From [Leptolyngbya] sp. PCC 7376 (lineage in GTDB: Bacteria; Cyanobacteriota; Cyanobacteriia; Cyanobacteriales; MRBY01), in contig NC_019683.1 of assembly GCF_000316605.1 (NCBI RefSeq), forward strand, positions 2,464,036 to 2,528,035: a stretch of DNA of 64,000 nt. Reading direction: 5' to 3'. Shown one piece after another: positions 1 to 64,000 of this stretch (within the stretch, counting starts at the first letter, position 1; every line of letters starts with the position of its first letter). A program made the position numbers and the translations under genes. The notes under the pieces are model-generated. The model saw only the letters and a list, made by a program, of their open reading frames with translations. It did no database searches and had not been told where the DNA came from.

Positions 1-737
1 ATCTCTAGAGATACTGATGATTTGGGATAGAATAATAAACCGGCATTCAATTCCTTAATAATATCAGGATACATCTCAGTAAGAATAAGATGTTTTCGAT
101 AGACATCACTACCATATTCGTTATTGTAAACAATGGAATCCTTTTGCTTCATCGATTTTGCTAATTCATCCCCAAATCTAAAAAAGAGAATATCTGCATC
201 GAATGACAGAATCCAACCAGCATTAGATAAAAGATGGTAATCAAATAATTGAATTCCCCATGGAACACGTTCTCGATATTCTTTGCATGAAGGATAATTT
301 TCGAGTAGTTCTTCGACTATTTTGTCTGCAAATTTTCGCTCTATAATAGTTATATTTGGAATGCTTTCACCTATTAGTTTGATATCGTCTTTGCTGAGAG
401 AACCATCATCATGCACTACCACAGGACAATCAATCTTCATATAAAGAAGAAGTGAACGAATTGCCCATAGATACATTCCAATATCTTTTTTGCAAAGTAA
501 GGTATGAATTTCTATTTCTTTATCTTTTATTGTGAGAGGAAAAGGAGGCAGATTTTCGGAGTAATCCAATGCTTTTTTCTCTACAAATTCTACATATCGT
601 TTTAACTGTTTGTCTATACTTTTTCTCTCTTTCAGAGAGAATTTATGAGAAATAACGAACAAGAGTTTTGCAATAAAGATTAATAGTCGAAGGAAAATAG
701 CAGACATTTTTTTATTTGAATTTTTCATATTAATCAT
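1..737 (-). CDS. Glycosyltransferase-like protein, 3' end cut by the window edge
   Basis: An open frame of about 245 codons starts at 737 (alternative ATG at 728) and runs off the left edge without a stop. A short basic and hydrophobic N-terminus (about residues 8-32) is followed by a soluble region. The segment FDADILFF, with D180-A-D182, looks like the metal-binding DXD motif of GT-A fold glycosyltransferases, and it is followed by NAGLLFYP, typical of that fold. The donor and acceptor sugars cannot be told. The DNA is AT-rich and free of HIP1 sites, unlike the core genes to the right, which suggests a transferred surface-glycan gene. The class is inferred from the DXD context only. Confidence 0.6.
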   Translation of the reverse strand, partial: MINMKNSNKKMSAIFLRLLIFIAKLLFVISHKFSLKERKSIDKQLKRYVEFVEKKALDYSENLPPFPLTIKDKEIEIHTLLCKKDIGMYLWAIRSLLLYMKIDCPVVVHDDGSLSKDDIKLIGESIPNITIIERKFADKIVEELLENYPSCKEYRERVPWGIQLFDYHLLSNAGWILSFDADILFFRFGDELAKSMKQKDSIVYNNEYGSDVYRKHLILTEMYPDIIKELNAGLLFYPKSSVSLE

Positions 738-1255
738 GTTTAATTGCGAAATAATTCCAAAATAGTAAATATATTGGTGGAGCAAGCAAAATCAAGCTGT
801 TATTTTATGTAGTCTCTCCAATTATCTTTTTAGATAACAGCAAAACACGGCATATCAGTGTGAGTATTGACTAAATATGTAGAAAGGAGCTGTAGAAAAT
901 TCAACATCTTATTTGATTTTTATTAGTTCTAATGATTTTTTAAATGATATTCTGGCAAGAAAATTATACCTTTTTATTCTTGTATTTTGACTCGATCAAC
1001 CAGGTTGACATGCTGATTTTCAGCAGTGCCATTGGATAACAAATTATGACTCTGCTGAAACATGGCCATAATTTTTTTTGTTCACTCACTTTAGAAAAGG
1101 CTATGTCATTGATCCTGAAAATGTAGCGTTATGATTTATTATAATTTCGCGCAAAGCTTTAGGTGATTTTGCTTGTATAACAATTGATCCCGCGTACACA
1201 TCGATTTAAAATACAGGAATAATCTAAAGCTACTGCTCTGCAACATAACCTCGAG
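738..1255. other. AT-rich gene-free stretch
   Basis: I see no convincing gene in this stretch. It holds a small inverted repeat at 1011-1025 (TGCTGA-TTT-TCAGCA). Around 1090-1130 a short plus-strand reading, FRKGYVIDPENVA, faintly recalls the C-terminal part of cyanobacterial methyltransferases. No start, no other motif and no length support it, so it is at best a trace of a lost gene. Confidence 0.4.
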
Positions 1256-1516
1256 ATTAGGCGATCAACAGCGAAAAAACTCATTCGCGGGCTAGACAAA
1301 TATAAACAAAGCTATGTCGCTAGTCATGTTGACCTATTTGAACAGCTAAAGCATGGCCACAAGCCTCGCATCCTCTTCATTTGTTGTTCGGATTCCCGCG
1401 TTGATCCCGGCCTAATCACCCAGACAGAGTATTGGCGAACTTTTCGTCATCCGCAATGCAGGTAATATCATTCCTCCATTTGGCGCAGCGAACGGCGGCG
1501 AAGGCGGCACGCTCGA
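1256..1516 (+). pseudogene. Decayed beta-carbonic anhydrase, internal fragment
   Basis: The plus strand reads KKLIRGLDKYKQSYVASH, then LFICCSDSRVDPGLITQTE, and after one extra base near 1430 continues as GELFVIRNAGNIIPPFGAAN. CSDSRVDP (zinc Cys and the Asp-Arg dyad) and RNAGNIIPP are hallmark blocks of beta-class carbonic anhydrases, which interconvert CO2 and bicarbonate. The frameshift, the absent N-terminal start and the absent HTxCG zinc block show a dead remnant. It ends just before an IS1-type transposase tail at 1546. The family is clear; whether a working copy exists elsewhere cannot be seen here. Confidence 0.85.
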
Positions 1517-1545
1517 AAACCCTCGAAGTATGACACTGTCTCTTC

Positions 1546-1736
1546 CCTCGTAAACGTCATCAAGCTGTAGGCAAAGAGATAGATAAAACAGCTACATTGA
1601 GCGTTTTAACTGCACTGTGCATCAGAGGGTTTCACCTCTATTCCGAAAGACTCTATCCTTCTCCAAGAAGTTAGAGAATCACATCGGAGCTATCTGGCTT
1701 TTTGTCCACCACTACAATGCATCCTTACACATTTAG
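1546..1736 (+). pseudogene. IS1-type transposase, C-terminal remnant
   Basis: The plus strand reads PRKRHQAVGKEIDKTA and, after a one-base loss near 1598, ERFNCTVHQRVSPLFRKTL and then SFSKKLENHIGAIWLFVHHY before a stop at 1734-1736. This pattern (RHxAVGKE, ERFN..RQR, FSKKLENHIGAIW) is the C-terminal catalytic region of IS1-family transposases common in cyanobacteria. The upstream part is missing and the frame is broken, so it is not functional. It directly follows the carbonic anhydrase fragment, as if the element had cut into it. Confidence 0.8.
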
Positions 1737-1738
1737 GA

Positions 1739-1762
1739 CTATCAAGTACTGTTACTTGATAG
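1739..1762. terminator. Perfect 10-bp hairpin over a stop codon
   Basis: CTATCAAGTA and TACTTGATAG pair perfectly across a CTGT loop. The hairpin overlaps the stop codon (1752-1754) of the methyltransferase read leftward. There is no long T run on either side, so it may be an inefficient terminator, a 3'-end stabiliser or the terminal repeat of the adjacent IS relic. Confidence 0.45.
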
Positions 1763-2318
1763 CCTTTAATTTGATCTGAACTTCTTCAAACACATTATTA
1801 AACCTGTGGGCGGCCTCATTTAGCGCCTCAGATGTAATCTCCTTTTCAAGCCATTTTCTCGCCCATTCTCCAGAAGGAACATGGACACTAGATACTACTT
1901 CAAAATCAATGTCTAAATATAACCCCAGTGTTGTATTTGCAGCACCTGTATTCTTCCATTCCTGATTAAGTCTCTTAGAAAACATACTGAGGCCTCCCGG
2001 AGTAATCGCCCGAACATGGGTAGGATCAGTAATGAAATTATCATGACGGTGGTGTGGCACCCGAATATCAATGATCGCACCACTTTTACAGACGCGGTAA
2101 AGCTCTTGGATAAGGCCAAGGTACACATCTGTTTGTTGCCCAAGATGTTCGAGAACATGATGCATGACAACTTCTTCAACACTATTATCTTCCCAAGGCC
2201 AGGGAAACTCTTCTAAATCTAATAGTAGGTCTGGTTCACCAAATTTATCGACATTGACATAACCCGGCAGGATTTTATGACCACAGCCAAGGTGCAATTT
2301 TAATGATTTTTCTGACAT
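1752..2318 (-). CDS. Class I SAM-dependent methyltransferase
   Basis: The preferred start, MSEKSLKLHLGCG at 2318, gives 188 residues; an upstream in-frame start at 2390 would add 24 residues unlike the family. LHLGCGHKILPGYVNVD is motif I with the SAM-binding Gly loop and the acidic residue at the end of strand 2. LLDLEEFPWPWEDNSVEEV and HHVLEHL match the later Methyltransf_11 blocks. Small proteins of this type occur in cell-surface polysaccharide loci, which suits the glycosyltransferase to the left and the AT-rich DNA. The substrate is unknown. The stop codon lies inside a hairpin. Confidence 0.75.
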   Translation of the reverse strand: MSEKSLKLHLGCGHKILPGYVNVDKFGEPDLLLDLEEFPWPWEDNSVEEVVMHHVLEHLGQQTDVYLGLIQELYRVCKSGAIIDIRVPHHRHDNFITDPTHVRAITPGGLSMFSKRLNQEWKNTGAANTTLGLYLDIDFEVVSSVHVPSGEWARKWLEKEITSEALNEAAHRFNNVFEEVQIKLKAIK

Positions 2319-2430
2319 ATAGGTTTCACGTGAGCCACTTATCTTTAAAGGGTATACCAAACTGATTGAAGCATAGGCACATTGACTCAATCTTGATTCA
2401 TCTTTAGCATGCGTTAACTTTATTTACGCA

Positions 2431-4992
2431 TCAGCTTGTTATGTTCTGGTGCTGACGACAACTTAAAGTATCTGCACTTTTGGTGACTTGAGAAACAAGC
2501 TGAATCTGTCCAGCATTATCTGTTTGCCAGCTTGTAATTGGTTGAATCACTGGCTGTTGTTCGATGCTCTGCTGAATGTCTTGAGGCCGAGTCGCCTGTT
2601 GAATGTCAGTAGTATTAGATTCTCCGACATAACTCTGAAGATCCTGCCAAAGTGTTCCATTATTTAGTGCAATTCTTGGGTTCTCTTGGATGCCACCGCG
2701 CCCCACTAAGGCAAAAGAACTTCCTGTTTCCGCAGCACAAGCAGCTGCAATTTGATCACTTGCATCAGTAATATCAGCAGGTAGTTTATCCAAACTAGAG
2801 GTTTTGTCTACATCTGGCGTATTGAGCGTAACAACCCCATTAAATTCAGCACCGAGATCAGAGGTTGCCGTAATATCACTTCTGGATGTGAGGCGATCGC
2901 GGAAAGCAGTACCAAAAATCCCCTGAGCAGTAATTGAAATCCTGCCACCAGAACCAGCTGTAGCATTCGCTGTAATATCACTGTTATCCAAAGCGATGAG
3001 CGTCACCGTTTCAATATTAATATTGCCGCCATCAGTATTATTCGCATTCGTACTCAGCAAACTCTCTCGAAACAATCTCAAATCTTGCGTAAAAATATTG
3101 ATATTCCCCGGCTTCCCTGTCCCGGCTGGAAGTCCCTCAAGGGATCGATTTAACGTTTGAAAGTTCCCTGTCGTAATTACAGCTTGATCTTGGATTGTTA
3201 ACCGAGGCGTCCTAATCGTAATATCTTTGCCATTCCCGCTACTCTTCAATAAATCAGCATAAATACCAGACGCCCATCGTTCACTACGGCCCGACAACTC
3301 TACAGATTCAGAGGCATTAATTGTCACGGCACCGCCATCACCATCAAAAAAAGTACCAGCTGCAATAATGCCACCATCTCTGAGAATTAATCGTCCAGTA
3401 TTAATCTCAACGCCACCTGAATTTCCAGCACTATTGGAGTCAGCTAATAGGATATTGCCATCTTGTGCTGTATCACGCCCCGATAACTCTAAGAATTCAC
3501 TCGCATTAATTAAAATTTTGCCGCCATTTCCACCTCGTAATGGGCTATTCGTCAACTGGGAGCCATTCAGCATTCGAAATCTCGCTGTTTCTATCCGCAG
3601 GTCTGCACCATCACCAGTGGCGCTGTAGTTATCCACAAGAATTTGCGAGGAATCTTGAGTAAATTCCTCGGTGATATCAAACAGAACTTCTGGACGGGGT
3701 AAATTGTTATTCGCTTCTAGGTAGGAACTTTCTGAACGAATATCGAAGACAGTATCACCCTGCACTCGCAGGTTATTTGCACGAAAGATAATATCTGATC
3801 CGCCTTGCGCCCCACCATTAGAAACATTGAAGCGAGTGAGGTCATCAAATACCAAGTCTTCTGCAATATCGAAGTTAATAGTGCTTCTCTCTGTTGTACT
3901 AGCAGTTTTAAACAGAAAGAAAGCTTGATTCGCAGTCAAGTTCTGGGCGCGAATATTGATGTTCGTATCGCCTCCAGTATTCGGATTAGTGAATTCCAAG
4001 CCAGAGGTATCGCTAATGTTGATATCGCCTTGAAAATCAAAGGTGGCGATCGCCCCTTGACCATCCACATTATCTGTTTCGAGGGCAATCTTCGAGAAAG
4101 TATTGATCGTTAAATTATCGCCAAAGAGATAAAGCTGTTCTATCTCTGGGTTTGGAGCACGGAAAAGAATATTGGCAAAATCAAAATTAATATCGCTGCC
4201 CACTGTGTCAGTACGAGCAATCGGAAAAGTATCAACTAAATCAACCTGACTACCACCGGCAACGCTAACGAGAGCAACATCCCCTCCAAATGACGAAATG
4301 TCACTATCAATACCAAAGTCGCCTTCAAGGTTAATCCCATCAGCAACCAAAATAGTTGCACCACCATCTAAGTTCGCCAAAGAGCCTTTAATATCAATAC
4401 TTTTACTGGTTTCACTTAGTCCTAAACCAATAGGAGCAGAGACAAAGAGTAGTGGATCTAAGCTGGTTGTATTTTGATCAAAGACAGCATTATTCGGAAA
4501 TAAAATATCGGTTGCCGTTGTCGCGACAAAACTACCGCCACCTAAAAAAATATTGGGCACACTGCCTTGAATCACTTCAATGCCATTAGGATTCGCTAGA
4601 AATAAATTGGCTGGATTTGCTGTTTGAATAAAACCACCAATCTCGGAAATCTCAGTCCCTGTGACACGGGCAATAATGTTTTCAGTTGTTGCTGCGTTAT
4701 TGAAAAGAGCAAAGACTGTTTCAGGAACAGAGAATTTTTCAAAGCTATGGAAGAGATTCTCCCCTTGTTCAACGCCGCCCAAAATAAAATAAAGGTCAAT
4801 GCTAGGGACAATATCTGGAATAAAAAACGTTGAGGTCGGATTATCAAGGGTTGTGTCGGCAATGATCTCCGTCTGGGCTGCTAATGGTGCGGTCAAAACA
4901 GCTTGGGTACAGAAGAGGCCAAATAGTACCGGTAATAAGGTTTGGCGATCGCCTTTCAAACATTGACACAACATTTTTCCTGTGCTGACCAT
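2431..4992 (-). CDS. Two-partner-secretion exoprotein (filamentous hemagglutinin N-terminal domain)
   Basis: This 853-residue protein has a signal peptide (hydrophobic core about residues 18-38, likely cleavage after LAAQ near 40). A TPS/hemagglutination domain follows at about 41-170, including the diagnostic NPNGI at 134-138 and LGGGSFVATTA. The middle is rich in short beta-helix-like repeats (GGNINI, GGRISI types). The C-terminal part has the Cys-containing AACAAETGSSF segment followed by VGRGGIQENP, usual in cyanobacterial members. Such proteins are carried across the outer membrane by a TpsB barrel. No TpsB gene is in this window, so the partner must lie elsewhere or be missing. Adhesion is only a family-level guess. 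Confidence 0.85.
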   Translation of the reverse strand: MVSTGKMLCQCLKGDRQTLLPVLFGLFCTQAVLTAPLAAQTEIIADTTLDNPTSTFFIPDIVPSIDLYFILGGVEQGENLFHSFEKFSVPETVFALFNNAATTENIIARVTGTEISEIGGFIQTANPANLFLANPNGIEVIQGSVPNIFLGGGSFVATTATDILFPNNAVFDQNTTSLDPLLFVSAPIGLGLSETSKSIDIKGSLANLDGGATILVADGINLEGDFGIDSDISSFGGDVALVSVAGGSQVDLVDTFPIARTDTVGSDINFDFANILFRAPNPEIEQLYLFGDNLTINTFSKIALETDNVDGQGAIATFDFQGDINISDTSGLEFTNPNTGGDTNINIRAQNLTANQAFFLFKTASTTERSTINFDIAEDLVFDDLTRFNVSNGGAQGGSDIIFRANNLRVQGDTVFDIRSESSYLEANNNLPRPEVLFDITEEFTQDSSQILVDNYSATGDGADLRIETARFRMLNGSQLTNSPLRGGNGGKILINASEFLELSGRDTAQDGNILLADSNSAGNSGGVEINTGRLILRDGGIIAAGTFFDGDGGAVTINASESVELSGRSERWASGIYADLLKSSGNGKDITIRTPRLTIQDQAVITTGNFQTLNRSLEGLPAGTGKPGNINIFTQDLRLFRESLLSTNANNTDGGNINIETVTLIALDNSDITANATAGSGGRISITAQGIFGTAFRDRLTSRSDITATSDLGAEFNGVVTLNTPDVDKTSSLDKLPADITDASDQIAAACAAETGSSFALVGRGGIQENPRIALNNGTLWQDLQSYVGESNTTDIQQATRPQDIQQSIEQQPVIQPITSWQTDNAGQIQLVSQVTKSADTLSCRQHQNITS

Positions 4993-5151
4993 AAGCTGTC
5001 CCGGTAGAAAGAATTCGATGCAGATTTAGCAACACTCATCTTTTCTGGGAATTCGTTCAAGGTCAGGAAAATCTTCTTAGACAATCATGTCGACTCTCTA
5101 GGATTGTCGATTACGCTTGGAAATTTGTGGCGATCGCCTCTGCGATCAAAC

Positions 5152-6009
5152 CTATTCCTTTAGCATCCAGAACCCAGCAAAACGTTCATCATCAGGACTA
5201 TTTTGTATAGCGAGGAAATGTATACCTTCGGCCTTCTTTTTTGCCGTCTCAAAATTTTTCGCTTCTTTAACGGTGCCTTTATTGGGAAGATCCGCCACAA
5301 TCCAGCTATCACTAACCCCGGTTTCTAAAACCATACTGGGACGAGGCTGTTGATTGAGATGCAAAAAGCTCAGCTCCAAGCCAGACATCCAGCCAGCCAA
5401 GGGAACCGCTCGCGGCGAGAAGATCAATAAGCCAGGAATTTTTGTATCAGAGTTTAAATTATTGAGCGGGAAGGGCTCACCAAAATCAATTTCCCAATCA
5501 TCAAAATCTTCAAATGCAGAGGCTTCTAGAGAAACAATTGCCCATTTATCGCCTTTATCTCCTCGCACAGCATCAGGTAGAGCAACGGCATTAAGAGAGG
5601 GATATTGCACCGAGGTATTGCGGGCCGCCTGTTCATCAAAATTGGGATGTTCAGGATAAACCTCACGAGTGCGTTGGTCGATCCACTGCATCAGAGTGTA
5701 GGCACGGCGGGAGGGGGCAGAAGGAATACCCGCATCTTCACAGCCTTTCGAGATCATATTGTTCATCTGACGACGGAAAAACCTGATTTTACTCGGGCTG
5801 ACACCAGCTTCGGCGATCGCCTTTTCTATAGCTTTTTTTAGCGTAATCGAGTTGACTTCTGTGTTCGTACAAAACTCGCTATACCGGAATAGATCCCCAT
5901 CACCTTGTTTAATGCTGGTGGGCGCTTCGCAGATGAGCACTTCCCATAATTTTTTTTGATTGTCATCCAAGATCGGACGCGAATAAAAATCCAGTTCCCA
6001 AATAGTCAC
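5152..6009 (-). CDS. Tab2/Atab2-like RNA-binding protein (DUF1092)
   Basis: The N-terminus TIWELDFYSRPILDDNQKKL is the signature of the Tab2/Atab2 family. I chose the GTG at 6009 because family members begin at M-x-IWELDFY; an in-frame TTG at 6021 is the alternative. The protein is about 285 residues, normal for the family, with conserved RFFRRQMNNM and RAYTLMQWI blocks. In plants and algae Tab2 promotes translation of psaB mRNA and photosystem assembly; the cyanobacterial homologue is presumed to act in photosystem biogenesis. The gene is divergent from the methyltransferase at 6165. Confidence 0.85.
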   Translation of the reverse strand: MTIWELDFYSRPILDDNQKKLWEVLICEAPTSIKQGDGDLFRYSEFCTNTEVNSITLKKAIEKAIAEAGVSPSKIRFFRRQMNNMISKGCEDAGIPSAPSRRAYTLMQWIDQRTREVYPEHPNFDEQAARNTSVQYPSLNAVALPDAVRGDKGDKWAIVSLEASAFEDFDDWEIDFGEPFPLNNLNSDTKIPGLLIFSPRAVPLAGWMSGLELSFLHLNQQPRPSMVLETGVSDSWIVADLPNKGTVKEAKNFETAKKKAEGIHFLAIQNSPDDERFAGFWMLKE

Positions 6010-6164
6010 AGCAAGTCTCAACTACACAAAATAAATCTCTATTGATTTTGCCCTATTGCCTTGTCTTTTCATAATTTCTGGCAGTGATAGGATGCGACGC
6101 CTACCCGCAAAAATCTTCTATGCTATGCAACTATACTGTCTGTGTTTTTCGGGAGGCGATCGCC

Positions 6165-6803
6165 ATGGCAACTTTTTTACGACCATTGAGCTACAAATAC
6201 CAATGGATTTATGACACCATTTCCCGCCTCGCAGCCCTCACCGTTGGTGGCGAAACCCGTTTCCGCAATCTGGCACTCCAAGGCATTCTTAACGAAGATA
6301 AGTCAAACCCGAAAATCCTTGACCTCTGCTGTGGTGCTGGCCAAACCACCCAGTTTTTAACTCAATATTCTAATCAGGTCACCGGACTTGATCTCTCCCC
6401 TCTGGCGATCGCCCTCGCAAAAGAAAATGTCCCTCAGGCAACCTACGTCATCAGTGCCGCTGAAAATATGGAGCTTCCCGACAATAGTTTTGACATTGTC
6501 CATACCAGCGCTGCTCTCCACGAAATGACACCAGAGCAGCTCACCCAAATTTTCCAGCAAGTCTATCGTGTCCTCAAACCCGGCGGTATTTTCACTTTTA
6601 TTGATCTCCACCAACCCACCAATCCCCTTTTTATACCGAGCCTCTATACCTTTATGTATCTGTTTGAGACTGATACCGCCTGGCAAATGATTCGCGCCGA
6701 TCTCCCATCACAGCTCATAGCAGCTGGATTTAACATCATCAAGAAAGAACTCCATGCGGGCGGCAGCTTACAGATAATCCAAAGTCAAAAACCCAGTCTA
6801 TAG
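6165..6803 (+). CDS. Class I SAM-dependent methyltransferase (UbiE/Methyltransf_11 type)
   Basis: The protein has 212 residues. The start at 6165 is favoured because GGGAGG at 6151-6156 sits at proper distance; an upstream in-frame ATG at 6084 lacks such a site. Motif I is ILDLCCGAGQTTQFL (residues 51-65), followed by VTGLDLSPLAIALA, an AAENMELPDNSFDIVH block and the post-motif RVLKPGGIFTFID. The N-terminus FLRPLSYKYQWIYDTISRLA suggests membrane or lipid-quinone contact. The substrate is unknown. The HAD phosphatase gene follows after 45 bases on the same strand and is probably cotranscribed. Confidence 0.85.
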   Translation: MATFLRPLSYKYQWIYDTISRLAALTVGGETRFRNLALQGILNEDKSNPKILDLCCGAGQTTQFLTQYSNQVTGLDLSPLAIALAKENVPQATYVISAAENMELPDNSFDIVHTSAALHEMTPEQLTQIFQQVYRVLKPGGIFTFIDLHQPTNPLFIPSLYTFMYLFETDTAWQMIRADLPSQLIAAGFNIIKKELHAGGSLQIIQSQKPSL

Positions 6804-6848
6804 CCGCTAAAATAAACATTAAATTTACTTCGATCCTGTTGAATTGTT

Positions 6849-7403
6849 ATGGCGCTTTTGAATCCCAGCTTGCTAGAACCAAACCTGATTTTAGGTCAGA
6901 CAATTCTGCATCTCACTCCCGAAATTGTGCGTCGCAACAAGATCAAAGGACTGATCCTCGATGTCGATGAAACCCTTGTGCCTATACGACAAGCACGCGC
7001 CTCCGAGGATCTCCTTCAATGGGTTACCGAAATGAAGCGTGCCGCCGATATCTGGCTCGTTAGCAATAATCTCAGCCATCAACGAATCGGGCGCATTGCC
7101 GAAATGGTCGATGCCCCTTATCTCCTCGGCGCAAAAAAACCATCCCGCGCCAAGCTCCGCAAAGCTATGGACGCAATGGATCTCCGACCTCAGGAAGTCG
7201 CAATGGTTGGCGATCGCCTGTTCACCGATGTTCTCGCTGGAAATCGCCTGGGCTTATTCACTATTTTGGTAGAGCCGATGGTCGATCCCCTTAAGGCCAA
7301 TCGTAAATATCCCATTCGCAACGCAGAAGTATGGCTCTCAAAGTTTCTTGGTGCTTCTCTAGATGGCATGAAACACAACTTTACAAAAGGCAACAGAAGA
7401 TAA
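6849..7403 (+). CDS. YqeG-family HAD-IIIA phosphatase
   Basis: The protein has 184 residues. The HAD nucleophile loop is GLILDVDETLVP, with D38 and D40. Motif II is WLVSNNLS, and the AKKPS Lys block and AMVGDRLFTDVLAGN acidic block complete the active site. YqeG proteins form the small HAD-IIIA group related to mitochondrial Gep4 phosphatidylglycerophosphate phosphatase, so a role in phosphatidylglycerol synthesis is possible but not shown here. It follows the methyltransferase at 6165 in the same direction. Confidence 0.85.
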   Translation: MALLNPSLLEPNLILGQTILHLTPEIVRRNKIKGLILDVDETLVPIRQARASEDLLQWVTEMKRAADIWLVSNNLSHQRIGRIAEMVDAPYLLGAKKPSRAKLRKAMDAMDLRPQEVAMVGDRLFTDVLAGNRLGLFTILVEPMVDPLKANRKYPIRNAEVWLSKFLGASLDGMKHNFTKGNRR

Positions 7404-7427
7404 CGCTTACGAATATAAAAAAAGATT

Positions 7428-7481
7428 ATGAAAAGTCACTACTGTGACTCCTTCAGGCATAATCATAGTCACGAAATATAA
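7428..7481 (+). CDS. Possible 17-residue His-rich peptide or leader ORF
   Basis: ATG to TAA encodes MKSHYCDSFRHNHSHEI, rich in His with one Cys. It overlaps an inverted repeat and is followed by a hairpin and then by a clear terminator at 7548-7576. No plausible downstream gene lies on this strand, so it is more likely part of a short free transcript than a leader. Coding is unproven, and a chance ORF of this length is common. Confidence 0.2.
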   Translation: MKSHYCDSFRHNHSHEI

Positions 7482-7547
7482 CAAGGGATCACCTCTTTTT
7501 TATAGATCCCCATATAAGAAACCTTTTTAAATTCACTTTCTTGATTG

Positions 7548-7576
7548 AGCTACTTCCACTGGGAGTAGCTTTTTAT
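7548..7576 (+). terminator. Rho-independent terminator
   Basis: AGCTACTTCC pairs with GGGAGTAGCT (10 pairs with one G-U) around an ACT loop. The stem is followed by TTTTATATT on the plus strand. It lies 145 bases beyond the HAD phosphatase gene, so it ends either that operon's long 3' tail or a separate short RNA. Confidence 0.75.
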
Positions 7577-7964
7577 ATTGCCTGCTAAGGGATAGGACTC
7601 AGCGAAGCATTCAGCAATTTTGTCTAGAGATATTGCCGAAAAACATAGAATTTTGGCCTATAAATACCCTGTATTTGATAATACTTAGGTACAGCAAAAA
7701 AGATAGGTTTTTCCCTATGTCTTCTATAACTTTTAGGATACGTATCTTTATAGAGCGTAATTAAAGAGAGCAATTTGTGTAAGTATTCGGCAGAGCAAAC
7801 ACTATTGAAGTTGTTTTGTAATTGCTTAAAATCCCCAAAATAGACTCAGTTATTGATAGCTTCAATCGTGAGTTTAGGTATTTATTCACGATCATTTATT
7901 GAGTATTTACTCATAGTGAAAATCATAAAATTACTGAGCTCATTACCTTCGCTATCCTCGCAAT

Positions 7965-7990
7965 AAAAAAGCTCCTCATATTTGAGGAGC
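7965..7990 (-). terminator. Rho-independent terminator of the pdhC operon
   Basis: GCTCCTCA (7971-7978) pairs perfectly with TGAGGAGC (7983-7990) across TATT. Read on the minus strand the hairpin is followed by six T residues. It lies about 80 bases beyond the stop of the E2 gene. Confidence 0.85.
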
Positions 7991-8070
7991 CTACTCTTGG
8001 AAAATGAAATAATTGTAGGGTGACAAATCAGGCGATCGCCGCACCTAGCTTTTCAAAATACTTTTTAGAT

Positions 8071-9393
8071 TTAGAGCGTTAGAGAGTGAGTATTGTTCTC
8101 GATGAGGTCTGCAAAGTCCTTCAGGAATGCCGCAGCATCTGCACCGTAAATAACGCGGTGGTCACAGGTGATATTCACTGTCATGGACTTCTTTACGCCG
8201 AATAGACCATCTGCCGTCGCAACCACCTTAGGCTGTGCTCCGCCAATCGCAAGGATAGAACCAGTTCCCGGAGGCAAAATTGCATCGAAGCTACTTACAC
8301 CAAACATCCCGAGGTTAGAAAGAGTAAATGTGCCAGTGCTGTACTCATCAGGCTGGAGTTGCTTCGAGCGGGCGCGGGATACGAGATCTTTCCACTTGCG
8401 AGATAGAGAATAAATATCCATTTGATCAGCGCCTTGGAGCACAGGGGTAATCAAACCGCCATCGGGCATTGCCACAGCTACTGCGATATTGATGCCATTG
8501 CTGTATTTGATGGCATTATCACCAAAACTTGCATTCACAACGGGATGCTTCTGGAGAGTAACAGCGACAGCCTTCGCGAGGAGGCCAGTCATAGTTACGC
8601 CCTTGCTCTTAATTTGCTTGTAGAGTGCATCGAGCTTGTCAGTTGCGATGTCGTAGGAAACGTGGAAAGTTGGAACTTCGAGACTTGCGTTCATGTTGCG
8701 AACGACTGCCTGCTGAAGAGTATTGAGGGGAACAACTTCGCCGGGAGTAACGGATGCCGCAGGTGCCGGTGCCGGAACTGCTTTTGCGGCAGGAGTAGGT
8801 GCAGAGGCGATCGCCGCAGTGGTTGTTGCAGTTGCCGCTGGAGCAGTGGGAGCTTTACCCGCCGCCGCTTCAACGTCCTGAGCAATAATCCGACCGTGAG
8901 GGCCACTACCAGCAACAGCCTTAAGGTCAACACTAAATTGTTTTGCAAGCTTCTTTGCTCTGGGAGAAGCAACAATTCTGCCTTCATTTACCACAGGCGC
9001 AGGTGCTGATGCTGCCACTGGAGCAGGAGCTGCAACAGGTGCAGGAGCGGGGGGTGGAGCTGCGACTGGAGCCGGAGCTGCTGCGGGAGCCGGAGTACTA
9101 CCAGCACCATTTTTTAAGGCTGCCGCTTTTTGCTTTGCTTCTTCGATTTCTGCCTCGGTTTCTGCAATCAGGGCGATCGCCGAACCAACAGGCGCTTCAT
9201 CACCAGCTTCAACAACAATTGCTGCGAGGAATCCTTCATTAAAAGACTCCACATCCATATCAGCCTTATCAGATTCCACCACGACAACGGTTTCACCTTT
9301 AGCAACTTTATCGCCCGGTGACTTAGTCCAAGAGACGATCTTTCCTTCGGTCATCGTGGAGCTGAGGGCGGGCATGAAAATATCGTGAATCAT
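8071..9393 (-). CDS. pdhC: Dihydrolipoamide acetyltransferase, E2 of pyruvate dehydrogenase
   Basis: The protein has 440 residues. The N-terminal lipoyl domain (about 1-80) has the lipoyl-lysine in ESDKADMDVES (K43). A long Ala-Pro linker follows, then a peripheral-subunit-binding domain (VASPRAKKLAKQF...GPHGRIIAQDV, about 140-175), a second Ala-Pro linker and the acyltransferase core, ending with the catalytic DHRVIYGADAA block. It transfers acetyl groups to CoA in the complex that feeds acetyl-CoA to fatty acid synthesis. Cyanobacteria have a single such E2. The gene stands alone, with its own terminator at 7965-7990. Confidence 0.93.
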   Translation of the reverse strand: MIHDIFMPALSSTMTEGKIVSWTKSPGDKVAKGETVVVVESDKADMDVESFNEGFLAAIVVEAGDEAPVGSAIALIAETEAEIEEAKQKAAALKNGAGSTPAPAAAPAPVAAPPPAPAPVAAPAPVAASAPAPVVNEGRIVASPRAKKLAKQFSVDLKAVAGSGPHGRIIAQDVEAAAGKAPTAPAATATTTAAIASAPTPAAKAVPAPAPAASVTPGEVVPLNTLQQAVVRNMNASLEVPTFHVSYDIATDKLDALYKQIKSKGVTMTGLLAKAVAVTLQKHPVVNASFGDNAIKYSNGINIAVAVAMPDGGLITPVLQGADQMDIYSLSRKWKDLVSRARSKQLQPDEYSTGTFTLSNLGMFGVSSFDAILPPGTGSILAIGGAQPKVVATADGLFGVKKSMTVNITCDHRVIYGADAAAFLKDFADLIENNTHSLTL

Positions 9394-9471
9394 GGAGGAA
9401 TCTTCTTTTCTAAAACAACGATGTGGACAAACGTTTAACTAGCTGATTTTACCCCATTGGGGGAGGTAAGT

Positions 9472-10026
9472 TTAGGAATTTGCGGTTAGAGAATCAAGGT
9501 CTGCAAGGACTTCTTGGCTATGGATTGCAGGGTTTACACCGAGATAGATTTTCTGCAAAAGACCTTTAGGATCAATGAGATAAGTATGGCGCAGAGAATA
9601 ACCTGTTAGATAGGAGCCATAGCTTTTGCTCACTTCACCTTTAGCATCCGCAAGAAGGGGGAATTTAAGACCTTCAGCATCGCAAAATTGCTCATGGGAA
9701 TCCACATCATCTACGCTGACACCGAGGATTTGCACATCGCGCTCATTATATTTCGGTAAATCCTGCTGAAAGCGCTGTGCCTCAAGAGTACAACCAGGTG
9801 TAAAGTCTTGGGGATAGAAGTAAAGAACCACCCATTGACCGAGATAATCACTGAGGGAAAATTCATCGATATCACCATCACCGTTATTGCCTAACAGCGT
9901 AAATTCAGGGGCTGGGGCGTTTAAATCCGGCTGTTTACCGCCAAGCGCTAGGGCATCATTTGCTGGAAACCACAGCAAAATAGCAAGGCAAAGGGACATC
10001 AGTAGGGGACGAAGAACTTTAAACAT
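9472..10026 (-). CDS. Exported PrxQ/BCP-type peroxiredoxin
   Basis: The protein has 184 residues. A signal peptide (hydrophobic core about 7-20, ANDALA cleavage region near 22-27) predicts transfer to the thylakoid lumen or periplasm. The peroxidatic site FTPGCTLEA has C79. Canonical BCP/PrxQ carries a resolving Cys five residues later; here that position is Gln (Q84). The only other obvious Cys in the mature part is in EQFCDAEG. The protein may therefore work as a 1-Cys or atypical 2-Cys enzyme reducing peroxides. The gene is single, with an IS relic upstream at 10101. Confidence 0.88.
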   Translation of the reverse strand: MFKVLRPLLMSLCLAILLWFPANDALALGGKQPDLNAPAPEFTLLGNNGDGDIDEFSLSDYLGQWVVLYFYPQDFTPGCTLEAQRFQQDLPKYNERDVQILGVSVDDVDSHEQFCDAEGLKFPLLADAKGEVSKSYGSYLTGYSLRHTYLIDPKGLLQKIYLGVNPAIHSQEVLADLDSLTANS

Positions 10027-10100
10027 ATGCGGGTCAGAGAAAATTCACCTTATCTGTTGTAACGCTTCTCAGGAAATCAATGGGTGATCGCCACTTGTTT

Positions 10101-10280
10101 CTACGCTCTAATGCTGACATTTTTAGCGTAGATATGACGACACATTTCATCGCTATAATCCTGATAGGCCTTTGGATAGGCAACAAACTGAGAGGAACAG
10201 TCTACACAAATATAATTTTGTTTCCCTAGACAACATATATTTTGATAATTTCTTTCCGATAGACATGCTGGATATTTCAT
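10101..10280 (-). pseudogene. IS1-type transposase, N-terminal zinc-ribbon remnant
   Basis: A frame of 59 codons begins with a good ribosome site (AGGAGAATT then ATG at 10280). It reads MKYPACLSERNYQN, GKQNYICVDCSSQFV and YSDEMCRHIYAKN before a stop. The pattern CxxC-type ribbon, GKQNxxCxxCxxQF, then a YSDE helix matches the InsA-like N-terminus of IS1-family transposases of cyanobacteria, which run to a couple of hundred residues. One Cys of the first pair is Tyr, and the catalytic part is absent. It marks the left border of the AT-rich islet. Confidence 0.75.
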
Positions 10281-10669
10281 AATTCTCCTCTATCCTTCTT
10301 TTAATTATTAAACATCTTTTCTAGAGTCTATGCCTGTCCTAGTGAAAGGCTAAAACCTCTATTTTTTCTCACGAAATAGGATACGATAAACTCTGATTTT
10401 GAGACAAAAGATCACAATAGTTGTTAAGTTGTAAAATACAAAGAAATTGATTCAATAGAAATTCAAATGTCAAATTATAGTAAATAATCAAAGAAGAGTC
10501 AGACAATAAATAATGACATAGCACAACTCCAATTATTTTTATTTGTACAACTACACCATTTAATTCAACAAGAATTTCATTGTGCATTTTTAATTCAATC
10601 AATCGATCTCTTTCAGTATCATTTTCATTACTTACTCATTTACTAGATTTTAAAATTTATTTTTAAATC
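10281..10669. other. AT-rich spacer, no convincing gene
   Basis: This very AT-rich stretch lies between the IS1 relic and the sugar methyltransferase-like gene. A minus-strand frame of about 70 codons (10369-10584 from an ATG) is present but shows no recognisable motif and is hydrophobic in a way that random AT-rich DNA often is. The promoter of the plus-strand gene presumably lies here, but I cannot point to a clean -35/-10 pair. Confidence 0.4.
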
Positions 10670-11947
10670 ATGAATATCAAACACATCATCAAACAATCAC
10701 TCTTATCAATTCCTTATATTCGCCGTTATGTTGATCAAGTCCAATCATTGAGGTTAGAGGTGACTTCAAAAGAAGAACAAATTGAAAGATTGAAAAATCT
10801 AATAACTCATTCACGAAGTCCTGCATTATTTAATTCATTGGATGATTTTTCAACAGAGCGACTTCTCTCTCACCCAGCAATTCATCCACTACCAAATACT
10901 CGTATAGGGTCTGAAGAAGCGCTAGACAATCCAAACAGAATTAAAGTTGCAGAAAGACTTCTTAATGCTTATCACCAATCTTTAGGTGATGAAAAAAAAT
11001 CGAACTTAAATCGTAATGGAGAAGATTTATGGACAGGCATACTTCGCGACGAATTACCTGATTTAATGGAAGCAATAGACAAAGGCAATGCAAAAAAACT
11101 AGCCGACTACTTAAGGGATTTCGGCAAGTCCTTTGTTTGGTTTGGGGGAGTTACCACTTGTATAGATGGATACAATAGAAATCTTGATCCCAAACAAGTT
11201 TCATTAACTTATCTAGATAAATTAGTGTGTCTTGGTGAATCATTAGGTATATTACGTTTTGAAAACCCAGAGAATGGTCCTTGGGGAAACAATTTGCAAG
11301 TAAATGTTGATCAGCTAATAAATGATATAGAACAAGTATTGAATATTTCAATTTCTCCTCCATTGAATATAATCCATACTGATGGCTTAACTACTGACAA
11401 AGGTTTATTTCACTATAGACATATTCACGGTTTATACAGTGCTATAAGAATTGCGAAATTAACTAATTGTCAAGGAAGAGTTTGTGAACTTGGAGGTGGA
11501 ATTGGCATCACAGCTATGTATTCTAGACGTTTAGGCATATTAGATTATACTTTGCTAGATTTGCCAATAACTTGCTTGTTAGCTGGACATTATCTTTTAC
11601 ACTCCATAGGACTTGATGACGTTGTTCTTTATGGAGAATCAAATAGTTCAGGATCTATCAAAATATTGCCATATTGGGAATGTGTTAATCTCAAACATAA
11701 AAATTATAAATTAACAATAAATCAAGATAGCTTGCCTGAAATAGATGACAACTTAATTCAAGAATATTTGGTTCAAATCAGAAGGATTACAACTGATTTC
11801 TTCCTTAGTATTAATCATGAATGTTTTCATCCTAAAACCGTTAATAATTTCATTCAAAAAGAGACTGGATACAAACAACTTTATAGACATAAATGCTGGA
11901 TACGTGAAGGGTATCTTGAGGAGCTATATCGTATCCAAGCAATGTAA
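10670..11947 (+). CDS. Putative sugar O-methyltransferase
   Basis: The protein has 425 residues. An N-terminal helical segment with a likely short coiled coil (about 25-48) precedes a large domain. A SAM-binding-like loop CELGGGIGITAMYSRRLG (about 271-288) is followed by YTLLDLPITCLLAGHYLL, a D-L-P-x block seen in the putative sugar O-methyltransferase group of glycan loci. The target glycan is unknown. Its base composition is far more AT-rich than its neighbours, it has no HIP1 site, and it sits between an IS1 relic and a relic of the FIST gene, all pointing to acquisition by transfer. Confidence 0.65.
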   Translation: MNIKHIIKQSLLSIPYIRRYVDQVQSLRLEVTSKEEQIERLKNLITHSRSPALFNSLDDFSTERLLSHPAIHPLPNTRIGSEEALDNPNRIKVAERLLNAYHQSLGDEKKSNLNRNGEDLWTGILRDELPDLMEAIDKGNAKKLADYLRDFGKSFVWFGGVTTCIDGYNRNLDPKQVSLTYLDKLVCLGESLGILRFENPENGPWGNNLQVNVDQLINDIEQVLNISISPPLNIIHTDGLTTDKGLFHYRHIHGLYSAIRIAKLTNCQGRVCELGGGIGITAMYSRRLGILDYTLLDLPITCLLAGHYLLHSIGLDDVVLYGESNSSGSIKILPYWECVNLKHKNYKLTINQDSLPEIDDNLIQEYLVQIRRITTDFFLSINHECFHPKTVNNFIQKETGYKQLYRHKCWIREGYLEELYRIQAM

Positions 11948-12368
11948 AAAAAGAGTTGTTGGCGTGAGAAAAAGCAGACTATATGAATTGAGATTTTCAA
12001 AACAACTTAAATATTCGAGTTTATTTACAGATCAATTCCAATAGATTAATGCCTTATCCTCCCGTGCTTCCTTGAAAGGGGCGATCGCTACCCATTTTTT
12101 GGGAATTCGCCAAGGATAGAATCGATTTTTCTTTATGGACTTTTGCCACAATGCCAAAATCCTGAATTTTGCGTTCTTGGTCTGAGGGAAAAGTGACTAT
12201 TGCTAGGTATTTCCGCAAAAGGATTGTAGTGGTATGTTAAAGGATCAATACATTAAGCTTGTCTTGCCTCGCTTTACTGTCTAATGCAGTCAGGGAAACT
12301 CGTTACACTTCATACAGAGTCCCGCTTGCCCCGTCGAACTTATCTATTGCCGCTGCTGAGGAAAAACT
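11948..12368. other. Spacer with FIST 5' relic and FIST promoter region
   Basis: This 421-base spacer contains the decayed FIST-like start region at 12027-12089 and the first HIP1 site after the AT-rich islet. A good ribosome site (GAGGAAA) precedes the FIST start at 12369. The DNA between 12090 and 12350 shows no other gene. Confidence 0.5.
12027..12089 (+). pseudogene. Relic of the 5' end of the FIST gene
   Basis: These 63 bases translate as TDQFQ-stop-INALSSRASLKGAIA. The intact FIST protein at 12369 starts M-TDQFQWLNALSTRASLEGAIA, so 17 of 21 residues and 45 of 63 bases agree. The relic lacks the start codon and has TAG for the Trp codon. It is too diverged to be a recent duplication, and nothing homologous follows it. 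It lies exactly at the right border of the AT-rich islet. Confidence 0.75.
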
Positions 12369-13622
12369 ATGACTGACCAATTTCAATGGCTCAACGCATT
12401 GTCGACCCGCGCATCCCTAGAGGGGGCGATCGCCGAGGTTGTGGATCAGATCAAACCAAAATTAACGGGCACAGCAGATCTGGGCATTGTGTTTATTTCC
12501 TCAGCTTTTACTAGTGAATATTCGCGGGTTGTGCCTCTTCTCACTGAAATGCTACCCATGAAAGTTTTGGTGGGTTGCGGTGGTGCGAGCATTATCGGCA
12601 CGGATGATAATAATCAACCACAAGAATTGGAAGACCGTCCAGCTCTAAGTTTGACCGTCGCTCATCTGCCCGATGTCACCATTAAGCCGTTTCAACTAAT
12701 CGACAAAGATATCCCTGACCTCGATAGTTCACCTGATCGTTGGACCAGTATTTTCAGCGTTGAAAGTAGTGAAGAACCGGATTTTATTATTTTTGCAGAC
12801 CCCTTTTCTTCCAACATTAATGACTTGCTGGCAGGACTAGATTTTGCTTATCCCAATGCAGTGAAGGTCGGAGGATTAGCAAGCTCTGGTGGTATGGGTC
12901 GCACAAATGGCCTATTTTGCTATGTTCAAGATCAAGGGCGATCGCCAATGTTTCGGGAAGGAACTGTGGGCGTAGCAATCACAGGCAATATCAAAATCGA
13001 TGCCATTGTGGCGCAGGGTTGCCGACCAATCGGGGAAGTGTATCAAGTCTCTGAATGCGAGAGAAATATTATCACCGAACTCTCCTTGGAAAGTGAGAAC
13101 GAGACGACAACCAAATCACCACTCAAAATGTTGCAGTCTCTGATCGCCAGCCTCGATGATGATGACCAAGTGCTCGCTCAGGATTCCTTATTTATTGGCA
13201 TTGCGATGGATGCTTTCAAACAAAAACTCATCCATGGTGATTTTTTAGTACGCAATTTACTCGGTGTCGACCCGAAAGTAGGAGCAATGGCTATTGGCGA
13301 TCGCATTCGTCCTGGACAGCGCATCCAATTTCATTTAAGAGATGCTGAAACTTCTGCCGAAGATTTAACAGTACTTCTCAAGCAATATCGCGAACAAGAA
13401 TCCAATTTCCAAGAACCTTTTGGTGTGTTGATGTTTTCTTGTATGGGACGAGGCAAAGGACTATATGGCGAACTTAATTTTGATGCAAATAAACTCGCAT
13501 CCTATTTACCTAATCCCAATATCGGTGGATTTTTCTGCAATGGTGAAATCGGCCCTGTCGGCGATCGCACCTTTTTACATGGCTACACATCAGTCTTTGG
13601 GATTGTCCGTCCACAAAAATAA
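12369..13622 (+). CDS. FIST N/C domain signalling protein
   Basis: The protein has 417 residues. The FIST N-terminal region (about 20-220) includes FISSAFTSEYSRVVPLLTEM, GCGGASIIG and VKVGGLASSGG. The FIST C-terminal region (about 230-400) includes FSCMGRGKGLYG and GGFFCNGEIGPVG, both highly typical. FIST proteins are proposed sensory modules that bind small ligands, perhaps amino acids, and are often tied to signal transduction. No kinase or cyclase is adjacent here. A strong ribosome site (GAGGAAA) precedes the ATG. A decayed copy of its first 21 codons lies 280 bases upstream. Confidence 0.88.
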   Translation: MTDQFQWLNALSTRASLEGAIAEVVDQIKPKLTGTADLGIVFISSAFTSEYSRVVPLLTEMLPMKVLVGCGGASIIGTDDNNQPQELEDRPALSLTVAHLPDVTIKPFQLIDKDIPDLDSSPDRWTSIFSVESSEEPDFIIFADPFSSNINDLLAGLDFAYPNAVKVGGLASSGGMGRTNGLFCYVQDQGRSPMFREGTVGVAITGNIKIDAIVAQGCRPIGEVYQVSECERNIITELSLESENETTTKSPLKMLQSLIASLDDDDQVLAQDSLFIGIAMDAFKQKLIHGDFLVRNLLGVDPKVGAMAIGDRIRPGQRIQFHLRDAETSAEDLTVLLKQYREQESNFQEPFGVLMFSCMGRGKGLYGELNFDANKLASYLPNPNIGGFFCNGEIGPVGDRTFLHGYTSVFGIVRPQK

Positions 13623-13649
13623 TCAAGTGTTGCCCAAAATACTCATCCT

Positions 13650-14039
13650 TTATTCACCGACGTAGGCATCCGCTTCAATCTCGATCAGGATGTCAGGCGA
13701 AATCAGCTTACTCACCTCAACCATTGCCGTTGCAGGCCGAATATCCGAGAAAAATTCTCCATGGGCCTTACCAATCGCTTCCCAGTCATCAATATTCACC
13801 ACATACATTCTGGTGCGCACCACATCAGTCATCGATGCACCAGCTTTTTCCAACGCAGCCTGAATATTCTCTAAACATTGAACGGTCTGAACTCGCACAT
13901 CACCAACACCGACCAATTCACCATCTTTACCAGAAGCAGTTGTCCCTGAAACGTGAATATAAGACCCGACTTTTACCGCTCTCGAATAGCCAATAATTGG
14001 CTCCCAATTTGACCCAGAAGAAAAATTTTCTCTCGGCAT
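13650..14039 (-). CDS. RidA/YjgF family enamine-imine deaminase
   Basis: The start at 14039 ([20 protein letters not shown], 129 residues) is preferred: AAGGAT lies upstream, whereas a start at 14069 adds ten residues unlike the family. [12 protein letters not shown], the [16 protein letters not shown] block and [16 protein letters not shown] (with the conserved Arg of the active cleft) are typical. RidA proteins hydrolyse reactive enamines or imines arising in PLP-dependent amino acid metabolism. The gene converges on the FIST gene with a short gap. Confidence 0.88.
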
Positions 14040-14198
14040 TTTTTTATCCTTTTTATTCCATAATTTCACTAGGGTTTATATCATGCGACGCGAATCCCAA
14101 AATAAAACCCATACAAAAATAGAAGTTGGCTTCTCTAACAAAAGTCCCGTCAATCACCATGATTAAGGGGATTAAAATGTCTACAATTCACTTTGAGA

Positions 14199-15719
14199 TT
14201 AAGCCTGTAGACAACGAATTGCTTCTAACATGCCTCGCGCTTTATCAAGCGTTTCTTGATATTCTCGTTCTGGCTCCGAGTCCGCTACAATACCTGCGCC
14301 TGCTTGAACAAACACATCATGACTCTTGCCTTGCGATCGCACGATCATTGTGCGGATAGTGATAGCAGTATTAAGTTGACCCTCAAAATCGTAATAGCCA
14401 TAAACCCCCGAATAAGGGCCGCGGCGTTCCGGTTCTAACTCGTTAATAATTTCTAGCGCCCGAATTTTTGGTGCACCACTAACGGTTCCTGCAGGGAAAC
14501 AAGCCTGCAACAAATCCCAAGCTGATTGCTCTGGATCGAGTTCCCCAATGACATTACTAACAATGTGCATCACGTGGGAATAGCGCTCGATCACCATCAA
14601 ATCCCCGACAGTCACCGAACCTTTTTTACACACTCGGCCCAGATCATTACGACCCAGATCAACGAGCATGACATGCTCAGCAATCTCCTTAGGATCTGCA
14701 AGTAAATCCTTTTCGAAAGCCACATCTTCTGCATGGTTCTGCCCGCGCGGACGAGTCCCTGCAATGGGGCGCAATACAGCTTCTAATTTACCGTCAGGAT
14801 TTTGCTCTGCCTTCACCATAATTTCGGGACTAGAGCCAATGAGCTGCCAATCCCCAAAGTTATAGAAAGACATATAAGGAGACGGATTGATCAGGCGCAA
14901 TGAACGGTATAGATCAAAAGGATGACCGTCATACCGAGTTTTTAATCGCTGAGACAATACAGCTTGGAAAATATCACCAGCCTTGATGTAATCTTTAGCT
15001 TTCCGAACGTTGTCGCAGAACAAGTCTTTTGAAGTGTTGCTGTCGTAAGCGAGAGGCTCTTTTGTTTTCGAGTCGGTCCACTCTAATGGCTTCGCAGCAA
15101 TCGGCAATGGCAACTTTAGTTTAACGACCAACTTTGTAACGCGATCGCAGGCCTCTTGGTAAGCCTCTTCTGGAGAGGTCTCAGGATCCCGCAAATCAGC
15201 ATAGGTAATCGCCCAGATTTTACGCTTAACCTGATCAAAAATAATTAGATTATCGACTTGCATCCAGAGACCATCTGGCAAATCATCGTCTTGACGGTCG
15301 AACACAGGGACACGCGACTCGATCCAACGCATCAACTCGTAGCCCCACATGCCAAATAGGCCACCAATACCGGAAGGGAGCTCTGGCAAAGTCACAGGAT
15401 GAATACTCGCCAAGCAATTTTTTAGGACATCAAAGGGATTGCCAGCGAAAATCTCCTCCTGGCCATTTCGAAATTTCTGTACCGTGCGATCGCCCCTATT
15501 TTCTAAAATCCAAACTGGATCACAACCGAGAAAACTATAACGGCTAATATTTTCCCCACCCTCTACCGATTCAAGAAGAAAATTATAAGGATGATCTGCA
15601 CAAACCTTATACCAAGCGGAGACTGGTGTTTCGAGATCAGCAACCCATTCCTGATACACCGGAATAAAATTGCCCTGTTTACTGAGATGACAAAACTGCT
15701 CGAAATCAGGAAAAATCAT
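14199..15719 (-). CDS. trpE: Anthranilate synthase component I
   Basis: The start MIFPDFEQF at 15719 gives 506 residues; an in-frame alternative at 15731 adds four residues. The LLES element in NFLLESVEGGENISRYSF is part of the tryptophan feedback-binding site. The chorismate-binding core carries PSPYMSFYNFG, LIGSSPEIMVK, GTRPRGQN, LVDLGRNDLGRV and AGTVSGAPKIRALEII. It converts chorismate and glutamine-derived ammonia to anthranilate with TrpG, which is not in this window. The gene stands alone, with no attenuator seen upstream. Confidence 0.95.
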   Translation of the reverse strand: MIFPDFEQFCHLSKQGNFIPVYQEWVADLETPVSAWYKVCADHPYNFLLESVEGGENISRYSFLGCDPVWILENRGDRTVQKFRNGQEEIFAGNPFDVLKNCLASIHPVTLPELPSGIGGLFGMWGYELMRWIESRVPVFDRQDDDLPDGLWMQVDNLIIFDQVKRKIWAITYADLRDPETSPEEAYQEACDRVTKLVVKLKLPLPIAAKPLEWTDSKTKEPLAYDSNTSKDLFCDNVRKAKDYIKAGDIFQAVLSQRLKTRYDGHPFDLYRSLRLINPSPYMSFYNFGDWQLIGSSPEIMVKAEQNPDGKLEAVLRPIAGTRPRGQNHAEDVAFEKDLLADPKEIAEHVMLVDLGRNDLGRVCKKGSVTVGDLMVIERYSHVMHIVSNVIGELDPEQSAWDLLQACFPAGTVSGAPKIRALEIINELEPERRGPYSGVYGYYDFEGQLNTAITIRTMIVRSQGKSHDVFVQAGAGIVADSEPEREYQETLDKARGMLEAIRCLQA

Positions 15720-15973
15720 AAGTCTCTGCAAAGATCATGCTCCACCTAGCCGCCATAACGGACATGGAAACAATCAAACTGAAAAATAATGGAAATGCTT
15801 ACTCACAACAAAGCGGAAGCTCTATTGTTCAGCCTCTCATCATATCAGACTTTATTTATCAATCTAGCAACTATAGGCGATCGCCAGACTAGATCAATAT
15901 GCAGCCTGTGACATACAGCAAACAATTCACTTCCGCAAACAATTCTCTTAGGTCTTTTTAGCGTCGTAAAGAT

Positions 15974-16402
15974 CTAAGCTTCATAAGGCTCAGTACCAGA
16001 GAACTTAAGTTTTGCAGGCTCAGGATTACTACCGATATTACGGGCAACTTTGCCGTTATACTCACGACCTTCATTTACCTTCTCTGAAGGCTTACCATCG
16101 AGGGGATAAAGGAACTGTGTTTCACCAGAGGGGTAAACACGATAAATTTTATAGTCTCTGATTTTAGGCTTTAGTTGGGTTTTAAGTTGAGTTCCGAGGG
16201 CAAGGCACTGTTCCTTACGCGCGAAGTACATCAAGTTATCGCCAGAGTTCATAATTGCAGCACCACCAGTAGGCAGTTCAAACACTTGCTCAGACTTGCT
16301 AGACCAAGTGATAGCATATTTTTCTTCTCTGTCAGCAGCGGAGAGAAGACCACCCGTGCTGCCACCGAATTTCGGTGTTTTTCCAGTAAGCTCGTTAGAC
16401 AT
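15974..16402 (-). CDS. psaD: Photosystem I subunit II (PsaD)
   Basis: The protein has 142 residues from the ATG at 16402 ([10 protein letters not shown]); a TTG two codons upstream is unlikely to be used. Typical blocks are [46 protein letters not shown] and [13 protein letters not shown], and the basic C-terminal segment. PsaD is a stromal subunit that docks ferredoxin. The promoter contains a candidate HLR1 element (16472-16489). The stop codon lies beside an imperfect stem (TTAGATCTTT with AAAGACCTAA) that may protect the 3' end. Confidence 0.97.
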
Positions 16403-16471
16403 GCTCAAAAATCTTTATTAAATAAAGGGTGTTTCGCAAATGCTATCACCACACCCCTACCCCACTGGGCA

Positions 16472-16489
16472 AGTGTCAAGATCTGTAAC
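16472..16489 (-). promoter_or_regulatory. Candidate HLR1 (RpaB-binding) element of psaD
   Basis: On the minus strand the sequence is GTTACAGA-TC-TTGACACT. This fits two imperfect direct repeats of (G/T)TTACA(T/A)(T/A) spaced by two bases, the HLR1 consensus bound by RpaB at photosystem I and high-light genes. It lies 70 bases before the psaD start codon. The second repeat has mismatches. Confidence 0.5.
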
Positions 16490-16605
16490 AGATGTTTGCT
16501 GTTTGTAATACAAATGTTCAAGCCCTTCTGATTTTTTAGCAATTTCATCCATATTCCCAGTGGATTTATGGTTATAGCGTAGATGAGAGTTTGTAGAGAG
16601 AACCT

Positions 16606-17460
16606 TTAACGGAGACGGCGTTTTTCGCCTTGATAACGCAAATATTCGGCCACACAAGCCACAACTCCCGACACTAAAATCAGCAATACGCTGAGAGCAT
16701 TAATGTCAGGTTTCACGCCTGTTCGAATCCGGCTAAAGATCTCCATCGGCAAAGTTGTCGAGCCTGTGCCAGCGGTAAAGCTAGAGATAAGAAAGTCATC
16801 CATGCTCAGGACAAATGACAGTAAGCATCCAGCTAAAATCGCGGGAGCAAGTTCCGGCAAGAGCACTTTAATAAATGCTTGAGTTGGTGATGCACCAAGG
16901 TCAAGGGCCGCTTCTTCAAGGTTGGGATCAAGGCCTGCTAAACGTGAGGAGACAACGATCGCCACATAGGCCAAGCAGAATACAACATGAGCAGCAATAA
17001 TCGTCCAAAGGCTGAGGGGTAATCCAATGACCGCAAGGAATACTAGGGTTGCGACGGCAATCGCAATATCCGGCACAATTAACGGTAAATAGGAAATCCC
17101 AACATATAAAGTACGCCCTGGAAAACGATATTTTGCGAGACCCACGGCCATCATCGTACCTACGACGGCGGCGATCGCCACAGAGACCAGAGCAACAGTT
17201 AAGCTTTTTTGGAGAGCAGTAAAGACCCGCTGATCTTGAAAGAGGATGCCATACCACTTCAGTGAAAAGCCTTGCCAAGAACTACTGTAGGCAGATTCAT
17301 TAAAGCTATAGAAACCCAATACAAAAATTGGGAGATACATATAGAGAAACATCAAACTAGCAAAGAGGGCTTGCCATGAAATCGCCCAGCGGTTGCGAGA
17401 TGCCGTTTTTTTCATGTCGGGAAGTGTGTCTTGCTCAGTGGTAGGTAGAGTGTCAACCAT
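16606..17460 (-). CDS. potC: ABC transporter permease, PotC-like (polyamine type)
   Basis: The protein has 284 residues with six predicted membrane segments, the first at about 28-50. The EAA loop EEAALDLGASPTQAFIKVLL, which contacts the ATPase, and the C-terminal MDDFLISSFTAG segment are typical of PotC/PotI-type permeases of spermidine-putrescine importers. PotA, PotB and PotD partners are not beside it: the upstream gene is a thioredoxin-TPR protein and the downstream one psaD. The partner genes must therefore lie elsewhere. The exact substrate is inferred from the family only. Confidence 0.8.
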   Translation of the reverse strand: MVDTLPTTEQDTLPDMKKTASRNRWAISWQALFASLMFLYMYLPIFVLGFYSFNESAYSSSWQGFSLKWYGILFQDQRVFTALQKSLTVALVSVAIAAVVGTMMAVGLAKYRFPGRTLYVGISYLPLIVPDIAIAVATLVFLAVIGLPLSLWTIIAAHVVFCLAYVAIVVSSRLAGLDPNLEEAALDLGASPTQAFIKVLLPELAPAILAGCLLSFVLSMDDFLISSFTAGTGSTTLPMEIFSRIRTGVKPDINALSVLLILVSGVVACVAEYLRYQGEKRRLR

Positions 17461-17551
17461 GATGTTTCTCGGGAATTACCAGATATCTAATGATGTTGAA
17501 ATCTGAATTAGTAGGGTAGTGCAGCCATGATTGGGGGTTAATGCTTCAAGG

Positions 17552-18370
17552 TTAATACAGAGTAAGCATTAGTTGTTGTTGAAATTTTTGGGTGAGGGGA
17601 TGGGTTTGACCGAGAAGGACAAAAATTACCAACATTGCTTTGCGGGCTCCGTCATTTTGGTAACGGCGATCACCCTTCACAATATCGAGTAAAGCAGTCA
17701 ATGCTGACTCATATCGTTCGGCTAAAGCTTGTTTAGCTGCACCAACATACTTCTCATCCAATTCTGACTGGACTTCCAGTTGAGCAATGTTGTGCACAAA
17801 AATCCGCGCCCTCAACTGATCAGCGATCGCTAAATATTCAGTCTGGTCTGGAGCAATCGTATTCAGTAATTGGGTTGCTTGTTCAATTTTGCCAAGGGAA
17901 ATCAGAAACTCAGCCGCGGCGATCGCCACTTTCGGATGCTTTGGATAACTCTGAAACAACTGATCCAGAATGCCTTTGGCAGCAGGTAAATTATTAGCCG
18001 CTTGCTCAGCTTTTAGTTGTGTCAGCAATGCGGAGAGAGAAGACTGAAGCTGAAGATTTTCCAATAATTCCCGAATTTTGCCCTCTTCCAATACTCCAAC
18101 GAAACCTGGAATCAATTTGCCCTGGGTTACCACACGCACATCGGGCACCCCTTCAACGCCATACTCATCAGCAAGCTCTTTATTTTTGTCAATATCCACT
18201 GTCGCCAAGATGAAATCATATTCCTGGTGCAGCGATTGAAGAATCGGTTTTAGCAGTTGACAGGGGCCACACCACGTCGCATAAAAATCCACTAACACGA
18301 CTGTTTCATGGGATGCAGTCAATACATCCTCCACAAAATTCTGTTGCGTTACCGCAATCTCTCGTCCCAT
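17552..18370 (-). CDS. Thioredoxin-TPR protein (YbbN/CnoX-like)
   Basis: The start MGREIAVTQQNF at 18370 has GGGG just upstream and matches the thioredoxin fold start; an in-frame ATG at 18427 adds 19 residues. The product is 272 residues. VDFYATWCGPCQLLKPIL holds the redox site (C34-G-P-C37), unlike E. coli CnoX, which lost it. GVEGVPDVRVV is the cis-Pro region, though shifted. The C-terminal part (about 115-270) is helical with TPR-like repeats (KGILDQLFQSYPKHPKVAIA). Holdase or redox co-chaperone activity is likely. Confidence 0.85.
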   Translation of the reverse strand: MGREIAVTQQNFVEDVLTASHETVVLVDFYATWCGPCQLLKPILQSLHQEYDFILATVDIDKNKELADEYGVEGVPDVRVVTQGKLIPGFVGVLEEGKIRELLENLQLQSSLSALLTQLKAEQAANNLPAAKGILDQLFQSYPKHPKVAIAAAEFLISLGKIEQATQLLNTIAPDQTEYLAIADQLRARIFVHNIAQLEVQSELDEKYVGAAKQALAERYESALTALLDIVKGDRRYQNDGARKAMLVIFVLLGQTHPLTQKFQQQLMLTLY

Positions 18371-18650
18371 ACCAAGCCCCAAGATTTGTTCTGTATTTAC
18401 AACGATATTAAACAAGGCGATCGCCACCTCTATGGAACGATATAGAAAAATTTGAGATGAAGTACTTTGACTAACGTAAATATCAACAAAAAAAGCTAGT
18501 CACAGAATCAGAACCTCCCCTACAATGAGGGCAACTTTTCCGATATGCTTTGCTTAAAAGTAGGAAAAACCTAAAAAATCACTGATTTTGACGGACTCTA
18601 CGTAGTTTTACGGAGTTTCCCGAAATCTAACCACACAGGACAGTGAGCTA

Positions 18651-20342
18651 ATGCCATCAGATCAATCTTCTCCTCAGGGTTCGGGCAGTACCGAGGCGCG
18701 TCTGGAACAGATCAATGCCGATCTAGACAGACTCCGACAAAACCTGACCTCTCAACTCCAAGGAGAAATCCAACAACTTCAGCAGCACAAAACCCAACTT
18801 CAACAGGAAATCTCCTCCCTTGAAGCACAACGGCGATCGCTGATGCAACAGATGGCACCAACTCTGGCCGCCGAACTCAGAAATATTGTTAGTAGACAGA
18901 GCGCAAACCCTAGCCCGAATAGTAGCTACAGCAATGGTAGTCCCCAGGTAGAGAACTACAGTAACAACGCAAATCGTTTGATCTCAGACCTAGATGAGAC
19001 TTTTCGCAGTACGTTCAAAACATTACAGCTGGATCTGAATAGCTACCACAGCTCCCTGTCCCAACAACTCAGTCAGATGTATACCTTGGAGCAACAAGGA
19101 GAAGCAATCCTTGATGCCCTAGTTAATCGACTCAAAGAAGAATTAAACAATAGCCAACCCCGTTACGTTGCGCCGCCGCCAGTAACATCCGTCCAGCAGT
19201 CCACGGCAATGCAGCCCACGACGGATTACGGTTATGAGCAAACCGATATTATCCAAGACGAACCTTTAGAACCAAAGGTTTATACCCCAAGTCCGAAAGA
19301 TACGGCTCCGGTCAAAAAAGAACTTACATTCTCAAAACCGCAGCTCGGCTTAATCTTAATTCTGTTCTCGTCGCTGATCCTGTCGCTTCAGAACGTTGTT
19401 ATCAGCATCATCCTGAACCAAAGCTCTATTTTTGGCTTTATCAAAACAGGTGGTTATATTTCGCCAGGGATCGGAAATTCGCTCTTAATCTTGTTCCTTA
19501 GGATGATTTTTGTCGTGCCGGTCATGTGCCTGATCGCAAAATCCTTACATCCTTCGAGTTTTAAAGACATCGAAAAGTTTTTCGAGGAACGCAATTGGAT
19601 GTTGATGGCGAAGGTCGCAGGTTGTGGTTTTGCGCTCTTCCTTTCACAAGTGTTGATCTACACTGCCCTCGGCCCTCTATCGCCAGGGGTTGCAATCACA
19701 ATCTTCTTCATCTTCCCAATTGTGACGTTATTGCTTGCTTGGTTGTCCTTTGGGGAAAGACCGAGCAATATCCGTTGGTTAGTCGCTTTTGTGGTTGTTT
19801 TAGGAGTTGGACTAATTTCTGCTCCTTCAGGTGGTGCCCAGTTGAGCTTGCCCTTTGGCAGTGTCCTCGCCGCAATTTTTTCTGGGGTTTCTTTTGCAGT
19901 ACATGTTCTTCTGATTCAGGCTTGCACCAAAAAAATTCACCCTGTGCCATTTAGTGTGATTAATTTCGGAACAATCTTGGTCTTCGCGAGTATTAGTTTA
20001 TTCCTTACCTTTACTCCCTTTATGCCCGATTCTTGGTCTATCAGTGTTGAGCCAGGCAAAGGCTTCAGTGTATTGCTCAGCGGTATGATCCTGGGGGTAT
20101 TAACTTTACTGAGTTACCTCGCGAATAACATTGGTGTTAGTTATATCGGTGCTGCAATTTCTGCAATTTTCGGTGCAACTGGGCCTGTACTGACTTCGAT
20201 TTTGTCTCTAATCATTATCGGCAAAACGCTCAGCGGGCAACAGGTTCTCGGAATGCTCGTCGTAACAGCTGGAGTTTTAGCACTTAATCTCGAACGACTC
20301 TATGGTACGAAAGCCAAAAGCAAAGTAAAAGCCGCAGATTAA
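18651..20342 (+). CDS. DMT/EamA-family transporter with coiled-coil head
   Basis: The protein has 563 residues. The first 60 or so form a Gln-rich coiled coil (ARLEQINADLDRLRQNLTSQ and LQQHKTQLQQEISSLEAQRR). A polar, low-complexity linker of Ser, Asn, Pro and Gln follows to about 220. From about 223 there are ten predicted membrane segments forming two EamA halves, with GPLSPGVAITIFFIFPIVTL and YIGAAISAIFGATGPVLTSI as typical helices. The transported metabolite is unknown. The cytosolic head is unusual for the superfamily and may mediate oligomerisation or tethering. The gene is divergent from the thioredoxin gene. Confidence 0.8.
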   Translation: MPSDQSSPQGSGSTEARLEQINADLDRLRQNLTSQLQGEIQQLQQHKTQLQQEISSLEAQRRSLMQQMAPTLAAELRNIVSRQSANPSPNSSYSNGSPQVENYSNNANRLISDLDETFRSTFKTLQLDLNSYHSSLSQQLSQMYTLEQQGEAILDALVNRLKEELNNSQPRYVAPPPVTSVQQSTAMQPTTDYGYEQTDIIQDEPLEPKVYTPSPKDTAPVKKELTFSKPQLGLILILFSSLILSLQNVVISIILNQSSIFGFIKTGGYISPGIGNSLLILFLRMIFVVPVMCLIAKSLHPSSFKDIEKFFEERNWMLMAKVAGCGFALFLSQVLIYTALGPLSPGVAITIFFIFPIVTLLLAWLSFGERPSNIRWLVAFVVVLGVGLISAPSGGAQLSLPFGSVLAAIFSGVSFAVHVLLIQACTKKIHPVPFSVINFGTILVFASISLFLTFTPFMPDSWSISVEPGKGFSVLLSGMILGVLTLLSYLANNIGVSYIGAAISAIFGATGPVLTSILSLIIIGKTLSGQQVLGMLVVTAGVLALNLERLYGTKAKSKVKAAD

Positions 20343-20465
20343 TCCCCTTGCAAAAACTGTATGTTCTGATACGATACAGTTAATGTAAAGAAATATTTCG
20401 GGCTTTCGTGCTGGGAACGCGAGGTTTGAGATTTATTCGATGCAAACAACAACAAGCTTGAGTTT

Positions 20466-20493
20466 AACCAGCGATCGCCTCGCTGGTTTTTTT
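20466..20493 (+). terminator. Rho-independent terminator with HIP1 in the stem-loop
   Basis: AACCAGCGA (20466-20474) pairs perfectly with TCGCTGGTT (20480-20488) across TCGCC. T residues follow on the plus strand. The loop region overlaps a GCGATCGC octamer. It lies 124 bases after the DMT transporter and probably ends that transcript. Confidence 0.85.
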
Positions 20494-20575
20494 AATTCGG
20501 ACAGTTTCCGTGATAATGGTAGTCACTTTAAAATTTTTCTCTGCACAACTGTTTAAATCTGCTCTGTTTTAAACC

Positions 20576-21097
20576 ATGGATAATCTTGATTTTTTGTTGT
20601 ACACCCAATGGTCAGCCTATGCGACCCTCGTGTTTGCTGTTTTGGCGATCACCAGCTTTTTGTTTAAGTGGGGCATTCGCTTTCGACTGGTGGGCACAAC
20701 AGGTTTTATGATCGTGTTGACGATCGGTCTGTTTGGCTTAGGTTTGGGCTTATTTAGCCGTAGTGTTGTGCCAGGCTCAATTCGTTATTCTTTGGTTTAC
20801 GACAATGGCTCTAATTTGGCGGTTGTGTCGGTAAAGCCAGAGATCAGTCTTGCGGAAGTGGATGCCACTCTCAGACAGGCGTCTGGTGATTTATTCTCCT
20901 ATGGTCGCATCGGTAATGGAGATGATCGCTTTACTGTGCGGTTACGAACAATTCAACATCCTGAACCTGGTGTTTCAGAGCCAATCTATCTCGGCCAAGT
21001 TCGTCGGGCGATCGCCGCACGAGAAACAGCGGATCTCGACATCCAGATTTATGAGGACAACATCGCCAAGCTACCAACTAGCGAACCAATTAGTTAG
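20576..21097 (+). CDS. ycf51: Ycf51 family protein
   Basis: The protein has 173 residues with two membrane segments (about 17-33 and 40-62), followed by a soluble domain. LLYTQWSAYATLVFAVLA, the VPGSIRYSLVYDNGSNLAV segment and RTIQHPEPGVSEPIYLGQVR are hallmarks of the plastid and cyanobacterial Ycf51 (DUF2518) family. Its role is not established. It is followed after 58 bases by the GldA-like gene in the same direction. Confidence 0.88.
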   Translation: MDNLDFLLYTQWSAYATLVFAVLAITSFLFKWGIRFRLVGTTGFMIVLTIGLFGLGLGLFSRSVVPGSIRYSLVYDNGSNLAVVSVKPEISLAEVDATLRQASGDLFSYGRIGNGDDRFTVRLRTIQHPEPGVSEPIYLGQVRRAIAARETADLDIQIYEDNIAKLPTSEPIS

Positions 21098-21155
21098 GTT
21101 GGTGGGATAGCGATTAATATCATCGCGCTTTAGTCTTGCTTTCAGTTTTTTTATT

Positions 21156-22307
21156 ATGGAAAATGTCTCTCTGACTCAAACAGTCTTGCCATCAATACAA
21201 ATTTTTGTCGGCCCAGCTCAGGTCATTAAAGGCCAACAGGTCTTATCCGAATCTGGGGTGGCGATCGCCCACTGGGGGAAACGTCCTCTCATTGTTGGCG
21301 GCAAGCATTCTGTGGCAGTGACAAGAGAGACATTAGAAACCATTGCAAAAGAACAATCCTTAGAGCTAGAGACAGCTTTCTATAATCCAGATTGTTCAGA
21401 AGCTTCCCTCAAACAGCTCAACAAGAAATTCAAATCCCACAAAGCTGATTTTGTGATCGGTGTGGGTGGTGGCAAAGCACTCGACACAGCAAAACTACTG
21501 GCCCATCAACGTAATTGTCCAATTGTTACGATGCCCACATCCGGTGCAACTTGTGCAGCCTGGACAGCGCTCTCAAATATTTATACCGATGCTGGGGCTT
21601 TTCAATATGATGTCGGTCTCAGTCACTGTCCCAATCTCTTAATTTTGGACTATAGCCTTGTTAAGCAAGCTCCAAAACGCACGTTGGTCGCTGGAATCGG
21701 CGATGCGATCGCCAAATGGTATGAAGCATCAGTGAGTAGCGGCCATTCCACGGATACCCTGACTATTGCCGCAGTCCAACAAGCTAGGGTTTTGCGGGAT
21801 ATTTTATTTCAGAAATCAGAACAGGCGATCGCCGATGTTGATAGCCCAGAATGGCAAGAAGTCGTTGATGCAAGCGTTTTACTAGCTGGGGTAATTGGAG
21901 GTCTCGGTGGCGCGAATTGCCGAACCGTTGCTGCCCATGCCGTCCATAATGGCCTAACTCACCTTGAAGCAGCTCATAGCATCCTTCATGGGGAAAAAGT
22001 CGCCTATGGTATTTTGGTGCAGCTCCGTCTAGAGGAAATGTGTCTTGGTAGTCAGCTGGCCAGTGCTGCCCGTCAACAACTCTTACAGTTTTATCAAACC
22101 ATTGGCCTCCCAAAAAACTTGGCAGATCTTGGTTTATCCGCAATAACGCTACAGGAACTTCAAACCGCTGCTGAAATCACTTGCCAACCCCAGTCTGATA
22201 TTCACCGTTTGCCTTTCGATGTCACACCAGATCAATTGATGGCAGCAATGGTTTCAACTCAAGTCCCCATCGCTCAGAAAATCACGGAAACCGTCACAAA
22301 CGATTAG
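21156..22307 (+). CDS. Iron-containing alcohol dehydrogenase family, GldA-like
   Basis: The protein has 383 residues. VIGVGGGKALDTAKLLAHQ is the NAD-binding Gly-rich loop of the family, and PTSGATCAAWTALSNIY matches the glycerol dehydrogenase group. Metal ligands are likely the Asp of GIGDAIAKWYE (about 183) and His residues in HLEAAHSILHGEKVA (about 269-280). Cyanobacterial relatives are annotated as glycerol dehydrogenases, but physiological substrates are uncertain. The AAHAVHNGLTHL segment is normal. Confidence 0.82.
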   Translation: MENVSLTQTVLPSIQIFVGPAQVIKGQQVLSESGVAIAHWGKRPLIVGGKHSVAVTRETLETIAKEQSLELETAFYNPDCSEASLKQLNKKFKSHKADFVIGVGGGKALDTAKLLAHQRNCPIVTMPTSGATCAAWTALSNIYTDAGAFQYDVGLSHCPNLLILDYSLVKQAPKRTLVAGIGDAIAKWYEASVSSGHSTDTLTIAAVQQARVLRDILFQKSEQAIADVDSPEWQEVVDASVLLAGVIGGLGGANCRTVAAHAVHNGLTHLEAAHSILHGEKVAYGILVQLRLEEMCLGSQLASAARQQLLQFYQTIGLPKNLADLGLSAITLQELQTAAEITCQPQSDIHRLPFDVTPDQLMAAMVSTQVPIAQKITETVTND

Positions 22308-22504
22308 TTCACAATGGGTAGAACAAGAAAATGATGGGGTGATCGCCACGTAATCCCCCGTAAACCTCTCAAAAAAGGCAAAAATCGGCGTACAACCCGA
22401 CAGAAAGCCAATAATTGTGACGGATTATAGGGGATACGGGAATCTTAGGTAAGGTATAAACTGGAGAGCAGACTGCTCTTCCGGCAAGGTAGCATCCATC
22501 GCCT

Positions 22505-24133
22505 ATGAAATCCCAAGCCCTCCGGCCTCGCGCCAAAAACGACTGGACCCAAAAACTCCTACAGACCCTAAACCTCCGCCAAGAAGAAGGGGAACGTACC
22601 CTTTTGATGTTTGGGTTCTATACGGCGACATCGGTGGGTTTGTTGTGGATGGAGCAAACGACCACGGCGTTATTTTTGTTGCCTCCAGAAGAAGGGGGTT
22701 TTGGTGCAGCTTGGTTGCCGATGATTTATATCGTCAGCGCCATGTTAGGTTCCGGTTTAGGCTTTCTCTACTCTTGGTTGCAAAATAATTGGGCATTACA
22801 GCGCGTCTTAATGTTCATTGTGCTGCTGATGGCACTCCCTTTACTGGTTTTTCGAGTTAGCCTCGATATGCAGTATTTCGATGGGGTTTTAGCCTTTGTC
22901 ACAGTATTTGTACTGCGACTGTGGATGGATGCCGAAGATATTCTCAATGATCTGAATTCGCAAGTTGCCGCCAACCAGCTTTTTAATATTCGCGAAATTA
23001 AACGTGCCTATCCAATCATTTCCAGTGGTTTGCTGTTAGGTGACGTTATTTCCGGTTTTTCTTTGCCGATTTTTCTTAAGTTTGTCGGCTTAGAAAATAT
23101 GCTGATCGCAGCGTCAGGAATGATCTTGGTGGGCGGTGGTATGTTGTTTTACCTGACCCAGCGGTATAAACAAGCCTTTCCCAATACACCGGTTAAAGAT
23201 TTAGAAGAATTTGAATCAGACTTTACGAGCCGCAAACTGACCAAATCCCTCAAGCGCTACATTGTGCCGCTCTTCCTATTTTTTATCATGGGAGAAGTGC
23301 TTTATCTCCTTGTGGAGGTGCAATATCTTGGAGAGTTGGAGCTTAAGTTCCAAGGAGACGATATTGCCGGATTTCTAGGGCTTTTTGCGGGAATTCTAGG
23401 GCTTTTTGAACTACTGACCCAGTGGTTTGTCTCCAGTCGTGCAGTGGAACGATTAGGGGTATTTGTCGCGGCAATGTTTCTGCCTGTATCGCTTTCAGTA
23501 CTAGGTTTGGGGACGATCTTGCTGGATAAGCGACTTTTTTTTGCGTCGTTTGATAGTGCCCAGATTTTATTTTTTAGTGCGATTACCCTGCGATTTTTCG
23601 ATGAATTATTGCGCTACACCTTGATCGCCGGGATCGAACCATTTTTATTTCAGCCACTGCCTTCGGAGATTAGGAGCTCTATTCAAACATGGGTGCAGGG
23701 AATTGCGGAGCCATTGACGACGGGGGTCACTGGAGCGGCTTTGTTAGGGGCGATCGCCGTTATCGACATTATGTTTGGCGATACTGCGACAGAAGAAACT
23801 CTCCGGCAACTCCAAGGGAGTATTTTTGTTGGTGGCATCGTCTTTTTCTCCGTTATCTGGGCAGCCAGCGCCTGGTTCTTGAGATCTAGTTATGTAAGTT
23901 TGTTGGTACAGGGAGCTGAGCAAGGCCGCCTCGGCTTTGGCAATATTGATCTGAATGCCTTTAAACGGGCAGTGGTACAAGCTCTCGAAGAACGTAAAAC
24001 AGAGAGCGATCGCAAGTCTTGTATTCAGTTACTTGATCGCATTGACCCGATGAACCTTTCCGAAGTTCTCGCGCCGATGTTGCATCAATTTACACCAAAT
24101 CTCCAGCGCCAAAGCTTGGAGTCAATGTTGTGA
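22505..24133 (+). CDS. Npt1/MFS-like transporter, N-terminal part of an interrupted gene
   Basis: This 542-residue frame has about 11-12 hydrophobic segments. It resembles the cyanobacterial transporters related to Npt1/Npt2 (ATP/ADP translocase fold), for example LLMFGFYTATSVGLLWMEQT and WMDAEDILNDLNSQVAANQL. It ends at a TGA (24131-24133). The same frame stays open past the TGA for 463 more codons, to 25522, with HEAT-like repeats, so the original gene probably encoded one protein of about 1005 residues. The membrane part is complete and could still function. A 7-bp inverted repeat (22465-22479) lies just upstream. Confidence 0.75.
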   Translation: MKSQALRPRAKNDWTQKLLQTLNLRQEEGERTLLMFGFYTATSVGLLWMEQTTTALFLLPPEEGGFGAAWLPMIYIVSAMLGSGLGFLYSWLQNNWALQRVLMFIVLLMALPLLVFRVSLDMQYFDGVLAFVTVFVLRLWMDAEDILNDLNSQVAANQLFNIREIKRAYPIISSGLLLGDVISGFSLPIFLKFVGLENMLIAASGMILVGGGMLFYLTQRYKQAFPNTPVKDLEEFESDFTSRKLTKSLKRYIVPLFLFFIMGEVLYLLVEVQYLGELELKFQGDDIAGFLGLFAGILGLFELLTQWFVSSRAVERLGVFVAAMFLPVSLSVLGLGTILLDKRLFFASFDSAQILFFSAITLRFFDELLRYTLIAGIEPFLFQPLPSEIRSSIQTWVQGIAEPLTTGVTGAALLGAIAVIDIMFGDTATEETLRQLQGSIFVGGIVFFSVIWAASAWFLRSSYVSLLVQGAEQGRLGFGNIDLNAFKRAVVQALEERKTESDRKSCIQLLDRIDPMNLSEVLAPMLHQFTPNLQRQSLESML

Positions 24134-24211
24134 TCGCCGAAACCCGAATATCGTGAACAAGTCCAGGATTTAATCGAGCAAAAACCACCCTTAGACGTAC
24201 TCGCTTTAGCT

Positions 24212-25522
24212 TTGCGTTATCTATGGCTATGTGAACCAAATCTCGATGCAAAAACCCTCAAACCTTATCTCAACGAACGAGTTGATCCCCTAGTGCGCGG
24301 TACTGCGGCAAACCTGATTATTCAGCGCGGCAGCACCATGGAAAAACGGGAAGCCACCTACACCCTTGAGGAAATGCTCAACTCTCACAAAGAAAGGGAG
24401 CGAGTGGTGGGCGTTGAATCTTTGCCCGATGCTCTCCATTCCACCTTGGTGCATACTTACATCCCCGAATTGCTGCAGGATGACTCTGCGAAAGTGCGCT
24501 GCGCTCTCCTCGGTTTAATCGCCGACAAACGTCTCGACGAATATTACGGTTCTCTTATTAAAGGTCTACAGTTTAGTTCGACCCGAGAAGCAGCAAAAAC
24601 AGCTTTGGTGGCTCTGGGCAATGATGCGGCAGAACTCTTAATTAACGTTTCCGAAGACCCACGACAAAGTGAATTTACTCGTCAGCAAGTGTGGTCTGTG
24701 ATGGCAGAAATCGCAACACCGGAACTTGTTGAGGCTCTAATTCAACGTCTCATGAGTAGTTGGGGCATTGATCGCCGTAATCTGCTGCGGGTTATCTCCA
24801 AAATGCCTCCTGAGCAAGGGATTGAAGCAGTACTTGAGCGACTAGGGCGTTCTGGTATCGAAACATTAATCGATCAAGAATTACTCTTCCTTGGGCAAAT
24901 GTATATGGCCGCAAAAGATTTTGCGAATCCCCAAATCGATTCAGAAGAAGTGAATCTACTAAGGGCAGCTCTGGATGGTGCAAAACAGGATGTTTTTGAA
25001 CGGTGCTTTTTATTAATGAAACTGCTGTATCCCCTTAGCGCGATTCAGGCAGCCATTCTTAACCTCAACTCAGAATCTCAATCGAGTATTGCCCTCGGTT
25101 TAGAGATTTTGGACAATACCCTTGACTTGCCACAGAAACGCCTATTCCTCGAATTATTTGACACAGGTACAAAAGCCGATTTATTAGGACTCCGCAGTGT
25201 CGAACAAATTTTGCCCTATGAGGTTATGGCACCGGGCGATCGCCTCCGCCATTTGATCCAACTGCGCCATTTCATTTCACCCTGGTTCCTCGCTTGCTGT
25301 TTCCACCTGGCAAAGGCTCAACATTGGAGTTTGGGACAAGATGCTGTGCTGGTTTGTTTACGTCACCCCAATAGCTTTGTCCGCGAAGCCGTCTTGGCTT
25401 ACCTTAAAGAAGCGAGTCCTCGTATTTGTTTGGAATTATTGCCGACATTAACCAATGACCCGAACCCGATTGTTAATGCCCAAGTTGAACAATTACGTTT
25501 AGAATTAAGTGCCTTAGGCTAA
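24212..25522 (+). pseudogene. HEAT-repeat C-terminal half severed by an in-frame TGA
   Basis: In the same frame as the transporter, codons after the TGA read SPKPEYREQVQDLIEQKPPL and continue without a break; a TTG at 24212 is the nearest alternative start. The region contains tandem helical HEAT-like units, for example DDSAKVRCALLGLIADKRLD and SSTREAAKTALVALGNDAAE. Cyanobacterial relatives join transporter and HEAT parts in one chain, with a cyclic-nucleotide domain fused or next door, as here at 25565. Unless TGA is read through or translation restarts, this half is lost. A sequencing error would also explain it. Confidence 0.7.
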
Positions 25523-25564
25523 GGTTCTAGTAATATCGCTGTATTCCCCCTCTCGCCATGAGCA

Positions 25565-26026
25565 ATGTTAAGTAGTTTTGACCGATTATTATTTATTCGC
25601 CGGGTCTCGATTTTTCAGGAGCTTCGGGATGAGTTCCTCGTTAAGCTGGCTTCTGTGATGGATGAGCTATCCTTTCCCTCCAGCCACACTATTTTCGAAC
25701 AGGGAGAAGAGGGGCGATCGCTGTACATTGTGGTGTCCGGTCGCGTTAGAGTTCACCTCGGTGACCAAGAACTCGTTCAGCTCGAACAAGGCTCCATTTT
25801 TGGGGAAATGGCGCTGTTTGATGCAGAACCCCGCTCAGCATCTGTCACAACCCTCGAAAAATGTGACTGTCTTACCCTCAACCAACTCCAACTTATTGAT
25901 GCGATTGAGGAAACCCCAGAAATTGCGGTGAACGTTACCCGTGCTCTATCTCGTCGAATTCGTGAACTTAACAGTAAGGTAAAAACCTACGAACACCAGC
26001 TGAATAGCATTAACGCCCAAGCCTAA
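25565..26026 (+). CDS. Single-domain cyclic-nucleotide-binding protein
   Basis: The protein has 153 residues. A Crp/CAP-type cNMP domain occupies about 15-130, with SLYIVVSGRVRVHL and the phosphate-binding cassette FGEMALFDAEPRSASV, which includes the Arg that contacts the cyclic phosphate. There is no HTH or enzyme domain; a short helical tail follows. It starts 42 bases after the severed HEAT half and probably regulates or partners that transporter system. An ATG at 25558 is quickly stopped in another frame, so 25565 is the start. Confidence 0.85.
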   Translation: MLSSFDRLLFIRRVSIFQELRDEFLVKLASVMDELSFPSSHTIFEQGEEGRSLYIVVSGRVRVHLGDQELVQLEQGSIFGEMALFDAEPRSASVTTLEKCDCLTLNQLQLIDAIEETPEIAVNVTRALSRRIRELNSKVKTYEHQLNSINAQA

Positions 26027-26152
26027 ATCCGTAACGCTTTCTAGCAGTTTTTAAACTAATCTATCTTTTTAATAAATGGACCAATGTCTTGCCGTTTAAT
26101 AGATGCGGGACTTCGGTTCGACAGTCTTAACATGCAAGAGGTTCAGGACAGT

Positions 26153-27292
26153 ATGAAACAGCGAGTAGGGGTGATCGGTGGCGGTCAACTCGCATGGATG
26201 ATGGGTGCAGAAGCGAAGACATTAGGCCTAGAGCTATGGTTGCAAACTCCGAATGCTAGCGACCCAGCTGTAGCACGGGCAGATAAAACAATATTGGCAG
26301 ATCTACAGGACATTACTGCAACAGCTAAACTTTCAGAAGAATGTGCGGTAGTGACCTTCGAAAATGAATTCGTCGATCTGGAAGCCTTGGGTAAGTTGGC
26401 AGCGCAGGGGGCAAATTTTCGTCCATCATTAGCTTTTCTAGAGCCGCTACTCGATAAATATGATCAGCGTCGCTGCTGTGAAAAATTTAACATCCTAGTA
26501 CCTCACTACCAAGCTTGGTCACTGACGGATGGGCTGCCTGAAGGTTGGCAATATCCCCTCGTTATTAAGGCTCGTCGTCATGGTTACGATGGCAAAGGTA
26601 CGTTTGTAATCAAGAATGAGGCTGAATTAAAGGCTCTCCCGACTGGATTAGAGCAAACGCCTTTATTGTTAGAGGCCTTTGTCCCATTTGAACAAGAATT
26701 GGCAGTCATGGTTGCCCGCAGTGCTTCTGGGGACATACGAGTGTTTCCAGTAGTTGAAACGCAACAGATTCATCAAGTTTGTCATTGGGCGATTGCCCCC
26801 GCAGCCGTCAATAACACAGTAGAAGACAAAGTTATTCATATTGCCCAAACCCTTGCGGAGAATCTTGGATTAGTGGGAATTATGGGCATCGAGTTGTTTT
26901 TAACGCCCGCTGGTGAAGTATTAGTTAACGAGATTGCGCCTCGCACTCACAATTCTGGGCATTTTAGTTTAGATGCTTGTCAAACCTCTCAGTTCGCCAT
27001 GCAACTTCAGGCGATCGCCGGATTACCGTTAGGGAGCCCAGATCTATTAGTGAAGGGAGCAGTGATGGTAAATCTACTGGGCTTTGAGCATAGTGATAGT
27101 GATTATGATCATAAACGGCAAATACTCACTCAGATGCCTGATAGTCATGTCCATTGGTATGGCAAAGCTGGTGCAAGTCCTGGCAGAAAACTTGGCCATG
27201 TGACAATTACCAGTCCGACTGATGACCGTTCAACTCTCATGGCGATCGCCAAAAAAATCGAAAGATTATGGTACGCACAGAGTGATGAATAA
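26153..27292 (+). CDS. purK: 5-(carboxyamino)imidazole ribonucleotide synthase
   Basis: The start MKQRVGVIGGGQLAWMMG at 26153 matches the family; an upstream ATG at 26084 adds 23 unrelated residues. The product has 379 residues. The N-terminal GVIGGGQLAWMM nucleotide-binding turn, the ATP-grasp lysine block VIKARRHGYDGKGTFVIK, and EIAPRTHNSGHFSLDAC, with metal-binding and AIR-contacting residues, identify PurK. It carboxylates AIR with ATP and bicarbonate in purine synthesis. The gene lies between two cNMP-binding genes without obvious functional link. Confidence 0.93.
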   Translation: MKQRVGVIGGGQLAWMMGAEAKTLGLELWLQTPNASDPAVARADKTILADLQDITATAKLSEECAVVTFENEFVDLEALGKLAAQGANFRPSLAFLEPLLDKYDQRRCCEKFNILVPHYQAWSLTDGLPEGWQYPLVIKARRHGYDGKGTFVIKNEAELKALPTGLEQTPLLLEAFVPFEQELAVMVARSASGDIRVFPVVETQQIHQVCHWAIAPAAVNNTVEDKVIHIAQTLAENLGLVGIMGIELFLTPAGEVLVNEIAPRTHNSGHFSLDACQTSQFAMQLQAIAGLPLGSPDLLVKGAVMVNLLGFEHSDSDYDHKRQILTQMPDSHVHWYGKAGASPGRKLGHVTITSPTDDRSTLMAIAKKIERLWYAQSDE

Positions 27293-27359
27293 AGAGTGTT
27301 ATAGACTGTATAGCAACGGTGAGCACAACTAATTTCCCAGCTTGGATTAATCGCACTTC

Positions 27360-28595
27360 ATGGAAACACAGGGACACTACGAAGGACTCAAAAGACGGCG
27401 CGTTTTAGCGGGGGAATTCATCTTTAAAGAGGGTGACCCTGGTGACTATGCCTACATTATTGAAGAGGGAGAAGTTGCCATCTCGACAGTCATTGATGAT
27501 AAGCCCGTTATCCTCAATGTTTTAAAGCAGGGGATCATGTTTGGTGAGCTTGCCCTTGTAGATGGTCGTACCCGTTCTGCTGCCGCCGTTGCCAAGACCG
27601 ACGTTCTCCTCACCATCGTCACAAAAGAGCAAGTTAATATTCGCATTGAATCTGCTGACCCAATCTTACGGATGTTGCTGTTCGTCGTCATGCGTTACTT
27701 CCGTTCGGAAACCTCTTGGCGGATGCATGGCAAACCGCTAGAACCCAAGAGTGAAGACAGTTTAACGCAGCCGGCTATTGACCTCAATCGTCGCATCGAT
27801 CAGGCAGTTGATCTGATTCGCATGGAAAGTGAGCTACGGGTGGCGATCGCCGAAAAGCAATTTTGTCTCCACTATCAGCCCATCGTTAATCTACAGACTG
27901 GGGCGATCGCTGGATTTGAAGCCTTGATCCGTTGGCAAAGCCCTTCGCGAGGATTTATTCGTCCTGATATCTTCATTGCCCTTGCCGAATCAACCTCCTT
28001 AATCTTGCCTATTGGCGAATGGGTAATCGAAGAAAGCGGCAAAGCTCTCAAACGATTTGAAGCGGCTTATCATCAGCCATTATTTATGAGCATTAATATT
28101 GCCAGCCGTCAGATTGAAGAGGCGACATTTACCCGAGCATTAGTCGAAAAAATCAAAGCGTTAGGCATCGCAAATCACCAAATCAAGTTGGAAATTTTAG
28201 AGCGTAGTTTATTCGATAGCGAAGTTGCCCAACGGTGGATTCAAGATGTCCGAAAGCTTGGTTTTTTAGTAGCATTAGATGATTTTGGGACGGGCTATTC
28301 CAGTCTGCAATATCTCAATGATTATCATTTGGATAATATCAAAATCGATAAATCCTTTGTGGATGGACTCGCGACCAAACCCAAAAGTGCAAGTCTCTGT
28401 GCCGCAATGATTAATCTAGCAAAAGCCCTTGAGATGAGTGTCATCGCGGAAGGTATTGAAACAGCAGAGCAGGCAGCAATACTCAAAGATCTCGGTTGTA
28501 CTTTGGGGCAGGGCTATCACTTCTCCCGCCCGAAAATCTTTGAGGAAGCGCTCAGTATTTTAGAAGGGACTCAGCCTTTGCCGATTGTCTCCTAA
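27360..28595 (+). CDS. cNMP-binding domain fused to EAL phosphodiesterase
   Basis: The protein has 411 residues. The N-terminal cNMP domain (about 10-125) has GDYAYIIEEGEVAIS and the cassette FGELALVDGRTRSAAAV. The C-terminal EAL domain (about 160-405) keeps GFEALIRW (E187-A-L189), KLEILERS, LDDFGTGYSSL, IKIDKSFVDGL, VIAEGIETAEQ and GQGYHFSRP, so it looks catalytically competent to hydrolyse c-di-GMP. It plausibly couples cAMP or cGMP level to c-di-GMP turnover. There is no membrane segment. It converges on the GGCT-like gene. Confidence 0.9.
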   Translation: METQGHYEGLKRRRVLAGEFIFKEGDPGDYAYIIEEGEVAISTVIDDKPVILNVLKQGIMFGELALVDGRTRSAAAVAKTDVLLTIVTKEQVNIRIESADPILRMLLFVVMRYFRSETSWRMHGKPLEPKSEDSLTQPAIDLNRRIDQAVDLIRMESELRVAIAEKQFCLHYQPIVNLQTGAIAGFEALIRWQSPSRGFIRPDIFIALAESTSLILPIGEWVIEESGKALKRFEAAYHQPLFMSINIASRQIEEATFTRALVEKIKALGIANHQIKLEILERSLFDSEVAQRWIQDVRKLGFLVALDDFGTGYSSLQYLNDYHLDNIKIDKSFVDGLATKPKSASLCAAMINLAKALEMSVIAEGIETAEQAAILKDLGCTLGQGYHFSRPKIFEEALSILEGTQPLPIVS

Positions 28596-28626
28596 ACAGC
28601 CTGTTTAAGTTGTTGGCGATCGTCTA

Positions 28627-29049
28627 CTACCAAACAGTTTTATTCAGAGCCGTCCCTTGTAATTCTTGGACATGTTCAATGGTCATGATGTAGCCCCAAG
28701 CTTTTGTGAGTGGCGTTTTATCTGGGGTGAAAATTTGGATGCGTTGGCGCTGATATTCGTTTTCTTCTGGCGATCGCCCTTCTTTATATCCTTCCAGCCG
28801 ATCCAATTTCTCTAAAATTCCAACATTTTTAAATTGAAGTAGATATCCTTCCACCCAACCCTCTTCCGACGTCATTGCCGGATAGCCACGGGGATATTTA
28901 TCCGAATAAAACGGAATTTGATATAGTCGCCCTTTGGTCAGAGCAGGGGCTACTGACTGAATTAGACCAGCACAAAATAGCTCGAAATTAACGTGTTCCG
29001 GCTTTAATGTGCCATAGACAAATACCTGTAAAGGTTCGGTTCTCTCCAT
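28627..29049 (-). CDS. Gamma-glutamylcyclotransferase (AIG2-like) family protein
   Basis: The protein has 140 residues. The N-terminal VFVYGTLKPEHVNF is the family's substrate-binding YGTL motif. YPAMTSEEGWVEGYLLQF and LDRLEGY carry the region with the usual catalytic Glu. Members cleave gamma-glutamyl peptides or amines to 5-oxoproline, but the exact substrate is unknown. It is divergent from the response regulator at 29117. Confidence 0.85.
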   Translation of the reverse strand: MERTEPLQVFVYGTLKPEHVNFELFCAGLIQSVAPALTKGRLYQIPFYSDKYPRGYPAMTSEEGWVEGYLLQFKNVGILEKLDRLEGYKEGRSPEENEYQRQRIQIFTPDKTPLTKAWGYIMTIEHVQELQGTALNKTVW

Positions 29050-29116
29050 CTTTCCACACCTAGAACCACCGAAATGAAAGGGATATAATCAACTCATCCC
29101 AAATTCGGCAGAGGCA

Positions 29117-29815
29117 ATGGATAAAACCTACAATATTTTGCTCGTAGATGATGAACCGGGCGTACGTGAGTCTGTACAAGCCTATTTGGATGATGATGAG
29201 AATTTAGCAGTGACGGCGGCGGAAAGTGCGACAAAAGCGTTGGAATTGCTCCAAACTTTTACACCGGATCTCGTGATTTCAGATATTATGATGCCGCAGA
29301 TGAGCGGTTATGATTTCCTCGAAAAACTACGCGAAGATCCTCGTTTTAAGACTTTACCTGTGGTTTTCCTAACAGCACGAGGCATGACCAGTGATCGCAT
29401 TCAGGGTTATCAAGCCGGCTGTGATGCCTATTTACCGAAGCCTTTTGAGCCGGAAGAACTAGAAGCGATTGTTAAAAATCTTTTGACCCGTGACGCGGCG
29501 ATCGCCGAAAGTCAGGGTGGTGGCGACGCAAATCTTGATGGCATTGCCAAAGATCTAAAAGAGATTAAGCAATTCCTTGGCCAACAAAATCAACTGGTCA
29601 CCACACCGCCTCCCCTAAAAATTGACCTGACTCCCCGTGAACAAAGTGTGTTGGATCTTGTGGCGCAGGGTCTAATGAATAAAGAAATTGCCAAGCAGCT
29701 TGAAACCAGTGTCCGTAACGTTGAGAAATACGTCAGTCGTCTCTTCGGTAAGACAGGTACTAATAGCCGTACCGAATTGGTTCGCTATGCACTCAAGCAT
29801 GGTTTAACGCAGTAA
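29117..29815 (+). CDS. Response regulator, REC + LuxR-type HTH (Rre1/Ycf29-like)
   Basis: The protein has 232 residues. The receiver domain (about 5-125) has DDE at 11-13, phospho-acceptor D56 in VISDIMMPQMSGYDF and the Lys in LPKPFEPEE. A linker precedes the HTH (about 170-232): LTPREQSVLDLVAQGLMNKE with RNVEKYVSRLFGKTGTNSRT. The sequence style, including LTARGMTSDRIQGYQAGCDA, is that of cyanobacterial Rre1 and algal Ycf29, stress-responsive regulators paired with Hik2-type kinases. No kinase is adjacent. It heads a run with DUF3288 and pyrFE. Confidence 0.88.
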   Translation: MDKTYNILLVDDEPGVRESVQAYLDDDENLAVTAAESATKALELLQTFTPDLVISDIMMPQMSGYDFLEKLREDPRFKTLPVVFLTARGMTSDRIQGYQAGCDAYLPKPFEPEELEAIVKNLLTRDAAIAESQGGGDANLDGIAKDLKEIKQFLGQQNQLVTTPPPLKIDLTPREQSVLDLVAQGLMNKEIAKQLETSVRNVEKYVSRLFGKTGTNSRTELVRYALKHGLTQ

Positions 29816-29830
29816 TTTATCCGCAATCTT

Positions 29831-30115
29831 ATGCCCCAAGATCAAGTTCATCCCCAAGCTAATCGCGATCGCCTCGTGATTGATCAGCTTCTGAAAGGTA
29901 ATCCGACAGAACATCATTTAGTTGAATTAGCGCGACTGCATATCCGTTATAAAGGCTTTCCGGGAGCACGGGAAATTCAGCAGGATTTGAAATTGCTATT
30001 TCAGCAGTGGGGCTTAACGGAAGAAGCATTATTTGCCACAACCCGCGAAATTCATAGCTCTGGGCGTGCCTATAGCCATCTACGTCAAGGGGAGGATCTT
30101 CAAGATTGGAGCTAA
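29831..30115 (+). CDS. DUF3288 family protein
   Basis: The protein has 94 residues. DQVHPQANRDRLVIDQLLKG, LVELARLHIRYKGFPGAREI and the aromatic C-terminus match a small cyanobacterial family of unknown function. It starts 15 bases after the response regulator stop and its last codons overlap the pyrFE start by 10 bases, so the three genes look translationally coupled. Confidence 0.82.
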   Translation: MPQDQVHPQANRDRLVIDQLLKGNPTEHHLVELARLHIRYKGFPGAREIQQDLKLLFQQWGLTEEALFATTREIHSSGRAYSHLRQGEDLQDWS

Positions 30116-31554
30116 ATTATTCGCAATTTAACGATAAGCTCACGGCGGCGATCACCCGTAACCAGACCATTCTGATTGCTGGACTTGATCCAAATCCCGA
30201 AATGTTACCCATAGCTTTTAATAGTGGGAATTTGCTGGTCGATTTAGAAAAGTGGTTACTCGGCATTATTGAGCAAACATCAAATCTTGTTTGTGCCTAC
30301 AAACCAACTCTCGGTTTTTACCAAGCCTTTGGGGTGGCAGGATTTGAATTGTTGAGCAAAGTTTTAGAGAAAATCCCCGCTGAGTTACCCGTCATTCTCG
30401 ATGCAAAACAAGCAGATCTGAATACCAGCACAATTTTCGCAAAGACAATTTTCAAAACTTGGAATGTCGATGCAGTGACTCTTAGTCCATACCCCGGACA
30501 GGATCACATCGCCCCATTTTTGCTCTACCCCGACAAAGCCGTTTTTTTGCAATGCCGTACTTCCAACCCTGGTGCTCTTAGCATTCAAGCCTACCCCGAT
30601 CTAGAAACGCCATTTTATCTTCACCTAGTCAAAGAAACAAAACAGTGGGGGACACCAGAACAAGTAGCTCTCGAAATTGGTGGCGATCGCCCAGAAACCT
30701 TTGCGCGGGTGAGAAAAATTGCCCCAGAGAGATGGATATTAGCGCGGAGTATTTGGCAAGATAAACATCCTCTCGAAGATATTTTGCAGGCAGGCTTGAA
30801 TAGTAATGGCTCAGGACTTTTAATTCCGGTGCCGAATGACTTTTTAAGCCAAGAGAATTGCACTCAAACGGTTGATAATTTACGCCAGAGAATTGAATCA
30901 ATTCGTACACCATTTATTCCTGATCAAGCAAGCTGTGATATTTGGAAAACCGAACTAAAGTTTCCGAACCGTCACCCCCAAGAAAAGCTCATTTTGCAGC
31001 TATTTGATCTAGGTTGTTTAATGTTTGGGGAATATGTACAGGCTTCTGGCGCAACGTTTTCTTATTACATCGATTTGCGGAAAATCATTTCAAATCCACA
31101 GGTTTTTAATGAAGTTCTCAAAGCCTATGCTGAGATTGTCGAAAAGCTGGATTTTGATCGTGTTGCAGGGATTCCTTATGGGTCTTTGCCGACAGCAACG
31201 GGCTTGGCTTTAAAACTAAAAACACCAATGATTTTTCCGCGCAAAGAAGTTAAAGCCCACGGCACAAGGCGATTAATTGAAGGACATTTTGAAAAGGGTG
31301 AAACCATTGCCGTGATCGATGACATTTTAATTAGCGGCAAAAGTATCGTTGAAGGCGCACAAAAACTTGAATCGGCAGGTCTTGTGGTGAAAGATATGGT
31401 GGTACTCATCGACCATGAAGGTGGCGTCAAAGATCGCATTAAAGCTCAGGGTTACAACGCCTATTCAGTGTTGACCATTTCTGAAATTACGGAAACACTT
31501 TTCGATACAGGGCGCATCACCAAGGAACAATACGATAGCTTGACGCAACATTAA
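30106..31554 (+). CDS. pyrFE: Bifunctional OMP decarboxylase / orotate phosphoribosyltransferase
   Basis: The protein has 482 residues. The likely start is TTG at 30106, with AGGGGAGG about 10 bases upstream; the next ATG lies inside the decarboxylase domain. Residues about 1-275 form OMP decarboxylase, with the D-x-K-x-x-D catalytic array at 99-104 (DAKQAD). Residues about 285-482 form orotate phosphoribosyltransferase, with the PRPP loop AVIDDILISGKSIVEGA at about 402-418. The fusion order is the reverse of animal UMP synthase and is usual for cyanobacteria. It makes UMP from orotate. Confidence 0.92.
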   Translation: MELNYSQFNDKLTAAITRNQTILIAGLDPNPEMLPIAFNSGNLLVDLEKWLLGIIEQTSNLVCAYKPTLGFYQAFGVAGFELLSKVLEKIPAELPVILDAKQADLNTSTIFAKTIFKTWNVDAVTLSPYPGQDHIAPFLLYPDKAVFLQCRTSNPGALSIQAYPDLETPFYLHLVKETKQWGTPEQVALEIGGDRPETFARVRKIAPERWILARSIWQDKHPLEDILQAGLNSNGSGLLIPVPNDFLSQENCTQTVDNLRQRIESIRTPFIPDQASCDIWKTELKFPNRHPQEKLILQLFDLGCLMFGEYVQASGATFSYYIDLRKIISNPQVFNEVLKAYAEIVEKLDFDRVAGIPYGSLPTATGLALKLKTPMIFPRKEVKAHGTRRLIEGHFEKGETIAVIDDILISGKSIVEGAQKLESAGLVVKDMVVLIDHEGGVKDRIKAQGYNAYSVLTISEITETLFDTGRITKEQYDSLTQH

Positions 31555-31619
31555 TTCTGTCAACCAACGGCTTTTTTGATTACCTTAGGAAAGGTCTGAC
31601 ATTTAAGTGAAATTTGCCG

Positions 31620-32843
31620 ATGGGATTACACGTTCTCGAACATCTACAAATGGCGATCGCCACCTTGCGTACCAACAAAATGCGCAGTGGCCTAACCATG
31701 TTGGGCATTATTATCGGCAATGCTTCTGTAATTGCGATGGTGGGATTGGGGCAAGGCGCTCAAAAACTTGCCGCCGAAGAATTTGAATCCCTCGGCTCCA
31801 ACGTCCTATTTATCATCCCTGGCTCCCGAGCTGCCCAACGCACCACCATTGATCTCCCGAAAACCCTTGTTTGGGAAGATGCCAAGGCGATCGCCGAACA
31901 GGTGCCAAATGTGGCAGGCGTTGCCCCTCAGATTAATGGACGCGGTAATGTGCGCTTTCGCGGGGTCAATAAAGAATCATTGATTGTCGGTGTCACGCCA
32001 GAATTTCCAGACGTGCGGGAATTTATTTTGGGTCGGGGTCGTTTTGTCGTCGAAGATGATCTTAAACGCAATAAACGTATTGCTGTGGTTGGCTCAGAGA
32101 TTGTCGAAGAGATGTTTCAAAATGTCGATCCAGTGGGACAAAAAATCCGTGTGCGCAATATCTCTTTCGATATCGTCGGCGTAATGGAAGAAAAGGGCGC
32201 ATCTCTTGGCACGAACCTCGATAACGCTGTTTATATTCCGCTGACGACCATGGCCAATCAAGTGGTGGGACGGACATCGCCCTTTGGTACAGAAGTCACG
32301 TTTATTTCCGTATCTGGTGAGCGGGAAGATCGAGTTCGCGCCATGACATTTCAGATCGAAAATCTTCTGCGTCTCCGCCACCAAATTGTTGATGAGGATG
32401 ATTTTAGTGTGCAATCCCAACAAGATCTCCTCGCAGTCGCCAATACCATTACTGGAGCACTCACCACTATGCTCGCGGCGATCGCCGGAATTTCCCTCCT
32501 TGTTGGCGGCATTGGCATCATGAATATTATGTTGGTATCTGTGACAGAAAGAACTAGTGAAATCGGTCTCCGCAAAGCTCTCGGCGCAACCCAAGAAGAT
32601 GTCCTCTTTCAGTTCCTTATCGAATCGGTTATCCTTGCTGCCATTGGCGGCGCATTCGGAACGAGCCTCGGACTCGGTGGCATTATCCTCACAAACACTT
32701 TTACCCCTTTAGCTGCTCCCATCTCCGCAAACACCATTCTCATCGCGGTGGGAGTATCCGGTGGTATTGGTCTATTTTTTGGTGTCTTTCCAGCTCGCCA
32801 AGCTGCAAGACTCGACCCGATTGTTGCCCTCAGATCTGAGTAA
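31620..32843 (+). CDS. MacB/FtsX-type ABC transporter permease
   Basis: The protein has about 407 residues from the ATG at 31620; a TTG at 31614 is in frame. An N-terminal membrane helix (about 20-42) begins LRTNKMRSGLTMLGIIIGNA, the typical MacB opening. A periplasmic MacB-PCD domain follows (about 45-245), then three C-terminal helices with GIGIMNIMLVSVTERTSEIG and LRKALGAT, and PARQAARLDPIVALR at the end. It probably works with a LolD-like ATPase and a membrane-fusion protein that are not next to it. The cargo is unknown. Confidence 0.88.
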   Translation: MGLHVLEHLQMAIATLRTNKMRSGLTMLGIIIGNASVIAMVGLGQGAQKLAAEEFESLGSNVLFIIPGSRAAQRTTIDLPKTLVWEDAKAIAEQVPNVAGVAPQINGRGNVRFRGVNKESLIVGVTPEFPDVREFILGRGRFVVEDDLKRNKRIAVVGSEIVEEMFQNVDPVGQKIRVRNISFDIVGVMEEKGASLGTNLDNAVYIPLTTMANQVVGRTSPFGTEVTFISVSGEREDRVRAMTFQIENLLRLRHQIVDEDDFSVQSQQDLLAVANTITGALTTMLAAIAGISLLVGGIGIMNIMLVSVTERTSEIGLRKALGATQEDVLFQFLIESVILAAIGGAFGTSLGLGGIILTNTFTPLAAPISANTILIAVGVSGGIGLFFGVFPARQAARLDPIVALRSE

Positions 32844-32943
32844 TTTTCTTTGGCGAATAAATTCACTTTGCCTTGCATCATGTCGTGAATTGAGAAAGTT
32901 AGTGGAATTTCAAGACTAAAATTTCCCATCAAACTATATCTGC

Positions 32944-32949
32944 TATACT
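32944..32949 (+). promoter_or_regulatory. Extended -10 of the tRNA-Arg promoter
   Basis: TGCTATACT has a TGn extension and a TATACT hexamer 20 bases before the tRNA. No good -35 is visible at the usual distance, as expected for an extended -10 promoter. Confidence 0.5.
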
Positions 32950-32969
32950 TTTATTTGCTAAAAATGCGT

Positions 32970-33042
<73 letters not shown>

Positions 33043-33064
33043 TTTCTTCGACAATTTGCACTCT

Positions 33065-36000
33065 ATGGCAGTTTTACACGGAACTTGGATCGCTCAAGGA
33101 CAACAGTCTTACTTTTTCCTGTGGGGTGAAGTTTGGCGCAGTTCGTCTGAGATTGAACCGCCACTCCATCCATTTACCTGCGATCGCCCTTCCCTAAAAG
33201 CTGTTCTAGAAGAGTACAAAATCACGCTACCAGAGGCTGCTGAATGGCAAACCACCGAATTCACACTGCCCTCAAAAAAAGCGACTAAAACCAAAGCCGC
33301 ATTCCCTTTACTGTCAAACCAAGAGACATTACCCGGTAAAACCACCCTCTACATGGAGACATGGCAGATTGAGGGTTTCGCGTTGAATGCTAGACAAACC
33401 GCCAAAATTCTTGGGCAATTTCCCCTCAGCTCTGATGCATTGGCAGGGGAATTGCAATTTTATTTACAGGTGTATCGCTGGAGTTTAGCGCTCCTCATTC
33501 GCCAAAAGTTTTTACCCCATGTGATTGAACTCGAAAATGGCGAACATCTCGCAACCTGGGTACCGCTACTAGATAGCGTGGCAGAGCAGCAGCAATTTGC
33601 GCAGTTTTTACAGTTCATGCCAGAAATCTGTGCCACACCAGATTTAAAGGAGAAAATTCTCCTCAGTTTTCTGACGCAGATGGTGGATGCTCAGATTCGT
33701 CCCCACGCCAAACCACTCCAGAATTTCCCGAAAAATGCGGTTTCTCTTCCTTGGGCCAATCGCCTCGCTAAAGCTAAACCAATTTTTGAACTCGATGGGC
33801 GATCGCCTCAACAATTACGCCACGCTTACGAAAGCTGGACATTCCCAGTGCGGGAGCATTTGGTACAACCCCCAGAATTTGCACTGAATCAGTCATTATT
33901 TCGGACATGTTTTCAATTAGTACCACCAGAAGAAGGCAAAGAAACATGGTCATTGAATTATGGGTTGCAAGCTCTGGGTAATGACGAAGAAGTCATTAGC
34001 GCTAAACATATTTGGACAGATACAGCTCAACCCCAAGAAATTTTGCTGAAGGGATTAGGCTTTGCGTCGCGTTTTTATACGCCAATTATTGACAGTTTAG
34101 AAACATCTCAACCCGTCGCCTGTGAACTGGATGCGATTCAAGCATATGAGTTTATTCGTTCCATAGCATGGCAGCTCCAAGATAAAGGTTTAGGGGTGAT
34201 TTTGCCGCCAGGACTGGAAGCTGGGGCAAAGGAAGCAAGACTTGGGGTCAAGATTTCCGCGAAGGTTAAGGATGAAGATCGCCTCAATTTGCAAAGTTTA
34301 TTGCAGTATCAACTTAATGTAGCTGTGGGTGATACAACCCTTACAGAAAAAGAATTTGCGCAATTATTAGATCGGCGATCGCCTTTAGTCGAAGTAGGCG
34401 GGCAATGGCTAGCATTACAACCAACGGATGTGCGAGCGGCTCAGGAAGTTTATAAATTTAAGACCAATGCTCAGGAATTGCGAGTAGAAGATGCCCTGCG
34501 ATTTAGCTCTGAGGATGGCCAAATGTTTGCAAAATTGCCAGTGGTTGGGTTCGATGCATCAGGCATTTTAAAGGAACTCATTTCCCACCTCACCACCAAC
34601 GAAAGTTTAGAACTCCTCGACGTTCCCAAGGATCTTAAAGGCACACTCCGGCCTTATCAACAGAAAGGAATGAGCTGGCTCAATTTCTTGCAGCAGTGGG
34701 GTTTGGGCGCTTGCTTGGCGGATGATATGGGATTAGGTAAAACCATGCAGTCTATCGCTTTTCTCCTCAAACTCAAGGAGGAAAAGAAGTTCAAACAGCC
34801 TGTCCTTTTAGTTTGTCCGACCTCAGTGGTTAGTAATTGGGAGCGGGAAATCCAGAAATTTGCACCGACTCTCAGCGCGATTATTCACCATGGCGATCGC
34901 CGCAAAAAAGGGAAAGCTTTTGCGGCCCAAGCGAAAAAATTCAATGTGATTTTGACGAGTTATTCGTTAGTATTCCGCGATAAAAAGGATTTAGCAGGCG
35001 TGCCGTGGCAAGGCATTATTCTTGACGAAGCGCAGAATATAAAAAACCCTCAAGCAAAGCAATCCCAAGCCGTACGGGAATTGGATGCGGGTTTCAAAAT
35101 TGCCCTCACAGGTACACCCGTAGAAAATCGTCTAAAAGAACTCTGGTCAATCCTCGATTTTCTGAACCCAGGCTTTCTCGGCAATCAACAATTTTTCCAA
35201 CGCCGCTTTGCCATTCCCATTGAAAAATACGGCGATCGCCAAACCTTAAATTCATTGCGACAGTTAACGCAACCATTTATTTTGCGACGACTGAAAACGG
35301 ATAAAACGATTATTCAAGACCTGCCCGAAAAACAGGAAATGGAAATCTTTTGTAGCCTCTCCAAGGATCAAGCAAATCTTTATCAAAAACTAGTCGATCA
35401 ATCCCTAGAAGAAATTGAAGGAACTGATGGCATTAAGCGACGCGGCTTAATTTTGACCCTATTGCTTCGCCTCAAACAACTTTGCAACCATCCAGCTCTT
35501 TTACAGAAAAAACCAGCCCTTTCCCAACATTTTGCACTGCGTTCCGGTAAGCTCCAACGCTTGGAAGAAATGCTGGAAGAGCTCATTACTGAAGGCGATC
35601 GCGCGTTAATTTTCACGCAATTTTCTGAATGGGGGAAACTCCTCAAACCCTATCTAGAAGAGCGTCTTGGCAAAGAAGTTTTATTTCTCTATGGCGCAAC
35701 CAAACGAGAAGTCCGCCAACAAATGTGCGATCGCTTCCAGAATGACCCAAATGCTCCCCATGTCTTCATCTTGTCTCTCAAAGCAGGTGGAACTGGTTTA
35801 AACTTGACCCGCGCCAATCACGTTTTCCATGTGGATCGTTGGTGGAATCCCGCTGTCGAAAATCAAGCCACAGACCGAGCTTTTCGCATTGGCCAAAAGA
35901 AAAATGTTCAGGTTCACAAATTCGTTTCAACAGGCACTCTCGAAGAAAAAATTAGTGCCATGATTGCGAGCAAAAAAGAACTTGCTGAACAAACTGTTAA

Positions 36001-36088
36001 TGCTGGCGAAAACTGGGTCACTGAACTCGACACCAACCAATTGCGAGACTTATTGCTCCTTGACCGCGATCGCCTGATTGAAGATTAA
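33065..36088 (+). CDS. SNF2-family DNA helicase/ATPase
   Basis: The protein is about 1007 residues from ATG 33065 (MAVLHGTWIAQGQQSYFFLW, the family's usual start). An N-terminal SNF2-associated region (DUF3670-like) covers about 1-500. The ATPase core has LADDMGLGKTMQ (Walker A, about 551-562), ILDEAQNIKNP and ALTGTPVENRLKELWSIL. The C-terminal helicase lobe has LSLKAGGTGLNLTRANHVFH and TDRAFRIGQKKNVQVHKF. It is a double-stranded DNA translocase of Rad54/HepA type; its substrate complex is unknown. Because the start lies 22 bases after tRNA-Arg, the promoter is within or before the tRNA. Confidence 0.9.
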   Translation: MAVLHGTWIAQGQQSYFFLWGEVWRSSSEIEPPLHPFTCDRPSLKAVLEEYKITLPEAAEWQTTEFTLPSKKATKTKAAFPLLSNQETLPGKTTLYMETWQIEGFALNARQTAKILGQFPLSSDALAGELQFYLQVYRWSLALLIRQKFLPHVIELENGEHLATWVPLLDSVAEQQQFAQFLQFMPEICATPDLKEKILLSFLTQMVDAQIRPHAKPLQNFPKNAVSLPWANRLAKAKPIFELDGRSPQQLRHAYESWTFPVREHLVQPPEFALNQSLFRTCFQLVPPEEGKETWSLNYGLQALGNDEEVISAKHIWTDTAQPQEILLKGLGFASRFYTPIIDSLETSQPVACELDAIQAYEFIRSIAWQLQDKGLGVILPPGLEAGAKEARLGVKISAKVKDEDRLNLQSLLQYQLNVAVGDTTLTEKEFAQLLDRRSPLVEVGGQWLALQPTDVRAAQEVYKFKTNAQELRVEDALRFSSEDGQMFAKLPVVGFDASGILKELISHLTTNESLELLDVPKDLKGTLRPYQQKGMSWLNFLQQWGLGACLADDMGLGKTMQSIAFLLKLKEEKKFKQPVLLVCPTSVVSNWEREIQKFAPTLSAIIHHGDRRKKGKAFAAQAKKFNVILTSYSLVFRDKKDLAGVPWQGIILDEAQNIKNPQAKQSQAVRELDAGFKIALTGTPVENRLKELWSILDFLNPGFLGNQQFFQRRFAIPIEKYGDRQTLNSLRQLTQPFILRRLKTDKTIIQDLPEKQEMEIFCSLSKDQANLYQKLVDQSLEEIEGTDGIKRRGLILTLLLRLKQLCNHPALLQKKPALSQHFALRSGKLQRLEEMLEELITEGDRALIFTQFSEWGKLLKPYLEERLGKEVLFLYGATKREVRQQMCDRFQNDPNAPHVFILSLKAGGTGLNLTRANHVFHVDRWWNPAVENQATDRAFRIGQKKNVQVHKFVSTGTLEEKISAMIASKKELAEQTVNAGENWVTELDTNQLRDLLLLDRDRLIED

Positions 36089-36155
36089 ATGGGGTTTTCC
36101 CAGTGAACGTTTATAATGGGATATTAAGCAAAAAGTACTCGTCACAACAGATAGA

Positions 36156-36383
36156 ATGCAAAAACGCAGCTCTTTTAACTCCTCCGAGATTATGCACCGC
36201 TCGGAAAACCTGATGCAGGCAGCGACCAACCGTTATCGCATTACAGTCCAAGTCGCGAAGCGCGCCAAACGTCGTCGTTACGAAGATTTTGATTCCGTCG
36301 AAGATCCGCTCATGAAGCCCCCCATCCGCGCAATTATTGAAATGTCTGACGAGCTTACTCAGCCTGAAATTATTGGCGAATAA
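36156..36383 (+). CDS. rpoZ: RNA polymerase omega subunit
   Basis: The protein has 75 residues. [20 protein letters not shown] and [14 protein letters not shown] are the cyanobacterial omega signature, with [13 protein letters not shown] near the end. Omega assists assembly of RNA polymerase beta-prime and, in cyanobacteria, affects primary sigma factor recruitment. A strong terminator follows at 36413-36454. Confidence 0.93.
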
Positions 36384-36412
36384 AGTTTCAGTTCAAAAAG
36401 TTTTTAGCAAAC

Positions 36413-36454
36413 AAAAAAGGGCGATCATCGAAAGTCGGTGATCGCCCTTTTTTT
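36413..36454. terminator. Strong bidirectional intrinsic terminator
   Basis: AAAAAAGGGCGATCA (36413-36427) pairs without mismatch with TGATCGCCCTTTTTT (36439-36453). The run of T after the right arm serves rpoZ, and the A run before the left arm gives a T run on the other strand, serving the convergent PTPA-CTERM gene. Confidence 0.92.
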
Positions 36455-36486
36455 ATGCAAACACAAATGAATTTAGCGACAGAAAA

Positions 36487-37323
36487 TCAGCTAAGTGCTT
36501 CTTTCTTTCCTTTGCGCTTGGCCGCGGCAAACAAACCACTCAAAACAGGCAAAACCGCTGCAGGAGTTGGTACAGCAGTAGTATATGTTCCTCCTTGAAT
36601 ATCGTTATTACATTCAGGCGTAAGGTGATAACAAACTTCTTGTCCCTGCTGAGTTGGAATCAAATTATAATCCCACTGTAGGGCGATTGTATGACCACCC
36701 AATCTGTCAAATCCTTCTAAGCCCCAGCTGCTAGTATCTTCGATAATCTCTACAGCACCAAGAAAAGTTCCAGACTTAATTAATGACGGCACGTGGGTGC
36801 TTTCGTCAAAATAGGAAATCGGTAAGGTTCCAGTTTGAGGTGAGCCTCCTTCGCCAATGACATACTCATTGTGTTCTGCAAGGCTTGCGGTGTGATTGTT
36901 ATTTCCCTGCGCGTTTTCCATTAGCTCAATATCACCATAAACGCCAAGCCCGGAAACTCCAGACTCATTGTTTGCGGCAAAACGAATTCCAAACAAAGAC
37001 TCACGCCCTACTTGATCTAATGCATCACAAGCAATGTTAATAATTAGATCTCCCCAACTGATACGACCACCTTCTGCCGCTTCTCGTAATACGCCATCTA
37101 AAGGCATTTTGGTGCGAGCGGCAAATCGAGTTTTCCCATCATGTTGCTGAACAGCACTGCCATAAATTTCAAACTCGGTTCCTCCGACACCGTTGATGCT
37201 GGTACTGTCATTATCCGAATCCACGGAATAGTTCCAGCCTTTAATATCGAAAGCATTAGCAGTGGGAGCTAGAGCAACCACACTGGCGAGGGTAAGGATA
37301 CTTAGTCCAAAACGGTTCATCAT
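36487..37323 (-). CDS. Exported protein with PTPA/PEP-CTERM-like anchor
   Basis: The protein has 278 residues (a second ATG follows immediately). A signal peptide (about 1-24, ending TANAFD) leads a beta-rich mature domain with two Cys-containing segments (NIACDAL and EVCYHLTPECNN). The C-terminus is VPTPAAVLPVLSGLFAAA followed by KRKGKK: a PTPA-type motif, a hydrophobic helix and a basic tail, the tripartite exosortase sorting signal. It is probably processed and placed at the cell surface. No exosortase is in this window. The function of the mature domain is not recognisable. Confidence 0.75.
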   Translation of the reverse strand: MMNRFGLSILTLASVVALAPTANAFDIKGWNYSVDSDNDSTSINGVGGTEFEIYGSAVQQHDGKTRFAARTKMPLDGVLREAAEGGRISWGDLIINIACDALDQVGRESLFGIRFAANNESGVSGLGVYGDIELMENAQGNNNHTASLAEHNEYVIGEGGSPQTGTLPISYFDESTHVPSLIKSGTFLGAVEIIEDTSSWGLEGFDRLGGHTIALQWDYNLIPTQQGQEVCYHLTPECNNDIQGGTYTTAVPTPAAVLPVLSGLFAAAKRKGKKEALS

Positions 37324-37560
37324 GATTGTTGATTTGATTTGATTTTGTGATTTTTACCTGTGCCTACTTATCGTTCGCAGTGAGGGAAGTTATGCAGATC
37401 TGCCCTGTGCAAGTCCTTTCAAAACTAAAAAAGATCGTATTGGAGCCATCTCTTTAATATTTCTTCAAAGAACTGGAGCGATAACCTAGCATCCTTAAGC
37501 CCTACACCGTTTCGCAGTAGCATATAGACATCAGTTGTTAGAAAGCAGATGGGTAGGCAA

Positions 37561-38970
37561 ATGCAAAAACCGATTTTGATTGGCGGTCTGGGTTTGTCCT
37601 TGGGTTTAGCGGTTTTGAGTCGCTGCCAAACGAGTGTTCTTGACCTTGGAGAATGGTTATTCTGGGGGGCGATCGCCATGGGTGGTTTGCTGCTCTGGAA
37701 ACAAAATAAACCAACCCTTGCCTTCGAAGATCTCAGCAATCCCCTCACAAAACAAGACGTTGAGAACTCCATTGAGCTTGCTCAAGAATGGGTTACTGCC
37801 CTTCAAGCTGAAGCTCCTGATCAGAATTTTTCACAGTTTACTCAAACTCTCACTGAGCTACCACAACAATTTGACCGCACAGAAATCACTGGGGCGATCG
37901 CCGGAGGACGCGGTACGGGAAAAACAAGCCTCAAACAACATTTAGAGACAGCCGCACTCGGTACATCTTTCGTCGAAACTCAACCTTTATTTACCGATTT
38001 AGAGAGTTATGACCAAGCCGCTCAAAATGACGTTTTTGCAGCAGATTTTGTCTTATTTCTCGTCACAGGCGATTTGATGGCATCCCAGTGGGATACGCTC
38101 AAACATTGGCTCCAAGCGCGCCAAAAAATCATTCTTTTATTTAATAAGCAAGATCAATATCAGTCAGAACAGCGCGAACTGATCCTCACTCAACTCCGCA
38201 GGCATGTTTACCCGGCGATCGCCGCCCAAGATGTCATTGGGATTACCGCAGCTCCCCAACACATTAAAGTCAAAAAAATCCAAGCAGATGGAACCGAAAC
38301 AGAATATTTTGAGCAGCCCGAAGCTAATTTAACTGCGGCTCAAACCCATCTCAACAACTTGCTCAGCAACGCTGATCTCAAACAACAATTGGTGTGGTCA
38401 ACCATTTGGCGTACCGCTGGGCTCGTCCAACATCAGGCGAAACAGCAACTGACTAAACATCGACGCGAGAAAGCCATCCCCATCATCGAAAAGTATCAAT
38501 GGCTAGCAGCAGGGGCTACATTTGCGAATCCCGTAGCCGCCTTAGATCTGTTGGCAACAGCAGCAGTGACTGGACAGATGATTGTGGATCTCGGTGCCAT
38601 TTATCAACAAAAAATCACCTTATCCCAAGCCCAGGCGATCGCCACAGCCATTGGCAAACAAATGATCCAACTCGGCCTCGTTGAACTCTCGACCCAGGCG
38701 ATCGCTGGAGTCCTCAAAACTAACGTGGTGACTTATGTTGCTGGGGGAGCAGTGCAAGGAGTCAGTGCCGCCTATTTAACCCACATTGCAGGCTTAACCC
38801 TCATCCAATATTTCCAAGAGCAACCCCTCCATCAACAATCGGACGGCATTAATCTCGATAAGCTTGGACAGATTCTAAAAACGATGTTTGCCGAAAATCA
38901 ACGCAGCCAATTCCTACAATCCTTCTCCCAAAAAGTCCTTGCGCGGCGATCGCCCCAAACAATCACTTAA
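37561..38970 (+). CDS. GTPase-like membrane protein with DUF697 region
   Basis: The start at 37561 has GGTAGG close upstream (in-frame alternative 37549). The product is 469 residues. Two hydrophobic segments lie near residues 3-20 and 32-48. A P-loop GAIAGGRGTGKTS (about 117-129) and NKQDQY, an NKxD guanine-specificity motif, indicate a GTPase-like domain to about 260. The C-terminal part (about 295-440) is hydrophobic and helical, like the DUF697/YcjF tail (YQWLAAGATFANPVAALDLL). The role is unknown. The next gene, 39 bases on, is likely cotranscribed. Confidence 0.75.
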   Translation: MQKPILIGGLGLSLGLAVLSRCQTSVLDLGEWLFWGAIAMGGLLLWKQNKPTLAFEDLSNPLTKQDVENSIELAQEWVTALQAEAPDQNFSQFTQTLTELPQQFDRTEITGAIAGGRGTGKTSLKQHLETAALGTSFVETQPLFTDLESYDQAAQNDVFAADFVLFLVTGDLMASQWDTLKHWLQARQKIILLFNKQDQYQSEQRELILTQLRRHVYPAIAAQDVIGITAAPQHIKVKKIQADGTETEYFEQPEANLTAAQTHLNNLLSNADLKQQLVWSTIWRTAGLVQHQAKQQLTKHRREKAIPIIEKYQWLAAGATFANPVAALDLLATAAVTGQMIVDLGAIYQQKITLSQAQAIATAIGKQMIQLGLVELSTQAIAGVLKTNVVTYVAGGAVQGVSAAYLTHIAGLTLIQYFQEQPLHQQSDGINLDKLGQILKTMFAENQRSQFLQSFSQKVLARRSPQTIT

Positions 38971-39009
38971 GTCGCTAAGATCAGGGGCAGGCTAAAATTC
39001 ATAAAAATC

Positions 39010-40032
39010 ATGGATGTCGAACTCGAAAACTTAGAAGCATCGGTCGAAAATCTATTATTTGCGGCAAAAACAGACTTAGAAGAACGTAAATTACAACAGC
39101 AGCGAGATCAGCAATACCAAGAAATAGTGCGGCAGCGCGAAAGTAAATTACAGCCTCTCCTCAAAAAAGTGGAGGAAATGATTAGTACCTATCGGGCGGA
39201 AGGGTATCAAAATGCTGAAATGATTAGTCAGCTCCAAGAAAAAGCAGATGATATTAAAAAAGAAATAGCCGAAATACCAGAAAAAGCATCAGAAATTGTC
39301 GATAATCAACTTGTTCTCCGTGAAGAAAGACTTTTAGAAGAGAAAGCTCGCGAAAAAGTTCAAAAATGGCAAACAGATCTCCGGGATGATCTGCTGGAAA
39401 TGGTCAATGAACAAAATGACTTTTTTAGTGCCACAGATGCGGCGATCGCCGTCCGGAGTTACATTGATGACCTCAAAGAATTAGGTGCATTAGACGAAGT
39501 GGTCGATGCCCTAATTGCTCAAATTAATCAACATAGTGAAGAAGGCCCTGTCGCTAGACTTCGAGGAACCCACGAACAAACCCTAAATTTCATTTACAAC
39601 AAAGCCCTCGAAAACCGTTCCCGTACTGAACATCACCCCAATATTCAACCGAAATCCCGCCACCGCAAATCCGATAGCAAACCTGAACTTTATGCCAATC
39701 TCATCGGTAAAGTCCTCGTTTTTGGGGGACATGACCGTCTCCAAACCGCCGTACGGAATCGCCTCAGAAATTCCCAGGTCGAATTGCAATGGTATAGCGA
39801 GCAGGATGGGTTACAACTATCGACTCAAGGAGAAGCACAGGTTAACAACTACGATTTGATTTTGATTATCACCGGCTATGCCAGCCATTCGATGACAGAA
39901 CGAGCAATGGATGCTTGCAAAAAAGCAGACAGGTCTTTTGAAATTATTAAAACGACGGGTATGACAAGAGTTTTAGAGGCTATTGAGTCAGGTCTTAAAA
40001 CGCAGCAGTTGGCGCAGATGTGGAATAAATAA
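39010..40032 (+). CDS. Coiled-coil protein with DUF2325-like C-terminal domain
   Basis: The protein has 340 residues. About 1-140 is a charged coiled coil (rich in Glu, Lys and Gln). The C-terminal 100 residues (LIGKVLVFGGHDRLQTAVRN, then YDLILIITGYASHSM and KADRSFEIIKTTGMTRVLEA) resemble DUF2325, a small alpha/beta domain of unknown function. The gene lies 39 bases after the GTPase-like gene and before the glutathione-transferase gene, in one direction. A role as partner of the GTPase is inference from position alone. Confidence 0.65.
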   Translation: MDVELENLEASVENLLFAAKTDLEERKLQQQRDQQYQEIVRQRESKLQPLLKKVEEMISTYRAEGYQNAEMISQLQEKADDIKKEIAEIPEKASEIVDNQLVLREERLLEEKAREKVQKWQTDLRDDLLEMVNEQNDFFSATDAAIAVRSYIDDLKELGALDEVVDALIAQINQHSEEGPVARLRGTHEQTLNFIYNKALENRSRTEHHPNIQPKSRHRKSDSKPELYANLIGKVLVFGGHDRLQTAVRNRLRNSQVELQWYSEQDGLQLSTQGEAQVNNYDLILIITGYASHSMTERAMDACKKADRSFEIIKTTGMTRVLEAIESGLKTQQLAQMWNK

Positions 40033-40083
40033 TTTTCGTTTTTAGCAATTACGCACAGATAGCATTCATCGCAATTTTTTAGT

Positions 40084-41070
40084 ATGGCAATCCCTCCCAA
40101 GTTTTTAATTCAGACGGCGCAATTTGTCTGGAAAACCATGTGGCAAACGATGATGTCACAACTTGCCCCCAGCGATCGCCAAGGCAATTTCCAGCGAGTG
40201 GAGAGTGAATTTCGGGGGACTATCGGCTCAGAAACATTTCCAGCAGCAAAAAATCGATATCGCTTATATGTGGGCTTAACTTGTCCTTGGGCACACCGAA
40301 CGATGGTGACCCGCGTTCTCAAGGGGTTAGAAGACTGCGTTGAAATGAGTGTGGCGATCGCCGATGTGTCAGTGGGTGGATGGCGTCTGGAAAATGACCC
40401 GACCGGTTGCGGCAGTATGAAAGAACTCTATCAGTTAGGCCAGTCAGGTTATTCGGGACGGTGTTCTGTGCCAGCCTTATGGGATTGCGAGACTCAGTCC
40501 ATTGTTAATAATGAAAGCTCAGAAATTATTGTGATGCTCAACGAGCAATTTAACGAGTGGGCAAAGTATTCAGACCGAGATTTATATCCAGAGTCATTAC
40601 GGGAAGAAGGCGATCGCCTCAATGATTTGATTTATCGCACCGTGAATAATGGTGTGTATCGCTGCGGTTTTGCCACAAGTCAAGTCGCCTATGATCAAGC
40701 CGTTACCGAGTTATTTGAAACCCTGGATTTTCTTGACAAACGATTGGGCGATCGCCGTTATCTTTTAGGTAAAACCCTGACGCTCTGCGATGTGCGACTA
40801 TTTACTACCCTAATTCGATTTGACTTGGTTTATCACGGTTTATTCAAGTGCGATCGCCACCGCATCCGCGATTATGCCAATCTTTGGGGTTACCTGCGCG
40901 ATATTTACCAACAACCCGGGATCAAGGCGACCTGCCCCCTAGACACCATCAAACAAGAATATTACAGCTCCCTTTTCCCTCTGAATCCCAGTGGCATCAT
41001 TCCCCTCGGCATTGACTCCGCAGACCTGATGCAACCCCACCAGCGCCAAGATCTTGCCACAACCCTCTGA
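40084..41070 (+). CDS. Xi-class glutathione transferase / glutathionyl-hydroquinone reductase
   Basis: The protein has 328 residues. The catalytic CPWAH motif (C67) lies in LYVGLTCPWAHRTMVTRVLK. SVPALWDCETQSIVNNESSE is the glutathione-binding Val-Pro and Glu-Ser block. The C-terminal helical domain carries YLLGKTLTLCDVRLFTTLIR. This fits YqjG/ECM4-type enzymes that reduce glutathionyl-hydroquinones. The N-terminus has an extra amphipathic stretch (IQTAQFVWKTMWQTMMSQ). Confidence 0.85.
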   Translation: MAIPPKFLIQTAQFVWKTMWQTMMSQLAPSDRQGNFQRVESEFRGTIGSETFPAAKNRYRLYVGLTCPWAHRTMVTRVLKGLEDCVEMSVAIADVSVGGWRLENDPTGCGSMKELYQLGQSGYSGRCSVPALWDCETQSIVNNESSEIIVMLNEQFNEWAKYSDRDLYPESLREEGDRLNDLIYRTVNNGVYRCGFATSQVAYDQAVTELFETLDFLDKRLGDRRYLLGKTLTLCDVRLFTTLIRFDLVYHGLFKCDRHRIRDYANLWGYLRDIYQQPGIKATCPLDTIKQEYYSSLFPLNPSGIIPLGIDSADLMQPHQRQDLATTL

Positions 41071-41091
41071 TAAGATTTGTAGGGTTAATTT

Positions 41092-42804
41092 GTGGCGATC
41101 AACTCCATGCAAACGACAGAGCAAGTCCGTCAAAATCATTCTCCTCTCCAAAAAGAAGAATGGCGGCCAATATTAATTGTCGCAGGCATTTTTTTTACGC
41201 TCTGTTTGGCGATCGCCCTAAACCGCTACTTCACATTTTATGCCTCCTATGACCAAGGTATTTTCAATCAGGTCATGTGGAATAGCGCTCATGGTAGATG
41301 GTTTGAAAGTACCCTCTCGTCTCAACTCTCAACGAATGTGGTACATGCCCAAGAGATTCCGAGCGTTAGTTACCGTCGTCTCGGGCAACATTTTACGCCA
41401 GCACTTTTGCTGTGGTTGCCCATTTATAAGCTATTCCCCCACGCCTTTATTTTGGTGGTTTTGCTCGTTACGGCGATCGCTGCGGCAGGTTTAGTTTTAT
41501 ACATCCTTGCCAGAGAATATCTCCCACCAGCACCAGCCCGTTGGATCACCTTTGGCTATTATGGTGCGAATGCAATCATCGGCCCTGCACTGGGAAATTT
41601 CAACGACAATTTTCAACTGCCTCTATTTGTATTCACTTTATTGTTGGCGATGGAAAAACGCTGGTGGTGGCTGTTTGCAGCGATGGGAGTTTGTATTTTA
41701 GCCATTCGCGAAGACGCAGGATTAGTCCTGTTTGGCGTTGGTTTTTATATGCTCATTAGCCGTCGATTTCCGCTAATTGGTAGTGCGGTTTGTGCAGTGA
41801 GTTTCGGTTATGTGTTAGCTGCCACAAATATTATCATGCCGTTATTTTCCGATGATATTTCCAAGCGATTTATGTTGGAGCAATTTGGCCAATTTACCGA
41901 TGCTCCCGAAGCCTCTACTGTCGACATCATTTGGGCGATGCTCTCGAATCCAGGTGTCTTACTCAAAGAATTATTTACGCCCACTGACCGGACAATCAGT
42001 TATCTCGCAGGCCATTTTTTGCCCTATGCTCTCATCCCGGCGATCGCCCCGAGTAGTTGGGTGATTACTGGTGCTCCTCTTCTCAATCTTCTATTAGGAA
42101 AAGGAAATTTAGTGCTCACTTTGCATGTCCGTTATGCTTTGGCGATCGTTCCGGGAGTTTGTTACGGCACAATCCTTTGGTGGTCTGGTGAAACATTCCA
42201 AAACTTTTTTCGCCCGTCCCGTCCCAGAACAATTAAAACCATCAGCCCATTTTTTAGACGTTTTTGGTTGACCTGTATTTGCCTATCAATCTTTTTTACC
42301 GCGATTTCTAGCCCGAACCGCAGTCTCTATTTCGCCATTCCAGATTCTTTTGATCCTTGGATTTATGTTTCCCCAGCGCAGCAATGGAAACATAGCCAAA
42401 ATATCCGTCAAATCATGGGTCAAATCCCCAAAGATGCGAGTGTTGCAGCCACTCGTTATATCGTGCCTCAGCTCTCTAGCCGTCGTGAAATTATCCGTGT
42501 ACCAGATCTACAAATTCTGAATGACGAAAATCAGATCGACACAGTCGATTACATTGTCATTGACTTCCAGCAGCTCATCGAATATCAGCCAGCATTCGAT
42601 GGTGATTGGGAAGACTTAAATAACTATCCAAAAATTATGCAAAGTTGGTTAGATGAAGATCTCTATGATCTGATGGATTTTCGTAGTGGTGTAATTTTGC
42701 TTGCGAAAACAGGATTAGAGGAGCTTAATCCTGAGGGCGATCGCCTTTGGAAAGACTATTATCAAACACAAATTTTGCCAATCATTAGTGAACCCCGAGA
42801 TTAA
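41092..42804 (+). CDS. DUF2079 multi-pass membrane protein
   Basis: The protein has 570 residues. A GTG at 41092 with AGGG upstream is a plausible start; ATG 41107 is the alternative. About nine to eleven hydrophobic segments run from about 23 to 415, followed by a soluble C-terminal domain. TFYASYDQGIFNQVMWNSAH and VSYRRLGQHFTPALLLWLPI are the DUF2079 signature; the fold is thought to be related to GT-C glycosyltransferases, but activity is unknown. It follows the glutathione transferase gene by 21 bases. Confidence 0.85.
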   Translation: MAINSMQTTEQVRQNHSPLQKEEWRPILIVAGIFFTLCLAIALNRYFTFYASYDQGIFNQVMWNSAHGRWFESTLSSQLSTNVVHAQEIPSVSYRRLGQHFTPALLLWLPIYKLFPHAFILVVLLVTAIAAAGLVLYILAREYLPPAPARWITFGYYGANAIIGPALGNFNDNFQLPLFVFTLLLAMEKRWWWLFAAMGVCILAIREDAGLVLFGVGFYMLISRRFPLIGSAVCAVSFGYVLAATNIIMPLFSDDISKRFMLEQFGQFTDAPEASTVDIIWAMLSNPGVLLKELFTPTDRTISYLAGHFLPYALIPAIAPSSWVITGAPLLNLLLGKGNLVLTLHVRYALAIVPGVCYGTILWWSGETFQNFFRPSRPRTIKTISPFFRRFWLTCICLSIFFTAISSPNRSLYFAIPDSFDPWIYVSPAQQWKHSQNIRQIMGQIPKDASVAATRYIVPQLSSRREIIRVPDLQILNDENQIDTVDYIVIDFQQLIEYQPAFDGDWEDLNNYPKIMQSWLDEDLYDLMDFRSGVILLAKTGLEELNPEGDRLWKDYYQTQILPIISEPRD

Positions 42805-42844
42805 CAACAAAAGCACTCTATTCGATGCGAAACAACACCAATAA

Positions 42845-42893
42845 AAATCCTCCAAACCTTTTCTATCTCAAGAAAAATTCGGAGGGATTTTTT
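42845..42893 (+). terminator. Probable intrinsic terminator
   Basis: AAATCCTCC (42845-42853) pairs with GGAGGGATTT (42881-42890) with one bulged G. An inner TTTTCT/AGAAAA stem extends the structure, and T residues follow. It lies about 40 bases past the DUF2079 gene. Confidence 0.7.
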
Positions 42894-42955
42894 AATTCAT
42901 TCTGGTGACAGACAATAACGCGTCTAGTCAAAACAAAAAGAGTGATAACAGGCAG

Positions 42956-43186
42956 TTAATCGTCGTCATCATCGTCATCGTCATCGTCTTCTTCAAAGCC
43001 ATCGTCATCCATGAGTTCGGAGATGTCCTGCTCATCAGACATTTCATCGATTTCTTCTTTTTTCTCGCGATAAATGATGCGGTTATTTTCCTCTAACCAC
43101 TCCAGCAGAGATGTCTTTTGTTCTAGATTGAGAACGGAAGCCGGTGCATAACGGGGTTCTTGTCTCAGGGAAGGGTTTTTGAACAT
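42956..43186 (-). CDS. DUF3134 family protein with poly-Asp tail
   Basis: The protein has 76 residues. MFKNPSLRQEPRYAPASVL and EQKTSLLEWLEENNRIIYRE are typical of the cyanobacterial DUF3134 family. The C-terminus is extremely acidic: ISELMDDDGFEE followed by ten Asp to the stop. The Asp run is encoded by mixed GAC/GAT codons that form a GTCATC-type simple repeat (42959-42988), prone to length change. The function is unknown. Confidence 0.82.
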   Translation of the reverse strand: MFKNPSLRQEPRYAPASVLNLEQKTSLLEWLEENNRIIYREKKEEIDEMSDEQDISELMDDDGFEEDDDDDDDDDD

Positions 43187-43285
43187 AAAATTTGGTGAAT
43201 TCTCAGATTATGACAGTCTTGGCAATTCAAACACTTGATTATATCAAATTTAGCGACCGATATTACAAAGGCTCTGATTCTTTAT

Positions 43286-44047
43286 TTATGCTTCGCTCAG
43301 AACGGCGATCGCCTCACCCGGTTCAGGTTCAATCACACGAGTCCCAGAATTTTGTGTAGCCAGCATCTCAGCAAATTCCTGCACTGTGCCATCAGGCTTG
43401 AGAAATTTCATCAAAAAGCCATCAAAATGCACATCGCCACCAGCTGCAGTCGGCAAAATGACCTGAGGTTTCAGCCAGTCACAGACTTTGAGAGCCGTTT
43501 CTTGACCTTTAATAACTGCACCGAGCAGAGGCAACTTGAGATTAATCAGTGGTGTGACGACCACATCAATCGGCGCAAATTGTTTTAGCTCTTCAGAATG
43601 GTAGCCATGGGGCTCATAGTAAAGACTTTTCTGCGTCGTCAAATCCGTCAAAATGTAGCCATTTTCGAGAGTGGTGGGACCAACAGGGGAACCTTTTACT
43701 GCTCGAATTTCGAGGGTGTCGAGCGTAAAAACTTCGCCATGATTTAGAGAATGAATAGTCTCATAACCATATTTTTCGGCGATCGCCTGACCACCAGGAG
43801 AGCACACCACAGGCAATGATTTATCAAGTACCTTAAGCGTTTCAGGATGAGCATGATCCTCTAACCCTTGAGATAGCAAAATCAGATCAACATTATCCGG
43901 CACTTCACGATCTTGGGGGCGATCACCTTTAAAAAGCCACGGTGTATTCCCAAAAACAAGAGAACCCACAAGCCAAGGATCCAGCAAAATCCGCTTGCCA
44001 GCCATCTCAATGAGCCAACTATTACTATCCAAATAAGTCAGTTGCAT
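43286..44047 (-). CDS. Metallo-beta-lactamase-fold protein with altered metal motif
   Basis: The protein has 253 residues. The start MQLTYLDSNSWLIEMAGKRI and LLDPWLVGSL fit the UPF0173-like MBL group. The expected HxHxDH metal motif reads S-Q60-G-L-E-D64-H65-A-H67, so the first His pair is missing while DHAH remains. This altered motif appears to be characteristic of a cyanobacterial and plant subgroup, so it may be a family feature rather than decay. Hydrolase activity is therefore doubtful. Confidence 0.8.
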   Translation of the reverse strand: MQLTYLDSNSWLIEMAGKRILLDPWLVGSLVFGNTPWLFKGDRPQDREVPDNVDLILLSQGLEDHAHPETLKVLDKSLPVVCSPGGQAIAEKYGYETIHSLNHGEVFTLDTLEIRAVKGSPVGPTTLENGYILTDLTTQKSLYYEPHGYHSEELKQFAPIDVVVTPLINLKLPLLGAVIKGQETALKVCDWLKPQVILPTAAGGDVHFDGFLMKFLKPDGTVQEFAEMLATQNSGTRVIEPEPGEAIAVLSEA

Positions 44048-44127
44048 ACTTTCCCTTTAGTCAACCACTTTACAAAGCTTAACTGATTCTGCTTCAAGGT
44101 TGTGATAGCGGAATAGCGAATAGATTT

Positions 44128-46518
44128 CTATGCCTTTGACTGAGGCTCTAAAGCAGCTTTCGGATAGGCAATCCGTTGGTGATTATGCTGTTGCCAAACC
44201 CGCACAAATATTTCAGCGATATAGGACAACTCTTCTCGACGAATACCACAATCATCAAGCTGCCCATCCTGCCAACGCGCCCGGAAAATTTTATTGACCA
44301 TAATAATGGCCTGTTCTGGTGTCGCGTCCTTCAGTGATCGCAGCGCTGCTTCACAACCATCTGCAAGCATCACTAAACCAGTTTCACGGGATTGGGGGAT
44401 AGGGCCTACATAACGAAAATCTTGCTCATTGAGCATCTCGATCGATTTGCCTTCTGCTTGATATTGATTTTTCGCTTGATAGTAAAAATAAGAAATCAAT
44501 AACTTCCCTTGGTGCTCAGGAATAAAATCCCTAATGGCTTGGGGCAAACCATATTTGCGAGCCATCACAATCCCTTCAGTGACATGTTTGCGGATAATTT
44601 CTGTGCTTTTCCAAGGATCATCAATCACATCATGCTTATTGGGCCCACCCATCTGATTTTCGATAAACCCAAGCGGATCATGCATCTTACCGATGTCATG
44701 GTACAAAGTTCCGGCGCGCACCAGCTCGACATTACAGGATAATTCTCGCGCCGCCGCTTCCGCTAAAGACGCAACAAACATTGTGTGCTGAAATGTACCA
44801 GGAGCTTCTAGGGCAAGGCGTTTTAGTAATGGGCGATTTGGGTTTGATAATTCAGCAAGACGGATTGGTGTTACAAGATCAAAAAGACGTTCAAGATACG
44901 GCGAAATCCCTAAGGCAACAACAATCCAAGCGGTGCCTGAAAAGCCATATAAGGCAGCCTCCGGGAGGAAAACATACCATAATGTTCCGGCACTAGCACT
45001 GGCAATGAGGCTTAAGGAAAAGTTGACTAAGGTTTGGGAAATCCCGACAATACCACTCATCGTCGCCTGTTCCTCCCGCGATCGCAACCTACCGCCAAGG
45101 AATGCCGCAATTAAACCACCAACAGTTCCTGTGACCAGATATTGCCATTGCAGAGTTTCGCTGCTCACAGCGACAATGCCTGACAACACACTCACCTGGG
45201 TAAAGGCGATCGCCGGACTGTAGAGACTGCTAGTAAGTAATCCCACCGCAGAAAGATTACTGTAGGGGACATCAAAAAAGACCAATAGCGGCGTACTCAG
45301 ACTAATTAGAGCCAGCAACAAATGATCGCGGCAACGCATGGGACGGTGTACTTTGCGGATTACGAGCACCATCAGGACAACACTGCCACTCACCATCACG
45401 GCATAACCCACTAAGCCCCACCAGTTAATCTGACGGTTACTTAATCCAAAGCCATCAAGTAAGACAAAAGCAGACTGGTCAATCGTTTCGCCTCTATCGA
45501 CAATTACATCTCCTGCACTGACAGAGACAGTAATCGGCTCAATAGCAAGGGCAGCCTGTTCTGAACGTCGTTTTGTTTCTTCTTTATCTTCAATTAGGTT
45601 AGGGCGCAAATGGGTAGACAGCACATCTACGACAAAAGGACTTGCAATCTCCTCATTATCAATCTGCACCTGAATCGTTTCCTTGAGCAGAATATCGGCA
45701 ATACCCTTCGGAATCCCCTGGGTCAAAATGCGATCACTAACTTTCAGGAGCTGTGTCTGAGCATCAGCCCATTGTGTTGACGATAACCGCAATAACAAAC
45801 TTTGGTGGCGGCGGAAGAGGATTTGTTCTGCTTCATTTGCAGCTTGTTCTGCTTGTTGAAAGCTTTCCCGAGCAATTTGAATGCGGGCCATTAGCTGTTG
45901 TACTTCAGCTGTTGCCCGGTCTTGATTTTGGGAATAGGTGTACAACTCCCGAAGAGGCGGCGCAATATCAATATCATTGGGCATCAGCCTACCAAGGGGA
46001 GGCACTTCCTCTTGGGTAAGCTGATCGGCGATCGCCACAAACTCTTGCCATTGCTCATCTGATAATTGCCGTAGTCCAACCTGACTGGGAATTGATAAAA
46101 TTTCCAGCTCAATAAACGGAAAATCCCCAGCAATATTGCGAATACGAGTGATATCACTCAGAACATTGCGAATATCTTGTTTAATCGCACTGGTCGCATC
46201 GATATCGCGCTTTAAACTGGGAATCGATCCTGTGCGGATTTCCTGACGTTTTTCTTCTGTCGTTTTTGGGTCTTCAAATTCACCATCTATTGGTGCAACA
46301 ATTTTTCTCGGGGCAATGGTATCGACTGCCAACTGGGGTTGGTTATAAAACCGCTCACCGATAATGCCAGTACAAGCCACGACTGTCAGCACGGCGATCG
46401 CCGCAGAAGAGTAAGTCGCTTGCTTACGCTGTGTCTGATTAAGCCCCGTATTTGCACGCGGCGTTTGCACTATGGTGGCATTCTGCCAGTAATGTTTAAA
46501 ACTAGACCAAAAATTCAT
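44128..46518 (-). CDS. 7TM-HD family phosphodiesterase (PgpH-like)
   Basis: The protein has 796 residues. An N-terminal membrane helix (about 35-58) precedes an extracytoplasmic region (about 60-350) of the 7TMR-HDED type. Seven membrane segments follow (about 355-545), then a cytosolic HD domain with HTMFVASLAEAAARE, LYHDIGKMHDP and PEHQG, all metal-binding blocks. Homologues such as PgpH hydrolyse c-di-AMP, and that is the likely substrate here. It is the third gene after trmD in one direction. Confidence 0.9.
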   Translation of the reverse strand: MNFWSSFKHYWQNATIVQTPRANTGLNQTQRKQATYSSAAIAVLTVVACTGIIGERFYNQPQLAVDTIAPRKIVAPIDGEFEDPKTTEEKRQEIRTGSIPSLKRDIDATSAIKQDIRNVLSDITRIRNIAGDFPFIELEILSIPSQVGLRQLSDEQWQEFVAIADQLTQEEVPPLGRLMPNDIDIAPPLRELYTYSQNQDRATAEVQQLMARIQIARESFQQAEQAANEAEQILFRRHQSLLLRLSSTQWADAQTQLLKVSDRILTQGIPKGIADILLKETIQVQIDNEEIASPFVVDVLSTHLRPNLIEDKEETKRRSEQAALAIEPITVSVSAGDVIVDRGETIDQSAFVLLDGFGLSNRQINWWGLVGYAVMVSGSVVLMVLVIRKVHRPMRCRDHLLLALISLSTPLLVFFDVPYSNLSAVGLLTSSLYSPAIAFTQVSVLSGIVAVSSETLQWQYLVTGTVGGLIAAFLGGRLRSREEQATMSGIVGISQTLVNFSLSLIASASAGTLWYVFLPEAALYGFSGTAWIVVALGISPYLERLFDLVTPIRLAELSNPNRPLLKRLALEAPGTFQHTMFVASLAEAAARELSCNVELVRAGTLYHDIGKMHDPLGFIENQMGGPNKHDVIDDPWKSTEIIRKHVTEGIVMARKYGLPQAIRDFIPEHQGKLLISYFYYQAKNQYQAEGKSIEMLNEQDFRYVGPIPQSRETGLVMLADGCEAALRSLKDATPEQAIIMVNKIFRARWQDGQLDDCGIRREELSYIAEIFVRVWQQHNHQRIAYPKAALEPQSKA

Positions 46519-46601
46519 ATAAAGTCTTTAAAGTGAGCTCAACCACCTAGGAGAAAGGTACAGTTAACAGACGATTTAAAACACATCTAGATGGTGGGCA
46601 T

Positions 46602-47420
46602 TTAGGTTAAATGACGTTGGGAAATAAGCTGTAATGACGGACGAGATTTTAGACCCTGAGCATTAGCAATCACAGGAAGTTGCTCCAACTCTAACCGATT
46701 TTTTATTGGAAGTCCCGACCAACGGCTCCAGAAGGCAATAACGTCGAGTAATGAGGAGTCACAAGTTTCCCCAAAGTTATAACGATAATTAGAGTGGCGA
46801 TCGCCGCACAGTGCCCCCCAGAGAACCTTTCCCCAAACTTGTACAATGGCTTGACTGTGTTGCAGTAATGTTTGGCCTTGCCGACAGTTGCCTCCACTCC
46901 AAATCATGGCGCCATACAACCGCAGTAATAACTTTGCAGCGGGAGTGAATGTCGTCGCGGTCAATTGTTTTTGATAGCCTTGCCAAGACTCTTTTCGATC
47001 ATAGGCTGATTCCAAAAAAGCTGTTCCAACAAGAAACTCTGGCGATCGCCGCTCCAACAAATCACTAAATTGATCAGGGACAATGTTTTCCCGCAGACAG
47101 TCACTTAGACATTGGCCTAAATCCTGTACAATCGCCAGCTGTCCTGAAGGCAAGTTGCATCGTCCAAGGCGATCGCCCAGATAACTCGGGTCCTCATGGA
47201 AAAATAGCAATACTGGCAGTAAAGCCAAAGCATTTTCTAACGGACAAGGCTGCCAACTATGAGATGAATGAATGACTTTCTCCCAATCCCTAGCCACCAG
47301 AAACTCTTGCCAAAGCTGATCGGCGATCGCCCCTACCGTTTCCAACTCTGGCCATTGGACAATCACCTGCCGATACCCCAACCAAGCCCCAGCCAAACGA
47401 TGAAATAAACTTACATCCAT
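46602..47420 (-). CDS. Unrecognised cyanobacterial protein
   Basis: The protein has 272 residues. I do not recognise its family. The sequence looks all-helical, with many Trp, Leu and Gln residues. The start MDVSLFHRLAGAWLGY has a faint look of the ADP-ribosylglycohydrolase opening, but no metal-binding Asp motifs follow, so I do not claim it. There is no signal peptide or clear membrane segment. It starts 27 bases after trmD and precedes the 7TM-HD gene by 83 bases, so it is probably cotranscribed with both. Confidence 0.6.
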   Translation of the reverse strand: MDVSLFHRLAGAWLGYRQVIVQWPELETVGAIADQLWQEFLVARDWEKVIHSSHSWQPCPLENALALLPVLLFFHEDPSYLGDRLGRCNLPSGQLAIVQDLGQCLSDCLRENIVPDQFSDLLERRSPEFLVGTAFLESAYDRKESWQGYQKQLTATTFTPAAKLLLRLYGAMIWSGGNCRQGQTLLQHSQAIVQVWGKVLWGALCGDRHSNYRYNFGETCDSSLLDVIAFWSRWSGLPIKNRLELEQLPVIANAQGLKSRPSLQLISQRHLT

Positions 47421-47447
47421 AAAATTATGTGCTTGATTTGAGCACCA

Positions 47448-48155
47448 CTATTCTGACCCTTGTTCCTGACGTTGCCACTGCTCATACAGATCTGGCCGCC
47501 GCTCCTGAGTCCGTAAAAGCTGTTGTTCCCGCCGCCAATCCGCAATGTTTTTATGATTTCCTGAACGCAGCACCTCCGGCACAGACCACTCCCGAAATTC
47601 TGCGGGTCGCGTATATTGCGGATAATCTAACAGCGGCACCTGGAAACTCTCAGCCTTAAGCGACTCCTGTTTCCCCACAGTGCCAGGTAATAAACGAACA
47701 ACTCCATTTATTAACGTCAAAGCGGGAATCTCACCACAGGTTAAGACAAAATCCCCTAAAGAAATTTCCCTTGTTACTAGATGTTGACGAACCCGTTCAT
47801 CTACCCCCTCATAGTGGCCACAAATCACCACTAGTTGATCATAAGTCGTCAGTTCATCTAGCAACGATTGATCCATTCGTTGCCCTTGGGGAGTCACAAG
47901 GATAACTTCCCGCTTTGGTAGCACTGGTAAAGATTCCACCGCAGCAAACAATGGCTCCGGTTTTAATAACATCCCAACGCCGCCACCATAGGGCTCATCA
48001 TCAACACGATGGTGCTTATCCGTTGCAAAATCTCGCGGATTAGTGAGACTCACTTTAGCAATACCTTTAGCTAATGCTTTGCCGAGTAAGCTGGAGTGGA
48101 GTGGGGACTGAAAAAAGTCAGGAAAAAGCGTAATTACATCGAACTGAATGGCCAT
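47448..48155 (-). CDS. trmD: tRNA (guanine-37-N1)-methyltransferase
   Basis: The protein has 235 residues. FDVITLFPDFF, VDDEPYGGGVGMLLKPEPLF, ICGHYEGVDERVRQHLV and EISLGDFVLTCGEIPALTLI form the trefoil-knot SPOUT core and SAM site of TrmD. RPAEFREWSVPEVLRSGNHK is the tRNA-contact region. It methylates G37 to prevent frameshifting. It leads a likely operon with the unknown gene at 47420 and the 7TM-HD gene. Confidence 0.96.
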   Translation of the reverse strand: MAIQFDVITLFPDFFQSPLHSSLLGKALAKGIAKVSLTNPRDFATDKHHRVDDEPYGGGVGMLLKPEPLFAAVESLPVLPKREVILVTPQGQRMDQSLLDELTTYDQLVVICGHYEGVDERVRQHLVTREISLGDFVLTCGEIPALTLINGVVRLLPGTVGKQESLKAESFQVPLLDYPQYTRPAEFREWSVPEVLRSGNHKNIADWRREQQLLRTQERRPDLYEQWQRQEQGSE

Positions 48156-48395
48156 AGGATTGAGATTTTTGTCCGCAATTTTGGGGATGAAAATTGGATA
48201 TTTTTGAGATTTGAGAATGTCAAGGACTATGTAATAATTGAGTGGATTTTTGCGGGTTTGCTGTATTTCGCATCCCTTAGCATTCCTGACTGGAATAGCT
48301 ATTCGCTCCCTGCAACGATGTGAGACATTATCTCATTTGACCCTCCCCAAGCCTTTGGGTCTTGTTATCATTATTTGTCCTGAAGACTAACCATA

Positions 48396-49238
48396 ATGCC
48401 ATCAGAAACCACCTTTTCTAATCAAATCTCGACGCAAAGCTCTATTCTCGTCATCGGTGGTGCTGAGGATAAGGTACATGGAAAAGAAATTTTATCGTCT
48501 TTTTTCCGCCGTTCTGGTGGGACTGATGCGGCCATTGCAATTATCCCTTCTGCTTCACGGGAACCGCTCCTCATCGGCGATCGCTACCAACGGATTTTTG
48601 AAGATATGGGTGCGAGCAAGGTTAAGGTACTCGATGTGCGTGATCGTGTCCACGCGGAAGATCGTTATTATCAAGAATTTGTGGAAGGTTGCACTGGCGT
48701 CTTTATGACAGGCGGTGATCAGCTTAGATTATGTGGCCTACTGGCAGATACTCCATTGATGGAACGCATTCGTCAGCGCGTTCATGATGGTGAAATTGCC
48801 CTTGCAGGGACGAGTGCAGGGGCAGCAGTAATGGGTCATCACATGATTGCGGGTGGCAGCAGTGGCGAGTCACCAAATCGTGGCCTAGTCGATCTTGCCA
48901 TGGGCCTCGGCATTATCCCCGAAATCATTGTGGATCAGCATTTTCACAACCGAAACCGTATGGCCCGCTTGCTCAGTACGATTGCGGTACATCCTGATCG
49001 TCTAGGCATTGGTATTGATGAAGATACCTGCGCCATGTTTGAACGAGATGGATATCTTGAGGTGATCGGCCGCGGTACTGTCACTATCGTAGATGCACGG
49101 GAAATGAGTCATACTAACCAAACTAGTGCGGAGACAACCCAACCTCTGAGTTTACATGGTCTCCATTTGCATGTTCTTTGCCATGGCGATCGCTATGACA
49201 TCCAGAAGCAACGACCGATGTCCGGAAGCTCCCAGTAA
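48396..49238 (+). CDS. cphB: Cyanophycinase
   Basis: The protein has 280 residues. VIGGAEDKVHGKEILSSF, MTGGDQLRLCGLL and ALAGTSAGAAVMGHHMI, with the catalytic Ser at 140, match the serine-type exopeptidase that releases beta-Asp-Arg dipeptides from cyanophycin. VDQHFHNRNRMARLLSTI and GIGIDEDTCAMFE complete the substrate cleft. It lies 214 bases upstream of cphA on the same strand. No clear NtcA box (GTA-N8-TAC) was found in the flanks. Confidence 0.95.
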   Translation: MPSETTFSNQISTQSSILVIGGAEDKVHGKEILSSFFRRSGGTDAAIAIIPSASREPLLIGDRYQRIFEDMGASKVKVLDVRDRVHAEDRYYQEFVEGCTGVFMTGGDQLRLCGLLADTPLMERIRQRVHDGEIALAGTSAGAAVMGHHMIAGGSSGESPNRGLVDLAMGLGIIPEIIVDQHFHNRNRMARLLSTIAVHPDRLGIGIDEDTCAMFERDGYLEVIGRGTVTIVDAREMSHTNQTSAETTQPLSLHGLHLHVLCHGDRYDIQKQRPMSGSSQ

Positions 49239-49452
49239 TGTCCGGAAACCTTTAAATGATGAGGGCTATCCGACAAATAATCTGCAAACAAATTGTCATA
49301 GAATAATTAGCAACTTCGTAATCGCCCCCGAAACGTCAAATTATCGCTTCTAGATATCGACTAATTTCTAGCTAATTTGAGATGGGCGATCGCCACGACG
49401 TTCAAGCCCGAACCAGAATTGCTCTAGCCACAACCAACCTCCAACGCCGACC

Positions 49453-52158
49453 ATGAAAATCCTTAAAACCCTAACCCTTCGAGGTCCGAATTATTGGAGC
49501 ATTCGACGCCAGAAATTAATTGTGATGCGGCTCGATCTTGAAGAAATTGCGGAAACCCCATCCAATGAGATCGATGGTTTTTATGAAGCGCTGAGTGAAA
49601 CCCTACCCAGCCTAGTCGAACATTACTGCTCCCCTGGTTGCCGAGGTGGCTTTTTCAGTCGCGTTCGTGAAGGCACATTCATGGGTCATATCGTCGAGCA
49701 TGTTGCCCTAGAACTTCAAGAATTAGCAGGAATGCCCGTTGGCTTCGGTCGCACTCGCATGACTGGTGATGATGGTGTCTACAGCGTTGTTTTTGAATAT
49801 ATTTACGAGCAAGCCGGTCGTTACGCCGGTCGTGCTGCCGTTCGCCTCTGCCAATCCATTGTTGAGACAGGCCGCTACCCTCAAGAAGAATTAGAGCAAG
49901 ATCTCGCAGACCTCCGAGATCTAAAAGCCAGTTCGGCCCTCGGCCCCAGCACAGAAACCATTGTTAAAGAAGCAGAAGCACGGGGAATTCCCTGGTCAAT
50001 GCTTAGTGCAAGAGCAATGATCCAGTTAGGCTATGGCATTTATCAAAAGCGAATCCAAGCTACTCTCAGCAACAACTCTGGCATCCTTGCAGTTGAACTT
50101 GCCTGCGATAAAGAAGGGACAAAAAACATCTTGGCAGATGCTGGCGTCCCCGTGCCTCGCGGTGTTGTGATCCGTTACCTCGATGATCTCGAAGATGCTA
50201 TTGAAGATGTTGGCAGTTACCCAGTGGTCGTTAAACCATTAGATGGCAACCATGGTCGCGGTATCACCATCAATGTCAAAACTTGGAAAGATGCCGAAGT
50301 TGCCTACGATCTAGCGAGTGAAGCCTCGAAAACTCACTCTGTTATTATTGAACGCTACTACCAAGGCAGTGATCACCGTGTCCTTGTCATTAATGGCAAA
50401 TTAACAGCGGTCTCCCAAAGAATTCCAGCCCATGTTGTTGGTGATGGTCGGCGGACAGTCGAAGAATTAATTGAAGAAACAAACCGCGATCCCAACCGTG
50501 GTGATGGCCATGATAATGTTTTAACCCGAATTGTCGTTGATCAAACAGCACTCAAAGTCCTTGAAAGCCAAGATATTTCTCTGGATACAGTGTTGCGTGA
50601 TCGCGAAGTCGCCTACCTTCGAGCTACAGCAAACCTCAGTACAGGCGGGATTGCCATTGATCGCACTGATGATATTCATCCTTACAATGTTTGGCTGTTT
50701 GAACGTGCAGCGAAAATTATTGGTCTGGATATTGCAGGAATCGATGTTGTCACTGAAGACATCACAAAACCACTACCAGAAACAGATGGTGTCATTGTTG
50801 AAGTTAATGCAGCGCCTGGCTTCCGGATGCATGTTGCCCCTAGTCGTGGCCTTCCCCGTAACGTAGCAGCGCCTGTGATTGACATGCTCTACCCAGATGG
50901 TGCACCTAGCCGTATACCCATCATTGCGTTGACAGGGACGAATGGTAAAACCACCACAACTCGTTTAACGGCACATATTTATCGGCAAACCGGGAAAGTT
51001 GTCGGCTATACCAGCACTGATGGCGTTTATATCGGTGATTATCTCGCACAGGGTGGTGATAATACTGGGCCTCAGAGTGCGGCAATGATTTTGCAAGATC
51101 CAACGGTAGAAGTAGCTGTCCTCGAATCTGCGCGAGGTGGCATGCTCAGAGCGGGTTTGGCATTTGATAATTGTGATATTGGTGTTGTCCTCAACGTAGC
51201 CGCCGATCACCTCGGCCTTGGCGATATCAATACGATTGAGCAAATGGCTCAGGTTAAGGGAGTTGTAGCGGAAACGGTCAGCCCTGAGGGTTATGCTGTC
51301 TTAAATGCGGATGATCCGCTTGTCGCAGCAATGGCAGAAAAGGTACGAGGGAAAGTCACTTACTTTTCGATGCAAACGGATAATCCACTAGTCCTCGAAC
51401 ATGTACGTCGTGGTGGTTTAGCGGCCATTTATGAAAATGGGTTTATCACTATCTGTGAAGGGGAATGGAAACTCCGGGTCGAGTCAGTAAAAAATGCTCC
51501 TGTCACAATGGGTGGTATGGCACCATTTATGATCGCAAATGCATTAGCGGCTTGTTTAGCGGCATTTGCTCAGGGGGTTGATATTGAACATATTCGCCAA
51601 GGATTACGCACCTTTAAGCCTTCTGCAGCACAAACTCCAGGTCGGATGAATCTTTTTAATCTTGGTGAATATCATGCGCTGGTGGATTATGCTCATAATC
51701 CGGCTGGTTATGAAGCTGTAGGTGCTTTCGTCAAAAATTGGGAAGGTCAACGCATTGGTGTGGTGGGTGGACCTGGCGATCGCCGCGATGAAGATTTAAT
51801 CTTGCTTGGTAAGATTGCTGCTGATGTTTTCGACAAAATTATCGTTAAAGAAGACGATGATAAGCGAGGACGGAAAAGTGGTGAAGTTGCCGATTTAATT
51901 ATTGAAGGCATTCGTCAACACAATCCAGACTGTCACCATGAAATAATCCTCGACGAAAGGCAGGCGCTCAATGGAGCTCTCGATAATGCACCAAAGGATT
52001 CCCTTGTCGTGATTTTCCCTGAAACTGTTAATCGGACGATCGCCATGATTCAAGAACGAAACCCGAAAGAAGACGATGCCATTGCCACCGAAACGAATGG
52101 TCATCACTCAAATAGTGAGGTTGCAGAAATCGTTAGCTCCACGCCAATACTCAACTAG
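49453..52158 (+). CDS. cphA: Cyanophycin synthetase
   Basis: The protein has 901 residues, the usual length for CphA1. The N-terminal domain (about 1-160) begins MKILKTLTLRGPNYWSIRRQ. The ATP-grasp domain (about 220-480) includes VVKPLDGNHGRGITINVKTW and VEVNAAPGFRMHVAPSRG. The Mur-ligase-like domain has the P-loop ALTGTNGKTTTTRLTAHIY (about 492-510) and YAHNPAGYEAVG. It adds Asp to the backbone and Arg to side chains to build the nitrogen-storage polymer. With cphB it forms the classic synthesis and degradation pair. Confidence 0.97.
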   Translation: MKILKTLTLRGPNYWSIRRQKLIVMRLDLEEIAETPSNEIDGFYEALSETLPSLVEHYCSPGCRGGFFSRVREGTFMGHIVEHVALELQELAGMPVGFGRTRMTGDDGVYSVVFEYIYEQAGRYAGRAAVRLCQSIVETGRYPQEELEQDLADLRDLKASSALGPSTETIVKEAEARGIPWSMLSARAMIQLGYGIYQKRIQATLSNNSGILAVELACDKEGTKNILADAGVPVPRGVVIRYLDDLEDAIEDVGSYPVVVKPLDGNHGRGITINVKTWKDAEVAYDLASEASKTHSVIIERYYQGSDHRVLVINGKLTAVSQRIPAHVVGDGRRTVEELIEETNRDPNRGDGHDNVLTRIVVDQTALKVLESQDISLDTVLRDREVAYLRATANLSTGGIAIDRTDDIHPYNVWLFERAAKIIGLDIAGIDVVTEDITKPLPETDGVIVEVNAAPGFRMHVAPSRGLPRNVAAPVIDMLYPDGAPSRIPIIALTGTNGKTTTTRLTAHIYRQTGKVVGYTSTDGVYIGDYLAQGGDNTGPQSAAMILQDPTVEVAVLESARGGMLRAGLAFDNCDIGVVLNVAADHLGLGDINTIEQMAQVKGVVAETVSPEGYAVLNADDPLVAAMAEKVRGKVTYFSMQTDNPLVLEHVRRGGLAAIYENGFITICEGEWKLRVESVKNAPVTMGGMAPFMIANALAACLAAFAQGVDIEHIRQGLRTFKPSAAQTPGRMNLFNLGEYHALVDYAHNPAGYEAVGAFVKNWEGQRIGVVGGPGDRRDEDLILLGKIAADVFDKIIVKEDDDKRGRKSGEVADLIIEGIRQHNPDCHHEIILDERQALNGALDNAPKDSLVVIFPETVNRTIAMIQERNPKEDDAIATETNGHHSNSEVAEIVSSTPILN

Positions 52159-52189
52159 ATAAGAATCAGTGCGGTGCTTTTAAAACGTC

Positions 52190-52831
52190 CTAGCATTCGT
52201 CACATGGGGCAACTTTTACTCCTGGGTCACTGAGATGGGTTTGATCATTTGCAAGGGTACAGTCCCAATGCTTGCCCGTCTGAGTGAATTCTGAAATGGC
52301 ACAGACATCAAAACTAAACTCGGGTTCTTTTCCTAATAGGGCGATCGCACAACCAATTAACGGCTCTTTGTGACCAACAACCAACAGATTGCCTGCATAG
52401 TTTGTCAATAAAAATTGCATGGTTTTGGCTGATCGCTGCAACATTGGCGATCGCCTCTCTGGATATTGCGGCACAACAAAACTTTTATAATTTCGCTCAA
52501 TTAACTCATCTGCATATTGCAACGGCTCAGACGTTAATTTCGGTTTTCCCGGCATCCAATCTTGATTCAGCCATTCCCCTAAACCAGTTTCAACTTTTAA
52601 GGATAATTGATAGGCGATCGCCACAGCCATAGCCGTCTCCAACGTCCGACGATAGGGTGACACAAAAATATGCCCAACAACCTCACTCTTTAACCGCTGC
52701 GCTAACTCCCGAGCCTGTAATGTCCCAGCAGGACATAACGGTGAATCATAGGGAAATTGAGCAGAAACAAACCATTTCGGTTGAATAAAATCTAGACGAT
52801 TACCATGCCGCACCAACCAAACCTTGCGCAC
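52190..52831 (-). CDS. Histidine phosphatase superfamily protein
   Basis: The protein has 213 residues. VWLVRHGNRLDF carries the RHG catalytic motif. The YDSPLCPAGTLQARELAQRL, VSPYRRTLETAMAVA and LLVVGHKEPLIG blocks supply the remaining Arg, Glu and His. No transit or signal peptide is seen. The substrate is unknown; the family covers sugar phosphatases and phosphoglycerate mutase-like enzymes. It follows the HepT-like gene by 33 bases. Confidence 0.85.
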   Translation of the reverse strand: MRKVWLVRHGNRLDFIQPKWFVSAQFPYDSPLCPAGTLQARELAQRLKSEVVGHIFVSPYRRTLETAMAVAIAYQLSLKVETGLGEWLNQDWMPGKPKLTSEPLQYADELIERNYKSFVVPQYPERRSPMLQRSAKTMQFLLTNYAGNLLVVGHKEPLIGCAIALLGKEPEFSFDVCAISEFTQTGKHWDCTLANDQTHLSDPGVKVAPCDEC

Positions 52832-52864
52832 AATCGCTCACCAATCCCACAAAAACCAAGCATC

Positions 52865-53233
52865 TTAATTAACTTCAAGCTTTGTCGTTGCAAACCCTTT
52901 ATCAGGCAAAATCACTTCTAAAGTACGAGACCAACGAGGCAAATCATTGTGAACCAGATCCCAAACAAATGCGATATTCACCACCGCATATTCCTCACTC
53001 ATCGTCCGTGCAATCTGCTCTAACTCGTACCAAGGTAACTGGGGGATTTCTTCCTGGAGCTCACGGGGGACATTCCGCGACGCAATACCCATAATTTCCA
53101 AACGTCGAATCACTGCATCCTGCACAATAATATTTCCGAGGAAATCGCTCCAAGACATCTCTGAAATATAATTAATTGCCAATCGTGCCGAAATCAAAAT
53201 ATCAAGCAAAGTTAGAGTATGCCGATCCGCCAT
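52865..53233 (-). CDS. HepT/DUF86-like HEPN protein lacking the toxin motif
   Basis: The protein has 122 residues, with GAGG upstream of the ATG at 53233. SARLAINYIS, NIIVQDAVIRRLEIMGIASR and FVWDLVHNDLPRWSRTLEVI match the helices of HepT (DUF86) proteins. The R-x4-6-H-x-Y RNase motif expected after IART is absent: residues 74-84 read IARTMSEEYAV, with no His and an apparent short deletion. No MntA-type nucleotidyltransferase antitoxin is adjacent. It may be an inactive former toxin or a repurposed binding protein. Confidence 0.7.
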   Translation of the reverse strand: MADRHTLTLLDILISARLAINYISEMSWSDFLGNIIVQDAVIRRLEIMGIASRNVPRELQEEIPQLPWYELEQIARTMSEEYAVVNIAFVWDLVHNDLPRWSRTLEVILPDKGFATTKLEVN

Positions 53234-53358
53234 GAAAAACCTCGAAAGAACCTCCGTTGAGGAATCTAAATCGCTATATTGAGTACAGTGATCATTTAGA
53301 AATTTACTAGAGTTTGCAGAGGCTTTAGAGCCATTATTCCTTAAAATTTTAAGTCCTA

Positions 53359-53922
53359 ATGAAACGTAAACCCCGCTCTCGCTACGATCGCCCGAATTAT
53401 GACCGACGGCAACAATATCCGGAGCAGAACTCAGTAAAAAAGCCGCTATTCAACTTTAATTATGCAACCCTTGCCCTATTTGGGGGAATTTTTGTCTTAG
53501 GGGTTACAACAGGCATTGGCTTCAGTTCCAGTACCAATTCTAACCCGGCACGTATTGATTCCCGCCTCGAGATTGATCGCCAAGCTCCTGACGCTGAATT
53601 GTGTCAGCAATTTGGTGCTAGTGCGATTGTGACAAATATGCAGGTGTATGTCACGCTCAATCCCTTTAATGTTTTCGTAACGCAGCCCCAGATGCAGCCC
53701 GGCTGTGTGATCCGACAAAATAATTGGGCCATCCTTGAAAAACAAAACCTCATCACATCGGAACAGGTTAATGATTGTAAGCGTCGGATGAATACGTTTG
53801 GTTATACAGGCAGTTTACAAGGTTCTCCGAAAATTAACTGTATTTATCAGAATGATGCGGCTGGTAATCTTTTCCTCAACCAATCGGGTAACGGTATTGT
53901 GCCGGAATCAGATAGTTTTTAA
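53359..53922 (+). CDS. DUF3172 family protein, membrane anchored
   Basis: The protein has 187 residues. A basic, Arg/Tyr-rich N-terminus (KRKPRSRYDRPNYDRR) precedes one membrane helix (about 34-55), then a soluble domain with four Cys residues (CQQF, PGCVI, NDCKRR, NCIY). VYVTLNPFNVFVTQPQMQPG and CVIRQNNWAILEK are the family's core. The basic head should stay in the cytosol and the Cys domain in the lumen or periplasm. The function is unknown. Confidence 0.85.
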   Translation: MKRKPRSRYDRPNYDRRQQYPEQNSVKKPLFNFNYATLALFGGIFVLGVTTGIGFSSSTNSNPARIDSRLEIDRQAPDAELCQQFGASAIVTNMQVYVTLNPFNVFVTQPQMQPGCVIRQNNWAILEKQNLITSEQVNDCKRRMNTFGYTGSLQGSPKINCIYQNDAAGNLFLNQSGNGIVPESDSF

Positions 53923-54001
53923 GTTTTGGATGAACGGAAGCCTTGGGAAAGGATACTAGGATAGGTTTAGTCATTTTTTGTGTGTTGAGAGGAGTATCAC
54001 G

Positions 54002-55876
54002 ATGTGTGGCATCGTCGGCTATTTAGGAACGCAAGCGGCAACGGATATTCTAGTCGGTGGACTAGAGCGTCTGGAGTATCGCGGTTATGATTCGGCAGGG
54101 ATCGCCACAATTTGGGATGATCAAGTTCATTCGGTACGGGCAAAAGGCAAGCTTTATCATCTACGGGAACAGTTAGAAAACCAACAAACGCCATCGCAGA
54201 TTGGTATTGGGCACACGCGCTGGGCAACCCATGGAAAGCCTGAAGTACACAATGCCCACCCTCATTTGGACATGTCGCAACGAGTCGCGGTTGTTCAAAA
54301 CGGCATCGTCGAGAATTATCGAGAATTACGACTGGAATTGCAGGAAAAAGGGTATAACTTCCTATCGGAGACAGATACAGAGGTTATTCCTCACCTTATT
54401 TCTGATTTATTGAAAGAGACAGTTGGTAGTGATGAGCCATTTTTGGACGCGGTACAGAAGGCGATCGCCCGTTTAGAGGGAGCCTTTGCCATTGGTGTTA
54501 TCTGCGCAGACTATCCAGATGAGTTGATTGTGGCACGGCAGCAGGCTCCTTTAACTCTAGGGTTTGGACAAGGTGAATTTTTCTGTGCATCGGATATTAC
54601 AGCTCTGATTCCACACACAAGCGCAATCTTGACCCTCGAAAATGGCGAGATGGCACGGATGACGCCCCTCGGAATGGAGATTTATAGCTTTGCGGGCGAG
54701 CGTCTTAAGAAAACGCCTCGCACCCTCGACTGGAATCCTGTTGCAGTTGAAAAGCAGGGTTTTCGGCACTATATGCTCAAGGAAATTTATGAGCAGCCTG
54801 CCGTTGTCCGTACCAATATTGAGGCCTATCTCAATCTAGACGCAGAACATCCGATCAATCTCTCGATTAACCCACCAGAATTTCTCGATAATATTGACCA
54901 TATCCAAATCGTATCCTGTGGAACCAGTTGGCATGCCAGCCTCGTTGGGAAATATCTTTTAGAGCAATTGGCGGGTATTCCCACGTTTGTGTACTATGCA
55001 TCAGAATTTCGCTATTCTCCCTCACCAATAATGCCCAACACTCTCACCATCGGAGTGACCCAATCTGGTGAAACAGCAGATACGATCGCTGCCCTCGAAA
55101 TGGAGAAAGAACGGAGATCGCATCGAACCGATGCAAAATTCAAACCACGCTTACTCGGCATCACCAATCGTTCCGAAAGTACGATTACCCAGATCGTTGA
55201 TCAGGTGATGTTCACCCATGCAGGAATTGAAATTGGGGTTGCGGCAACGAAAACTTTCGAAGCGCAGTTAATGAGTTTCTATTTTCTGGCGATGGAACTG
55301 GCGGCCAGACGAAAAGCCCTTTCCTCCGTCGAAATTAGCGCTCTCATTGATGAATTAAAACAAGTGCCAGCACAGATTGAATCCATCATTGAGGAGCAAG
55401 AAAAAGATATTGAAGAGCTGGCTCATGCCTTTGTCGATACTAATGATTTTATTTTCATCGGGCGAGGTATAAATTTTCCTATTGCTCTTGAGGGTGCACT
55501 GAAATTAAAGGAAATTAGTTATATCCACGCCGAGGGTTATCCTGCAGGTGAGATGAAACATGGCCCCATCGCATTGCTGGATACAAAAGTACCTGTGGTG
55601 GCGATCGCCATGCCGGGAGAGATCTATGAAAAAGTGATTTCCAACGCCCAGGAAGCAAAAGCCCGTGATGCCCTATTAATCGGTGTAACAGCGAGTAATG
55701 ATCAAGAGGCAGGACACACCTTTGATAAAGTATTGCCTGTTGCACCAGTTAAGGAAATACTATCGCCGTTGTTAGCGGTGATTCCCCTCCAGTTGCTGTC
55801 GTATCACATTGCAGCCCATCGTGGCCTAGATGTGGATCAACCTCGTAATTTGGCAAAGTCTGTCACGGTAGAGTAA
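54002..55876 (+). CDS. glmS: Glutamine-fructose-6-phosphate aminotransferase
   Basis: The protein has 624 residues from ATG 54002, after GAGAGGAG; an in-frame start at 53978 would block the required N-terminal Cys. MCGIVGYLG begins the Ntn glutaminase domain (Cys nucleophile after Met removal), with HTRWATHGKP and RLEGAFAIGVI. Two SIS domains follow (about 300-605), with SCGTSWHASLVGKYLLEQ, TQSGETADTIAAL and the C-terminal DQPRNLAKSVTVE. It makes glucosamine-6-phosphate for cell wall precursors. No glmS ribozyme is seen upstream. Confidence 0.97.
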   Translation: MCGIVGYLGTQAATDILVGGLERLEYRGYDSAGIATIWDDQVHSVRAKGKLYHLREQLENQQTPSQIGIGHTRWATHGKPEVHNAHPHLDMSQRVAVVQNGIVENYRELRLELQEKGYNFLSETDTEVIPHLISDLLKETVGSDEPFLDAVQKAIARLEGAFAIGVICADYPDELIVARQQAPLTLGFGQGEFFCASDITALIPHTSAILTLENGEMARMTPLGMEIYSFAGERLKKTPRTLDWNPVAVEKQGFRHYMLKEIYEQPAVVRTNIEAYLNLDAEHPINLSINPPEFLDNIDHIQIVSCGTSWHASLVGKYLLEQLAGIPTFVYYASEFRYSPSPIMPNTLTIGVTQSGETADTIAALEMEKERRSHRTDAKFKPRLLGITNRSESTITQIVDQVMFTHAGIEIGVAATKTFEAQLMSFYFLAMELAARRKALSSVEISALIDELKQVPAQIESIIEEQEKDIEELAHAFVDTNDFIFIGRGINFPIALEGALKLKEISYIHAEGYPAGEMKHGPIALLDTKVPVVAIAMPGEIYEKVISNAQEAKARDALLIGVTASNDQEAGHTFDKVLPVAPVKEILSPLLAVIPLQLLSYHIAAHRGLDVDQPRNLAKSVTVE

Positions 55877-55934
55877 TTCAGGCTTGTGGCGATCGTCCCT
55901 CTGAAGTCGAGTGTGTATAACACAAGCTTGAGGG

Positions 55935-55950
55935 AGTAGTATATACTGCT
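55935..55950. promoter_or_regulatory. 16-base near-perfect palindrome, candidate operator
   Basis: AGTAGTATATACTGCT pairs with itself at seven of eight positions. It lies between glmS and the lipid cluster and about 190 bases before the latter's first start codon. Such length and symmetry suit a dimeric HTH regulator, but none is identified. Confidence 0.35.
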
Positions 55951-55972
55951 TGCAAAAACTTTATAAAAAATA

Positions 55973-56032
55973 GGGGTGGGCTTAGAATAACTGGACAACT
56001 GGTCAAACAAACAATTTCCTAAGCTCACATCC
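55973..56032 (+). ncRNA. Long hairpin in the leader of the lipid cluster
   Basis: GGGGTGGGCTTAG (55973-55985) pairs with CTAAGCTCACATCC (56019-56032): 13 pairs including two G-U and one bulged A, around a 33-base loop that contains ACTGG twice. There is no T run after it. It sits about 105 bases before the start codon of the FAAL-ACP-oxoamine synthase gene and may be a regulatory leader; I cannot match it to a known riboswitch class. Confidence 0.35.
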
Positions 56033-56136
56033 TTATATGAAAACGCCCAAAAACTAAGTTATCTCTACTGCCGATAGTCTGAGGAAATTTAGTATGAATC
56101 ACTTCCAGTAACCGACACCCTTAAATTGATTGCTTT

Positions 56137-59100
56137 ATGGTAACCCTGCCAAATCCCCCCCGAATCCATGCATCCCTTTTAGAAATTCTGGGTCATCGAG
56201 CGCAAAATCAGCCCGATCAGCAGGCCTATATTTTTCTGCAAGATGGGGAAACGGAGTCGGACAGTCTGACTTACAGTGAGCTAGACCAGCAAGCACGGGC
56301 GATCGCCGCCCACCTCAAACCTTGGCAGGGGGAACAAGCATTACTTCTTTATTCTTCTGGATTGGATTTTATTAAAGCCTTTTTCGGTTGTCTCTATGCA
56401 AAAGTTGTCGCGGTTCCGGTTTATCGACCCAGACGCAATCAGAAATTATCAAGACTACTGGCGATCGCCAACAACTCCCAGGCAAAGATCGCTCTAACCA
56501 CCACCACAATTCTGACCGAGATCGAACAACGTTGGGAAGAAAACACTGAGCTTTCCCAATTGCAGATCATTGCCACAAATACGATCGACGATAATCCAGA
56601 CAACTTTGCCCCCATACCGATTGAGTCCGAAGACTTAGCATTTCTGCAATATACATCCGGCTCTACAGGGACACCAAAAGGGGTAATGGTGACCCATGGC
56701 AATATCATTCATAACCAACGGTTAATCCACCAAGCCTTTGGCCATAGCGAAAATAGCGTTGGTGTTGGTTGGTTACCCCTCTTCCATGACATGGGATTAA
56801 TCGGTCATGTTCTGCAACCACTTTATGTCGGCTTCCCCAGTGTATTGATGCCTCCCCTTGCCTTTTTGGCAAACCCTTTACGTTGGTTAAAGGCGATCTC
56901 CAAATACAAAGCAACAACCAGCGGTGGCCCAAACTTTGCCTATGATCTGTGTATTAACCGTATTTCTGATGAACAGCTTGCAAGCTTAGATCTATCCAGT
57001 TGGGATTTAGCCTATAGTGGCGCAGAACCAGTACGGGCGGAAACCCTAGAGAAATTTAGCCAGAAGTTCAGTGCTAGCAAGTTTAACCACAGCTCGTTTT
57101 ATCCCTGCTATGGCATGGCAGAAACTACACTATTTGTCACTGGTGGCAAAAAACACCAAAGCCCTATTGTCAAAACAGTACAGCCAGAAAATCTTGTACT
57201 AAATGAATCGGCTCAAACAGCATCCCTTGCCCCATCCGAAAATATTTTTGTCGGTTGTGGTCGTCCTTATATGGATACGACAGTGGCGATCGTTGACCCG
57301 AATACCTTTACCTGTTGTCTAGATGGACAGGTCGGTGAAATTTGGGTAAGTGGTGGCAGCATTGCAGCAGGCTATTGGAACGCCCCATCAGCCACAGAAG
57401 AAACGTTCCAGGCGACTCTCGAAGAAAAAGATCATGCTTCATTTCTACGAACGGGCGATCTTGGTTTCTTTAGTCGAGGCGAGTTGTTTGTCACCGGACG
57501 TCTAAAGGATTTAATTATTATCCGCGGCAAAAATCATTATCCCCATGACATCGAATTAACAGTTCAAAAATCTCACCTGGCTTTGCGGGAAAACTGTGGC
57601 GCCGCGTTTTCCATTGACCAGAATGGGCAAGAAAGGTTGGTGATCGTACAGGAGGTTAAACGAACCTATCTGCGGGATCTGGATGTTAATGAAGTGGTGG
57701 GTGTTATCCGTAAAGCTGTTTCAGAAAGCCATGAACTGCAAGCTTATGGGGTGATTTTAATTAAAACAGGTAGTATTGCAAAAACCTCTAGTGGCAAAAT
57801 CCAGCGCCATGCCTGTCGTGAGGCATTTTTAAATAATGAATTAATTGTTGTGGGGCAAAACATTTTGGGAGAAACTGGTCTCGGTGCAACAGATCCAGCA
57901 ACATCAAAAGCTGCGGAAATTTCAACATTATTGACAAAGCTCTGTGAACAAATTTCGCAGGAGTTAGGGTTAGCTGCTAATACGATTCGCCCAGATCAGC
58001 AGATTGGAAGCCTCGGTTTGGACTCAATCCAAGTGATCGCCATTAAAGGTTATGTCGAAGATAATTTTGATTTAACTGTGCCAATGGAGCAATTTTTTGA
58101 AGATATTACGGTGGCGCAGTTGGCCGAAAATATTGTCGCGGAGGCGAATAAGGCCACGGATGCATGGTCCTATGAATTAGTGTCTGGTGAAAGTGCAGAG
58201 CACACTTCAGAGAATGGCAAGGTAGCATCGAATAATGGCACGGGTGACATTGATTTAGATTCTCGTCTCAGACTGGCCTTCCAAAAGGATAATGACGTTC
58301 TGCAAAAAGCACGGGACTTCGCATTACCGGATCAGCTACGAGCTCAGGGTTTATTGCCTTATTTCCGTGAGCTAGAACGAAATGAAGGTGCCACTTGTAT
58401 TTTTGACGGGCGATCGCTAGTCATGTTGGGGTCAAATAATTATCTTGGCCTCACAGCAGATATGCGAGTGCGGGGTGCAGCGGCAAAAGCGGCTCTTGTT
58501 GATGGGCCAAGCTTAACGGGTTCACGCTTATTAAATGGTTCTACTAGCCAACACCGCGAATTAGAGAAAAAACTCGCCAAATTTGTCGGTCATGAAGATG
58601 CATTAGTCTTTACGACAGGTTATCAAGCAAACCTCGGGTTTATCTCAGCATTGATGAATGAAAATACGACGATCATTCTCGATAGCGAAGCCCATGCATG
58701 TATTTACGACGGTGCATTTATGAGTCGCTGTAAGGTAATGACCTATCAGCATAATGATTTGGCAGATCTCGAAAAGAAATTACAGCAGGTTGCTGGCAAG
58801 TCTGCAACGATGGTGACGGTTGATGGTGTGTATTCGATGACTGGTGATATTGCACCGCTACCTGAATTGCGTGCATTGTGTGATCGTTATGGTGCAACGC
58901 TGGCGGTAGATGATGCCCATTCCCTCGGTGTCCTGGGTAAAACAGGTCGAGGTACAGAAGAGTATTTCGACATGATCGGCAGTAGTGACATTCTCTGCGG
59001 TACATTCTCGAAAAGTTTGGCATCAATTGGTGGCTGGGTTGCAGCTGAGGCCAAAGTAATTGATTGGATTCGCTTTAACGGTCGTTCAATGTTGTTCTCG

Positions 59101-59475
59101 GCATCTATTCCACCAACTTCTCTAGCTGCGGCTTCTACTTCCCTCGATATTTTGATTGAAGAGCCTTGGCGTGTCGAAACTCTCCATAAGAATGCAAAGT
59201 ATTGGAAAGATAGTCTGGAAAAGCTTGGGTTCACGGTTGGTGAATCTCAAACGCCTGTGATTAAGGTGCTTGTAGGTGATGACCTGAAATGTATGGTCTT
59301 CTGTAAGGAATTGTTGGAGGCTGGAGTTTATGTGAACTCGGCGGTTTATCCTGCGGTTCCCCGAAATCAGGCTTCTCTGCGGACTAGTGTTATGGCAACT
59401 CACACGAAGGAGCATCTTGATAAGGCATTGACGATCATTGCTGAGGTTGGTCGCAAGTTAGAGATTATTTCCTAG
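56137..59475 (+). CDS. Tri-domain fatty acyl-AMP ligase / acyl carrier / alpha-oxoamine synthase
   Basis: This single 1112-residue chain has three domains. (1) FAAL, about 10-580: YTSGSTGTPKGVMVTHGN, LFHDMGLIGHVLQPLY, YPCYGMAETTLFVTGG and SSGKIQRHACRE. (2) Acyl carrier, about 600-680: SLGLDSIQVIA with the phosphopantetheine Ser630. (3) PLP-dependent alpha-oxoamine synthase, about 715-1112: GSNNYLGLTADMRVR, SLTGSRLLNGSTSQHRELE, DSEAHACIYDG, VDDAHSLGVLG and GTFSKSLASIGG with the PLP Lys959. The inferred reaction activates a fatty acid as acyl-AMP, loads it on the fused carrier and condenses it with an amino acid to a 3-keto amine, as serine palmitoyltransferase does. The amino acid (serine, glycine, alanine or cysteate) cannot be read. 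Confidence 0.9.
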   Translation: MVTLPNPPRIHASLLEILGHRAQNQPDQQAYIFLQDGETESDSLTYSELDQQARAIAAHLKPWQGEQALLLYSSGLDFIKAFFGCLYAKVVAVPVYRPRRNQKLSRLLAIANNSQAKIALTTTTILTEIEQRWEENTELSQLQIIATNTIDDNPDNFAPIPIESEDLAFLQYTSGSTGTPKGVMVTHGNIIHNQRLIHQAFGHSENSVGVGWLPLFHDMGLIGHVLQPLYVGFPSVLMPPLAFLANPLRWLKAISKYKATTSGGPNFAYDLCINRISDEQLASLDLSSWDLAYSGAEPVRAETLEKFSQKFSASKFNHSSFYPCYGMAETTLFVTGGKKHQSPIVKTVQPENLVLNESAQTASLAPSENIFVGCGRPYMDTTVAIVDPNTFTCCLDGQVGEIWVSGGSIAAGYWNAPSATEETFQATLEEKDHASFLRTGDLGFFSRGELFVTGRLKDLIIIRGKNHYPHDIELTVQKSHLALRENCGAAFSIDQNGQERLVIVQEVKRTYLRDLDVNEVVGVIRKAVSESHELQAYGVILIKTGSIAKTSSGKIQRHACREAFLNNELIVVGQNILGETGLGATDPATSKAAEISTLLTKLCEQISQELGLAANTIRPDQQIGSLGLDSIQVIAIKGYVEDNFDLTVPMEQFFEDITVAQLAENIVAEANKATDAWSYELVSGESAEHTSENGKVASNNGTGDIDLDSRLRLAFQKDNDVLQKARDFALPDQLRAQGLLPYFRELERNEGATCIFDGRSLVMLGSNNYLGLTADMRVRGAAAKAALVDGPSLTGSRLLNGSTSQHRELEKKLAKFVGHEDALVFTTGYQANLGFISALMNENTTIILDSEAHACIYDGAFMSRCKVMTYQHNDLADLEKKLQQVAGKSATMVTVDGVYSMTGDIAPLPELRALCDRYGATLAVDDAHSLGVLGKTGRGTEEYFDMIGSSDILCGTFSKSLASIGGWVAAEAKVIDWIRFNGRSMLFSASIPPTSLAAASTSLDILIEEPWRVETLHKNAKYWKDSLEKLGFTVGESQTPVIKVLVGDDLKCMVFCKELLEAGVYVNSAVYPAVPRNQASLRTSVMATHTKEHLDKALTIIAEVGRKLEIIS

Positions 59476-59495
59476 CCGAAAGTTTTGATCCCTCC

Positions 59496-59522
59496 GGCTT
59501 CGCCACCTCCCTTTGAAAGGGA
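59496..59522. repeat. Tandem small palindromes between lipid genes
   Basis: GGC-TTC-GCC (59496-59504) and TCCCTTT-G-AAAGGGA (59508-59522) lie in the 101-base gap before the reductase gene. The block looks like the short palindromic dispersed elements seen between cyanobacterial genes. It could also be a weak processing or attenuation site, since only AAATAAAT follows and not a T run. Confidence 0.5.
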
Positions 59523-59576
59523 AATAAATGGGGGCATAGAGCCACATTATTTTTTGTCAGTGAGAATTTTGTATAT

Positions 59577-60380
59577 ATGCAGCACGCCATTATTACGGGT
59601 GGGTCGAGTGGGATTGGTAAGGCGATCGCCACTCTCCTGCTCCAACAGGGGTATAGTTTGTCGCTGATTGCCCGCCGCCCAGAACTTTTAGAGGGTGCAA
59701 AAATTGATTTAGAGAAAGAGTGTATTAACTCTGAGCAAAAGATTCTTTGTTTTCCAGCAGACGTTTCTGAGAAGACACAAATTACATCGGTAGTGGAAGA
59801 GGCGATCGCCAAGCTTGGTGTGCCTGATTTATTGATTACTTCAGCAGGAGTGGCGCAGCCTGGTTATTTTGAGGAAATGCCCTTAGAGATTTTTGAGCAG
59901 GCCATTAACGTGAATTATTTGGGGACGTTGTATGCGATTAAAGCGGCAATTCCCGCCATGAAACAACGGCAGAAAGGTCGCATTGTGATTATTTCGTCTG
60001 GGGCAGCTTTGATTGGTTTATATGGTTATACCGCCTATGGCCCCTCCAAATTCGCGTTGCGAGGTTTGGCGGAATCACTGCGGGGAGAATTGAAATGTTT
60101 TGGGATTGGGGTTTCTATTGTCTATCCACCCGACACCGATACGCCTCAACTTGCCGCTGAAAATGAGACGAAGCCCGAGGAAACCAAACAAATTACGGGG
60201 ACGGCTGAAATGTGGCAGCCGGATAAGCTTGCCGCTGTTATTTTGCAAGGCGTTGAAAAGCAACAATTTACGATCGCACCGGGTTTAGAACTGACGCTAC
60301 TCAATCGCCTCCATAGTTTGCTCGCGCCTGTGCTGAACTGGTATTTTGACGGTATTGTCCGTAAGGTTCGGGGCAATTAA
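59577..60380 (+). CDS. SDR reductase, 3-ketodihydrosphingosine reductase-like
   Basis: The protein has 267 residues. The NADPH fold starts ITGGSSGIGKAIA. The catalytic Ser lies in VIISSGAALIG and the Y-x-x-x-K in YTAYGPSKFALRGLAESL. After the core it carries YPPDTDTPQLAAENETKPEE, which closely follows the conserved PPDTDTPxxxxEN-x-TKPEET block of eukaryotic KDSR/TSC10. The C-terminal 25 residues are hydrophobic (LLNRLHSLLAPVLNWYF), suggesting membrane contact. The likely role is reduction of the 3-keto product of the preceding oxoamine synthase to an amino alcohol. It is 101 bases after that gene. Confidence 0.85.
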   Translation: MQHAIITGGSSGIGKAIATLLLQQGYSLSLIARRPELLEGAKIDLEKECINSEQKILCFPADVSEKTQITSVVEEAIAKLGVPDLLITSAGVAQPGYFEEMPLEIFEQAINVNYLGTLYAIKAAIPAMKQRQKGRIVIISSGAALIGLYGYTAYGPSKFALRGLAESLRGELKCFGIGVSIVYPPDTDTPQLAAENETKPEETKQITGTAEMWQPDKLAAVILQGVEKQQFTIAPGLELTLLNRLHSLLAPVLNWYFDGIVRKVRGN

Positions 60381-60442
60381 GTTTGTAACTATTCTGGCGA
60401 TCGCCGCCCAAATTATTCTTCGTTTCTAGTTGTAATTAACCG

Positions 60443-62227
60443 ATGAAAACCTATTCCACCATTGTTGATGTTCTCCGCGATCGCGCTGCTACTACTCCAG
60501 ATCGGTTAGCTTATTCTTTCGTTTCTGAGACGCCGACCAATGTCACCAGCCTCACCTACCAACAACTAGAAACCAAAGTTAAGGCGATCGCCGCCCATCT
60601 CCAAACAAAAATTCAGAAGGGCGATCGGATTTTATTGCTCTTTCCCTACAGTGATGGCTTGGAATTCGTAGCGAGTTTTTATGCCTGTTCCTATGCGGGT
60701 GCGGTAGCCGTCACAATCAATCCTAGTAAGAACGCCGATGCTCTCGATAAGTTATTAGAGAGGATCGAAGATTCCCAGGCGAAGGCAGTTGTCACAACTT
60801 CGGAAGTCATTAATTATTTCAAGGGTAAACTTGCCAAGAATCCTTTGAAAAGTGTGGGCGTTGCGACTAAATTCAGCCATCTTGAGTTGGTGGAAATGGA
60901 TAAGATTCCCCTTGATGAAGCCACCAATTGGCAGGATCCTGAAGTGACAGCTGATGACCTCGCCTTTTTCCAGTACACCTCGGGTTCAACGGGTAAGCCT
61001 AAGGGTGTCATGATCACTCAGGGTAATCTCCTCAATAATTCTGAAACCATCCGTAATGCCTTTGAGTACAACACCGAAAGCATTATGGGCACTTGGTTGC
61101 CGGTGTTCCATGATATGGGTTTAATTGGTGGAATTATTCAGCCGTTGTACACGGGTTTTCCGTCGATCATGATGTCGCCAGTAGAGTTAATTCAGCGGCC
61201 TCGTTTATGGCTAGAAACTATTTCCCATTACAAAATCACCACCAGTGGCGCTCCGAATTTTGCCTATGATCTGGTGGCGCGACAGGTTGATCCGACCCAA
61301 CTCGAAAATTTAGATCTGAGTTCTTGGCGATTGGCATTTTCTGGTGCAGAGACAGTGCGAGCTGCAACCCTTAAAAAATTCACCGAGGTATTTGCTCCCT
61401 TTGGATTTAAGCCAGAATATTTCTATCCTTGTTATGGCATGGCTGAGGCGACGTTATTTATCACAGGTGGCCAGGCGACAAAAGTGCCCAACATTCAATA
61501 TCTTGACCCAGAGGCCTTACAAGAAAATCGGGCTGTTCCTAGCGCCGAAAGTGAGTTAGGCATCGTGAGTTGTGGTCAACCTTGGCTAGATGATCAGGTG
61601 GCGATCGTCAATCCTGAAACCAAAACAGAGCTAGAAGATGGCAAGGTTGGCGAAATTTGGGCTTGTGGCGGCGGCATTGGTCAGGGTTATTGGCGAAGAC
61701 CCGAAGAAACAGCAGAAACCTTTAAGCAATATTTGGGCGATCGCGGGCCATTTTTGCGAACAGGGGATTTAGGCTTTGTGAAAGATGGCGAGGTATACAT
61801 CACGGGTCGCATGAAGGAAGTCATGATCCTATGGGGCCGTTATCGTTATCCCCAAAACATTGAAGCCACCGTCGAAAAATGTCACCCAGCATTGCGACCA
61901 TCTTTGGGGGCGGCGTTTTCCATTGAGGCCGAAAATGATGAACGTTTAGTTGTGGTTCATGAAGTTGAGCGGAGCCATATCCGTAAACTCAATGTGGAAG
62001 AAGTTGTCAGCGCGATTCGTAAGGCAATTTATGAAGAACATTCCGTCGAAGTTTATGGCATCGTTCTTATTAGAACCGCCACGATTCCGAAGACCAGTAG
62101 CGGTAAAATTCAGCGTCGCAAATGTCGTCAACTTTATCTCGATGGTGAAGGTCTAAATGTTGTGGGTGAATGGAAATTAGAGGTTTCTGAAAGCAAAGGT
62201 ATTACCGAATTAGCTGGTAGTCTCTAG
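60443..62227 (+). CDS. Stand-alone fatty acyl-AMP ligase
   Basis: The protein has 594 residues. It has the adenylation motifs FFQYTSGSTGKPKGVMITQG, PVFHDMGLIGGIIQPLY, YPCYGMAEATLFITGG, LRTGDLGFVKDGEVYITGR and the C-terminal catalytic Lys in TSSGKIQRRKCR. The FHDMGLI and GAPNFAYDL blocks are those of FAAL rather than acyl-CoA ligases. No carrier domain is attached, so it must donate its acyl group to the fused carrier, a free ACP, or another acceptor. It resembles the FAAL half of the upstream fusion and may activate a second acyl chain. It starts 62 bases after the reductase. Confidence 0.9.
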   Translation: MKTYSTIVDVLRDRAATTPDRLAYSFVSETPTNVTSLTYQQLETKVKAIAAHLQTKIQKGDRILLLFPYSDGLEFVASFYACSYAGAVAVTINPSKNADALDKLLERIEDSQAKAVVTTSEVINYFKGKLAKNPLKSVGVATKFSHLELVEMDKIPLDEATNWQDPEVTADDLAFFQYTSGSTGKPKGVMITQGNLLNNSETIRNAFEYNTESIMGTWLPVFHDMGLIGGIIQPLYTGFPSIMMSPVELIQRPRLWLETISHYKITTSGAPNFAYDLVARQVDPTQLENLDLSSWRLAFSGAETVRAATLKKFTEVFAPFGFKPEYFYPCYGMAEATLFITGGQATKVPNIQYLDPEALQENRAVPSAESELGIVSCGQPWLDDQVAIVNPETKTELEDGKVGEIWACGGGIGQGYWRRPEETAETFKQYLGDRGPFLRTGDLGFVKDGEVYITGRMKEVMILWGRYRYPQNIEATVEKCHPALRPSLGAAFSIEAENDERLVVVHEVERSHIRKLNVEEVVSAIRKAIYEEHSVEVYGIVLIRTATIPKTSSGKIQRRKCRQLYLDGEGLNVVGEWKLEVSESKGITELAGSL

Positions 62228-62297
62228 GTTTTGCAATGTGTGTGAGGGTGGTTCGCGAACAACCTCTACCAGTTTTAATACCCTGACGAAAGACAAA

Positions 62298-63521
62298 ATG
62301 AAAGTTGTTATTATTTCGGCCACGTTTTTGCCGTCCCATGATGGGGTTAGCATTACGCTTTACGAACGAATTAAGCAGTTATCGGTTGCGGGTCATGAAG
62401 CACTTTGTTTTGTGTCTAGCTATCAAGAAATAGCGTCAATTTATCCCAAGTGGTCAGATTATATTGGTGATCTTTTTCCCAATATCAAAATTATTTCTTT
62501 AGCGAGTGAGGAATGGATGGATGTGCCCCAAGAACGTAATCCTAAGCGCTCTACGCTGAAGATGATGGAGGAGGCGATCGCCCAATTCAAACCAGACGTA
62601 ATCGAAATTGAAGAGCCAGAACGGTTATGGACAACGCTCTTTAGTTTACCGGGACTAAAATATGCGCAACAAAATAATATTCCCTATATCGGTTGCTATC
62701 GAACGAATTTTATTGATTACATCCCCGATTATGTACCGGGATTTTTGGTTGGAATTGCCAAGACAGCGGCTTTGTTTTTGACGAAATGGCTCTATAACCA
62801 ATGTTCCATAACCCTTGTAGGTAGCCGTTTTATTGAACAAAAATTACAGGCTTGGGGCATTAATAATGTTGACTATGCCAAGGTCATTGGGCCACCAGTC
62901 ATTAAAAATCCAGAGCTATTAAAACAAGCAGATTTTTTTGCCCAAAACTACAATCTTCCTGATGTTGATCAAAATATCAAAATCTTATTTTTAGGCCGCC
63001 TTTCTCCCGATAAGAATTGGGATTTTACGCTGCAACATCTGGCTAAGCTAAAACAACAAAATATAACTCAGAAATTCACGATTTTAGTTGCGGGTCGTGG
63101 GGAACTCGATGAGGCGATCGCCACCCATCCTTTCATGAAAGAACTCCCAACCAAAATTTTAGGAGAAGTTGCCCATGACCAAGTACCCAATTTGCTAGCC
63201 AATGTGGATTTCCATGTGACTGCATCTCTTAAGGAAACCTTTGGTCGGACAGTGCAAGAGTCCCTTTATGTAGGAACCCCAATTCTGGCACCGGATTGCG
63301 ATTGGACTAGAAATCTCATCGAGCCTAACCAAAATGGGATTTTGTTTGATCCGAATAGTGGTGAGGACTTTATTCAGAAATTAGCCAGTTTGATTGAGAA
63401 TGAGGGCGATCGCCAACAATTACGCAAAAACATCTTGGCAAATCATTCCGAGAAAAATGACCCTAGTTATATTTGGATTGAATATTTACAGCGGCAGATT
63501 GACCAAGCCCAAACCCAGTAA
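62298..63521 (+). CDS. GT4-type glycosyltransferase (SqdX-like)
   Basis: The start MKVVIISATFLPSHDGVSIT at 62298 gives about 407 residues; an in-frame start at 62238 adds 20 unrelated residues. An N-terminal lobe is followed by a C-terminal GT4 lobe with ILFLGRLSPDKNWDFTLQHL and VDFHVTASLKETFGRTVQES, including the E-x7-E-like nucleotide-sugar site, and APDCDWTRN. The general plan resembles sulfoquinovosyl and mannosyl transferases that glycosylate lipids at the membrane. As the fourth gene of the cluster it may glycosylate the amino-alcohol lipid; donor unknown. Confidence 0.82.
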   Translation: MKVVIISATFLPSHDGVSITLYERIKQLSVAGHEALCFVSSYQEIASIYPKWSDYIGDLFPNIKIISLASEEWMDVPQERNPKRSTLKMMEEAIAQFKPDVIEIEEPERLWTTLFSLPGLKYAQQNNIPYIGCYRTNFIDYIPDYVPGFLVGIAKTAALFLTKWLYNQCSITLVGSRFIEQKLQAWGINNVDYAKVIGPPVIKNPELLKQADFFAQNYNLPDVDQNIKILFLGRLSPDKNWDFTLQHLAKLKQQNITQKFTILVAGRGELDEAIATHPFMKELPTKILGEVAHDQVPNLLANVDFHVTASLKETFGRTVQESLYVGTPILAPDCDWTRNLIEPNQNGILFDPNSGEDFIQKLASLIENEGDRQQLRKNILANHSEKNDPSYIWIEYLQRQIDQAQTQ

Positions 63522-63557
63522 AATCGCTACACTGTCTCAAGTTGCTTGAGCTCTACC

Positions 63558-64000
63558 ATGGGTTTTCCCGTCATTTATCACCCAAATTACGTTACGCCAA
63601 TCCCTGAAGAACATCGCTTTCCGATGCCGAAATTTAAGCGGCTGTATGAGATGCTGCTGCGGGATGACGTGATTCGATCAGAGCAAGTTTATGAGCCGGA
63701 ATTTCCTGAGATGGATTGGCTTGAGCTGGTTCACGACCGAAATTATATTGATGCCTATCGCAATGGGACCCTCGATAAAAAAGCCCAGCGACGCATCGGT
63801 TTGCCTTGGAGCAAAGGCGTTGTGACCCGAACGCTGACAGCAATTGGTGGTACCGTTACAACCGCAAAATTAGCCCTTGAACATGGGTTAGCTTGCAACA
63901 CTGCCGGGGGAACTCACCATGCTTTTCCCACCTATGGCTCTGGATTTTGCATTCTCAATGATTTGGCGATCGCCGCGAAAACAGTCCGACATTTAGGTCT
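63558..64000 (+). CDS. Histone deacetylase-fold amidohydrolase, 3' end cut by the window edge
   Basis: The frame is open from ATG 63558 to the end of the window (147 codons). PVIYHPNYVTPIPEEHRFPM, LELVHDRNYIDAYRNGTL and NTAGGTHHAFPTYGSGFCIL with NDLAIAA match class-I/II HDAC, AcuC and acetylpolyamine amidohydrolase proteins. The catalytic GGTHHA His pair is present; the Zn-binding Asp/His region lies at the right edge or beyond it. It starts 36 bases after the glycosyltransferase, so cotranscription is possible. Whether it deacylates the lipid or another amide is unknown. Confidence 0.85.
   Translation, partial: MGFPVIYHPNYVTPIPEEHRFPMPKFKRLYEMLLRDDVIRSEQVYEPEFPEMDWLELVHDRNYIDAYRNGTLDKKAQRRIGLPWSKGVVTRTLTAIGGTVTTAKLALEHGLACNTAGGTHHAFPTYGSGFCILNDLAIAAKTVRHLG

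Follow-up and report, generated by a model that had tools for sequence, protein, structure and literature searches.

A compact cyanobacterial gene cluster with a predicted route to a glycosylated sphingoid-type lipid

Could a cyanobacterium make a sphingoid-type lipid with four adjoining genes? The question is raised by a stretch of 64,000 nucleotides, here called the window, from the genome of [Leptolyngbya] sp. PCC 7376, which is a single contig of 5.13 Mb. According to the accessible part of PMC8895605, there are reports of sphingolipids in Scytonema julianum and Moorea producens (two ceramide reports), and in Nostoc punctiforme only a BioF-like alpha-oxoamine synthase (AOS) was found, with common unbranched sphingolipids not detected. 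In the CC-licensed PMC literature no paper was found that joins fatty acyl-AMP ligase (FAAL) with serine palmitoyltransferase (SPT), or Picosynechococcus with sphingolipid. Judging from sequence, we suggest with a probability of about 0.7 that the locus by itself specifies a pathway to a glycosylated lipid of the sphingoid type.

The ORF listing of the window contains four intact ORFs on the + strand at 56137-63521 (Table 1), separated by 101, 62 and 70 bases, the last gap being counted to the ATG of P0004. The ORF listing and Pfam agree on the four same-strand genes and the order given in the initial annotation. That annotation proposed a search for the same gene order, and the order fusion-reductase-FAAL-GT4 recurs in L223, L224, L133, L134 (Picosynechococcus PCC 7117) and L009, the last equated with genome G390 because the AOS coordinates match. 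The GT4 gene of L133 is diverged (38% identity), and L009 has an additional gene ahead of GT4. A FAAL-ACP-AOS fusion is present in all six genomes of the genus that were sampled, and the relatives of P0001 in these five loci are 66-90% identical to it. When the four genes are compared with their L134 orthologues, 21-25% of codon positions 1 and 2 are changed against 56-61% of third positions, and no stop codon interrupts the frames (dS has reached saturation in three genes). The excess at position 3 and the lack of stops show that the genes are not chance ORFs. Rfam gave no matches at gathering scores within 50000-64000, and promoter and terminator predictions showed no excess over shuffled sequence. 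As a side observation, a His_Phos gene of the window (52190-52831) resembles a gene found between AOS and reductase in loci of genus g128; at 33-36% identity, the likeness is treated as coincidence. Asp/Asn hydroxylase (PF05118) had no match in the genome, and the control was likewise without a match anywhere.

Table 1. Genes and domains of the locus, in window positions
Feature	Positions	Strand	Basis
P0001, FAAL-ACP-AOS fusion, 1112 aa	56137..59475	+	ORF, Pfam, NCBIfam, relatives
FAAL part of P0001	56194..57846	+	Pfam AMP-binding aa 20-414, DIP2-like AMP domain aa 458-570
Acyl carrier domain (ACP) of P0001, aa 601-664	57937..58128	+	Pfam PP-binding
SPT-like AOS domain of P0001, aa 721-1110	58297..59466	+	NCBIfam, PDB, trees, residues, fold
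P0002, KDSR-like short-chain reductase, 267 aa	59577..60380	+	Pfam adh_short, PDB sequence match, co-occurrence
P0003, second, stand-alone FAAL, 594 aa	60443..62227	+	Pfam AMP-binding and DIP2-like, no carrier domain
P0004, GT4 glycosyltransferase, 407 aa from first ATG	62298..63521	+	Pfam Glycos_transf_1; possible GTG start 62238

The proposal that a ligase and a carrier are fused to the synthase in P0001 is borne out by the Pfam domains AMP-binding, PP-binding and Aminotran_1_2 (the last at aa 761-1100); the Pfam domains of all four proteins score above the curated cut-offs. Both FAAL motifs are intact (YTSGSTGTPKGV at aa 172, SSGKIQR at aa 551), as is the carrier motif GSLGLDS with its phosphopantetheine serine, aa 630 (bases 58024-58026). 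The PLP lysine is aa 959, in GTFSKSLAS (bases 59011-59013). For the ligase parts of both P0001 and P0003, the large NRPS/PKS model NF004282 ranks first among NCBIfam models and NF004509 (fatty-acid--AMP ligase) second, the latter with 457 and 443 bits against a cut-off of 775 and ahead of the CoA-ligase models. P0003 also retains both FAAL motifs, and its PDB matches include the FAALs FadD32, FadD23 and FadD28. P0004 had no PDB relatives at E<=1e-12. The Pfam domains listed for these two proteins agree with the identities first assigned to them.

To which family does the AOS domain belong? In three trees of AOS domains it falls among SPTs, with support of 83/94, 97/97 and 100/97. The relatives were the best 80 matches (79 loci) from a search of genome contigs. 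Tree 1 omits two copies of the window (L005, L088) and a partial row (L031), tree 2 has 24 rows removed for size and five added, and tree 3 lacks three long rows (E. coli BioF L132, L108 and L128). L102, a Sphingomonas-like SPT that probably lies on a foreign contig (genome G296, 6% contamination), was kept. Placement with BioF is rejected (AU p 0.0008, tree 3 set), as is placement with KBL (p 0.0002); the initial annotation had asked for such a grouping test, and the domain came out on the side of SPT. For a polyketide-type origin the test was passed less firmly, because a position as sister of the whole second, PKS/capsule-linked AOS clade is not rejected (p 0.178), even though the domain itself falls with SPTs. 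That clade is so labelled because of the gene context in L202-L206; SgaB and RkpG themselves are outside the trees.

Sequence and fold comparisons point in the same direction. Among PDB sequences, the domain scores 343 bits with S. multivorum SPT (SmSPT), 263 with Sphingomonas SPT, 253 with KBL and 227 with cysteate transferase. SmSPT is also the best fold match (Z 53.0, rmsd 2.0, 389 aligned), followed by KBL at Z 51.0 (rmsd 2.9, 391 aligned). The SmSPT PLP and carboxylate residues N52, H138, D210, H213, K244 and R367 (chain start set as in 8guh) are identical in the window and four orthologues; Ala274 is also Ala, and Met271 is replaced by Leu. All three NCBIfam SPT models, which are lineage-specific, nevertheless fall short of their cut-offs (NF047600 444 of 640 bits, NF047599 389 of 500, NF047603 311 of 670). 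Because every curated SPT cut-off is missed, we call the domain a putative new SPT-like subfamily.

The reductase was described as KDSR-like from the start, and its relatives agree with this. The closest solved relative of P0002 by sequence is the 3-ketosphinganine reductase TSC10 (8jat, 113 bits; next 87), with which it shares the stretch AEN-TKP--TK, and the catalytic residues S141, Y154 and K158 are invariant in 23 of 23 reductase rows. By fold many SDRs tie, and TSC10 is not among the best 50 matches listed. Relatives at E<=1e-30 occur in only 7 of 72,556 plasmid records, all from Rhizobiaceae (three genera), and in every one of the seven an AOS gene adjoins.

Taken together, these genes suggest the following pathway. 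The FAAL domain of P0001 would, as its family implies, adenylate a free fatty acid and load it onto the neighbouring ACP domain. Given the SPT placement and residues, the AOS domain would probably join the acyl group of acyl-ACP to an amino acid (L-serine is the likeliest), with loss of CO2, to yield a 3-keto sphingoid base. Since ligase, carrier and synthase share a single polypeptide, the acyl group could bypass the pools of CoA and housekeeping ACP altogether. P0002, being KDSR-like and genomically coupled to AOS genes, would reduce the ketone to a sphinganine-like base. A second fatty acid would be activated by P0003; the simplest use for it would be N-acylation. More loosely, P0004 might add a sugar, and a Wzx-like flippase might carry the glycolipid across the membrane. 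The overall course first envisaged for the locus (fatty acid loading, condensation and ketone reduction) is supported, as far as sequence goes, by the SPT placement and the KDSR-like reductase.

Parts of this arrangement are seen in other systems. SgaABC of Pseudomonas fluorescens MYb115 combines, like the window, an AOS (with demonstrated SPT activity) and a proposed eukaryote-like KDSR in one cluster, but there the chain comes from an iterative PKS, whereas in the window a FAAL would take a free fatty acid (PMC12134224, whose main text makes no mention of cyanobacteria). No PKS is found by Pfam among the four window genes, and the PKS-linked AOS references, the Pseudomonas PKS-AOS gene L202 among them, group in a clade of their own. 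In Caulobacter and E. coli B a dedicated acyl-ACP synthetase (AasR) and ACP (AcpR) feed SPT, with acyl-AcpR as the preferred donor (PMC9386255, accessible part); these are separate genes, in contrast to the fusion of the window. On an E. coli plasmid (L130), FAAL, epimerase-family, ACP and AOS genes are neighbours, and the AOS belongs to the same SPT set as that of the window (39% identity), but in place of the KDSR-like SDR of the window there is the epimerase-family gene. We take the epimerase-family gene of such loci to have the reductase role. On S. meliloti pSymB (L205), as in the window, a P0002-like reductase (42% identity) comes directly after AOS; instead of a FAAL this locus has a PKS-like gene of 7.5 kb, the AOS is of the second clade and the context is that of a capsule locus. 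The L205 genes are presumably rkpA-rkpG-rkpH. A capsule role for rkpGHIJ is indicated by the title of a reference cited in PMC3908369 (accessible part). The closest characterised AOS proteins by score and fold are the SPTs of Bacteroidota (S. multivorum 3a2b/8guh; Bacteroides L119), which stand alone, whereas the window AOS is fused to FAAL and ACP.

The fusion is present here as described, but it is not unique to the locus, as other FAAL-ACP-AOS fusions occur in cyanobacteria and Planctomycetes. The same domain order is seen in the cyanobacterial loci L173, L182, L183 and L013 (by BLAST coverage; the ACP of L173 by Pfam), in the first three of which a KDSR gene adjoins the fusion as in the window, and in at least 16 planctomycete loci (L015 and others) among the matches listed. 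These fusions carry a second-clade AOS, in contrast to the SPT-like AOS of the window; a tree uniting every fused AOS domain in a single clade is rejected (p 3e-55), and in a quick tree the FAAL parts of the two kinds of fusion do not group. A P0002 relative was found at none of the 16 planctomycete fusions among the matches listed (E<=1e-25, in fetched stretches of which some are short), and therefore a common product with the window is not claimed. An SDR of the L013 locus clusters loosely with the reductases, below the E<=1e-25 cut-off. In the quick FAAL tree the first FAAL of the window clade (FAAL1) groups with FAALs such as those of L011 (Anabaena catenula FACHB-362), L014 and L023, apart from the FAALs of L173, L182 and L183. 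This counters a simple domain swap within one ancestral fusion, and we therefore describe separate fusions and AOS replacement.

How widespread is the pathway? Reductase orthologues are present in 39 of 388 cyanobacterial genomes (22 genera); the initial annotation, although its pathway reading is supported, thus understated the spread; it had called sphingoid bases no usual lipid of cyanobacteria. A long-chain AOS occurs in 36 of the 39 and in four other genomes (Fisher 1e-42, with shared ancestry ignored). In 32 of the 36 it is of the second, PKS/capsule-linked type and in four of the window type, never both; in G319, which has the reductase, both AOS types are missing at the cut-offs applied. 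Within the fetched stretch around the reductase, AOS was found at 15 of 35 other loci, some of them shortened by contig ends. A close relative of P0003 (FAAL2) is present in 11 genomes, all with the reductase, and absent from 28 of the 39 at the cut-off used. This whole-genome search is better evidence than the FAAL2 clade of the quick tree, whose rows come solely from reductase genomes, because most of the tree's rows had been chosen from loci of that kind. GT4 is found in 34 of 388 genomes, 31 of which have the reductase; it is absent at the cut-off from eight reductase genomes, including G003 and all three genomes (G073, G225, G283) whose FAAL-ACP-AOS fusion is not of the window type.

Tentatively, and with somewhat less than even confidence, these counts may be read more broadly. 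A single modular pathway would supply about one tenth of cyanobacterial species with lipids resembling glycosphingolipids. It would comprise a long-chain AOS and a KDSR-type reductase, in many cases together with a second FAAL and GT4 and at times with a Wzx-like flippase, and its product would be a glycolipid of the outer leaflet, built directly from free fatty acids. The condensing enzyme would have been replaced outright: most lineages would use a PKS/capsule-linked AOS fed by PKS or FAAL, and in the genus of the window an SPT-type AOS would be joined in one chain to a FAAL and ACP of its own.

Instead of ending in a free membrane glycolipid, the base might be the lipid that anchors or carries a polysaccharide for export, a role suggested for rkp/wcb-type capsule systems. 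The nearest non-cyanobacterial pairs of reductase and AOS (L205, L206) do lie beside PKS and capsule genes. A Wzx-like flippase directly follows GT4 in four of the six genomes of the genus (L009, L133, L134, L224; assigned by PF01943 in L134 and by BLAST in the others), and one lies within the AOS loci L016/L190, L173 and L183. In the window genome, however, the flippase homologue is away from the cluster and, from their translations, its neighbours look unrelated by eye; we consider an anchor unlikely. Somewhat less likely again is the use of glycine or alanine, in place of serine, by the AOS. The sphingoid amino alcohol formed would then be of the 1-deoxy (or desoxymethyl) kind, and it might be a bioactive metabolite for secretion instead of a membrane lipid. 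The residues compared leave the choice of amino acid undecided, FAAL1 groups with FAALs that form part of larger proteins (L014 and L023, for example, with 2681 and 2695 aa), and cyanobacteria commonly produce fatty-amine natural products; but the AOS groups with serine-using SPTs and the association with GT4 suggests a glycolipid.

It is very improbable that the AOS works as a cysteate acyltransferase in the production of capnine-type sulfonolipids. SulA does take acyl-ACP, its structure resembles that of SPT, and 7u7h is among the fold matches, but at the position of SmSPT Ala274, where SulA has the diagnostic Lys281 (PMC9304779, accessible part), the window has Ala. The sequence score is likewise lower (227 bits against 343), as is the fold score (Z 45.3, rmsd 2.8, 379 aligned, against 53.0); the trees are without cysteate transferases. 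A BioF or KBL homologue serving biotin or threonine metabolism can be virtually dismissed since, although the superfamily is shared and each model gives 362 bits, this is below the cut-offs of 426 and 460, separate genes elsewhere in the genome group with BioF (L004) and KBL (L003), and the AU tests reject both placements.

A route to a glycosylated sphingoid-type lipid thus remains our preferred reading. Sphingolipid making by cyanobacteria is unsettled, and the present analysis supplies candidate genes for it, with Picosynechococcus PCC 7117 as a named strain that has the locus. The gene sets predict which genomes should, and which should not, carry such lipids. Where the reductase is kept while the key condensing enzyme differs, the lineages amount to a natural replacement experiment, and the single-chain FAAL-ACP-SPT could serve to make sphingoid bases from free fatty acids.

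The four-gene cluster proposed in the initial annotation was confirmed: positions 56137-63521 of the window hold four intact genes, all on the plus strand, with the domain order FAAL-ACP-alpha-oxoamine synthase (AOS), reductase, FAAL and GT4. Adenylation motifs, the carrier serine and the PLP lysine were all found in their products by motif check, purifying selection on the genes is clear, and a gene assigned by sequence as glmS lies upstream. A search of openly licensed PMC literature did not find the locus described.

Genes of the cluster and its 3' neighbour in the window
Gene	Window position	Strand	Length	Assignment
P0001		+	1112 aa	AMP-binding and FAAL-type C-terminal domain (FAAL1), PP-binding carrier, AOS (domain profiles)
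P0002		+	267 aa	short-chain reductase
P0003		+	594 aa	second FAAL (FAAL2), without carrier
P0004		+	407 aa	GT4
histone-deacetylase-family gene	63546-63998			starts 24 bases 3' of GT4

When compared with Spt, KBL and BioF, as initially suggested, the AOS domain falls with serine palmitoyltransferases (SPTs) in three trees: support is 83/94 with 75 rows, 97/97 with 56 rows (PKS-linked references added) and 100/97 with 53 rows (long rows removed). Placement with BioF or with KBL was rejected in both cases. Two further AOS genes of this genome group with KBL (L003) and BioF (L004) in the 75-row tree. Against solved structures, the domain scores by sequence 343 bits with the SPT of S. multivorum (SmSPT), about 260 with other SPTs, 253 with KBL and 227 with cysteate acyltransferase. 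SmSPT residues N52, H138, D210, H213, K244 and R367 are the same in the window domain, and the position of SmSPT Ala274 is also alanine; an Alistipes study describes a lysine there in cysteate transferases as a possible distinguishing mark (PMC9304779). The best fold match of an AlphaFold2 model (mean pLDDT 87) is SmSPT (Z 53.0, rmsd 2.0, 389 aligned), a modest lead over KBL (Z 51.0, rmsd 2.9, 391 aligned). The best SPT profile is a Bacteroidota model (HMM, 444 bits), and the domain lies under the cut-off of every SPT model, this one included. We call it a new SPT-like subfamily, not a member of a curated SPT family. A position as sister to the entire second-type AOS clade, a PKS/capsule-linked group, was not rejected (p 0.178), so the exact branch point is tentative. 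The SPT set also holds an AOS 45% identical to the window domain on a Priestia megaterium plasmid (L118 8998-10212). Its neighbours encode an acyltransferase, an SMR transporter and a methyltransferase, and it may be a plasmid-borne gene for a sphingoid-type lipid in a Gram-positive bacterium.

The nearest solved relative of P0002 is the 3-ketodihydrosphingosine reductase TSC10 (113 bits; next 87), with which it has an AEN-TKP--TK stretch in common. Fold comparison is uninformative for its superfamily, whereas genomic coupling to an AOS is informative on its role. In a plasmid collection, relatives occur in 7 of 72,556 records (E<=1e-30; three Rhizobiaceae genera), and all seven directly adjoin an AOS (by coordinates, with gene tables for two). 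In Pseudomonas fluorescens, this reductase role has been proposed for a KDSR homologue clustered with a PKS and an AOS of shown SPT activity (PMC12134224). In the reductase tree, window-type genes are interleaved with genes from second-type AOS loci (L011 with L135, 97/95).

The fusion is present in 6/6 sampled genomes of the genus, and gene-order comparison, another check proposed at the outset, recovered the window's four-gene order at five further loci (L223, L224, L133, L134 and L009). As in the window, glmS lies upstream in L009 and L223, and none was seen in the fetched stretches of L133, L134 and L224; the quartet is thus conserved as a block in differing surroundings. A histone-deacetylase-family gene adjoins GT4 in L223, and none was found in the other four stretches. 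The L133 GT4 is a diverged relative (38% identity). In L009, an extra gene with epimerase and FAD_binding_4 domains by Pfam (16235-18262), which we take to be DprE-like, stands between FAAL and GT4 and might supply a sugar donor. Outside the family, genome G003 has a 6.1 kb contig with the fusion and the reductase, on which the FAAL is incomplete; no GT4 match was found in G003 at E<=1e-50. A flippase follows GT4 in 4/6 genus genomes (PF01943 by profile in L134) and is found also in AOS loci L016/L190, L173 and L183; the window's genome encodes a homologue (58% identity) away from the cluster.

Five queries were run against one set of 388 cyanobacterial genomes. The reductase occurs in 39 (E<=1e-55), second-type AOS in 36 (E<=1e-110; query from L067), GT4 in 34 (E<=1e-50), close FAAL2 in 11 (E<=1e-200) and window-type AOS, taken as the only matches above 70% identity (next 40%), in four (the window's genome G000, G164, G238 and G003). 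All four of the latter have the reductase and none has second-type AOS; reductase and second-type AOS occur together in 32. Three reductase genomes have neither AOS type at these cut-offs: G220 (85% completeness), G319 and G240, where a broken second-type AOS adjoins the reductase. Second-type AOS is found without reductase in four (G022, G097, G202, G242). The reductase is present in 11/11 FAAL2 genomes and in 31/34 with GT4; two of the other three have an AOS, and G273 has neither. Among reductase genomes, 28/39 are without close FAAL2 and 8/39 without GT4 at cut-off (G003, G073, G216, G225, G227, G249, G283, G365). Because related genomes are not independent, the Fisher values (3e-12 to 1e-42) indicate strong association, not exact probabilities. 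On one fetched stretch, reductase and AOS are found together at 15/35 further loci, the AOS being stand-alone, PKS-fused or FAAL-ACP-fused.

Other genes recur at related loci. In genus g128 loci and L210, genes of one family flank or separate FAAL genes (L170 12909-19095, L178, L192, L196, L210, L212-L214); one member is a PF05118 Asp/Asn hydroxylase by Pfam (L213 2893-3672), and the family, presumably LpxO-like, may point to hydroxylation of the acyl chain, a feature that many sphingolipids share. Near reductase or PKS-AOS, a Polyketide_cyc/SRPBCC protein recurs at 16/55 loci (e.g. L187 10224-10880) and a protein of about 584 aa at 12/55 (e.g. L184 10094-11878). The latter is annotated without function in L207 and elsewhere as GT39, and has a 32% identical relative in the window's genome (G000:C1:4880109). 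A Sphingomonas-type SPT in cyanobacterial genome G296 (L102; 6% contamination) is probably on a foreign contig.

A single clade of all fused AOS domains was rejected (p 3e-55), and the FAAL parts likewise split apart in a quick tree; the FAAL-ACP-AOS fusion thus arose more than once. The reductase, with GT4 and a second FAAL in many lineages, is therefore constant while condensing enzyme and fatty-acid supply vary. In Anabaena catenula (L011 9974-17214), one 1,722-residue protein joins FAAL, acyl-CoA dehydrogenase domains, ACP and AOS, and adjoins the reductase and an MGDG-synthase-like glycosyltransferase. Among the matches listed, 16 fusions of the second AOS clade come from planctomycete MAGs (L015, L019, L020, L022, L027, L029, L034, L035, L038, L042, L044, L048, L049, L050, L052, L066), and no P0002 relative was found beside them. 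In a Black Sea study, Spt-like proteins were counted in 138 Planctomycetota MAGs (PMC11334938).

The reading of the cluster as one for a sphingoid-like amino lipid is supported and extended by AOS trees and residues, the TSC10-like reductase and co-occurrence. From families, residues and co-occurrence, FAAL1 and ACP would convert a free fatty acid through acyl-AMP to acyl-ACP, AOS would condense this with an amino acid, likely serine, to a 3-keto base, and P0002 would reduce it to a sphinganine-like base. A second acyl chain may enter through FAAL2, and the association of GT4 supports its adding a sugar; flipping of the product by the flippase is suggested only. In Caulobacter and E. coli, SPT is established to be supplied by an acyl-ACP synthetase and an ACP of its own (PMC9386255); there synthetase, ACP and SPT are separate genes, whereas here ligase, ACP and AOS form one chain. 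One account (PMC8895605) gives Nostoc punctiforme only a BioF-like AOS, with no common sphingolipids found, and cites reports of ceramides in Scytonema julianum and Moorea producens. The old question of which cyanobacteria make sphingolipids, and how, becomes directly testable, and the replacement pattern of the condensing enzyme adds to the significance of the cluster.
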